A DNA stretch of 33,975 nucleotides from a virus. A program made the position numbers and the translations under genes. Of this stretch, positions 1-33,975 are shown piece by piece (within the stretch, counting starts at the first letter, position 1; every line of letters starts with the position of its first letter). Where the stretch lies: positions 1 through 33,975 of the IMG/VR virus record IMGVR_UViG_3300017605_000867; one strand, given 5' to 3'. The notes beneath the pieces are model-generated. The model searched no databases, had not been told where the DNA came from, and worked only from the letters and a program-made list of their open reading frames with translations.

Positions 1-276
1 ATAGACCGTCATAAATTCTGGAATAATACCTCACCTATACCGGGAGAACTACCCTCTTGGGAGCTTTATACTGGACAGACTATTTGTAAGAGTTTTGCTT
101 TGGAGATTTGGACCGTTGAGAGACAACAAACTACTTTTTTATTAAATGAGATGATTCTGGAAACTAGTATTCTTATTCCAGTTGCAGAGTGCTGCGATGT
201 TACTCCAGAACAGCTACCAATTACTGAGGTATGCAATCTTTTTTCACCGTTGCCTTTAGTCTTGACACCTCCTTAG
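1..276 (+). CDS. 3' end of a hypothetical virion protein (5' truncated)
   Basis: Frame 1 is open from the first base to a TAG at 274-276, giving 91 residues with no start in the window, so the gene begins upstream. The visible part contains WNNTSPIPGELPSWE, a CC pair and a hydrophobic proline-rich end (PLPLVLTPP). The next gene starts four bases after the stop on the same strand, so it belongs to the tail-module operon. I do not recognise a family. The position before the tail-tip genes suggests a tail or baseplate component; that is inference only. Confidence 0.7.
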   Translation: MDRHKFWNNTSPIPGELPSWELYTGQTICKSFALEIWTVERQQTTFLLNEMILETSILIPVAECCDVTPEQLPITEVCNLFSPLPLVLTPP

Positions 277-280
277 AAGT

Positions 281-448
281 ATGCCTCTTAACTGCAACTA
301 CACGGAAGACCTAGCCCCTCAGAATACTATAGGAAACGTATTTAATCTCTGTTTTAATAACTCTGGTGAGACGTATTTTATCATAGATGAATTTCTAGAA
401 ATAATAATCTCTGATATACCGGAGTTTTGGATTTGGTTTGGAACTTAA
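281..448 (+). CDS. Small hypothetical protein, 55 aa
   Basis: ATG at 281 opens a 55-residue acidic frame ending in TAA (446-448). It is packed between the upstream stop (276) and the next ATG (455). The product starts MPLNCNYTED and ends with an aromatic run, FWIWFGT. No domain is recognised. Support comes from fit: it fills the gap exactly, has the same codon style (ata, act, gga), and lacks an SD like its neighbours. A short tail accessory protein is possible. Confidence 0.6.
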   Translation: MPLNCNYTEDLAPQNTIGNVFNLCFNNSGETYFIIDEFLEIIISDIPEFWIWFGT

Positions 449-454
449 AATTTT

Positions 455-820
455 ATGGCTAATAGACAACCGTATCAATTTCCTCTTACGCCGGGGTTAA
501 CTCTGACTGATATAGTAGTCATTCAGGATACTCTCGGTGGGACTGTTTATAAAGTAACGATGGGAGATATAATAAACTTCTTCAATACTTTCGGCGTAGG
601 TGGCTCCTTAATGTTCCAACTTATGGCTGACCTAAAAGCCACTACAGTTCTTGCTCATAAGAGTATTAACTACATCACACTAGGGGATACTAGTATTCCA
701 GAAGACGGCGCCGAATATTACTATGACCAAAATAGTATCGACGCCGATAATGGACGTTCTATCCTAATTCCAGACTCCATAATTTTTCCTGCTCCGGGAC
801 GTTTTATTCAAAGAATTTAA
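455..820 (+). CDS. Hypothetical tail-region protein, 121 aa
   Basis: The start follows a T-rich leader (aattttATG) that recurs before many genes here. The 121 residues contain no transmembrane segment or known motif. The last third (SILIPDSIIFPAPGRFIQRI) resembles the short beta-rich cap seen at the end of many phage fibre-associated proteins; this is an impression of style, not a family match. It lies directly before the glycine-rich tail-tip gene with a 6-base gap, so a tail-tip or fibre-attachment role is the most reasonable inference. Confidence 0.65.
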   Translation: MANRQPYQFPLTPGLTLTDIVVIQDTLGGTVYKVTMGDIINFFNTFGVGGSLMFQLMADLKATTVLAHKSINYITLGDTSIPEDGAEYYYDQNSIDADNGRSILIPDSIIFPAPGRFIQRI

Positions 821-826
821 TTACTT

Positions 827-2152
827 ATGCCCCTCGAAAACGATTTCATTGCTGGATTAGATCCTACCCCCTTAGGTAGCATTTCTGCGGCACAGTTGCT
901 CCAGATGGTCAACCAAGCTATTCCATCTACTAAACGTGGGATGGTATATTTTTCTACTGTTCAACCAGATATTATTTCTAATCCTTGGTTGATAAAATAC
1001 TTTTGGTGCGACCCCTCTAGCTTTCCTATTGTTCCGAAGTTATTTAATCAAAACACTGCTACTTGGGAACCCCTCATAGCCGCGCCGCTTTCTATTACTG
1101 GAGGGATGATAGCAGATGGAACAATAACCCTAGATAAAATCCAACCCGGTGGAGCTTTTCAACTACTTAGGACAAACTCCACGGGTTTAACTTGTGAGTG
1201 GTGGACACTTAGTTTCCCTACTAATAGCATTGATGTAAATTCTCTACAGATAGGTAGCGGAATACCCGGTCAATTTCTTAGGATAAAAACTGATGGTTCT
1301 GGAATAGAGTGGTTTACTTTCGTTCTTAATGACTACCTCACAATAGGTAGCCTCTCTCCCGATGTCCTGCAAAACTCCGGTATCCCAGGGGATGTATTAT
1401 ATGTGCAAGATACAGCAGGTAATGTTAGTTGGGCGCAAGTACTAGACTTGATAGCAAATAATAGCATATTAAATACAAAAATCTCTCCAGGCGCACCCGG
1501 TTCGTATCTTAGAACTAATGGAACAGGTAGTGGAGTTATATGGGATATTCTATCTCCTATTATTTATCCTCATGGATTATTCGTAGATATAACTCCAGGA
1601 ACTAGAACCTTTACCGTCCCCTCTAATGTATTCTCCTTGGACGTGGAAGTAGTCGGCGCCGGTGGTGGTGGAACTAGTAATCCTGTCGATGGAAACATTG
1701 GTGGCGGTGGTGGAGGCTATGCAAGAAAAATCTTAGCAGTAACTCCCGGTCAAGTTATAACTTACACAGTAGGTCTTGGCGGCGCAGTTTTTGGTGGGAC
1801 CGGACTAGATGGTGGAGATAGTATTTTTGATACTACACTTATAGCTACTGGCGGAAAGGGAGGAGACTTAGCTGGCTCTATAGTTCTAGGCGGTTCGTTT
1901 TCTGGCGCCGATATGGGCTGTGAGGGTATGCCGGGAGGAACTACTTTTCCTGGGAGTCAATTTCAACTAAACTTAGTATTAACTAATATGTATTTCTTAG
2001 GAGGTAGGTCAGGACATCCACTTGGAAAAGTAGCTACTGGAACAGCACAAGCTCCTACTCTTGGTTGTGGTGGTGCTAGTGCTCAACCTACTGCCGCTGC
2101 TGGAACTGCTGCTGATGCTGGAGTTGATGGGGCAGTTATTATTAAATATTGA
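827..2152 (+). CDS. Tail fibre / tail-tip adhesin with glycine-rich C-terminal domain
   Basis: The 441-residue product has two parts. Residues about 90-245 hold at least three diverged copies of a repeat of roughly 45-50 residues with the signature (S/P)G-x-PG-x-(F/V/Y)L-x(8,12)-(E/S/I)W, for example GSGIPGQFLRIKTDGSGIEW. Such repeats are typical of trimeric fibre shafts. From about residue 250 there is a glycine-rich domain (VVGAGGGG, GGGGGGYARK, VTPGQ, GGKGG, ending DGAVIIKY). This is the pattern of the phage Gly_rich tail domains found in receptor-binding tips. The likely role is host-surface recognition at the distal tail. The C-terminal GAVIIKY strand is the usual end of this domain. Which receptor it binds cannot be read from sequence. 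Confidence 0.8.
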   Translation: MPLENDFIAGLDPTPLGSISAAQLLQMVNQAIPSTKRGMVYFSTVQPDIISNPWLIKYFWCDPSSFPIVPKLFNQNTATWEPLIAAPLSITGGMIADGTITLDKIQPGGAFQLLRTNSTGLTCEWWTLSFPTNSIDVNSLQIGSGIPGQFLRIKTDGSGIEWFTFVLNDYLTIGSLSPDVLQNSGIPGDVLYVQDTAGNVSWAQVLDLIANNSILNTKISPGAPGSYLRTNGTGSGVIWDILSPIIYPHGLFVDITPGTRTFTVPSNVFSLDVEVVGAGGGGTSNPVDGNIGGGGGGYARKILAVTPGQVITYTVGLGGAVFGGTGLDGGDSIFDTTLIATGGKGGDLAGSIVLGGSFSGADMGCEGMPGGTTFPGSQFQLNLVLTNMYFLGGRSGHPLGKVATGTAQAPTLGCGGASAQPTAAAGTAADAGVDGAVIIKY

Positions 2153-2155
2153 GTT

Positions 2156-3160
2156 ATGTCCTTTAGAAATATCCTTATAGATTGTGCCTCTGAGATAGGT
2201 TTGCAACTCACAAATGCTGATGATAGAGCTTGGTTAGTGGCTAAAATTAATGAAAGTGCTGAAGACCTCTATACTAGTGATGATCTTGTAGGGTGTTTGA
2301 GGGAGCAAGTCTTCTCCTTTGAGGTAGATGATCAACAGATTACAGTTCCTTGGTATGTATACAAGATTCGTGGTGCTAGGTGGTCTAGGATGAAGATGCC
2401 AATTAGGTTGGATGATATGCGACCTCGTTATGCTACCCAAGGCTATAGCGAGATGCTCTGGAGAGGCTTCACTTTTAGAGTTAAGGAAAAACGTCCTATA
2501 GAGAGGGACATATCTAATGCGGCGCCATTAGAAGTTTCTATACCTATAGCAGAAACCACTGCTTTTACGGTGAATATCACGGGTTCTACTGCAAATTCTA
2601 TTAGAATAACTGAACAAATAACCTTTGCGCCGGGAGATTTGACTCATATCGCTAGTAATACTTTTATTTCTAATAATGGCAGTTTCCCGATTGAATCTAT
2701 TACTAAGGACATCTTAACTACTAATGATGTAATCCTAACTGATACTAACGGTCTAGAGATAGCTCGTATACCAAACTCCGAACTCTCATCTTCTTATACT
2801 GTTTTTCAAGTGACGGATTTTGAACAACCTACTTTTATTAATGACGGATGTTCCTGTATTGAACTCCTCTATAAGACACGTTTCACGCCGTTCCGAAACG
2901 ACTACGATGAATTTCCCTGTGGGAATATTTATGATAAAGCTATCTTCTATAAGTTCATGGAACTCTATAAGGGTAAAGCCGGTGACGTAGATATGGCTAC
3001 TCTAGCAAAAGCTAAAGCAAATGAAATAGTCGGTAATTTAGCTCGTGAAAGTGAGTTAGGTGAAAACCTCCGATTAGATTTCGGACACAACCGTTTCTTA
3101 CGTGCTCAAAACAGGGGCATTACTAACATTAAGTATCCTAGTAAATACTATAATAGATAA
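2156..3160 (+). CDS. Candidate tail adaptor (tail tubular A-like) protein, 334 aa
   Basis: The 334-residue product starts with a helical region (about 1-55, with ADDRAWLVAKINESAEDLY) and a block FEVDDQQITVPWYVYKIRGARW. It ends with a helical FYKFMELYKGKAGDVDMATLAKAKANE segment. A helical bundle with an inserted beta domain in the middle (about 120-220) is the layout of head-to-tail adaptor proteins such as T7 gp11. It stands directly before a larger beta-rich protein, as gp11 precedes gp12. There is no clear signature motif, so the family assignment rests on gene order, size and layout and remains tentative. Confidence 0.45.
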   Translation: MSFRNILIDCASEIGLQLTNADDRAWLVAKINESAEDLYTSDDLVGCLREQVFSFEVDDQQITVPWYVYKIRGARWSRMKMPIRLDDMRPRYATQGYSEMLWRGFTFRVKEKRPIERDISNAAPLEVSIPIAETTAFTVNITGSTANSIRITEQITFAPGDLTHIASNTFISNNGSFPIESITKDILTTNDVILTDTNGLEIARIPNSELSSSYTVFQVTDFEQPTFINDGCSCIELLYKTRFTPFRNDYDEFPCGNIYDKAIFYKFMELYKGKAGDVDMATLAKAKANEIVGNLARESELGENLRLDFGHNRFLRAQNRGITNIKYPSKYYNR

Positions 3161-4870
3161 ATGAGTGACTTCACTGTAAACGATTTCTCAGGTGGAAGTA
3201 ATCTACTTGATGATGCTACTAAGCTTGCTGTTAGTGAGAGTTATCTTATTATTAATGGACGTAGTAGATATAGTAATATTACCCCTATTAAGCAACCAGC
3301 CTTAGTCAGTGGAATCCCCCAAGGCAACTATCAAGGTTGTTATGCAGCAGGGAATTTCTTGATTGTGTTTGTTAATGGATTCGCTTACTACAAAGACTAC
3401 TCTGATGCAAATTCCTCTTTTCAGAGAGTAGTAGATTTCTCTATGTCTGCAACGGAACCAGTAATTTATACGGCGCTAGTTCCCGCAAGCACAGTTAATT
3501 TTGCTCGTGTTCCTATAACCTCAAATAAGAACGATCCTATAAATCTCGTAGGAACTACTTCTGGTTCTCCACAATGTTTAGTCTGCCAAGATGGTAGTGG
3601 AATAAATCAACCTTGGCTTATATTTTCAGATGGTAGTTCTAGAGTCTCCCAGAATTATCTTCAGTGGACTCAAGCTAAACGGGAGTATGTTCCTATTGGA
3701 AAACAGATGTTATATTCTAATGGAATATTATATGTCATTTCAGCTGATATAAATGGGAGATATACTCAGATTAACCGTTCTGTCTCCGGTAGACCGCTTG
3801 ATTTCATGGTGAATATTACTGCTACTGGAGATAAACTCTTAGCAGAAAGTGACGGTGGAGCTAGGAGCGTTTCTTACCGTGTTGATTATGACGAGATAAC
3901 TGCTCTTTCTGCTGTTACAACAACCGACGGGAGCTTCCTAGTTACCACAAAGAGAAACTCTTATTTAGTCACACCCAATTTCGGTGTGACTCTCTTTGGA
4001 GAACCTACTTTTAGGAATGCTTACTTATTTTCAACAGGAGCTATTAATAATTTCTCTGTTGTAGATATTCTAGGTGATACAGCCTTGATTGATTTCACGG
4101 GAGTAAGGAGTTTTAACGCCGTTTCATCTATTAGATTTGAAGGCCGAAACTCTCCCTTCTCTGCTAAATTATCTACGCTTTTTTCTAATATAGTCCAATC
4201 TTCCAATAACGCCGCTATCTCCTTTGATAACTATGCACTCTTTTCAATGGATACTATTTTTGGTCCAGCCGTTATTGTGTACGACACTCTTCGTAGTAGC
4301 TTTGTTGGGATTGATTCGTTTACTAATCTTGGGGTGGACGGAAGTAATTACCCGGCGAGAATTAAGCAGTTCGCAGAAACTAAAACAACTCTCGGTAGGA
4401 GATTATTCTTTATAACTACTTCTAACAAACTATTTGAATATTATGCTGGAGAGACAGCAGATTGTACGGTTTTTACTAGAGAGTTCTGTAGTCAAGACCC
4501 AAATATAGAACTTAAACCAACTGGAGCTTATTGTATTTTTACTGACTCTAGAGAGAATGGACAAGTAACTATAAAACTCTTCGTAGACCGTATTTTCCAA
4601 TATACTACTACTGAAGACGTAGAGAAGAATCTCTCGGAAGTTGTTCCACCCACGCTTGTTACTCCGCCCTTCGGTGTTTACACCCAAGACAACGTAGATA
4701 ACGTAGATTTCAACTTCTTACAAGTTAAGCAGGGATGGAAGTTTATGACGGCTATCTCTTGGAACTTTCTAAGTACTTTGACTACTATTAAGGCTACAGC
4801 CAATGATGTTAAGATGGAGAGTAGTTTGAGGACTCAGATTAAGAACTACTCCCGTTTTGCTAATCCTTAG
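3161..4870 (+). CDS. Candidate tail nozzle (tail tubular B-like) protein, 569 aa
   Basis: ATG follows the previous stop with no gap. The 569 residues are predominantly beta-forming, with few charged helices. The opening block (VNDFSGGSNLLDD, then PIKQPALVSGIPQGNYQG) resembles the start of beta-propeller nozzle or stopper proteins of short-tailed phages, in which a gene-specific parameter list is followed by propeller blades. Repeating (F/Y)xVTTxxNSYLV, TALIDFTGV and FALFSMDT-like strands would be blades. It would form the distal tail tube. The assignment is inferred from composition and position after the adaptor candidate. Another beta-propeller tail protein is equally possible. Confidence 0.45.
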   Translation: MSDFTVNDFSGGSNLLDDATKLAVSESYLIINGRSRYSNITPIKQPALVSGIPQGNYQGCYAAGNFLIVFVNGFAYYKDYSDANSSFQRVVDFSMSATEPVIYTALVPASTVNFARVPITSNKNDPINLVGTTSGSPQCLVCQDGSGINQPWLIFSDGSSRVSQNYLQWTQAKREYVPIGKQMLYSNGILYVISADINGRYTQINRSVSGRPLDFMVNITATGDKLLAESDGGARSVSYRVDYDEITALSAVTTTDGSFLVTTKRNSYLVTPNFGVTLFGEPTFRNAYLFSTGAINNFSVVDILGDTALIDFTGVRSFNAVSSIRFEGRNSPFSAKLSTLFSNIVQSSNNAAISFDNYALFSMDTIFGPAVIVYDTLRSSFVGIDSFTNLGVDGSNYPARIKQFAETKTTLGRRLFFITTSNKLFEYYAGETADCTVFTREFCSQDPNIELKPTGAYCIFTDSRENGQVTIKLFVDRIFQYTTTEDVEKNLSEVVPPTLVTPPFGVYTQDNVDNVDFNFLQVKQGWKFMTAISWNFLSTLTTIKATANDVKMESSLRTQIKNYSRFANP

Positions 4871-4881
4871 GGAATTCTCTT

Positions 4882-5241
4882 ATGGAGAAACAATTAAATA
4901 TAGTAGAGATAATGAGATTTATAATGAATAACTCTCACTCTAGGGCTTTTCCTAGCTGGCCACTTACGAAGATTTTTGACTGCATACTTATTTCTTTAGT
5001 GACTGGAAATATTATTATTTGTGCAGAAAACGGTTCTATAACTGGAGTAGTGCTATTTCATGTAGATGGAAGAACAGTTCATGTAAGTCAGTTGATAGTT
5101 TCCTCGAAGACGGCGCTAAGTCGTTTCATCTCTTATTATAAACTCCGTTACGCTACCTACTGCGTCACAGGTCAGCGCCGGGGGAAACTAAGAATCTACA
5201 ATAATATAGAGAAGCTATTCTCTTTACTTCAAAGGATTTAA
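4882..5241 (+). CDS. Small GNAT-like / T7 gp13-like protein, 119 aa
   Basis: The 119-residue product has the strand pattern of a compact GNAT fold: GNIIICAENGSITGVVLFHVDGRTVHVSQLIV, then a helix (TALSRFISYYKLRY), then a strand with RRGKLRIYNN. T7 gp13, a small GNAT-like internal virion protein, sits in the same place between the nozzle and the internal core proteins. I see no clear acetyl-CoA binding R/QxxGxG/A motif, so catalytic activity is doubtful. The identification rests on fold pattern, size and synteny. Confidence 0.4.
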   Translation: MEKQLNIVEIMRFIMNNSHSRAFPSWPLTKIFDCILISLVTGNIIICAENGSITGVVLFHVDGRTVHVSQLIVSSKTALSRFISYYKLRYATYCVTGQRRGKLRIYNNIEKLFSLLQRI

Positions 5242-5245
5242 TTAT

Positions 5246-6349
5246 ATGGGCCAACAATATCGACCACCGGATGTCAGTCATTCTACGGCGGACCAACTAC
5301 AAGCTCTAATACAATATCTGCCTGGACTTTCTAAGGTTTTTAATGAACAACTCCTCCCGACTGAACAAGCTAATTTAGCTACTCAACAAGCAATAGCCCC
5401 AGGACAACAAGCTCTAGATACTCAACTCTACGGAACTTATGGACCTCAGATAGCTAAGATAAGTAGTGATATAGCTGCTCAACAAACTACTAGAGATGCT
5501 TCTACTTTAGCTGGTCCCGGTCAAGACCTAGCTCGCGCCGCTGTATCAGCCCAACAGATAGCTGACCCAGAGTACTATCGGACTCGTGCTCTATTGGGGC
5601 AGAAGACTAATGACCTACTTAATTCTATTGATGTAAATGGCCTCTCAGGTAGTGAGAGAGCAGAAGTAGAAAGGAGGTTGAATCAAGAGGCACAACAGGG
5701 TGGGAGTCCTGATATTTCGTCAGGAATTAAGACAGCTCAGAATGCAGTTACTTTTGGAAGCGCACTACAATCTAAAAGAAATGCCTTAGGTCAAGCTATC
5801 GGAGAAGCAACAAACTTCCTACCAACAGCAAAAAGCGGAGTAGATGTCTTTCAACAGGTTACTGGCCGTCCTTCTCTAGGTCCAGCAGCGGCGCAACCTA
5901 CCTCAGCTAAACCAGTTGGTTCTACTGCATCTAATCTTACTTCTCAATTATTTGGTAACATCGGAGATACCCAAGCTCAAACTCAAGATTTGATGGCGGC
6001 GCGAAAAACTACTGACCAGAGAGTTAATGCTGCAATAGGGAGTTTTTGTTGCTTTATCTTCTTAGAATCTTATAATGGATACTTACCTACTTTTGTTCGT
6101 AAGATGCGTGATTACTACTATGCAACAGAACCTTCAACTGCTATTGGTTATAAGCGCATGGCTAGGATTCTTGTTCCTCTTATGCAAAAAAGTTCCTTTA
6201 TTAAGAATCTTGTTAATCGCTATATGGTTATCCCTATTACTCAGTATGGCGGTTGGGTTATGAACGTTCCTGGATATAGCCCTTTTGAGAAGAAGAGAAT
6301 ATTTAAGAGGTTTTGGTTCTGTGTTTGGAAGTTTTTGGGAAAGATATAA
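5246..6349 (+). CDS. Internal virion (ejection) protein candidate with a distinct C-terminal domain, 367 aa
   Basis: Residues 1-260 are alanine-, glutamine- and serine-rich and mainly helical, typical of virion core proteins that are ejected with DNA. From about residue 268 the composition switches abruptly to an aromatic, basic, cysteine-containing domain (CCFIFLESYNGYLP, later TQYGGWVMNVPGYSP). I have an impression that similar C-terminal blocks are appended to unrelated virion proteins of short-tailed phages, but could not check it. It lies where T7 gene 14 would be. No transmembrane helix is obvious, but the last 25 residues (KRFWFCVWKFLGKI) are strongly amphipathic and could bind membrane. 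Function is inferred, not shown. Confidence 0.5.
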   Translation: MGQQYRPPDVSHSTADQLQALIQYLPGLSKVFNEQLLPTEQANLATQQAIAPGQQALDTQLYGTYGPQIAKISSDIAAQQTTRDASTLAGPGQDLARAAVSAQQIADPEYYRTRALLGQKTNDLLNSIDVNGLSGSERAEVERRLNQEAQQGGSPDISSGIKTAQNAVTFGSALQSKRNALGQAIGEATNFLPTAKSGVDVFQQVTGRPSLGPAAAQPTSAKPVGSTASNLTSQLFGNIGDTQAQTQDLMAARKTTDQRVNAAIGSFCCFIFLESYNGYLPTFVRKMRDYYYATEPSTAIGYKRMARILVPLMQKSSFIKNLVNRYMVIPITQYGGWVMNVPGYSPFEKKRIFKRFWFCVWKFLGKI

Positions 6350-6352
6350 TTT

Positions 6353-7612
6353 ATGGCCTATCAACGAAGAAGATATTTACCACAAGATGATACTCCTCAT
6401 GGAGGGGGAGCAAATTTAGTTAAGGGGATACTTAATCTACTTGGTGGAGGTTCACCTACTTACAACGGAGGGATTGATTCTGCTGCTAGTGAAGGGGGAG
6501 TAGCTATGTCTAGTGGTGAGAATGCTCCATTAGCTAAACCCGGTAGTTGGAGCGGAGGTTATAATATCTTTGATAAGATTTTAGGTAAACAAAATCAAGC
6601 TGAGGCATTAAATAATCAGGTTAGAATGGACCAAATCCAAACTAATATGGAGAACCAAGCTGCACTTGAGCAAGCTAAGAGGATGAATCAGCAGGTTATT
6701 AATCCTCAGATGCAGTATCTTAACTTGGAGAAGAGCTTAGCTGCTATGCCTTCTACAGGTCAACAGGGTCTAGTTGATCGTTCTATCAGTGATGTCTCTA
6801 TACTTCCAAGTGAAGAACAAAATCGTGTTCCAGGAACAGATATTATTTTTCCTCAGTCTACTGCTACTAGTTCTTTTATTCCGCCTAGTGCTAAATTTTC
6901 AACAAGCACTACTCTTGACCCTACTATAGCTCTTAAAGCTCGTACTGCCGCTGTTGCTCCACAATATTCTCAAGATGCAGCCTTAGCTTCCCAAAATTAC
7001 TTAACTCGTGATATAAATCGTGCTCAACTAGTGGGTGCGCCGGAAGAAGCTAGGCAGGAACAACTAGCTAGGACTAACGCCGCTAGAGCTAAAGCAGGTG
7101 TTAGTGGGCTTGCGGCGGATACAACAGCACAAAATTACAAGACTTCCCTTGATATTGCTCGTCAACAAGCTGCTAATGAAGCTCTCGGAGAGACTGCTAA
7201 AACTCCTTGGGTTATGAGTAAACCACGCTTAGAAGCAGAACACATGCAGAGTGTTAATGACTTAAATAGAGCTACTGCTGAGCTTTATCGAGGGGGTAGA
7301 ATGCCTCTAATGGGAGCACAGACCAAAGAAGCGGAACAAAGAGCTATTCCAGAAGGACAAAAATTAATAGAGAGATTTCAAGCTCTAGGTCAACTTGAGA
7401 AAGGTGGAGCTACTCCCGGTCCAACTCCTCCTGCTGTAACTACTCCTATAACAGCGCCACCGATGTCAACGGCGCCGCCAGTTCCACAAGCTCAAACAGT
7501 AGAGGGGACTCATTATAGGACTAATCCTGATGGAACTATAACTATTTTAGCTCCTATTCTTTTACCGAATAATACGGTTCTTTATCCTGGAATAGTTAAA
7601 AGAAGACAATAG
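6353..7612 (+). CDS. Internal virion protein candidate, 419 aa
   Basis: The product is rich in Ala, Gln, Thr and Pro. It has a glycine-rich start (HGGGANLVKGILNLLGGGSP), a long helical middle with many Q/A/N residues (about 80-310), and a proline-threonine linker (TPGPTPPAVTTPITAPP) before a short beta tail (TNPDGTITILAPILLPNN). Such helical low-complexity proteins are usual among ejected core proteins. It sits between two other large virion candidates with 3-6 base gaps. No enzymatic motif is visible. In a T7-like arrangement this would be the gene 15 position. Confidence 0.45.
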   Translation: MAYQRRRYLPQDDTPHGGGANLVKGILNLLGGGSPTYNGGIDSAASEGGVAMSSGENAPLAKPGSWSGGYNIFDKILGKQNQAEALNNQVRMDQIQTNMENQAALEQAKRMNQQVINPQMQYLNLEKSLAAMPSTGQQGLVDRSISDVSILPSEEQNRVPGTDIIFPQSTATSSFIPPSAKFSTSTTLDPTIALKARTAAVAPQYSQDAALASQNYLTRDINRAQLVGAPEEARQEQLARTNAARAKAGVSGLAADTTAQNYKTSLDIARQQAANEALGETAKTPWVMSKPRLEAEHMQSVNDLNRATAELYRGGRMPLMGAQTKEAEQRAIPEGQKLIERFQALGQLEKGGATPGPTPPAVTTPITAPPMSTAPPVPQAQTVEGTHYRTNPDGTITILAPILLPNNTVLYPGIVKRRQ

Positions 7613-7618
7613 AGTTTT

Positions 7619-10600
7619 ATGCCCATTGACCTTACAGGATTTGAGCCAGTTATCTCTACTAATGTAGCTCCTAATTTTGAGGACTACGTTCCTGTTGGTG
7701 CTCCTAAGAAACCAAAAGGACCATTAGAGAGTATTCGTGAACTACTCTCTCCTATAACTGGTCCAACACCTACTCAATTAGAAGAGAATCCTCCTACTGT
7801 TCCAGTTAGTCCTGATGCTGGTTATTTAGATAGAGTTCGTTCGGCGCAAGGACTCCTACCGAAAGTTTTTACTTCCCCACTAAATTTACCTTCTCTTCCT
7901 CAACAGCCTGATGTAGAGGGTAATATATTCAAACAAGCAGCAGCTAAAATTAATCAATTTAATTCTGGTCTATATAATGTAGCTGCAAAAGGGATTATTG
8001 AGCCTCTTCTTTCTCCAGGAGGTGTAGCTACTTTAGGAGCTGGGGCTGCTACTAGAATTCCGGGTATAGTTGGCAGAGGAGCAGACTTAGGCTTAAAAGC
8101 TCTATCGGGAATTTTGGCGCCGCAAGCTGCAGGAACCGTTATAGAAGGAACACAGGCTCCTACTCTACAACAGAAAATAGAGAAAATAGTCGGTGGTGGA
8201 TTACTTGGGATTGGGGCTTATAAAGGTTTGAAGGGGATTGGACCAAGAGAAGTTTCTAAACCTTCTGAGGTTCCAGTAGCTAAACCAAATCTAGAGTACG
8301 TTCCTGAACTAAACGAACCTCTTCCTACGCCGTGGATAGCTACAGATGAGAAAGGAAGATTCTTAGTAAAAGATTCTATTGTCAAAGCTAAATTCGATGA
8401 AGTAGTTAAAACTCAAGGAAATGAAAATGTGCCAACTAAAGTTAAGCGAGAATTCTTACAGCAACAACAAACTGAAGTAGGTAGTGATACACCTAATTTT
8501 GCGGCGCAAGAGAAACTCTCCCCTCTACAGATAAACCAAGCTTCTGAGATATCGGAAGCAGCTAAAACTCCTAATCGTCCAGAAGAAGTTCTTGCTAGAC
8601 CTCCCAGTAATCTCGAAGTAGCTAAAGGACTTCCTAAGTATTCTTCTTATAGTGAAATCCCTGTTCTAGCTAAACTTGGACAACCTCCCGTAGAACCTTA
8701 TTTCAAACAGCCTACGCCGTTGTCTACTGCTAAAGAAGTAGCAGAAAATAAAGCCGGTGTTTCTTATCCTCTACCGGGAGAGGGAGAGTTTTTGTCTAAG
8801 ATGGAATTATCTACTGCTCTTAATAGACCTCTTACAGACGTTGAGTATGCTCGTCTTAGATTGGAATTTCCGAAGACTAAAGAGCCTCTTAGAATTAAGG
8901 ATAAACCGGCTTATATTGGTGAAAAACAGGGAGTAGAATTACCTAAGAATATACAACTACCGGATAGACCTGGTCCTACTGGTGAAGAACTAGGTAGTAT
9001 TCCAGTACCTAAAGAGCCTGTAAAACCAACGGCGCCGTTAGAAACTACTACTCATCCTCTAGATGGTATTAAACCAGAAGATATAATTCCTATAGAAAAA
9101 GAACCTATAACGAAAGAAGAACCTTATGCCCCTCAATCCGAAAGCACCAATCTCGGAGAACATCCGGGAGTTCCACCACGGAAAAACCTTCCAGCGGACA
9201 TTAAAGAAATTCGGCAAGAAGAAAGCGGACAAACAAGCAGTAGCGGTAGCTTACTCAGTAGCGAAGGAAAAGGAGAGTTATCCGAAAGCAAAACCTTACC
9301 AATAGAACAAGGAGGTTATAGACCAGATGAACCTTATACTGTTAAGAAAGCTGGAGGTAGGAATATAGGTAAGTGGGAGATTCCTTATATCGGTCAATTC
9401 AAAACTAAAGTTGAGGCAGATGCAGTAGCTTCTAAGTTAAATGAAGCTAAAGTTTCTCCTAAAGAAGCTTATGAGGCTGCTAAAAAAGGTGTTTCAGAAG
9501 TACTTAAATTAACAGAGCCTAAAGTAGAAGGAGGACTTAACATAAAACTCGGCAACCCCTCCGAACTCGGCGGCCTAGACCTCTCCGTTATACATGATTT
9601 TGCTCGTGGACTCTATGACAATACTAAGGATTTTGCTAAGTGGTCCGTAGAGATGCTGAAGAAATTCCCCTCCTTAGCTCAAGAACATCTAAAACAAATC
9701 TGGACTAATCTTCGTGCTTCTAAGTTAGATGCTCCCCTCTTAACTACGCCGATAACTAAACTCTCTCAAGAAGGTCCAAAAGGCAGTGTTGTTGCTGATG
9801 CTGCTATTAATACTTATGAAAATTACCGGGAGAATAAGGGCAAATATATAGAGACTCCTATTCGTGCTCTAAAAACTCTAATTGGACTTAAAACTCCAAA
9901 AGACATCCTAAATAATAATTCCGATTCAGCTAGAAGAGTTCTAAAATACATGGATGAAGTCTCTGATAATGGCTCTTCTAGCATAAAGCTGACGGCGCCA
10001 GAACAGCAAGCAGTTGATGTTATAAAGAAAACTAACACTCTAGTCCGTGACGAACAAAATTCCCGTCCCGGTATGAGACAAGGTGGCTACAATCCAGACT
10101 ACTTACAACAAAGCTTTGACCGAGGAGCCTTACACTATATAACTAATGAACCAGAATCCCCAAAAGCTAAACAATACGAGAAAGACTTCTTAGACTACCG
10201 TGTTAATAAGAAGGGTCAGACTCCTCAAGAAGCTCAAAAAGATTGGGATATAATTAAGAAGGGTTTTTCTAAACAGTTCTCTAATGCTGCTGAACAATTC
10301 GGTCCTCTTGATAAAGCTGCTGGACTTGGTATTCCTCCTTCTATGAGAAGCCAGAATCTCTTTGACCGTATCAAAAACTATGGAGATAGAGTAGCGCGCC
10401 GTTTCGCTTATCACGATAACTTTGAAGCAAATCCCACGGCGCAAGATGCCCTAAAGGATTATTCTGCTAGTGAAAACTGGAAACGTATCTTCCGTGATAT
10501 AAGCGGACAAAGAGAACTGACAGAAACCAAACGTAATGCAGTAATGGGTTTAGCTAAAGCAGGTATGACTGGAACTCTAACTGGAGTCCGAAATTTAATC

Positions 10601-12034
10601 CAGGGCCAATATCTTGGTTGGGACCAATTCACAGGAAAGCAAATAGCTGTAACTACTGCTAAAGGATGGTTGGATTTTAAGAAGAATTGGGAGCGGACTT
10701 TCTCTCAAGGAATAAACCGGGAGAATATAGCTTCTATTGAATTTGGAGAAGGAGGACTAAAAGATAGTATTCGTACTATAAACAGAATCCGTGATATAAC
10801 AAACTCCTTAATGGGTAAAAACCTCCTAGAGAAAACCGCCCGAACAGTTAATATGGGAATGGGTCGTATTAACACTATAGAGAATTTCTCTGCTGCTCTT
10901 AACAAAACTGCCTCTCCGACTCAACTTAGATGGTTAGATAATTATGGAAAAACTGAGAATTGGAAACAATATTTAACTAAAGGTTCTCTTCCTGATGAGG
11001 TAATTGACCGTATGGCTGCTAAATTTGTAGAGAGTGTTCAAGGAACCTATGATTATAGAACTCTTCCAAGTTGGGCTGTAGAAGGCAGTGTTGCACCGTT
11101 TTTCTCGCTCTCTCGTTGGAGTATAGATAGAACAAATCGATTTACAAAAAATGTAGTTTCTCCTCTAGTTAACGGGGATATAGCTCCGGCGCTAAAAGCA
11201 ACTCTAGGAATGATAGTTGGAGGAACTGTTATTGACCAAATAACTCAAGCTGCATCTAAAAGAAGGAATCCAGTTCCTACTCTCGGTGAGATACAAGCTG
11301 GTAAGGAACAAGGAACAGATGAAAAAGGAATACTACTCTATAAATTAGCTAGTCTTTCTTCTATTTCTAGTATGATGGGGTTTCATGGAGATCTTTTCAA
11401 GACAGTAATGGATAAATGGTATGGTAATCGTTCTACTGAATTTAATAATCCTGCTCTAGAATTAGTAAAAAATCTAGGAGAGAGAACCTTTGATGTAGTC
11501 CAAGCTCACGCCGAGGGAGACCTTAACTTATCTGATGTCCCTAATATTATTTCACAAGTTCTTCAAGATAATGCCCAAAATTGGAGAATAGCCCTAGCTC
11601 AATTTTCTAAAGACCAGCAAGAAGAAATCTCCCGTTCTAATGCTTTCAAAGAGAGGAGAGTTTTCCGTCAAGTAACAGGAAGAGGAGTTCAGACTCTTGG
11701 TGGTGAAGATACAAGCAATCCATTTTTGAACAAAGATATTCGAGAATATAAGAGGACCGGGGACATTAACCGCGCCGCAGAACTTCTACCGAAAGTAGCA
11801 CAGAATATTCTTTCTAAGAATAAAAATGATCCAGAAGCTACTATTAGAAGTTTAGAAAGCTTGAAACAGAACTCTTATGCTACTTTTCCTTCACCGGAGG
11901 ACTCTCCGTTGGAGTTTGGAAAGTATTTACAATACTTAGATAAGACTAAGGGAGTAGAAGAAAGAAACCGTATGTTGATGGATTATCTTAAGCAGGAAGA
12001 AGTAAATAAGATTAAAGCTAAGATGATTCCGTAA
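7619..12034 (+). CDS. Very large internal virion / ejection protein candidate, 1471 aa
   Basis: This is the longest gene. Residues about 1-700 are low-complexity, rich in Pro, Lys, Glu and Thr, with a hydrophobic glycine stretch near 135-200 (SPGGVATLGAGAATR, GGGLLGIGAYKG). Residues about 700-1471 are helical and globular-looking, with a possible hydrophobic segment near 1195-1215 (PALKATLGMIVGGTVIDQI). Size and last position in the cassette match T7 gp16-type ejection proteins. I found no convincing lysozyme or transglycosylase active site (no clear E-x(8)-D-x(5)-T or SLT motif). Nucleotides 9120-9330 use codons unlike the rest (AGC, CGG, TCC) and are bounded by a 10-base direct repeat. The stop overlaps the oppositely oriented next gene. 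Confidence 0.55.
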   Translation: MPIDLTGFEPVISTNVAPNFEDYVPVGAPKKPKGPLESIRELLSPITGPTPTQLEENPPTVPVSPDAGYLDRVRSAQGLLPKVFTSPLNLPSLPQQPDVEGNIFKQAAAKINQFNSGLYNVAAKGIIEPLLSPGGVATLGAGAATRIPGIVGRGADLGLKALSGILAPQAAGTVIEGTQAPTLQQKIEKIVGGGLLGIGAYKGLKGIGPREVSKPSEVPVAKPNLEYVPELNEPLPTPWIATDEKGRFLVKDSIVKAKFDEVVKTQGNENVPTKVKREFLQQQQTEVGSDTPNFAAQEKLSPLQINQASEISEAAKTPNRPEEVLARPPSNLEVAKGLPKYSSYSEIPVLAKLGQPPVEPYFKQPTPLSTAKEVAENKAGVSYPLPGEGEFLSKMELSTALNRPLTDVEYARLRLEFPKTKEPLRIKDKPAYIGEKQGVELPKNIQLPDRPGPTGEELGSIPVPKEPVKPTAPLETTTHPLDGIKPEDIIPIEKEPITKEEPYAPQSESTNLGEHPGVPPRKNLPADIKEIRQEESGQTSSSGSLLSSEGKGELSESKTLPIEQGGYRPDEPYTVKKAGGRNIGKWEIPYIGQFKTKVEADAVASKLNEAKVSPKEAYEAAKKGVSEVLKLTEPKVEGGLNIKLGNPSELGGLDLSVIHDFARGLYDNTKDFAKWSVEMLKKFPSLAQEHLKQIWTNLRASKLDAPLLTTPITKLSQEGPKGSVVADAAINTYENYRENKGKYIETPIRALKTLIGLKTPKDILNNNSDSARRVLKYMDEVSDNGSSSIKLTAPEQQAVDVIKKTNTLVRDEQNSRPGMRQGGYNPDYLQQSFDRGALHYITNEPESPKAKQYEKDFLDYRVNKKGQTPQEAQKDWDIIKKGFSKQFSNAAEQFGPLDKAAGLGIPPSMRSQNLFDRIKNYGDRVARRFAYHDNFEANPTAQDALKDYSASENWKRIFRDISGQRELTETKRNAVMGLAKAGMTGTLTGVRNLIQGQYLGWDQFTGKQIAVTTAKGWLDFKKNWERTFSQGINRENIASIEFGEGGLKDSIRTINRIRDITNSLMGKNLLEKTARTVNMGMGRINTIENFSAALNKTASPTQLRWLDNYGKTENWKQYLTKGSLPDEVIDRMAAKFVESVQGTYDYRTLPSWAVEGSVAPFFSLSRWSIDRTNRFTKNVVSPLVNGDIAPALKATLGMIVGGTVIDQITQAASKRRNPVPTLGEIQAGKEQGTDEKGILLYKLASLSSISSMMGFHGDLFKTVMDKWYGNRSTEFNNPALELVKNLGERTFDVVQAHAEGDLNLSDVPNIISQVLQDNAQNWRIALAQFSKDQQEEISRSNAFKERRVFRQVTGRGVQTLGGEDTSNPFLNKDIREYKRTGDINRAAELLPKVAQNILSKNKNDPEATIRSLESLKQNSYATFPSPEDSPLEFGKYLQYLDKTKGVEERNRMLMDYLKQEEVNKIKAKMIP
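9137..9290 (+). repeat. 10-base direct repeats 144 bases apart in a compositionally different coding segment
   Basis: TCCGAAAGCA occurs at 9137-9146 and 9281-9290, exactly 48 codons apart and in the same frame of the 1471-aa gene. The segment between is rich in AGC and CGG codons, unlike the flanks, and encodes a Ser/Gly/Glu linker. An in-frame insertion or a linker that expanded by duplication is possible. Confidence 0.4.
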
Positions 12035-12266
12035 TTTTATTCTCTTTTCTTACTCTTTCTATCTCCTTCTCGAAGTATTCTTTAGCCTGTAGTAATTTTT
12101 CTAAAGAGACTGTTTTTATCTTATCTTCATTGTAAGATAATTTTTCTTCTTCTAGATAACGGAGAGCTTCATTCATACTAATTATACTTTTAGTTCTAAT
12201 AGCTTCACTTAACCAAGCTAAAGCTAATTGTACGGTAGGAGGGGAATCTTCAAAGACGTATCTCAT
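12018..12266 (-). CDS. Hypothetical helical protein, 82 aa
   Basis: The 82-residue product is almost wholly helical, with a heptad-like C-terminal half (LEKLLQAKEYFEKEIERVRKE). It is the last gene of the leftward replication operon and its stop lies inside the 3' end of the rightward 1471-aa gene (overlap 12018-12034). No intergenic terminator separates the two convergent units. Its start overlaps the stop of the gene before it (12263-12266). Family unknown; a small regulatory or scaffolding partner is possible. Confidence 0.65.
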   Translation of the reverse strand: MRYVFEDSPPTVQLALAWLSEAIRTKSIISMNEALRYLEEEKLSYNEDKIKTVSLEKLLQAKEYFEKEIERVRKENKITESS

Positions 12267-12667
12267 AGGATTCTTTTGTAATTAGGATAAGCTATCTTGT
12301 ACAATTCTCCCATTAAGTATTCGTAAGTCTTCGGAGCTTTCTCTCTTAGTCTAGACCTTCCTAAACCTATTTTAGGAAAAATTATCACCGGGAGTTTCCT
12401 TGGTATTCTTTTTATACAGGAGTCAATAATATCCTTCGTTAGTTCTTCAAATTCACTATCGGAAAAGAAGTTACTAGGCGGCTGATTGCTACAAGGTCTC
12501 CAAAGAGTGTATATTACGTAGCAGTTTGGTTGGCCTTTTGCGGAACTACATTGTCCCAAATAGGAATTGTTATGATAAGCATCACTATATACAAAAGACA
12601 ACTCGTGAATCTTGGAGCGTATAAACTCACGAGTTAGCCATCTAGGGACAGTTATTAATTCATTCAT
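12263..12667 (-). CDS. Macro-domain-like hypothetical protein, 134 aa
   Basis: The 134 residues include YVIYTLWRPCSN and, near the end, the block FPKIGLGRSRLREKAPKTYEYL. This resembles the FPK-x-GLG-x-(G/R)-A-x-L-xx-KAP signature I associate with small phage proteins of macro-domain-like fold (DUF7831 type), some of which may handle ADP-ribose or nucleotide derivatives. The family call is from memory of the motif. The gene is in a tight cluster with a MazG-like pyrophosphatase, so a nucleotide-metabolite role is reasonable inference. The gene upstream overlaps it by four bases (12664-12667). Confidence 0.4.
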   Translation of the reverse strand: MNELITVPRWLTREFIRSKIHELSFVYSDAYHNNSYLGQCSSAKGQPNCYVIYTLWRPCSNQPPSNFFSDSEFEELTKDIIDSCIKRIPRKLPVIIFPKIGLGRSRLREKAPKTYEYLMGELYKIAYPNYKRIL

Positions 12668-12837
12668 TCTAAATCGTCTTCTTTGTAAATAAGAAGCATT
12701 CCACTAGACTCTTCGTAAACTTCATACGCAAAACCTTTCTCAGTAAGAGACTTAAAAATATCTGTTATTCTACAGTTACCACAAACTTCTGTGTTTTCTA
12801 GAATTTGTCCTAGCTTAAATTTTGGATTTTTTTTCAT
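12664..12837 (-). CDS. Small hypothetical protein with a CxxC pair, 57 aa
   Basis: ATG at 12837 overlaps the stop of the MazG-like gene (ATGA) and its TGA overlaps the ATG of the next gene, so it is translationally coupled on both sides. The product begins MKKNPKFKLGQ and has CGNC at residues 19-22, then a short acidic tail. One CxxC could be half of a metal site. Family not recognised. Confidence 0.7.
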   Translation of the reverse strand: MKKNPKFKLGQILENTEVCGNCRITDIFKSLTEKGFAYEVYEESSGMLLIYKEDDLE

Positions 12838-13151
12838 TCTGTTAATCCGTTCTTAGGGAATTTAATCCAATCTCGTTTAGATACAGTAAGCCAGGTTTCT
12901 GAAATAATTTCTTCAAGAATATATCCTCTTTCCGAACAGTAGTTTAATAAATAAATCATAATGTCTCCTATTGCGTCTTGCTCTTCTGCTGTATTAGCTC
13001 CTCTTATACTCTGACGTATCTTAAGCCGAGTGTGAGCTAATTCTCCTAGTTCTTCAACTAGTCCTAAGAATTGATCATCTACACCACTCTCAGGAAAATT
13101 CTTCTCTCTCCACTTCAAGACTTCGCTTTGAAGTTTGACTAGATTAATCAT
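12834..13151 (-). CDS. MazG-like nucleotide pyrophosphohydrolase
   Basis: The 105-residue product has the all-alpha NTP-pyrophosphatase signature: EELGE at 33-37 (EExxE) and EEQDAIGDIMIYLL at about 57-69, whose acidic residues D59 and D63 complete the Mg2+ site. MazG-like enzymes hydrolyse nucleoside triphosphates, or ppGpp in some phages, to monophosphates and pyrophosphate, and act in the cytoplasm. The size fits the short single-domain phage form. It is in the replication operon, consistent with nucleotide-pool or alarmone control. The exact substrate cannot be told from sequence. Confidence 0.85.
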   Translation of the reverse strand: MINLVKLQSEVLKWREKNFPESGVDDQFLGLVEELGELAHTRLKIRQSIRGANTAEEQDAIGDIMIYLLNYCSERGYILEEIISETWLTVSKRDWIKFPKNGLTE

Positions 13152-13157
13152 ATAATT

Positions 13158-13421
13158 TTAATAGATTTTAACCGGCTTTATTCCCTGCTGTCTAACATAA
13201 GTCTTTAGGGCTTTACCCATGCTTTTTGAATACTTACTGTGCAGACGGTCGAAGACATCCTTACTAATTAGGTAAATCATTCCATCTAGGGTAATTGAAG
13301 CTTGGTTATCAGGAATCCTGTAGAGGTTTATTTCTCCATTTAGAGGTGGTGGAATTAGGTTAGTTGGGGAGTTAGCTGACGGCGCCGTATGATTTTTTTC
13401 CTTATAGTAGTTGTTTTTCAT
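13158..13421 (-). CDS. Hypothetical protein, 87 aa
   Basis: The 87 residues open with a polar, proline-rich part (HTAPSANSPTNLIPPPLNGE) followed by a compact alpha/beta part (ASITLDGMIYLISKDVF) and a basic end (KTYVRQQGIKPVKIY). The start overlaps the stop of the upstream ATPase gene (13418-13421), giving translational coupling. A CGGCGCCG palindrome lies in its 5' end. No family recognised; possibly a partner of the ATPase. Confidence 0.65.
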   Translation of the reverse strand: MKNNYYKEKNHTAPSANSPTNLIPPPLNGEINLYRIPDNQASITLDGMIYLISKDVFDRLHSKYSKSMGKALKTYVRQQGIKPVKIY

Positions 13422-14689
13422 ATAGTTAGTTTCTCTACGTGCTCAATAAGTTCACTAGGTTTCTCTTTCTCATCTTTAAGTCTATCGTGAAGCTTATACT
13501 TCTGGACGTTGTTTTCATTAAAAGCTTGGACTTGTCCTGTATTCCTCAAGAAAGTTACGGCTTTAACTATATCTTCTTCATTACCACCGCTCCAGAGTTC
13601 TACTAAAAGACGTTTATAAGACATCGGCCCATTCACCGCTAGACTCTGTTTTATTTGTTCTGACAATAAGTACAAAGGATTCTTCGCACTTGCACTCATA
13701 GCCTTATCCATAGTCATCTCCAGGATTTCTAGTTCTTCCAGAGCTTTCTCAAAATCGCTCAATCTCATCTTCATGTCCAGACTCTCACTAAAGTGAATTA
13801 GCATAGCTAGTTTCATCAAATGAGGTTTCTTCCTCCCGTAGTAGTGGTCTAGGTGATGGGAATCATTTAGTCTTACGTCCATTCGGTTTTGAACCCAATC
13901 GTCGAACCACTCGAAGGCTTCGGGTGTGTCTACGGGGTTGAATATAATGCCGTCTTGACGAGGCTTAAGTTTAGTCAATGCTGTTAGATGTTTTCTCACG
14001 TCGTTAACTGCCATTAGTTGTTCCTCCGTAATACGGAACATAGTCGTCCTCTTTCGAGGTTTCTCCCCGTAGATAAAGAGCACTCTACCAGAAAATCCCT
14101 CATGGAGATTATTGTTATCTAGTTGTCTACCCACCCAAGAAGGAGTACAACAACCTAGAAGGTTCAAACACATGTTAGTGACGATTTTTTCTCCGTGTTT
14201 TACTGTATCTACTTTATGAGATTGACAGTCCCAACCCTTAGTTAAAATAGTAACGACGTCTGTTGTGTGGTCCCTCAAGAGAGTTCCTATTTCATCACCT
14301 AAGCAGAAACTCACACTAGTATGAATATAAATCTTCTTTGGGTCATCCTCAAATGGAACTACTTTTATCATCTTATCATTAGCTAGAATTATCAATAATT
14401 TCTCAAAGGATACCGTATCCGGCGCAACATTAATTATTGGCGTTTCTTGTCCATCAACTACTGTTACTAGACTCCTTACTATACTCTCTGCACTCTTAGC
14501 TGGCATTGATTTCCCAAAGCCGGGTTTAGCTACAAATATTATATAGAGATTTGGATAGAGTTTTCTGTCCCCTATCCACACTCGGCGTTCTAAGCAGGAA
14601 GAAATCATGAAGTAGTAGTTCCAGCGGATATAATTGTCGGGTGATTCTAGGTCACTTAAAAAGAACTCGAATTTTTCAAGATTGGTCAT
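13418..14689 (-). CDS. DUF3987-like P-loop ATPase / replicative helicase candidate, 423 aa
   Basis: A Walker A motif lies at 54-61 (AKPGFGKS) and a Walker B-like CLGDEIG at 129-135. A strand-turn (MCLNLLGCCTPSW, about 173-185) and an arginine-containing GFSGRVLF (198-205, R202 as possible arginine finger) complete the pattern of DUF3987-type ATPases, which are relatives of RecA/DnaB-type helicases found in phages and plasmids. A wHTH-like C-terminal region (SYKRLLVELWSGGNEEDIVKAV) may bind DNA. Position beside DNA polymerase suggests a replicative helicase or loader. No primase zinc finger or TOPRIM is visible, so primase activity is not supported. Confidence 0.7.
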   Translation of the reverse strand: MTNLEKFEFFLSDLESPDNYIRWNYYFMISSCLERRVWIGDRKLYPNLYIIFVAKPGFGKSMPAKSAESIVRSLVTVVDGQETPIINVAPDTVSFEKLLIILANDKMIKVVPFEDDPKKIYIHTSVSFCLGDEIGTLLRDHTTDVVTILTKGWDCQSHKVDTVKHGEKIVTNMCLNLLGCCTPSWVGRQLDNNNLHEGFSGRVLFIYGEKPRKRTTMFRITEEQLMAVNDVRKHLTALTKLKPRQDGIIFNPVDTPEAFEWFDDWVQNRMDVRLNDSHHLDHYYGRKKPHLMKLAMLIHFSESLDMKMRLSDFEKALEELEILEMTMDKAMSASAKNPLYLLSEQIKQSLAVNGPMSYKRLLVELWSGGNEEDIVKAVTFLRNTGQVQAFNENNVQKYKLHDRLKDEKEKPSELIEHVEKLTI

Positions 14690-14701
14690 CGTTAGTTGTT
14701 T

Positions 14702-14932
14702 CTAATAACCCTCAAAGTGTCTTGCTAACCAGTTCTTGTAGGTTATACAGTTCTCAACTTTCCGGTCGAGTGCGCCGATGAAGCTAAAACTAGCCTTAAT
14801 GTCTGGACCGATTATTACTAGGTCAGCTAGAGTTATGTCTTCCTCAAAAGTATGGCCGTTCTCTAGAATGGAACTACCCCAACGGAGAAATTCTTTGTTA
14901 GTTATATCAGCAGTTAAGACGTGGATTTTCAT
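14702..14932 (-). CDS. Hypothetical protein, 76 aa
   Basis: The longer frame starts at 14983, but ATG at 14932 overlaps the previous stop (ATGA), as is usual in this operon, and gives a plausible strand start (MKIHVLTADIT). I chose it. The 76 residues have an alternating alpha/beta pattern with DLVIIGPDIKASFSFIGALD. This could be a small Rossmann-like or nucleotide 2-deoxyribosyltransferase-like fold, but key residues are not clear. Family not assigned. Confidence 0.55.
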   Translation of the reverse strand: MKIHVLTADITNKEFLRWGSSILENGHTFEEDITLADLVIIGPDIKASFSFIGALDRKVENCITYKNWLARHFEGY

Positions 14933-15162
14933 AAACAACAATCCACCTTTATAAAAGCAATAACATTCCCACAATTTTGACAACCAACTACAACTATTCC
15001 AGTCAATAGTTTGTAAGAGAGTTCTAGGTCTTCATCATCTAAGCACCTAGGACAACGAAGGAAGACTACATTATCTACGTGATTGTGTTTGTTCTTACAG
15101 TCTGGATTCTGACAACCTTTTAGAGCTGCATTATCTAGATCAGCTTGGATTAGTGGTCTCAT
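14929..15162 (-). CDS. Zinc-ribbon protein, 77 aa
   Basis: The 77-residue product carries several cysteine pairs: CQNPDC with downstream H, CPRC at about 37-40 and CQNC at about 61-64, ending DCCL. These can form one or two zinc-binding knuckles. Zinc ribbons next to phage polymerases commonly mediate protein or nucleic-acid contacts. It overlaps the end of the polymerase gene by 23 bases (15140-15162), implying coupled translation. The precise role is not known. Confidence 0.65.
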   Translation of the reverse strand: MRPLIQADLDNAALKGCQNPDCKNKHNHVDNVVFLRCPRCLDDEDLELSYKLLTGIVVVGCQNCGNVIAFIKVDCCL

Positions 15163-16138
15163 AATCTTTCATCTCCTTTAGATTTTTACCTATAGAAACT
15201 TCAGCCTTCATACGGAACTTCTCTCCTCTAGGTGAAGTGAGTTCTTGCTCCATTGCTTCTTTACAAACTAACGCCGTCTGGAGAATATAACCTTCGTCGT
15301 TAGGACATTGAACTAGAATACCATCGTGTTCGTTTTGAAGGAGGTCAATAGCTAGTTTGTCTTTTTCTATAGAGTTCTGTAAAAATACAACTGCTTTATG
15401 AGTGATACAAGCTACGGTGCTTTGTGCTGGAAAAGCATAACCAGATTTCCATAAGTCATCTCCTGCTGGTTGATGAAATAACCTAGGATAACCAAACAAG
15501 TTCTCCAGTCTTCTATACTTAGTTATCTTATCTCTTACTTCTCCGTGCCATTCTTCAATCTCAGGGAAGGTATCGTGAAAGGTTCCTAGCCAATCTCTAC
15601 ATTCTCCTATAGAAGGTGAGAGGGTTCCTTCTGTATCTAATAGAATGCTCATTTGGAGAGTAGGTGCTTTGACTCCGTAGGAAGCTGAGTGGATAGTCTT
15701 CTTCCCTACGTAGTATTTCATCTTATCGTTCTTAATCGCTGAAGAAACTTCTTTCCATTTAGGTAAGAGTGGGAGGTCAGCAATCGGCGCCGTTAGGAAT
15801 TCTTTTATAACAGTAGATGAGAATATATGACTCCAAAAAGGCTCAAAGAGTCGGAGAGCCATGTAGATATGGGGTTTTATACCGTTAGTAAAGAGACTTC
15901 TATACTTAGCATTTCTACAGAGATAAGCTACTATTAGTGCTTCTGCCCCGCTCTGGTCTACCTTAAGGAAAATCTTACCTTCATCTGGAATATAAATCTC
16001 TCCTACTTTATCTTTGTCGATATTCTGTAAATTCCCGCCGTAGCCACGTTGTTCAGGTGGAAACTTAAGTAGAGCTTTAGAACTTAACCTAAAAGTTTCT
16101 GTTCCTGCTAGACGGTAGCCTGTAGTAGTACGGTCCAT
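15140..16138 (-). CDS. DNA polymerase family A, C-terminal (palm/fingers) half, split gene
   Basis: The 332 residues begin exactly at the block that opens the palm in family A polymerases: LAGTETFRLSS (10-20), then NLQNI (36-40). Motif A is FLKVDQSGAEA (57-67, catalytic D61). Motif B / O-helix is GKKTIHSASYG (145-155, with K146, H150, Y154). Motif C is NEHDGILV (269-276, catalytic D272, Gly where Pol I has Glu). All parts for nucleotidyl transfer are present, but there is no exonuclease or thumb. Those are encoded by the gene at 16482-17915, so this is the C-terminal half of a split polymerase. An intact ATG follows the stop of the intervening gene after three bases. Confidence 0.92.
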   Translation of the reverse strand: MDRTTTGYRLAGTETFRLSSKALLKFPPEQRGYGGNLQNIDKDKVGEIYIPDEGKIFLKVDQSGAEALIVAYLCRNAKYRSLFTNGIKPHIYMALRLFEPFWSHIFSSTVIKEFLTAPIADLPLLPKWKEVSSAIKNDKMKYYVGKKTIHSASYGVKAPTLQMSILLDTEGTLSPSIGECRDWLGTFHDTFPEIEEWHGEVRDKITKYRRLENLFGYPRLFHQPAGDDLWKSGYAFPAQSTVACITHKAVVFLQNSIEKDKLAIDLLQNEHDGILVQCPNDEGYILQTALVCKEAMEQELTSPRGEKFRMKAEVSIGKNLKEMKDYETTNPS

Positions 16139-16141
16139 ACT

Positions 16142-16504
16142 TTAATCTCCAAACCATTCTACATCCTGAAAACGAACTATAAAAGGATTGCTACGAATAT
16201 TTTTAACTACAAACAATACATATTCTTTTTTACCTGTAGCATAAGCTTGTCCATCTTCATGTCCTGTTTCCCAATCTTTGTGTGCTGAATGATATTTATA
16301 ATCTGACATTATTACTTGTCTAATTCCGATTATTATACCATAATGAAGCTCTTCTGTTTTATTAGCAATTATTATTCTTGGACCTACTACATGAAAATTT
16401 TCATCATAAGTATTTTGAAATCTATCAGAAGCAGCTCTAGGATAAGAGACTTTGAAAGATATTCTTTTACCGATTTTAGCATTACTGCAATTTAGAGGTG
16501 TCAT
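16142..16504 (-). CDS. Hypothetical protein inserted between the two polymerase halves, 120 aa
   Basis: The 120-residue product has a mixed beta pattern (YGIIIGIRQVIMSDYKY, EYVLFVVKNI) and no endonuclease, intein or helicase motif that I can see. It starts inside the end of the N-terminal polymerase gene (overlap 16482-16504) and stops four bases before the ATG of the C-terminal polymerase gene. Being flanked so tightly suggests it arrived with, or caused, the split. It might bridge the halves or be a remnant of a homing gene; neither is shown. Confidence 0.7.
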   Translation of the reverse strand: MTPLNCSNAKIGKRISFKVSYPRAASDRFQNTYDENFHVVGPRIIIANKTEELHYGIIIGIRQVIMSDYKYHSAHKDWETGHEDGQAYATGKKEYVLFVVKNIRSNPFIVRFQDVEWFGD

Positions 16505-17915
16505 ATCCTTTAGGATTCCAAGTTTGGAACTTCAAACTAGAAGCGGCCTTACCAGATGACCGCGCCGCTAGAATGATTTTTATAGATGGGATATTTTGTT
16601 TCGTTAGGAGTTTCAACAACTGACGTTCGTTCGTAACGTCCTTACTAGGACGTTCTAATCTAAGGTCGCTGTAAAGATACTCTTCTACTTGTTTTGGACT
16701 CCTAGGGTTGAAATCCTCTTTATTAGTCACTATGTTAAGACACCGACAAAGTTGTTCATATCTCCGGTGAAAATCTTCATAGAGAGTTTTTACTTTCTCT
16801 GTGTCGAGTTTTATCCCTTGAAACATCATTGTTAAGTAAGGTCTAATAGACTCATTAACCTGTTCTATAGAACTCTCGGCGCGAAGTCTCTTGGCCTCTT
16901 CTAACAATGGTTCATAGAGCATCTTCATTGTCTCTACGTCCTTACCGTTGTATTTCCACAAACTTTCTTGCTGAGAGAAATTCTTTGGGTCATAAATACC
17001 TTCGCTCTTGTGATAAGGTAAGTCCGTAAAGAAGGATATTACTCTAGCAAGGGATTTCTCCACTTCTGGGTAGAGTCTAGAGAACGCGAGCATCGTATCA
17101 AAAATCTTCTTAGGAAAAGGAACCTTATACTTAAGAGCCAACACAAACAAGTCAAACATACTATTATGGGCGATAACAGTATTATCTCGAAAGCTAATTG
17201 AAAGACTTCGGATAATTTCTCGACAGTCGTTTTCTCCATAAGCTAGTTGTCCGGTGTAGAGTTTCCAGGGGACCACAAAAACATTCTCTGAATCTAGAAA
17301 GCTAAATCCAAAACAAGTCATGTTAAGATTCTTGTCTGTTTCTATATCCACAAATAAGTGAGTGTTCTTGAAACACTTTAGATAAGAAATGACATTTTGC
17401 GCCGGAGGATTATAGAAAGCTTCTGAACCACCTTCCGAATAGAAAGAATGACGGCGTAAACCATTATGAAAAATCCTTAGAGCTTTCTTTACATCTTGAT
17501 AGAGCCAAAAACGATAATTCTTCCTCTGGGTTCTTCCACTAGTTTTAACAGAGGTATCTTCACTCTCTGCTGGAGTGTCTTCGTCTTCTCCGAAGTAGTT
17601 ACTTCTATCAAAGGCATCTTGAGGGGTAAACGTCGGAAGGAATACAACGTCATTTTGAATAATGGGGTATCCGTGAACAATGTCTATACGTTCACCAGGA
17701 CTAACTAAATCTAGAGCTTTCTGACCTAAAAGAAGGACTACTTTAGTTCCTGGTAAGTAGGGGTCTTTACTCTCTACAGTTCGGAGGTCAATTACTCCTC
17801 TATGTAAGGGGATAATTATAGACCAAAAGAAACTACCTGCATAGCCAGAGATTAGTTCTTCTGTATCGTGTCTGCTAGCTGAAGAGAGAACTACTGTGAA
17901 ACCAGAGTAGGTCAT
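16482..17915 (-). CDS. DNA polymerase family A, N-terminal half: 3'-5' exonuclease and thumb, split gene
   Basis: Residues about 55-105 (KVVLLLGQKAL, HGYPI, VFLPTFTPQDAF) resemble the uracil-glycosylase-like domain that precedes some phage polymerases. The proofreading exonuclease follows: ExoI FVDIETD (D190, E192), ExoII AHNSMFD (N251, D255) and ExoIII YNGKD (Y322, D326). A thumb region (about 350-460) ends with DFNPRSPKQVEEYL and ILAARSSGKAASS, which in intact enzymes is followed by the TGRLSS palm entry. The frame stops at 477, so the palm is supplied by the separate gene at 15140-16138. Its ATG overlaps the stop of the small membrane gene upstream. Confidence 0.9.
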   Translation of the reverse strand: MTYSGFTVVLSSASRHDTEELISGYAGSFFWSIIIPLHRGVIDLRTVESKDPYLPGTKVVLLLGQKALDLVSPGERIDIVHGYPIIQNDVVFLPTFTPQDAFDRSNYFGEDEDTPAESEDTSVKTSGRTQRKNYRFWLYQDVKKALRIFHNGLRRHSFYSEGGSEAFYNPPAQNVISYLKCFKNTHLFVDIETDKNLNMTCFGFSFLDSENVFVVPWKLYTGQLAYGENDCREIIRSLSISFRDNTVIAHNSMFDLFVLALKYKVPFPKKIFDTMLAFSRLYPEVEKSLARVISFFTDLPYHKSEGIYDPKNFSQQESLWKYNGKDVETMKMLYEPLLEEAKRLRAESSIEQVNESIRPYLTMMFQGIKLDTEKVKTLYEDFHRRYEQLCRCLNIVTNKEDFNPRSPKQVEEYLYSDLRLERPSKDVTNERQLLKLLTKQNIPSIKIILAARSSGKAASSLKFQTWNPKGYDTSKLQ

Positions 17916-18064
17916 TTGTAAAGCTCATTCTTAAGTTGAATCCAAACTAACGTAGAGGATCCCAAGAATGCGCCGAAAGATAGGATTTTTGCTAGGGTAG
18001 AATCAGAAGAAAAGAAAGAGACTACAGAAAGAATTACAAGGGTTATATCTAAAAGTAGATTTAT
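17912..18064 (-). CDS. Small two-helix membrane protein with apparent ATA start, 50 aa
   Basis: The frame runs from ATA at 18064 to TGA at 17912-17914 and contains no ATG, GTG or early TTG. It encodes two hydrophobic segments (about LLLDITLVILSVVSFF and ILSFGAFLGSSTLVWI) and a polar end (QLKNELYK). Its stop overlaps the polymerase ATG (ATGA). ATA overlaps the upstream stop as ATAA, mirroring the 4-base overlaps of neighbouring genes. Either ATA (or ATT) serves as start or the gene is a remnant. A holin-like or membrane-anchoring role is conceivable only from its hydrophobicity. Confidence 0.5.
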   Translation of the reverse strand: MNLLLDITLVILSVVSFFSSDSTLAKILSFGAFLGSSTLVWIQLKNELYK

Positions 18065-18282
18065 CGTATTCTTTTGTATTCTTTACCTGTTCCTAATGGT
18101 TGTTCTAGTTTTATTTTTCTGTTGCCTTGATAAACTACTTTTACTTCTGTTACTGGTATCATACATCCACAAGATACAAGAATTATAGGTGGAGGAATTA
18201 CTCCTTTAGCTACGATTAAGATTATCTCTAAGGGACGTTGACAAGAGAGGCAAGTTCCTAAATAGTAAGTAGAATCAATCAT
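18061..18282 (-). CDS. Hypothetical protein with cysteine pairs, 73 aa
   Basis: The 73 residues have CLSC near residue 12 and CGC near 38, separated by a hydrophobic proline-containing stretch (LIVAKGVIPPPIILV). The four cysteines could form a small zinc ribbon. The C-terminal part is basic (YQGNRKIKLEQPLGTGKEYKR). Start overlaps the upstream stop as TAATG. Family not recognised. Confidence 0.6.
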   Translation of the reverse strand: MIDSTYYLGTCLSCQRPLEIILIVAKGVIPPPIILVSCGCMIPVTEVKVVYQGNRKIKLEQPLGTGKEYKRIR

Positions 18283-18563
18283 TATAGTTCCTCATTAAGA
18301 TAGTCTGTTGCTAATCTTTTTTGTGCTCCAGCTAAGTAGAAAATACTATCAATGAGTTCTTTCTCTAGTTCTGGGAGCATAGGCCTATCGTAGATAATAC
18401 CTTCGTGTTCTTTCTGCCCTTTAATAAATTTCTCTATAGCTTTAGAACAAAAATTGGACAAGGTGTCAATAAGAAACTCTCTTGAGTCTGTTCCTAATTC
18501 ATAAAAATCTTTTCTAACTTTATCTTCTACATATATACGAATATCTGGAATAATATCATACAT
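18282..18563 (-). CDS. Hypothetical helical protein, 93 aa
   Basis: The product is mostly helical and charged (DTLSNFCSKAIEKFIKGQ; PELEKELIDSIFYLAGAQKRL). A gene of similar size and style is found at 28024-28278 (helical, with SxxLYLLAKKR near the end), so the two might be distant paralogues; this is only a resemblance of pattern. No motif known to me is present. It is part of the same leftward operon, four bases after the upstream stop. Confidence 0.6.
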   Translation of the reverse strand: MYDIIPDIRIYVEDKVRKDFYELGTDSREFLIDTLSNFCSKAIEKFIKGQKEHEGIIYDRPMLPELEKELIDSIFYLAGAQKRLATDYLNEEL

Positions 18564-18566
18564 AAG

Positions 18567-18758
18567 TTATACCTCCAATTTAACTAAAGATTCTTCCTCT
18601 ACTTCCTCTACTGAAATCCTCCCACGGTAGATGTGGTATTTCTTCTCTGGCTTAAAATAGTCTTCTGCAAAAACAAAACTGTCTGAGAATTGCCAAGCAA
18701 GTAATTTTACAAATATCTTTTTTCCTAAGGAGTCTATAAAGTAGTATCTTTTTTCCAT
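18567..18758 (-). CDS. Hypothetical protein, 63 aa
   Basis: The 63 residues are rich in aromatic residues and lysine (KRYYFIDSLGKKIFVKLLAW) with an acidic tail (EEVEEESLVKLEV), suggesting a small beta-rich fold. It is the first gene after a short noncoding gap containing a 10-base hairpin. No SD is visible; ATG follows an AT-rich leader. Family unknown. Confidence 0.55.
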   Translation of the reverse strand: MEKRYYFIDSLGKKIFVKLLAWQFSDSFVFAEDYFKPEKKYHIYRGRISVEEVEEESLVKLEV

Positions 18759-18808
18759 AAAATAAGGTTGCTACAGAATTTTATACTAGACTGTAGTACT
18801 CTAGTTAA

Positions 18809-18846
18809 TTACCCTTGGAAAAGAAAGCACTCAAAACCAAGGGTAA
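18809..18846 (-). repeat. Perfect 10-base inverted repeat between genes
   Basis: TTACCCTTGG (18809-18818) is perfectly complementary to CCAAGGGTAA (18837-18846) with an 18-base loop. It lies just after the stop of the SSB-like gene on the leftward transcript. No U-run follows in that direction, so it is more likely an mRNA 3'-end stabiliser or processing signal than an intrinsic terminator. Confidence 0.65.
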
Positions 18847-18851
18847 AAAGC

Positions 18852-19310
18852 CTATTCCCTCGGTCGGCTAGGATACCGGGTAATTTTCTTTCTCCAGGTA
18901 ACTTCGGGCTTCTTAGTATAAGGATTCAATACGGGTTCTCCTGTTACGTCGTTTTTCATCTCTTCTGACTCGCTAACAGCATAAGCGTAACCTTCTGCGC
19001 CTTTATAATCCAATGGATTAATATTGTCTAAGTCCTTAACGCTTACCTTAGGCAAGCCGAAAGAATCTCTCTGAGCGTTAACGACGCCGATAGCTTTATC
19101 AGATAGAACGGCCCAATTCATTATCTTTACACCGTTTATATCCAATGTCTCTCCATCTTGGGTATATGGTCCGTGCTCTATTATCTCGAAGACTTGGAAG
19201 AGCATAGGATTTCCTTTCTTGCTAGTTTGTCTCTCACACTCCAAGATACGGAATTTATAACAGTCTTGTTGTAGTCGAATTTCGTTTTCTGGTATTGTGT
19301 TTTCGGTCAT
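18852..19310 (-). CDS. SSB-like / DUF669-like protein candidate, 152 aa
   Basis: The 152-residue acidic product contains the pattern common in phage single-strand-binding or DUF669-like proteins: a beta start (CYKFRILECERQTSKKGNPML), strands with GPYTQDGETLDINGVKIMNW, a central insert, and a C-terminal strand (TWRKKITRYP). It is flanked by the Sak4-like ATPase gene cluster, a common partner of such proteins in phage recombination. Codon choice is less AT-biased than neighbours, and hairpins on both sides suggest strong expression. The fold is inferred; no signature residue proves ssDNA binding. Confidence 0.45.
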   Translation of the reverse strand: MTENTIPENEIRLQQDCYKFRILECERQTSKKGNPMLFQVFEIIEHGPYTQDGETLDINGVKIMNWAVLSDKAIGVVNAQRDSFGLPKVSVKDLDNINPLDYKGAEGYAYAVSESEEMKNDVTGEPVLNPYTKKPEVTWRKKITRYPSRPRE

Positions 19311-19511
19311 ATGTTTTTAGTTTGTTTTTTAGTTTGTTTCTCCAGTTATTTTACTTTGCTGGAGAACCAAAGTCACCTTTCTTCACCTAGTTATACTCGT
19401 GGAAGTTTACGGCGCAAACCTATTGAGTTATCCTCTTCCTTAAAACAAATAAGTAACTTCTCCCTAGATTACAGAGGGATTTACCGCACTGTAGCTAAGA
19501 GAATTCACTAC
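19311..19511 (-). promoter_or_regulatory. Leader of the SSB-like gene: hairpin, A-rich leader and weak promoter candidate
   Basis: On the leftward strand TTCTCCAG/CTGGAGAA (19338-19345 and 19359-19366) form a perfect 8-base hairpin. An unstructured A-rich leader with AAAAAACAAAC and AAAAAC then runs to the ATG. The same AAAAAACAAAC string precedes the 178-aa gene. Upstream, TTTGCG-N17-TATAAC could be a sigma-70-type promoter, but its -35 is poor. A rightward frame (19311-19547) that starts here is probably accidental. Confidence 0.4.
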
Positions 19512-19676
19512 TTAAGAGAGAGGTTCCTTCTTACTAGAGGGAGTTGATTGAGGGATAGTTTCCACTCGGAACTCCTTGGTAAGAGAAAGGGGTTGTTTCT
19601 TTTCTAGAGCTTTATGGATGAACTCTAGGGTTTTGTTTAGGTGTTCTAGTTTTAGTTCTTCTATGGATTTAGTCAT
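19512..19676 (-). CDS. Small hypothetical helical protein, 54 aa
   Basis: ATG at 19676 lies three bases after the upstream stop and the frame ends at TAA (19512-19514). The 54 residues start with a helix (TKSIEELKLEHLNKTLEFIHKAL) and end in a polar Ser/Pro/Lys tail. Tight spacing and a continuous helical N terminus support a real gene. Family not recognised. Confidence 0.6.
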   Translation of the reverse strand: MTKSIEELKLEHLNKTLEFIHKALEKKQPLSLTKEFRVETIPQSTPSSKKEPLS

Positions 19677-19679
19677 AGG

Positions 19680-19886
19680 TTAGAGTTTCTTTCCACTTGC
19701 TAACTTATATATTTCTTCTATCTCTTCGTTAGTTATTACTTCATGCATAAGTCTTCCAGGAGCTACAACATAGCGAAGTTTAACGCCGTCAATAATCCCT
19801 GCTATCTTATCCAATCTCTCTAAACTCCCACAATAATCTCTCATGGTCATAGCTAACTTATTCTTAAGATTATTATTGGAGTTCAT
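19680..19886 (-). CDS. Hypothetical protein, 68 aa
   Basis: The product begins with an asparagine-rich start, then a helical basic segment (RDYCGSLERLDKIAGIIDGVKLRYVV) and an acidic helix (ITNEEIEEIYKLASGKKL). The start overlaps the end of the Sak4-like ATPase gene by 14 bases, so the two are probably co-translated. No known domain is recognised. Confidence 0.6.
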   Translation of the reverse strand: MNSNNNLKNKLAMTMRDYCGSLERLDKIAGIIDGVKLRYVVAPGRLMHEVITNEEIEEIYKLASGKKL

Positions 19887-20538
19887 AGTACTCCTTAACT
19901 CTCTTTACAACTAGATCTAAGTCATTCGGCACCAACTGAGGAAACATTCCCTCTGGAGACTTAGCTGTAATAAGTCCATCGCTATTAGTAGCAAAATAAT
20001 AACTCGTGGGCTTATCTTTCTCAGCCTTGGCAAGAGTAAATAGAACAATCGGAAAGTGGTATTCAATCTTACCCTCATGTTTTTTCCCCTCTATTTTAAT
20101 ACGGCGCTGGTTAGTTTCCGCGCCGCTAGCACTCATCATCTTAACTATTTCATCAATAGCCAACACAATAACTATTTTTCCGTTGTTACTCTTAATTTTA
20201 TCTAAAAACTCCGAGACTTTATCGTTCAGGAAGTTATAGATTTCCCAACCAGTTGCGATTTTCTTACCTTTCTGAAGTAATTTATCCGCATACATAGTGA
20301 AGGATTCCACCACGATTACTTTCACGGAAGAATCTGCTAAGGCTTTTGTTAGCTCATTTTCAAAGGCTAGAGTGTCTGCTAGTTCTATATTGCGAGTGAA
20401 TTTGTTTGCTCCCTCAAAGGGTAGAGATTTATTCTCTATATTGAGGATAACTGTGCTTTCTGGAGGTAGATTTTTTATGGAGCGGGATTTACCTGAGCCG
20501 CTTGTCCCTACTACGGCAATCAAAGGATAGTTCTTCAT
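19873..20538 (-). CDS. Sak4-like RecA-family ATPase (AAA_24-like), 221 aa
   Basis: A Walker A motif, VGTSGSGKS, is at 10-18 right after the N-terminal strand, and a Walker B strand VKVIVVESF at about 72-80 ends with the acidic residue. This compact single-domain P-loop layout with an early Walker A and the LxxIxNKSLPF acidic sensor block is that of phage Sak4/AAA_24 ATPases, which pair with SSB proteins for strand annealing or recombination. The neighbouring SSB-like and RecB-like nuclease genes support a recombination module. The precise subfamily is inferred. Confidence 0.75.
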   Translation of the reverse strand: MKNYPLIAVVGTSGSGKSRSIKNLPPESTVILNIENKSLPFEGANKFTRNIELADTLAFENELTKALADSSVKVIVVESFTMYADKLLQKGKKIATGWEIYNFLNDKVSEFLDKIKSNNGKIVIVLAIDEIVKMMSASGAETNQRRIKIEGKKHEGKIEYHFPIVLFTLAKAEKDKPTSYYFATNSDGLITAKSPEGMFPQLVPNDLDLVVKRVKEYYELQ

Positions 20539-20543
20539 TTAAG

Positions 20544-20828
20544 TTACTTTTTCTTTCTATGTTGATTTAAGTTTACTAGTAAATTCACTACTAAATAACG
20601 GTAGAGTTCCGCTTTCTCTAAATCACTCAATTTTTCGAAGATTTCGATTTGAACTAATCTACCTAGAAGTAGCTCATGGAGTTGTTTTGGTCCAGCATTA
20701 GGGTGGTTCCATTCGGTTTTAGTTAGTTCACTAATGCAGCCTCTAGCTATTTTCTGCATTTCATCGGTATGTCTTACTTGTTTTTCGTTCATAATCTTCG
20801 GTAAAGAAGGACAAGGAGGCCAACTCAT
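20544..20828 (-). CDS. Hypothetical protein, 94 aa
   Basis: ATG at 20828 is six bases after the nuclease gene stop, which favours this start; an internal ATG at 20792 is an alternative. The product is helical (LHELLLGRLVQIEIFEKLSDLEKAELYRYLVVNLL) with a short proline-rich beginning and a basic end (NQHRKKK). It lies between the RecB-like nuclease and the Sak4-like ATPase and may be an accessory of that pair. No family recognised. Confidence 0.6.
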   Translation of the reverse strand: MSWPPCPSLPKIMNEKQVRHTDEMQKIARGCISELTKTEWNHPNAGPKQLHELLLGRLVQIEIFEKLSDLEKAELYRYLVVNLLVNLNQHRKKK

Positions 20829-20834
20829 ATCTTA

Positions 20835-21770
20835 CTAGTCTCTGAATTTAAGCGGATTATACTCCTTCTGTAGATAAGAATATTCTAGTATTCCTTTTCT
20901 ACAATCAACCGGCGCCGAGCAAATGGGGAAGTATTTGCACAAGCCAAAGGAGTTTTTACAAAAAGCAAAATTAGGTTGGTCATAAAGAGCGGATTCTTCT
21001 ACTTCCAATAAACTCAGCATGTTGAATCTCCATTTCTCTAGCCAATTAGAGAAGTCCTGGAGTTTCTCGTTGGAGTAGTATATAACAGAGGACCGCTTGA
21101 AGGCTACGCCGTCAAAATACCCGCTCTTTGCTGCTTTATCTGTAGGTTTCTTAATGAAGACTCCATTAACTAGAAACACTGGAGCTTTCTCTAGATTGTT
21201 AATGCTTTTGTAGATGTAACAATAAAGAGCTGCTTGAATATCTAGTTCAAAACCTTTTAGGAATCCATCGGAGTTACCTAAGTAAGTCCCTGTGGTTTTA
21301 TGGTCAACTAGGCAGAGTTCTCCATCATATTCACACACTAGGTCAATAGTTCCACAAAGGATAAATTCATACAGGGAGGTATGGAACCACGGAATAGCGA
21401 ACTTAGCTTCAACTAAGGGTTTTCCATCTACGGGGTTTTTAACAGGAACAATAACATCGCTACCGAAGCTCTCGGCATATTTCTTGCAAACTTGTATAAG
21501 ATGACTAGGAGTTCTAAATTCATCCTCTGGAAAAATTATTCCCTTTAAGTGCTCGCTGTAGTAATCTACTGCTATCTGAATACTATCTTTGACACTAACA
21601 CCACTATAGAAATTCTCAGCAAACTTGTGAAAGCCGGTTCCGTAGGCCATCTTATATTCTTTTTCTTCAAGTAAGTTATAACCTTTGAGGTTGTTTAAGT
21701 AGTATTTGCGAAAGCAACCGGCGCAGTCTTTCAAACTACTAGCATCGACGTAAACTATAGACTTCTGCAT
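20835..21770 (-). CDS. RecB/Cas4-type PD-(D/E)XK nuclease with probable Fe-S cluster, 311 aa
   Basis: I prefer ATG at 21770, which follows the upstream stop by two bases; a longer frame begins at 21827. Motifs numbered from that start: GTGFHKF (44-50, motif I His48), GTIDLV (140-145, D143), LVDHKTT (154-160, D156 and K158), and Q179xxxY183. These form the RecB-type nuclease site. C16 and C19 at the N terminus and the C-terminal CxxxxxLCKYFPIC cluster match the four-cysteine Fe-S layout of AddB/Cas4-like nucleases. It probably processes DNA ends in phage recombination or host DNA degradation. The iron-sulphur cluster is inferred from cysteine spacing. Confidence 0.85.
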   Translation of the reverse strand: MQKSIVYVDASSLKDCAGCFRKYYLNNLKGYNLLEEKEYKMAYGTGFHKFAENFYSGVSVKDSIQIAVDYYSEHLKGIIFPEDEFRTPSHLIQVCKKYAESFGSDVIVPVKNPVDGKPLVEAKFAIPWFHTSLYEFILCGTIDLVCEYDGELCLVDHKTTGTYLGNSDGFLKGFELDIQAALYCYIYKSINNLEKAPVFLVNGVFIKKPTDKAAKSGYFDGVAFKRSSVIYYSNEKLQDFSNWLEKWRFNMLSLLEVEESALYDQPNFAFCKNSFGLCKYFPICSAPVDCRKGILEYSYLQKEYNPLKFRD

Positions 21771-21772
21771 AG

Positions 21773-22252
21773 TTATATAGTAGGATATATCGTATTGAAA
21801 TGCCATTTCTTGTGGCAGGACATACAAAATTGTTGAACTTCTAAAGGTTTAGAATAATCATCGTGATGACATTCTATTACTATTCTAGTTCCTAGAATTA
21901 CTTCTTTTTTCTCTTTGACTTTACAATATTCACAATAATCCAATTTAACTAATCTTCCATCTTTTAGGGCTTTTTGAACTTCTTTCTGCGCCCATTCTTT
22001 TAATTCTACGTGTTTTCCTTCTCTTATAGGAGGAAATTTATTTCTAAATAATGCTGCACAACTTCTATTACAGAAATTACCATGACCTTTCTTCACATTA
22101 TGCATTAATGCTGTAAAGTTTTCTCCACAAGTTTTACAGATTCTCTTTATGTAGATTCGTCCTATAGCATCTTTGTGAGAAATTTCTACTGTCTTTCTGA
22201 GGTTTCTTGCATTATTTTAGACATAATCGACGTATATAATAGTCTTATTCAT
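21773..22252 (-). pseudogene. HNH endonuclease gene interrupted by an in-frame TAA at codon 12
   Basis: The frame starting at ATG 22252 (four bases after the upstream stop) encodes MNKTIIYVDYV, then TAA at 22217-22219. It then continues open to 21773. The continuation carries a zinc knuckle (CKTCGENF, then FCNRSC) upstream of the first internal ATG (22105) and ends in the HNH core (CEYC, ECHHDDYSKPLEVQQFCMSC). That conserved N-terminal knuckle should be translated, so either the TAA is read through, an ATT/ATA/ATC codon serves as start, or the gene is dead. HNH genes of this type are often free-standing homing endonucleases. Translation from 22105 would give a 110-aa product lacking the first knuckle. 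Confidence 0.7.
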
Positions 22253-22256
22253 AATG

Positions 22257-22532
22257 TTATAAGATTCTGCTCGTAAGGATATGTGCTTTAAGTTCAGGAA
22301 TACTCTTGGTTAAGAATATTCCTAAGGATACTTGAGAATCCCATCCTAGAATTATAACTATATCTTTAGTATCTTCTGTATTTTCAGAAGGAATAATTAG
22401 CTTTAGTTCTCCTAAAGGGTTATATTCGGCGTAAACTCCATCACCTAGGTATTGTTTAGTCTCTTTTACAACTCTATTACAAGTATGAAAAGGCATATCT
22501 GTCTCTTTTCCGCAGTTTTTACAAATACTCAT
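22257..22532 (-). CDS. Conserved-looking phage protein with N-terminal zinc knuckle, 91 aa
   Basis: The first 20 residues hold CKNCGKETDMPFHTC, a probable zinc knuckle (CxxC...HxC). After it comes YLGDGVYAEYNPLGELKLIIPSEN, a block that I recall from many small phage proteins of unknown function (usually starting at the LGDGVYA stretch). Start overlaps the gene before it by four bases (22529-22532). The molecular role is not known. Confidence 0.65.
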   Translation of the reverse strand: MSICKNCGKETDMPFHTCNRVVKETKQYLGDGVYAEYNPLGELKLIIPSENTEDTKDIVIILGWDSQVSLGIFLTKSIPELKAHILTSRIL

Positions 22533-22756
22533 AACCCCTCTATCTCCTTCTTCATAGCTTCTATCTCACTCTCTATAGAAACTTTCTTTCTTTTATTTTT
22601 CTTACTACCAGGTATCGGACAATCATCGCTGATTAGAACTCTACCGAAAGACTTTGGTTCTAAAGAAGTTATGTCTTTTAAGTAGTCTTTTAGTTGTTCG
22701 TCGTTCATAGCCTCTAGGGAGTCTGCTGAGGCCCCCAATAACTCTTCTATAGTCAT
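22529..22756 (-). CDS. Hypothetical protein, 75 aa
   Basis: The product is helical and acidic at the start (MTIEELLGASADSLEAMNDEQ) and ends with a basic turn (PGSKKNKRKK) and a coiled-coil-like tail (SIESEIEAMKKEIEGL). ATG overlaps the upstream stop (22753-22756). Family not recognised; the layout suggests a small adaptor. Confidence 0.6.
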   Translation of the reverse strand: MTIEELLGASADSLEAMNDEQLKDYLKDITSLEPKSFGRVLISDDCPIPGSKKNKRKKVSIESEIEAMKKEIEGL

Positions 22757-22947
22757 GGTAAATATTTTTTTATTACTTCTGCTTTGAGTTTATTTATTTC
22801 TTCCATTGTATAGAACTTATCATAAATTGTGGTAGGAAACATTCTTTGTGAGACTTCTATATTAAACTCTTCTTCTTTTTCTGGAGAAAGTTCTACTACG
22901 TGAAGAATAATTCTACCGTTTTCTATCGTTGTGTAGGAGATGCTCAC
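22753..22947 (-). CDS. Hypothetical protein, 64 aa, GTG start
   Basis: The start is GTG at 22947, which overlaps the upstream stop as GTGA, the same coupling style as the ATGA overlaps nearby. The product has a beta start (SISYTTIENGRIILHVVELSPE) and a helical tail with basic residues (NKLKAEVIKKYLP). A small regulatory protein is possible. Family unknown. Confidence 0.55.
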   Translation of the reverse strand: MSISYTTIENGRIILHVVELSPEKEEEFNIEVSQRMFPTTIYDKFYTMEEINKLKAEVIKKYLP

Positions 22948-23492
22948 TTTATTATCTTTATAGAATTAGAATCCACGCTAAATTCAAATCCACTTCCCCT
23001 AAGAATAGTTTTACACCACTCAATATCAGTCGGCGCTAAGTTTAGGTCACTTATGAATAATTTACTTTCGGCGCCATTATCTAAGAAACTAAGTAATCTA
23101 CTCTTCCACGCACTAACTTCTTCTAATATCTCTTTAGGGGTTCTATTCCCTACAACGGCGTGAAGAATTCTTGTATTGTAATCAATAAGAACGCCGTCCT
23201 CTTTAATTCTTATCTTAGTAAAAAGCTTTAGTCTCTCATAATCCTTCTTAGTATAACCATCAGTTCCGTCTACCGGAGACTTTCCCGGTTCGTAGTTATC
23301 CATTAGCCAGAGAAGCCCATCGTTTAATTTCTGTCTCAAAGATAAGAGAGTATATCCACTACCAGCTAAAGGAACTAATACTGCTCTACCTTCACGAAGA
23401 CACTTATCAAATACGGATTTGAATTGGAGTCCGTTCCTTCGTGAATAGGTAGAACGTGGGACACGGAAGTCTGTTACTGGGTTAGAGGACAT
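22944..23492 (-). CDS. Hypothetical protein, 182 aa, downstream of an attenuator-like leader
   Basis: The 182 residues are mixed alpha/beta: a basic start (FRVPRSTYSRRNGLQFKS), a helix-rich centre including EVSAWKSRLLSFLDNG, and a final strand pair (GFEFSVDSNSIKIIK). No catalytic motif is recognised. It is the first gene after the 442-base noncoding stretch that contains the terminator/antiterminator pair, so its expression, and that of the genes following it, may be controlled by attenuation. Confidence 0.65.
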   Translation of the reverse strand: MSSNPVTDFRVPRSTYSRRNGLQFKSVFDKCLREGRAVLVPLAGSGYTLLSLRQKLNDGLLWLMDNYEPGKSPVDGTDGYTKKDYERLKLFTKIRIKEDGVLIDYNTRILHAVVGNRTPKEILEEVSAWKSRLLSFLDNGAESKLFISDLNLAPTDIEWCKTILRGSGFEFSVDSNSIKIIK

Positions 23493-23603
23493 GGTTAACT
23501 TTCTTTATTAGGTTGTATTGATTCTGAAAGTAACTTAGGAGGAAATCTGACGGCGCCGTTTGAGTTGAAGTTTCATATGTGGTGAAATTAAACTAATACG
23601 CCG

Positions 23604-23625
23604 AAAAAAAAGGGAAAGCTCCCTT
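23604..23625 (-). terminator. Intrinsic terminator
   Basis: Read leftwards: AAGGGA-GCTT-TCCCTT followed by a run of Ts (stem 23620-23625 with 23610-23615, T-run ending at 23604). Stem, tetraloop and U-tract fit a rho-independent terminator. It lies after the 178-aa gene and its noncoding RNA elements and before the 182-aa gene. Its upstream half is shared with a competing stem (see 23618-23743). Confidence 0.85.
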
Positions 23626-23743
23626 GAGTTTGCAGTTTGCTTCTACCAACCCTTCTTTCAACATACTGTTTTCTCTGCAAAAAGAAAACAAGTAGTTTAC
23701 TAGAATAGATAGTTAGTTTCTTCACAAAGGTTCTCAAGGGAGC
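23618..23743 (-). ncRNA. Attenuator-like structured RNA with antiterminator stem and pseudoknot
   Basis: GCTCCCTTGAG (23618-23628) and CTCAAGGGAGC (23733-23743) form an 11-base perfect stem enclosing about 104 bases. It uses the same AAGGGA bases as the terminator, so the two are mutually exclusive. Inside, GTTTTCT/AGAAAAC (23668-23674 with 23683-23689) make a hairpin. Seven of the eight bases of its loop (CTGCAAA, 23675-23681) are complementary to TTTGCAG at 23629-23635, next to the long stem, which would form a pseudoknot. This is riboswitch- or attenuator-like architecture. Ligand or protein is unknown. Confidence 0.6.
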
Positions 23744-23752
23744 AAAAGGGGA

Positions 23753-23822
23753 TTCATCTATATGTAGTCACCGCGCAATCTTAGTGAAGCTAGAGACTGT
23801 TATCGCTATACATATAGATGAA
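23753..23822 (-). ncRNA. Structured RNA element with 14-base perfect stem
   Basis: TTCATCTATATGTA (23753-23766) and TACATATAGATGAA (23809-23822) are perfectly complementary over 14 bases, enclosing a 42-base loop with a small TCAC/GTGA helix. It lies between the other two elements of this noncoding stretch. Function unknown; RNA stabilisation, processing or protein binding are possible. Confidence 0.6.
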
Positions 23823-23831
23823 AAAGAGTAA

Positions 23832-23927
23832 GTCTCTCTAGTTCTAGTCCGCTGTAGATTATCTATGTTATGTCTGGCAAAAGTCATAACACGGAATGTT
23901 AACATAAGAACCAAACACTAGAGAGAC
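23832..23927 (-). ncRNA. Structured RNA element with 11-base stem and alternative inner helices
   Basis: GTCTCTCTAGT (23832-23842) pairs with ACTAGAGAGAC (23917-23927). Inside, TATGTTA/TAACATA (23864-23870 with 23900-23906) competes with GTTATG/CATAAC (23867-23872 with 23885-23890), so two folds are possible. It starts eight bases after the stop of the 178-aa gene. Function unknown. Confidence 0.55.
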
Positions 23928-23935
23928 AAAACTGT

Positions 23936-24472
23936 TTAGGAACTAACCACATCTGCAATCTCTTCCATTGCCTTAGCAGCAAGTTCATCTAGTTGCTTAG
24001 TGTATTCGATAGCCTCAAGAGCGAACTTCTTGTATTCGTCCATCTTACCGAGTTTCTTGGCTTCTTTAGCGTTTTCAAAGGCCTCAGTCCGCTTACGAAG
24101 TAAGCCTTGTTCACTCAAACTATCACGAGAGCCTGGTTCATAAGCCATAGCATCATCTGCACTAATAAGAAGAGTCCTCCCCTCGGCTACTTTCTTTCGA
24201 TTATCTTCCTTACTTTTTAGCATTTGCTTGGCTTTACCCCTAAACCTAAATTCCAAATTAGAGTTAGCAAGCAAGAGAGCAGTCTCTTCTCCCTTACCCT
24301 TAGTTACTTCATCTAGGTGTTTAATCAAACCGGGTAGAGTCTTAGCTCTAGGAGAGTAATAAGAGAAGTCCTTGAACTCTTCTTTGAAGGTATTCAAGTT
24401 TACTACCATGTCACCCTTGTCGATGGTTTCGGGCCTATTGGTGTTCACTACTGTAGTTTGTGTCTCATTCAT
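23936..24472 (-). CDS. Abundant-looking hypothetical protein, 178 aa
   Basis: The 178-residue product is helical and highly charged, with a coiled-coil-like C-terminal half (RTEAFENAKEAKKLGKMDEYKKFALEAIEYTKQLDELAAK). Its codons are richer in C/G-ending triplets than neighbouring genes (for example aag, gag, ttc), which is typical of a highly expressed gene. It is preceded by a sigma-54-type promoter and an A-rich leader, and followed by three structured RNA elements and a terminator, so it seems to be a nearly separate transcription unit. No family recognised; a DNA-binding or scaffolding role is only a guess. Confidence 0.7.
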   Translation of the reverse strand: MNETQTTVVNTNRPETIDKGDMVVNLNTFKEEFKDFSYYSPRAKTLPGLIKHLDEVTKGKGEETALLLANSNLEFRFRGKAKQMLKSKEDNRKKVAEGRTLLISADDAMAYEPGSRDSLSEQGLLRKRTEAFENAKEAKKLGKMDEYKKFALEAIEYTKQLDELAAKAMEEIADVVSS

Positions 24473-24605
24473 ACTGTTCTGTTTGTTTTTTATCCCCTCA
24501 TTAAAAGAAGGGAACTATTTTGCTTGACCTATTGCTTAGACAAGCTATCCATTTGCTATCTAGCAGGGGTGCTTGGCCTAATCGGTCGAGCGCAACTTAG
24601 GAGTT
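24473..24605 (-). promoter_or_regulatory. Structured leader of the 178-aa gene
   Basis: The leftward leader holds hairpins TGCT-AGAT-AGCA, GCTTG/CAAGC with a 14-base loop, and CCCT/AGGG. The last is followed by an A-rich unpaired stretch (ATAAAAAACAAAC) up to the ATG. There is no SD at normal distance. This suggests ribosome loading on A-rich RNA, as for the SSB-like gene. Confidence 0.5.
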
Positions 24606-24621
24606 AGCTACCCTCATGCCA
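24606..24621 (-). promoter_or_regulatory. Sigma-54-type promoter candidate (-24/-12)
   Basis: Leftward strand: TGGCATG-AGGG-TAGCT, with the GG and GC elements exactly 10 bases apart as in the consensus TGGCACG-N4-TTGCW. One change in each half. Transcription would start near 24595 and run into the 178-aa gene. The sigma-54 activator gene ends only about 35 bases upstream. Confidence 0.5.
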
Positions 24622-24656
24622 AGGGGTGAGATTAGCTACGGATTTTTTTCTTTTAT

Positions 24657-25415
24657 TCATGAATTAAGTAGTTTATATTCTTTTATCCTGTTTAGAAGTT
24701 CCCTCACGTTACCGGGCCACTCCTCTAAGCTCCAAGCAAAAGGATTATCCCAAGAGGATGTATCTAGATTGTTTTTAGCTAAGATAAGCTCTACGTCCTG
24801 ACGGCGCCGTCTGAGTGGGATTATCTCTACTATACTCCCTGCTAGGCGGTAGAATAAATCTCTTCTTATCCCAAGGTCATCTAAGCTCTTATTCGTCGCA
24901 GAGACAAATCTACAAGTAATAGGAAGGTCTTCGGTATCTCCTAGTCTTCTATATGTCTTGTCCTCAATAGCTCTAAGTAATTTACATTGTAATAATAAAG
25001 GCATATCTCCTATCTCATCCAAAAATAAAGTTCCCTCATGGGCCTCAGAAATTAAACCTTTTCTATCTGCCCAACTACCAGTATAGGCACCTTTCTTAGA
25101 ACCGAAAAATTCACTTTCTAAGAGTTCATTAGGTATCCCGGCGCAATTAACGCCAACGAAACGGCCTTTAGCTCCTGAAGTCTCATGGATTCCTCTAGCG
25201 ATAAGTTCTTTACCTACTCCGCTTTCTCCAACTATAAGGATGTTTATGTCTCCTTTGGAGAGTTTCTTAACTCTCTCTTTCATTTCTAGCATAGATGCGT
25301 CAGAAGTAAGAAATCTATCTAATGCTCTCTCTATAACTACGCCTAAATCAGAGGCTAAATCCTCTAGTCCTAAGCTTTCTAGTTGTCTAGCTAAGCTTTC
25401 TTTGTTGTTTTTCAT
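24657..25415 (-). CDS. Sigma-54 activator AAA+ domain protein (bEBP core), 252 aa
   Basis: The protein is a complete bacterial enhancer-binding-protein ATPase core: Walker A GESGVGKE (63-70), the sigma-54-contacting loop GAYTGS (109-114; consensus GAFTGA), Walker B FLDEIGD (131-137), sensor I SATNK (172-176), arginine-finger segment RRDLFYRL (184-191) and sensor II WPGNVREL (233-240). Such proteins remodel RNA polymerase-sigma-54 closed complexes using ATP. A receiver or GAF domain in front and a Fis-type DNA-binding helix-turn-helix behind are both missing. The first about 50 residues are only a short helical region. It may act from solution or through a partner. Perfect -24/-12 promoters elsewhere in the window support function. 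Confidence 0.92.
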   Translation of the reverse strand: MKNNKESLARQLESLGLEDLASDLGVVIERALDRFLTSDASMLEMKERVKKLSKGDINILIVGESGVGKELIARGIHETSGAKGRFVGVNCAGIPNELLESEFFGSKKGAYTGSWADRKGLISEAHEGTLFLDEIGDMPLLLQCKLLRAIEDKTYRRLGDTEDLPITCRFVSATNKSLDDLGIRRDLFYRLAGSIVEIIPLRRRRQDVELILAKNNLDTSSWDNPFAWSLEEWPGNVRELLNRIKEYKLLNS

Positions 25416-25594
25416 TGTAGAGTTTCTTTAAGTAATACTTCTAGTTGAGATATTTTTTGTTCTAAAACTCCTAGGCTTTTTTGTTCTTTTTTAGTTAACT
25501 TAAGTCCAGTTGCATAGAAAAGCATTTTATCTCTATGGAGTTTGAGTTTTAGAATGGCTTCTTTTAGTTTAGAGTTAGTTAAGTTAGTTTTCAT
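25412..25594 (-). CDS. Small coiled-coil protein, 60 aa
   Basis: The 60 residues are lysine-rich and helical with a heptad pattern (LKEAILKLKLHRDKML; KKEQKSLGVLEQKISQLEVLLKE). The stop overlaps the start of the sigma-54 activator gene (25412-25415), so the two are translationally coupled. It might regulate or anchor the activator; this is inference from position. Confidence 0.6.
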   Translation of the reverse strand: MKTNLTNSKLKEAILKLKLHRDKMLFYATGLKLTKKEQKSLGVLEQKISQLEVLLKETLQ

Positions 25595-25767
25595 CTTAGT
25601 TTGAATTCTCTTCTTATGGTTTCTATGTCGTTCTGAAACTTAATTAAGTTAATTCTAAATAACTCAAGGGCTACTTTTATACAATCTTCATCGGAGAGCT
25701 TAGAGAGATTTTCTTCTGTTGGCTCTATTTTACCTATTACTAGGTCAGATATTAGGGGATTTAACAT
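25591..25767 (-). CDS. Small helical protein, 58 aa
   Basis: ATG at 25767 to TGA at 25591-25593; the stop overlaps the next ATG (ATGA). It overlaps the upstream gene by 23 bases. The product (starting MLNPLISDLVIGKIEPTEEN) is acidic then helical (IKVALELFRINLIKFQNDIET). Overlaps on both sides support it. Family unknown. Confidence 0.65.
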   Translation of the reverse strand: MLNPLISDLVIGKIEPTEENLSKLSDEDCIKVALELFRINLIKFQNDIETIRREFKLR

Positions 25768-25987
25768 AATTAGGTTGGGATTTCTTAACTAAAACTTGGA
25801 CTATCTTATTAATAACACTCTCATAAGTATCTCCAGGAAGGATTTCTACTTCTTTGAGAAGGATTTCGTCTACTTTATCTTGAAAGAACTGATTTTTAGT
25901 TAAGACTTCTGCTGTTATAATGTCGAACTCATCGTTCGACGATGCTACTACTGTCTGACGAATTTTTTGTAGTTGTTTTTCGGTCAT
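25745..25987 (-). CDS. Hypothetical protein, 80 aa
   Basis: The product is mostly helical (QLQKIRQTVVASS; DKVDEILLKEVEIL; YESVINKIVQVLVKK), with a polar tail. ATG overlaps the helicase stop by four bases (25984-25987). Similar small helical genes surround it. Family not recognised. Confidence 0.6.
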   Translation of the reverse strand: MTEKQLQKIRQTVVASSNDEFDIITAEVLTKNQFFQDKVDEILLKEVEILPGDTYESVINKIVQVLVKKSQPNYVKSPNI

Positions 25988-27507
25988 AGAGTTATTAATT
26001 TTTGTGAATCTCCATTCCCATCCTCTATCATATCGGTGTCAAAGGAACTACTATCGTCCTCTTCATCGGCGCCGTCAGAACTTTTTTCAACTAACATTTC
26101 TGTTACTTCTTTACTAGCTGTTTCATTAAGTATATCTAAGATAAAGGAGTCTTTCTTCTCTAGTAGCTCTCGGATGCACTTCAACTTAGAGTCCAATCTA
26201 GGTAGTATTTTCTCACCTTCTATAGTTCCAGAATATCCAATGATGTCTTGTGTTGTATCACTAAGAGAATTAATTCTATGTGCTCTACCTAGAACTTGAG
26301 CCATATCAAAGACGCTCCATGTCAACGGAAGAATAACGTGCCTAGATCTAGCTGATTCTAGTTCATGGTGAAGACTAAGACTAGTTCCACCTGTCTTAAG
26401 TGTTAAAAGTAGATAATCTAAATCTCCTTGTTGAAATCTATCTATAAATCCTTGGCGTTTAGAATCACTCTGCCCACCGACTAAGAATCCAATCTGCTCA
26501 GAAGGAACTCCCTGTTTAACTAAATTGCTCCAGATAGCTCTAAGGCTATCTACGAAATTACTAGCTATAATGATTTGTTTACCTTCTCTTTCTAGAACTA
26601 ACCTACCATAAGTAGCTAGTTGCGCCGACTTAAGAATCTCTGCACATTGCCAAAACTTCAACATAGCTACGAAAATCTCTGCTATACCGGCTGGTCCATA
26701 CCTACCTAAGGCAGCTAACTTCTCTAGGTATTCTTCGTAAGCACGTTCGTAAGTTTCTGCATGTTCCTGACAAGAAAAATTTATTAGCCTAGTTTTGATA
26801 CGGGCCTTATGCTTCCAATAGACGTTATGAAACGTCACCCAACAACCTTTAGCCTCTAGAGCTTCTTTAATCCTTTTAGTAGCTGCTGGAGAGTTAGCTG
26901 TTAGTTCAGCCCATCCAGCCATATCATTAGCAAAGGAGAGCCAAGTGCTTTCATTACATAAACCACAAGCTATACAGACTACTTTTGCTTCTATTACTTT
27001 TTGAAAGGGAGTGAAGCTAATGAATATTATTTGTCCACCTTGTCTAGAATAGGAACCAACTACTTCTCCTTGCTGAGAACTACCGTTCTTAACGGCTTGA
27101 CATTCGTCAGCTATCATTATGTCTGGTTGTTCTAGGTTGTTCCAGACTGGTTCGTAGTCTAGTTCGCTGGTTCTTTTAGCACTTGGTATCCAATCTATAA
27201 ATATCTCTCCGAAACTACTTCTCATTCCAGAATAAGAACTAACTAGGACGTTCTTTACTCCCTCTCTAGCTAAGACTCTTTGTTGTTGAATCAAGCTTGC
27301 TTTTGGTCCAAGATAGAGTTTACTAGCTACTTTACTTGTTTGAGAAGGTAAGTATCCTTGTTCTGTAGCTAATCTAAGAGCGTTAGCAACTGGAAAAGTC
27401 TTTCCACTACCAGCGGGAGCAGAGACTATTATAGATTTTTTATCCTTAATTGCGGCGAGGATTTCTTGCGCCGGGATTATTTGATGTTTTAGCAGGGTGA
27501 AGGGCAT
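25984..27507 (-). CDS. SF2 DEAD/SNF2-like helicase, 507 aa
   Basis: Motifs in order: Walker A SAPAGSGKT (29-37), Walker B IADECQ (131-136), motif III SFTP (163-166), a cysteine cluster CIACGLC (177-183), a second RecA domain with GFLVGG and FQQGDLDYLLLTLKTGGTSLSL (about 357-378), and motif VI QVLGRAHR (403-410). The Q-LGRAHR form and the TGG-x-SLSL motif V are typical of SNF2-like and related phage helicases. It would use ATP to translocate on duplex DNA in replication or recombination. The tail (about 470-500) is strongly acidic. There is no additional nuclease or zinc domain beyond the short Cys cluster. Confidence 0.9.
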   Translation of the reverse strand: MPFTLLKHQIIPAQEILAAIKDKKSIIVSAPAGSGKTFPVANALRLATEQGYLPSQTSKVASKLYLGPKASLIQQQRVLAREGVKNVLVSSYSGMRSSFGEIFIDWIPSAKRTSELDYEPVWNNLEQPDIMIADECQAVKNGSSQQGEVVGSYSRQGGQIIFISFTPFQKVIEAKVVCIACGLCNESTWLSFANDMAGWAELTANSPAATKRIKEALEAKGCWVTFHNVYWKHKARIKTRLINFSCQEHAETYERAYEEYLEKLAALGRYGPAGIAEIFVAMLKFWQCAEILKSAQLATYGRLVLEREGKQIIIASNFVDSLRAIWSNLVKQGVPSEQIGFLVGGQSDSKRQGFIDRFQQGDLDYLLLTLKTGGTSLSLHHELESARSRHVILPLTWSVFDMAQVLGRAHRINSLSDTTQDIIGYSGTIEGEKILPRLDSKLKCIRELLEKKDSFILDILNETASKEVTEMLVEKSSDGADEEDDSSSFDTDMIEDGNGDSQKLITL

Positions 27508-27516
27508 AAAAGTTAG

Positions 27517-27837
27517 TTATTCTAGTTCTGGGTCTATTCTAATCTTCTCTCTAGCTTCTAAGTATTCTTCGTAAGCTTTGCAATAAGCAGCGTAGCTTTT
27601 CTTTGTTAATCTTCTAGTATCTGGGTTTCTTCTAATATTTCTTTGGTATCTTCCTAGAAGTTGTTCGACTGATTCTAAGTTTAATGGGAATACTTCTACG
27701 GTTAATTTCTTTCCTTTAGAATTATGTAGTGATTTTCCTGTTGGCATAATAGTATTTACTGGCTTTGATACGGCGCTTTGATACGTTCTGACGGCGTTAA
27801 CTAAAATACGCTTCTTCAGTCTCGTTAGGAGAATCAT
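27517..27837 (-). CDS. Hypothetical basic protein, 106 aa
   Basis: The 106-residue frame from ATG 27837 overlaps the upstream gene by 41 bases, more than usual here. An internal ATG at 27747 (MPTGKSLHNSKGKKLTVEVF) would remove the overlap and leave a 49-base gap; the choice is open. The product is strongly basic in the middle (RYQRNIRRNPDTRRLTKKSY) and may bind nucleic acid. Family not recognised. Confidence 0.5.
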   Translation of the reverse strand: MILLTRLKKRILVNAVRTYQSAVSKPVNTIMPTGKSLHNSKGKKLTVEVFPLNLESVEQLLGRYQRNIRRNPDTRRLTKKSYAAYCKAYEEYLEAREKIRIDPELE

Positions 27838-28009
27838 TTAGGCTCTTTTGCCAAGCTTTTCTAAAATACTTTGAACCAGGTCGCATGGCTCTACCTAACT
27901 TAGTAAAAACACAGTCTACGCCATCAGACATCCAGACTTCTTTGTTAGTTTCTCTGTCTCTAACAGCATATCCAGAACTGTATTCAACTACTATGAATCT
28001 ATGCATCAT
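27797..28009 (-). CDS. Hypothetical protein, 70 aa
   Basis: The start has two adjacent ATGs (28009 and 28006). The product has a beta hairpin (RFIVVEYSSGYAVRDRETNKEVW) and a basic middle (KLGRAMRPGSKYFRKAW) with an acidic end. No known domain. Part of the leftward operon. The 106-aa gene starts inside its 3' end. Confidence 0.55.
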   Translation of the reverse strand: MMHRFIVVEYSSGYAVRDRETNKEVWMSDGVDCVFTKLGRAMRPGSKYFRKAWQKSLNDSPNETEEAYFS

Positions 28010-28023
28010 AATGTTTTCTTTCT

Positions 28024-28278
28024 TTATTCTGCAAAACTACTCCGAGAAGTTCTATCTTCAACACGTTTTTTAGCTAGTAAATACAGACAACTAGCAGATA
28101 ACTCAATAGAAAGTTTAAGAGCTTCCTCACCAATACCACCAGTATGAGCTACTAAACCACTTATTAGTTCTCTCCTAATTCTAGTAACTAAAACTTCTTC
28201 AGAGAGAACAGCGAAGGTAGGATTCTCTAAGAGAAGTCTCTCTAGGAGAAAGTCGATTTGTTTTTCTAGGTCGGTCAT
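28024..28278 (-). CDS. Hypothetical helical protein, 84 aa
   Basis: ATG at 28278 overlaps the upstream stop (ATGA) and starts MTDLEKQIDF. A longer frame from 28311 reads into the upstream gene and is less likely. The product is helical with several Leu-rich helices (LLERLLLEN; ALKLSIELSASCLYLLAKKRVE). Pattern and size resemble the gene at 18282-18563. Family unknown. Confidence 0.6.
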   Translation of the reverse strand: MTDLEKQIDFLLERLLLENPTFAVLSEEVLVTRIRRELISGLVAHTGGIGEEALKLSIELSASCLYLLAKKRVEDRTSRSSFAE

Positions 28279-28439
28279 ACACAATCTTCTTTCTCCTCTA
28301 AGTTTACCCAAGAAAAGTTCAAAAGCTTTTCGGCGTTAAGTAAAACATCTTCTTGAATGCCATTTTCTATGTTACCTCTTTCTAAATCCTCAAGAGTTTC
28401 TTCGTCGCCTTCTATTAGGATGGTTATTTTGTATTTCAT
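28275..28439 (-). CDS. Small acidic protein, 54 aa
   Basis: ATG at 28439 overlaps the upstream stop by ATGA, so I prefer it to a longer frame from 28484. The product begins MKYKITILIEGDEE and is acidic with a helical body. It overlaps the next gene by four bases. No family recognised. Confidence 0.6.
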   Translation of the reverse strand: MKYKITILIEGDEETLEDLERGNIENGIQEDVLLNAEKLLNFSWVNLEEKEDCV

Positions 28440-28684
28440 AGCGTTACTTCTTTTACTTCTGCTACTATCTGCCATTCTCCACAATTCAAATTAGTTATGT
28501 AGAAACAATCCCTTAAGCCATGCTTAACTGGTAGTCTAAATTCACTAGGGCGAGTTTTCCAAACATTACATTTTCCATTAACCCGACAACGAACCATAGT
28601 TCCACCAGAAGATAGCTTTGATACATGGTAAAGTTCTTGTCTATGGGTTAGTTTCTCTGCTATTTCTTTTGTTAGGATTGTCAT
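28436..28684 (-). CDS. Hypothetical protein, 82 aa
   Basis: The 82 residues look beta-rich with basic residues (HVSKLSSGGTMVRCRVNGKCNVW; RDCFYITNLNCGEWQIV). Overlaps both neighbours by four bases. Spaced cysteines (MVRC, GKC, DCF, NC) could bind metal but no standard knuckle is evident. Family unknown. Confidence 0.6.
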   Translation of the reverse strand: MTILTKEIAEKLTHRQELYHVSKLSSGGTMVRCRVNGKCNVWKTRPSEFRLPVKHGLRDCFYITNLNCGEWQIVAEVKEVTL

Positions 28685-29232
28685 AACTGTGTGCTTTCTT
28701 CATTAACTACTAATGTTATTCTTTCTATTGCTGCTTTAACTACTGGAAATTTATCTAAGTCCTTGAATATCTCGTCTATTTTCTCTAGGGGAACTTTACC
28801 GCTAGCTATCATTTTGTTTTTCCCAATAACACACTTTCTCTGAAAGTCATTATGTGCTTTTACTCTTTTAGCTGATTCTTCTCTAGCTCTAAAGAGATTT
28901 TCACTAGAGGCTTTGTATTCTTTTAGTGGCCAGAGTTTGACTAGGTTTCTTTGGTTTATAACAGGCTCAGGCTTAGTAGTTTCGACGGAAACCTGGTTTT
29001 GCGGCGTCGATGAATCTACCCCTTGCCGACACTCAGGGGACACCGGAAAAACCCCGCCTGAGTCAACGTCGTGATGAATTTCTTCGAGGTGAGCTACGGT
29101 CTGCCAGTCCGGTTGCGCCGTCAGACTGGCAATCGCTTGGCGGTCTGCCGCCGTGTCCAGAACTATATAGCTACAACTACCGCGTAGCCTTAGTTCAAAG
29201 TATTCTTCTAGCGGTATGGTTATTGTAATCAT
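28681..29232 (-). CDS. Hypothetical protein with GC-rich in-frame insert, 183 aa
   Basis: The two ends have ordinary AT-rich codon use: residues 1-20 (MITITIPLEEYFELRLR) and about 85-183, which are helical and basic (ENLFRAREESAKRVKAHNDFQRK). Residues about 22-84 are encoded by a markedly GC-richer segment (roughly 28980-29170) with four consecutive hairpins. Its protein (LTAQPDWQTVAHLEEIHHD...) looks like a disordered linker. The pattern suggests insertion of a palindromic element kept in frame. Function of the whole protein is unknown. Confidence 0.6.
   Translation of the reverse strand: MITITIPLEEYFELRLRGSCSYIVLDTAADRQAIASLTAQPDWQTVAHLEEIHHDVDSGGVFPVSPECRQGVDSSTPQNQVSVETTKPEPVINQRNLVKLWPLKEYKASSENLFRAREESAKRVKAHNDFQRKCVIGKNKMIASGKVPLEKIDEIFKDLDKFPVVKAAIERITLVVNEESTQL
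28983..29152 (-). repeat. Series of GC-rich inverted repeats inside a coding gene
   Basis: Four hairpins follow one another: CGACG/CGTCG (28983-28987, 29005-29009), ACTCAGG/CCTGAGT (29031-29037, 29057-29063), TGCCAGTC/GACTGGCA (29102-29109, 29124-29131) and GGCGG/CCGCC with a 4-base loop (29139-29152). They coincide with the GC-rich part of the 183-aa gene. Confidence 0.6.
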
Positions 29233-29238
29233 AAGTTA

Positions 29239-29287
29239 ATTCTATCTTGCTACTCCATTAGTTTCCTTTGGAGTAGATAGCTAGAAT
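29239..29287 (-). repeat. Hairpin directly after the stop of the 180-aa gene
   Basis: ATTCTA/TAGAAT (29239-29244 with 29282-29287) encloses CTACTCC/GGAGTAG (29250-29256 with 29270-29276). It begins at the stop codon of the 180-aa gene and ends shortly before the next ATG. No U-run follows, so mRNA stabilisation or processing is more likely than termination. Confidence 0.6.
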
Positions 29288-29829
29288 CAAAGTATGCTAG
29301 CCAGCTCTAGGTCTAATGCCCTCATAGCTTCCGCTTCTGCCTCTCTAGCTGCAATCCAGAGCGGCTTCATTTCAGCTAGTTCAACTTTGCACTTGTTAAT
29401 GTCGTCTGGTTTCTTATCGGCGACTGCTTTCTGCAATCGCTTGTTCAACTTAACAATCGCTGCTTGATACCAAGCGGCGTCCCTCTCTACGCTCCTCTTG
29501 CCGTCTAAGCTATCGACTAGATAGCTAGTGAAGTTTTCCCGAAGTAATTTAGTCTGCTCGGATGTTAGTACGGTATCCTTGCTTGCGCCGTTATCTTCGC
29601 ACACGTCTCTCCAAATAAGTTGTGTGTCTTCGTTGAACTTCCTAGCTACCCACTTGTCGAACTTATCGACGCCGATGAAAGCGTTCAACTCGCTAGTAGT
29701 GGAGTCACTACCAATGACGCCAGGATAAAATCCCTTTGTTCCTTTGGTCTGTTGAACTGCCGCTAAGGTTATAGACTCCTCTCCGTGAGTGACGGAGATA
29801 GTCCCGGTGAAGTTACTGAATGTTTTCAT
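29287..29829 (-). CDS. Abundant-looking hypothetical protein, 180 aa
   Basis: The product begins with a beta-rich part (FTGTISVTHGEESITLAAV) and ends helical (about 115-180, IVKLNKRLQKAVADKKPDDINKCKVELAEMK). Codon use is less AT-biased than neighbours, and a purine-rich, SD-like string (GGAAAGG) lies 12-18 bases before ATG, unusual in this window. Both signs point to strong expression. It stands between two RNA structures (29852-29943 upstream, 29239-29287 downstream). No family recognised. Size and position recall the 178-aa gene but I see no sequence similarity. Confidence 0.65.
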   Translation of the reverse strand: MKTFSNFTGTISVTHGEESITLAAVQQTKGTKGFYPGVIGSDSTTSELNAFIGVDKFDKWVARKFNEDTQLIWRDVCEDNGASKDTVLTSEQTKLLRENFTSYLVDSLDGKRSVERDAAWYQAAIVKLNKRLQKAVADKKPDDINKCKVELAEMKPLWIAAREAEAEAMRALDLELASIL

Positions 29830-29851
29830 TGCTGTATTCCTTTCCCTTTCC

Positions 29852-29943
29852 CTAGTATTAATGTCGGTTAATGAGTCTAACCGGGGTTAGTTACTCCTTA
29901 GCTAACCTAGAGAAAATCCCTTGGTTAGCTAGAGAGATACTAG
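29852..29943 (-). ncRNA. Three-way-junction-like RNA element in the leader of the 180-aa gene
   Basis: CTAGTAT/ATACTAG (29852-29858 with 29937-29943) closes a junction holding CGGTTA/TAACCG (29865-29870 with 29878-29883) and TAGCTAACC/GGTTAGCTA (29899-29907 with 29923-29931). All stems are perfect. It spans most of the gap between the 78-aa gene and the SD of the 180-aa gene. It could regulate or stabilise the downstream message. Confidence 0.55.
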
Positions 29944-30176
29944 CCTTCCTTCATTCTGTTAATAACTTTCCAGCCGAAAGACTCCCATCTTGCCGGAGAG
30001 TAACCTCGGGCACCTCTAAGTTCAACTTGCACTAGACAAGACGGCGGAGTGTCGCCAGAGCATAAAGAATCAATCGTGATTGCATCGTCAGTGGTCGATG
30101 GCCAGCACATATCATAGCGTAGCATATCAGTGGGAAACGGGCCTTTGCCTTCGACGCGGAGTAGTTGTGTTCGCAT
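29940..30176 (-). CDS. Conserved-looking small phage protein, 78 aa
   Basis: I chose ATG at 30176 (MRTQLLRVEGKGPFP) rather than 30281, since the block V-x-G-x-GPFPTDMLRYDMCWP resembles the start of small phage proteins of unknown function that I recall. GAAAGGA 10-16 bases upstream may serve as a weak SD. It is the first gene of the leftward operon and lies below the leftward sigma-54 promoter (about 345 bases downstream of the likely start point). Role unknown. Confidence 0.65.
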   Translation of the reverse strand: MRTQLLRVEGKGPFPTDMLRYDMCWPSTTDDAITIDSLCSGDTPPSCLVQVELRGARGYSPARWESFGWKVINRMKEG

Positions 30177-30457
30177 AAGAGTAGTTTTCCTTTCGTTAAG
30201 TAGAAATATCTCAAAATCCGCTGGCGCCGTCAACATCAGACTGTCATTTAGTGAAAATAAACTCGCTATAAAACTACCCATATAGACCTACTTTGGCCTG
30301 AAAATTGCTTAAATCCCTAAAACTCCTAAAAACCTGCTAGAAGGATAGCATGAGGTATGCCCAAAGGAGTTGATGTTGAGTTTCCTTTGATCAAGTTTGA
30401 AACGAAACATCCGTCCGGCGAGGAGCCATAACGAAATGAAATGCAAGAAAAACACAA

Positions 30458-30496
30458 AGCGTGCCATCGTGCAAAATGCCCGATGGCCAAAACGCT
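30458..30496 (-). repeat. Strong hairpin in the leftward leader
   Basis: AGCGT plus GCCATCG (30458-30469) pair with CGATGGC (30481-30487) and ACGCT (30492-30496), a 12-base stem interrupted only by a 4-base bulge. Located about 25 bases inside the transcript expected from the leftward promoter. Candidate leader structure. Confidence 0.55.
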
Positions 30497-30532
30497 CACG
30501 CGATCACAGGCATGGCATGAAAAATGCTGCGT

Positions 30533-30548
30533 AGCAAGGACCGTGCCA
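30533..30548 (-). promoter_or_regulatory. Perfect sigma-54 promoter, leftward
   Basis: Leftward strand reads TGGCACG-GTCC-TTGCT, an exact match to the -24/-12 consensus TGGCACG-N4-TTGCW. Transcription would start near 30521 and enter the leader of the leftward replication operon (first gene 29940-30176). It is a near mirror image of the rightward promoter 79 bases away. Confidence 0.8.
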
Positions 30549-30626
30549 ATATATGTTACATTATATATAAAACTAAAAAAAAAAAAATAAAGAATAAGAA
30601 TAGAAGACCTGTAAATCCCTTCCGGT

Positions 30627-30642
30627 TGGCACGCGAATTGCT
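30627..30642 (+). promoter_or_regulatory. Perfect sigma-54 promoter, rightward
   Basis: TGGCACG-CGAA-TTGCT matches the -24/-12 consensus exactly. Transcription would start near 30654 and head for the HTH and terminase-like genes. The 78 bases between the two divergent promoters are AT-rich with an A-tract, a suitable place for a bent-DNA or activator site shared by both. Confidence 0.8.
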
Positions 30643-30704
30643 TACGTGCAAATTGCAATGTTCTAGTTTCATTTCATTTAGTTTTACCTGGCCAGGTGAG
30701 CAGA

Positions 30705-30740
30705 AGTTTAGTTTCAAACCTGCTTAAACGGAACTAAACT
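30705..30740 (+). repeat. 9-base hairpin followed by CGGCGCCG
   Basis: AGTTTAGTT (30705-30713) pairs perfectly with AACTAAACT (30732-30740), loop 18 bases, in the early rightward leader. A GC-rich stretch with CGGCGCCG at 30747-30754 follows. No U-run, so not a typical terminator. Confidence 0.5.
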
Positions 30741-31005
30741 ACCGGCCGGCGCCGTTAACCTACCAGCATCTAAGCTAGTTCCCTTAGCAGTTCCGCTGCC
30801 AATTACCTACTAACGAGTCTAACTAACCGAATACTAGATACCGATATGCTACAAAAGCAGATGCCCCAGAAATGAAACTTGGCCTTGGCACACTGTAGTT
30901 CTGACAAAATTTACTAGAAATCGAGTCAAAATATAGCTAATACTAAGATTTATACAGCTAAAAGTAGGTAGAATAAGCTAAAAAATCGTCAGGTTTTCCT
31001 AAAGT

Positions 31006-31021
31006 TGGCATCTAGGACGCT
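31006..31021 (+). promoter_or_regulatory. Weak sigma-54-type promoter candidate, rightward
   Basis: TGGCATC-TAGG-ACGCT keeps the GG and GC elements with correct 10-base spacing but differs at other -12 positions. It is 39 bases before a possible 30-aa frame. Lower support than the perfect pair. Confidence 0.3.
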
Positions 31022-31059
31022 CGGTAGTCCAGTGAAAAGAAAGTTTTAGGGGTAAAATC

Positions 31060-31152
31060 ATGAAAATCAACTTAATCGAACAGTGGAAAAAGGCCGGATT
31101 CTCGGCTAAAGTCATTGAAATTTGTTCCGCCCATTTAAGTTGGGTGAGGTGA
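31060..31152 (+). CDS. Possible small protein, 30 aa
   Basis: ATG at 31060 follows TTTTAGGGGTAAAATC and opens a 30-residue frame (starting MKINLIEQWKKAGFS) to TGA at 31150-31152. The amphipathic helix looks protein-like, but length and isolation make this uncertain. The rest of 31153-31292 shows no gene. Confidence 0.3.
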   Translation: MKINLIEQWKKAGFSAKVIEICSAHLSWVR

Positions 31153-31292
31153 TAAAACTTTTTAGGGCAAAAATAGGGGTAAAACTACTTAAATTGACCC
31201 AGTAAGCGTCGGGATTTCGTAACTAAAACGATGGTTTTGAGGGCCAAAGGTGGGGATTTTCGACTTTAGTTAACCTAAATAAAGAACAGTTT

Positions 31293-31538
31293 ATGGGCGA
31301 AATAGCAGATATGCACTCACAAGGGTTGACAGTTAAGCAAATTGCCGACAGTTTAAGGATAGACAGAAGAGAAGTTCAGCTAGTTTTAGACAAAGAAGCT
31401 GAGAGAGCCGGTGCTTTAAGCCGAAGTTTAAGTTATCCATCGTATGATACTATTCATAGAGAAAATAAAGTCTTGAAAGAAGAGAATTCAAAACTTCGTG
31501 CTAAGTTAAAAGAAGCCGGGATTAAGATTGATTTTTAG
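31293..31538 (+). CDS. HTH plus coiled-coil protein, 81 aa
   Basis: Residues 1-35 (MHSQGLTVKQIADSLRIDRREVQLVL) have the spacing of a Hin/resolvase-type helix-turn-helix (GLTVKQIADSLRI-xx-REV). Residues about 52-78 (IHRENKVLKEENSKLRAKLKEAG) form a leucine-zipper-like coiled coil. Together they suggest a small dimeric DNA-binding protein. Its HTH resembles that of the terminase-like gene 200 bases on (LTPAQIAESLFLEEKDV). It could be a regulator or the DNA-recognition partner of the packaging complex. Confidence 0.6.
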   Translation: MGEIADMHSQGLTVKQIADSLRIDRREVQLVLDKEAERAGALSRSLSYPSYDTIHRENKVLKEENSKLRAKLKEAGIKIDF

Positions 31539-31543
31539 TAGTT

Positions 31544-31732
31544 ATGGCTCTCCAATTACGAGATGAAGATATAGTTAGGTCTTTATCTACTAGACATTAC
31601 CTAGAAGAAATAAAAGAATTGAAAGAAGAGAACAAGAATTTGAAGGAATATTTAGCCTTACATAGAGTTAACTATAGAGAAATTTATCCGCACCGAACAG
31701 AGTGGAAAGAAATAATGTTAGATAATGATTAG
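31544..31732 (+). CDS. Small coiled-coil protein, 62 aa
   Basis: The product has a central lysine/glutamate-rich coiled coil (LEEIKELKEENKNLKEYLAL) similar in style to the tail of the preceding HTH protein (LKEENSKLRAKLKE); the two may pair. No DNA-binding motif is visible. Start follows the previous stop by five bases. Family unknown. Confidence 0.55.
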   Translation: MALQLRDEDIVRSLSTRHYLEEIKELKEENKNLKEYLALHRVNYREIYPHRTEWKEIMLDND

Positions 31733-31739
31733 AAAGTAT

Positions 31740-32171
31740 ATGGCCCAGCAACCCTCCCAAATAGTAGAAATGAACCTCCAGGGACTTACTCCTGCACAGA
31801 TAGCGGAGAGCTTATTCCTAGAGGAGAAGGATGTCATTGCTATTATTGAAGCTAATTCACGCCGGGAGAGTGAGTTTTCTCTAGATGAACTCTATGAGAA
31901 GCACCAAGTTGACGCCGTTAAGACTCTTGCTTCTATAATGAAGTCAAGTGAGAATGACTCGGCTAGGGTTACTGCTTGTAAGGTTCTTCTTACTAGGGGT
32001 GGAAATCTAACTGATGACACTATGAAGAGACTCTCTGACCGTTTCGAGAGGATGAAGAGTATAGTTAATAAGACCTCTTTTAGCAATAGGGTAGATTATG
32101 TTACTACCTTGAGTGCAGACGGCGCCGATGGAAATGGAGCTAGAGTTAGTTTGAATCTTCAGCAAGATTAA
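31740..32171 (+). CDS. Terminase small subunit-like protein, 143 aa
   Basis: I prefer ATG at 31740 (MAQQPSQIV) over the in-frame ATG at 31725, because 15 bases around it (TATATGGCCCAGCAA) recur exactly at the start of the gene at 33781. The N terminus carries a helix-turn-helix (LTPAQIAESLFLEEKDVIAII); the middle VDAVKTLASIMKSSENDSARVTACKVLLTRGG is an alpha pattern common in small terminase subunits. The role would be recognition of the packaging site. The large subunit is not in the window, so this rests on domain pattern alone. Confidence 0.5.
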   Translation: MAQQPSQIVEMNLQGLTPAQIAESLFLEEKDVIAIIEANSRRESEFSLDELYEKHQVDAVKTLASIMKSSENDSARVTACKVLLTRGGNLTDDTMKRLSDRFERMKSIVNKTSFSNRVDYVTTLSADGADGNGARVSLNLQQD

Positions 32172-32172
32172 A

Positions 32173-32748
32173 ATGAGAGTCCTTATAGCCTGTGAGTTTA
32201 GTGGTATCGTCAGAGATGCTTTCTCTTCCCTAGGCCATGAAGCTTGGAGTTGTGACCTCTTACCTAGTGAAAGTATAGGTAAGCACTACCAATGTGACGT
32301 AGCTGAGATTCTAGATAAAGGTTGGGATCTAATGATAGCTCATCCTCCTTGTACTCATCTTTGTGTTAGCGGTGCAAGATGGTACAAAGATAAGTTACCT
32401 AAACAGGCTCTAGCTTTAGAATTCGTTAAGTTACTTCTAAATGCTCCAATAGAAAAAATAGCTTTAGAAAATCCAGTTAGTATAATCTCTACTAAAATTC
32501 GTCCTCCAGACCAAATAATTCAACCTTGGATGTTTGGGCATGGAGAAACTAAAAAGACTTGTCTTTGGTTAAAGAATTTACCTAAGTTAGTTCCAACTGA
32601 AATAGTCTCTGGTAGACTTGATAGAGTTCATTTTGCTAGTCCGGGACCGGATAGATGGAAAGTACGTAGTAGAACTCTAGGTGGTATAGCTAGAGCTATG
32701 GCGGCGCAATGGGGCAACCCCAACGGCGGTATGGAAGTAAGGCACTAA
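32173..32748 (+). CDS. C5-cytosine-methyltransferase-like protein, 191 aa
   Basis: The product starts MRVLIACEFSG-x-VRDAF-x(4)-GHEAWSCDLLP, the SAM-binding motif I region of C5-methyltransferases as found in short phage homologues. DLMIAHPPCTHL (about 53-64) holds the PC active-site pair of motif IV. IALENPVSII (about 96-105) corresponds to the ENP/ENV motif. At 191 residues it is much shorter than full enzymes and lacks a recognisable target-recognition domain. Such short proteins are widespread in phages but their activity is often undetermined. It could modify phage DNA. Any link to the enriched CGGCGCCG site is speculation. Confidence 0.75.
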   Translation: MRVLIACEFSGIVRDAFSSLGHEAWSCDLLPSESIGKHYQCDVAEILDKGWDLMIAHPPCTHLCVSGARWYKDKLPKQALALEFVKLLLNAPIEKIALENPVSIISTKIRPPDQIIQPWMFGHGETKKTCLWLKNLPKLVPTEIVSGRLDRVHFASPGPDRWKVRSRTLGGIARAMAAQWGNPNGGMEVRH

Positions 32749-32752
32749 CAGA

Positions 32753-32875
32753 ATGGAATATTCTCTAATATTCATAGGATTTCTCATTATTCATGTTATA
32801 GGGTTAATTGGTCTAGTAATCTGGTTGTATGCTCATAGCCGGCGCGACAGCGGGGCGGAAGACACTCTGCGATAA
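32753..32875 (+). CDS. Small one-helix membrane protein A, 40 aa
   Basis: ATG at 32753 to TAA at 32873-32875. One hydrophobic helix (SLIFIGFLIIHVIGLIGLVI) is followed by WLYAHSRRD and a short polar tail. It is clearly paralogous to the 36-aa product at 33183-33293: aligned, the first 27 residues are almost the same apart from I/L/V and E/D exchanges. Small single-helix proteins near phage packaging genes often act in lysis (holin or spanin-like), but a holin normally has more than one helix. Function is unproven. Confidence 0.65.
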   Translation: MEYSLIFIGFLIIHVIGLIGLVIWLYAHSRRDSGAEDTLR

Positions 32876-32885
32876 GAAACTCTTT

Positions 32886-33140
32886 ATGAAGTATCAGAAG
32901 AAACCTATAGTAATAGAGGCTTTTCGCTACGGAATAGATTATCGTCCAGACTGGTTTACAGATAAAGTTAGCTCCTTAGATATAGTAACAGCCGACTCTC
33001 ATTGTGAAATACGCACTCTAGAAGGGATAATGAGAGGGGAAAAAGGGGACTGGATTATAAAAGGTATTAAAGGTGAGATTTATCCCTGTAAACCAGATGT
33101 ATTTGAGAAAAGCTACGATACAGTTCCAGTAGATTTCTAG
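32886..33140 (+). CDS. Conserved-looking small phage protein, 84 aa
   Basis: ATG at 32886 gives a start MKYQKKPIVIEAFRYG that matches a block I recall from many phage proteins; a longer frame from 32829 runs through the end of the membrane protein gene and is unlikely. The later IRTLEGIMRGEKGDWIIKGI and GEIYPCKPDVFEKSYD also fit that family, which has no settled function. It separates the two paralogous membrane genes. Confidence 0.75.
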   Translation: MKYQKKPIVIEAFRYGIDYRPDWFTDKVSSLDIVTADSHCEIRTLEGIMRGEKGDWIIKGIKGEIYPCKPDVFEKSYDTVPVDF

Positions 33141-33182
33141 CGGGCGTAAGCCGAAGGCGAAACGCCGTCAGAATACAATAAA
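33141..33182 (+). repeat. Short GC-rich hairpin between genes
   Basis: GGCG-AAA-CGCC (33156-33166) lies in a small GC-rich patch (GGGCGTAAGCCGAAGGCG) between the 84-aa gene and the second membrane gene. No U-run follows, so not a typical terminator. Function unknown. Confidence 0.35.
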
Positions 33183-33293
33183 ATGGATTACTCTCTTATA
33201 TTAATAGGTTTTCTCCTAGTTCACGTCGTTGGACTAATCGGTCTAGTCATCTATTTATATTCTCACAGTGACTTAGCAGAAAGAGAACCATAG
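33183..33293 (+). CDS. Small one-helix membrane protein B, 36 aa
   Basis: ATG at 33183 to TAG at 33291-33293. The product MDYSLILIGFLLVHVVGLIG continues LVIYLYSHS and ends in an acidic tail. It is a paralogue of the 40-aa protein at 32753-32875: same topology, same G, H and LIGLVI positions, different short tails (SRRDSG versus SDLAER). The duplication flanks a conserved small gene. Lysis or host-membrane modification is possible but unproven. Confidence 0.65.
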   Translation: MDYSLILIGFLLVHVVGLIGLVIYLYSHSDLAEREP

Positions 33294-33303
33294 AACTTCT
33301 TTT

Positions 33304-33759
33304 ATGAACAGTGAAGAACTTTCCAAGCACGAAGACAAAAAACTCCTAGTAGACGCAATTACTTCCTTAGCCCATGAAATCCATGAGTTTAGGATTCTAA
33401 ATTCTATCATAGCTATTTCTAAGTCATTAGCTACGATAGAAGGTAAATTAACCGACTTAGATAAACAACTAAAGGAAATTATGTCAGCAATTAGTGACTT
33501 CGCAACGGCGCAAAACGCCTTCAACGATAGGCAAGATGCAGCGATTACCGCTCTTGGTAAAGATATAGAGGTATTGAACCAGAAAATCACTGACCTTCAG
33601 AATAGTGCTGGTCAAATCACCCTAGAGGACCAAAAACTTCTAGATGATATTCAGGCTCGTGCAAGTGGTATTGCAGATAAGTTAGATGCTCTCGACGCAC
33701 TAACGCCGCCGCCTCCCCCTATAGAAGGTGGTGGAACTTCCCCTGGAGTTCGTCGCTAA
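33304..33759 (+). CDS. Coiled-coil protein with proline-rich tail, 151 aa
   Basis: Residues about 1-125 form a long heptad-like coiled coil (HEIHEFRILNSIIAISKSL; LEQKLTDLDKQLKEIM-like repeats; VLNQKITDLQNSAG). This ends in PPPPPIEGGGTSPGVRR, a flexible proline/glycine linker. The architecture resembles trimeric fibre or accessory coiled-coil proteins in phages, but no receptor domain follows. A role in the packaging/virion region is inferred from position only. Confidence 0.55.
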   Translation: MNSEELSKHEDKKLLVDAITSLAHEIHEFRILNSIIAISKSLATIEGKLTDLDKQLKEIMSAISDFATAQNAFNDRQDAAITALGKDIEVLNQKITDLQNSAGQITLEDQKLLDDIQARASGIADKLDALDALTPPPPPIEGGGTSPGVRR

Positions 33760-33780
33760 TCTCTAAGATAAAACTACTAT

Positions 33781-33963
33781 ATGGCCCAGCAAGAATCTAA
33801 GAAAATAGTAGTTCCTTCTCCTAAGAAGGAAGAGGAAAAGAAAACAGAGCCGAGTGCTCTCCCTCAAGACGAAGGTCAAGCAGGCAACTTCTTCGAGAAT
33901 CATCCAGGTGGAAATCCTCCACCGGCTAATAAACCTGCTTCTCCTGCTAAGAGTGGAAAATAA
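33781..33963 (+). CDS. Small disordered-looking protein, 60 aa
   Basis: The product begins MAQQESKKIVVPSPKKEEEKK and is rich in Pro, Lys, Glu and Gly throughout, with no hydrophobic core; it is probably disordered. The 15 bases around its ATG (TATATGGCCCAGCAA) are the same as around the start of the terminase-like gene at 31740. Stop at 33961-33963. No family recognised. Confidence 0.55.
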   Translation: MAQQESKKIVVPSPKKEEEKKTEPSALPQDEGQAGNFFENHPGGNPPPANKPASPAKSGK

Positions 33964-33975
33964 CTTGTCAGAGGC

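Follow-up and report, generated by a model that had tools for sequence, protein, structure and literature searches.

Divergent -24/-12 elements in a phage control region and a putative phage-run sigma-54 regulon

Host sigma-54 in phages and the known activators

Phages take over the transcription of their hosts by means of viral polymerases, viral sigma factors, the appropriation of sigma-70 or antitermination. Use of the host sigma-54 is rare but known, the precedent being the Pseudomonas phage YuA. According to a passage in PMC5053324, which cites Ceyssens et al. 2008, the development of YuA is strictly dependent on host sigma-54. The YuA record (NC_010116) carries three annotated high-activity -24/-12 promoters in the late region. 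The DNA analysed here is a partial dsDNA phage genome from a virus record; by the window we mean this whole stretch of 33,975 nucleotides. The clade of the window resembles YuA, a Yuavirus, in that structural genes lie behind -24/-12 promoters which are predicted here to be read by host sigma-54. This arrangement is seen through the capsid genes of relatives, the capsid gene of the window itself lying outside the record. However, the 50 kb of YuA examined showed no homologue of the viral activator described below, the -24/-12 regions annotated in YuA score below the strict PWM threshold when read on their annotated strand, and the genome layout is unrelated. Kinship with Yuavirus was not found either: a near-DNA search of the phage collection gave no match to the window, and YuA is not among the listed polymerase matches.

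Another host regulator with phage-wide use is CtrA, the sites of which are described for phages of Alphaproteobacteria in PMC9437464. These phages, like the window, have genes under a host regulatory system, but the regulator is not sigma-54. With the bacterial enhancer-binding proteins NtrC, FleQ and PspF, the viral activator shares an AAA+ domain, Walker A and B motifs, a GAFTGA-like loop and R-fingers, whereas it has no N-terminal sensor of a known type and no C-terminal HTH, and its gene lies beside its own sigma-54 site. Activators without an HTH exist in bacteria as well, e.g. FlgR of Helicobacter and CtcC of Chlamydia, which activate sigma-54 without a DNA-binding domain, and domain-deleted or naturally HTH-less bacterial activators act from solution. 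FlgR and CtcC carry receiver domains, however, and serve flagellar or developmental genes, whereas the viral protein is essentially a bare AAA+ core. Our search of the open literature found no paper on a network of sites under a phage-encoded sigma-54 activator. What looks new here is the phage-encoded HTH-less activator, its coupling to a sigma-54 site of its own and its spread over a large clade.

The control region and its -24/-12 elements

A non-coding control region of about 1.0 kb (30282-31292) separates the replication arm on the minus strand from an arm on the plus strand and holds no convincing gene, which confirms the large divergent gap described in an earlier note on this DNA. Two ORFs over the gap (30326-30658, minus strand, and 30524-30727, plus strand) were rejected as spurious, since the two overlap in opposite orientation and extend over conserved elements. 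In relatives, a gap of 0.8-1.1 kb with outward sigma-54 sites is found at the same junction. The replication arm encodes a helicase, a PD-(D/E)XK nuclease, a split family A polymerase and DUF3987; its first ORF (29940-30281, minus strand), located downstream of the element at 30533 described below, matched no family. The polymerase (15140-17915) consists of two ORFs with a small ORF between them, one comprising the exonuclease and the start of the polymerase domain and the other the rest. These parts are separate matches in many relatives, and the relative G031 has one ORF of 834 aa.

The first annotated ORF of the plus-strand arm is small and shows a weak HTH and a coiled coil (31293-31538, plus strand; E about 2e-3, below the cut-off). 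It is followed by a likely terminase small subunit (31725-32171, plus strand), which matches at 31% the ORF directly behind the predicted plus-strand promoter of G001, the closest relative (E=2.5e-14), and then, if the genome is circular, by a late or structural-looking arm at 1-12034. Genes for a terminase large subunit, portal or capsid were not recognised in the window, and they are probably missing from the contig. A short plus-strand ORF of 30 aa (MKINLIEQWKKAGFSAKVIEICSAHLSWVR, 31060-31152) is present in the leader between the plus-strand element at 30627 and the arm.

Two perfect -24/-12 elements are found in the gap: TGGCACGGTCCTTGCT on the minus strand (30533-30548), directed towards the replication arm including the activator gene, and TGGCACGCGAATTGCT on the plus strand (30627-30642), directed towards the late arm with the terminase and structural genes. 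A pattern search places both exactly where the earlier note had put them, as exact matches to TGGCACG-N4-TTGCT that stand back to back and face outward with 78 bases between them. Both contain the TGGCAYR-N4-TTGCW core with the fixed GG/GC spacing, and their intergenic placement upstream of genes, which is kept in relatives, is that of sigma-54 promoters. With a PWM score of 20.3 each they rank first in the whole window; all PWM scores given here are limited by a matrix that was built from general consensus frequencies of sigma-54 promoters. Over the 33,975-base record, the pattern at 0-1 mismatch has two matches, namely this pair, and the reversed pattern used as a control has 0. At up to 2 mismatches, 6 matches were found vs 0.82 expected, a number that was reached in 0 of 100 shuffles, so that the claim of a pair beyond chance holds. 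If the start is placed 12 nt beyond the C of the GC at -12, the predicted transcription starts are at about 30522 (minus strand) and 30653 (plus strand); the starts proposed before, 30521 and 30654, were each 1 base off. The leader from the putative plus-strand promoter to the first annotated ORF measures about 640 nt, which counts against the reading of the pair as promoters.

The AT-rich tract between the two sites includes a run of 13 A at 30575-30587. A further suggestion, that this spacer may hold an activator-binding site, found no indication, as the activator has no DNA-binding domain and no upstream motif common to the promoters was found.

Eight of the ten best PWM sites of the window fall within 30294-31021, some of the weaker ones being near chance level. 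Besides the pair, these are two near-consensus plus-strand sites, TGGCATGAAAAATGCT (30513-30528, PWM 16.6) and TGGCCTGAAAATTGCT (30294-30309, PWM 16.3), the latter at the far edge of the gap and directed towards the plus-strand arm; three weaker and doubtful sites, namely TGGCACGCTTTGTGTT with a degenerate -12 (30451-30466, minus strand, PWM 12.5), TGGCAGCGGAACTGCT (30786-30801, minus strand, PWM 12.7) and TGGCATCTAGGACGCT near the start of the plus-strand arm (31006-31021, plus strand, PWM 10.5); and GGGCATACCTCATGCT (30347-30362, minus strand, PWM 9.6), which is itself near chance level. The ninth of the ten best is the minus-strand site at 24606, which follows shortly after the activator gene. 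A family of 19-nt repeats (D1) has members at 30294, 30512 and 30626.

The plus-strand site at 30513 stands face to face with the minus-strand element at 30533, and the two form an imperfect inverted repeat (30513-30548, 16-4-16). Because of this arrangement simultaneous occupancy is impossible and the two would compete for polymerase, and a built-in exclusion switch is conceivable. The site at 30513 is odd for a clean divergent switch and counts against the promoter reading of the pair; the window differs from the other genomes in having such a face-to-face site. A sigma-70 promoter scan of the control region gave one weak match, which lies inside a gene and below the shuffled mean, and no early promoter is therefore named. 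A search for a T7-type polymerase (PF00940) gave no match, nor did it give one in the control genomes.

The activator and its companion site in relatives

The minus-strand ORF at 24657-25415 encodes a predicted sigma-54 activator of 252 aa that consists of an AAA+ domain only (PF00158, E=9.2e-54). Walker A (GESGVGKE), Walker B (LFLDEIGDM) and R-fingers are present, as seen from PF00158 and the alignment to 6jdi, and the protein is close to the solved AAA+ domains of NtrC, FleQ and PspF (to 2.3e-48). Domain search and alignment gave no C-terminal HTH, the protein ending at the lid. Judged by its domain content, it would be enhancer-binding-protein-like in action and not of the classical enhancer-bound type. 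The activator also matches phrog_7998 of PHROGs (E=2.1e-38), a family without an assigned function, for which we propose sigma-54 activation. The sigma-54-contact loop (24837-25307) reads GAYTGS and not the canonical GAFTGA, which counts against a role in the proposed regulon; it is GSYTGC in G001 and mostly GSFTGA, also GAFTGA or GSYTGA, in other relatives. Since none of the 13 records checked contains a viral sigma-54 (PF04552), the host must supply this factor, and we assume that it does possess it.

A minus-strand sigma-54 site, TGGCATGAGGGTAGCT (24606-24621, PWM 14.6), lies 35 bp downstream of the activator stop, and when this region is aligned with its post-activator counterparts in relatives, the -24/-12 element is the sole invariant block. 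The ORF downstream of this site (23936-24472, minus strand) matches at 32% the post-activator ORF of G001 (tblastn 2.6e-10). A conserved ORF family of 130-190 aa is found behind the post-activator promoter in G001, G005, G032, G035, G041 and the window (contigs L065-L099, L181-L197); perhaps it represents an abundant DNA-binding or assembly protein.

A search with the activator yielded 62 viral loci. The HTH is absent from most phage-type activators among the relatives, and nearly all HTH-less ones are closely followed by a near-consensus sigma-54 site in the same orientation. After removal of near-duplicates, a site within 500 nt downstream was found for 26 of 29 HTH-less vs 1 of 10 HTH-bearing activators (Fisher p=9e-6), the rate in random windows being 5.7%. 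Single-query searches for relatives with the helicase and with a 334-aa late-arm protein found none because the pattern method needs close relatives, whereas an alignment of the C-terminal half of the polymerase worked and selected at least 394 viral contigs. Among the loci selected in this way, 47 of the 48 that show the activator have a same-strand site (score of at least 14.5) within 350 nt downstream of it, and the 30 loci in which no activator is visible extend less than about 6.6 kb from the polymerase towards the side where the activator would lie. The viral sigma-54 activator postulated in the earlier note thus exists and is conserved together with sigma-54 sites. One genome, G003, has the activator and lacks the site, which is a point against the regulon. 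In G031, a whole contig of 55 kb with a polymerase 42% identical, neither PF00158 nor a site of 16 or more was found; it may be regarded as a natural negative control, which differs beyond the activator as the capsid homologue is absent too.

In the ML tree, the HTH-less activators are placed on one side of a branch (support 96/94) and the activator of the window groups with that of G001 (98/96), which is compatible with, though not proof of, a single phage lineage of activators. The genome collection contains one close relative (L100, JACTVG010000013.1, 23.6 kb) with the phage polymerase, the activator and the sigma-54 site; it is binned in a MAG of a Methanoregulaceae archaeon and is probably a mis-binned phage contig. 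No cultured member of the clade was found in the phage collection.

The sites extend over the genomes of the relatives. On 14 activator-bearing contigs, 32 sites score at least 18, whereas 100 column-permuted matrices gave a mean of 0.55 (maximum 3); at a score of at least 16, there are 54 sites vs 3.1 (maximum 10). Outside ORFs of at least 100 aa lie 41 of these 54, vs 7.9 expected by area. Bases which the PWM does not score are biased as well: 65% of the sites have T before the core, and 92% have A or T at the position that directly follows it. Of the 15 genomes in which a capsid homologue can be recognised, 14 have a site of at least 15.3 on the strand of the capsid gene that ends 87-178 nt upstream of it, "capsid" being a reading from sequence, size and position and not a database assignment; the protein gave no match to cultured phages. 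The capsid gene of G001 has a weak upstream site only. A plus-strand site is located directly before the terminase small subunit (16-145 nt) in G001, G002, G006 and G009, 354 nt upstream of it in G011 and about 0.5 kb upstream in G030, where small ORFs lie between as in the window. No shared upstream (enhancer) motif above random was found among the promoters of one genome.

At the arm junction, outward sigma-54 pairs are present in five relatives (G001, G006, G009, G011 and G030), so that the conservation of both elements, on which the earlier note had made its reading depend, was indeed found. In G001 the outward sites lie at both ends of the largest non-coding gap, before an early ORF and the terminase small subunit. 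The perfect sites of the window are placed mid-gap and 78 bp apart, whereas the outward sites of the other genomes are about 0.5-1.7 kb apart. That the pair fires both arms together, as had also been claimed, is a proposal rather than a result, and in a marine sub-clade (G005, G007, G010, G018, G020, G041) the junction has the late-arm site without the replication-arm site, another point against the regulon. G011 contains a second divergent sigma-54 pair (26057, minus strand, and 26120, plus strand) directly upstream of the capsid gene, with a window-like spacing of 47 bp.

A proposed regulon and its alternatives

With a probability of roughly four in five, we regard the elements at 30533 and 30627 as genuine divergent sigma-54 promoters and as the centre of a phage-run sigma-54 regulon. 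The RNA polymerase of the host, carrying host sigma-54, would wait on the -24/-12 sites in closed complexes, and the replication arm would be started early by another route, i.e. from a host sigma-70 or other promoter. This arm would provide the minimal AAA+ activator, which, once made, would remodel all pre-loaded closed complexes. As the activator lacks a DNA-binding domain and the promoters gave no common upstream motif, activation from solution is the most likely mode; the regulon is probably enhancer-independent, and the near-consensus promoters may make up for the missing enhancer. The element at 30627 would then fire the late arm and the site at 24606 the ORF behind the activator, and the element at 30533 would raise transcription of the replication arm, the activator gene included. 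As this gene belongs to the arm that 30533 faces, activity of the element would bring about positive feedback.

The conserved positions in relatives support a putative sigma-54 regulon which spans the phage clade and is larger than the observation of two promoters. With slightly less assurance than for the pair itself, we think it likely that the clade of at least 394 viral contigs, as defined by polymerase, runs a genome-wide middle/late programme via host sigma-54 and its own enhancer-independent minimal activator.

The same sites might be sigma-54 promoters that are fired by enhancer-binding proteins of the host (NtrC, PspF etc.), which would tie the phage to the nutritional or stress state of the host and leave the viral AAA+ protein to act elsewhere. 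YuA, with its three annotated late-region promoters and no activator gene detected in the 50 kb examined, would fit such a dependence. However, the viral activator is tightly linked with the sites, activator and sites are jointly absent in G031, and no shared upstream motif was found that could be a host enhancer, making host activators an unlikely explanation. It is less probable again that the elements merely resemble -24/-12 boxes and are bound by a phage protein (e.g. the small HTH protein at 31293) or are origin or packaging repeats, in which case the 30513/30533 repeat would be a dyad. That similar 19-nt repeats cluster and that an inverted repeat (16-4-16) is present would agree with this, but the sites of relatives occur singly, have a direction and keep a fixed distance to the capsid and post-activator genes behind them, and they obey the sigma-54 box with its N4 spacer. 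Finally, a consensus match by itself is no proof of function, and matches may arise by chance in an AT-rich window of 34 kb. No result favours chance for the two perfect sites, and shuffles, permuted matrices and conservation speak against it, the conservation excluding it in practice, so that we give it hardly any credence.

If the phage-run sigma-54 regulon is real, it would be a transcription strategy of its own among phages, next to viral RNA polymerases, viral sigma factors and antiterminators. In it, the virus would contribute the ATPase that is required to start the other transcription system of its host. Every such phage promoter would be silent until one protein appears, which would amount to a tight off/on switch, and the host range would be tied to rpoN. 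In addition, phrog_7998 would gain a testable function, and a natural enhancer-independent sigma-54 activator would be on offer for mechanistic work.
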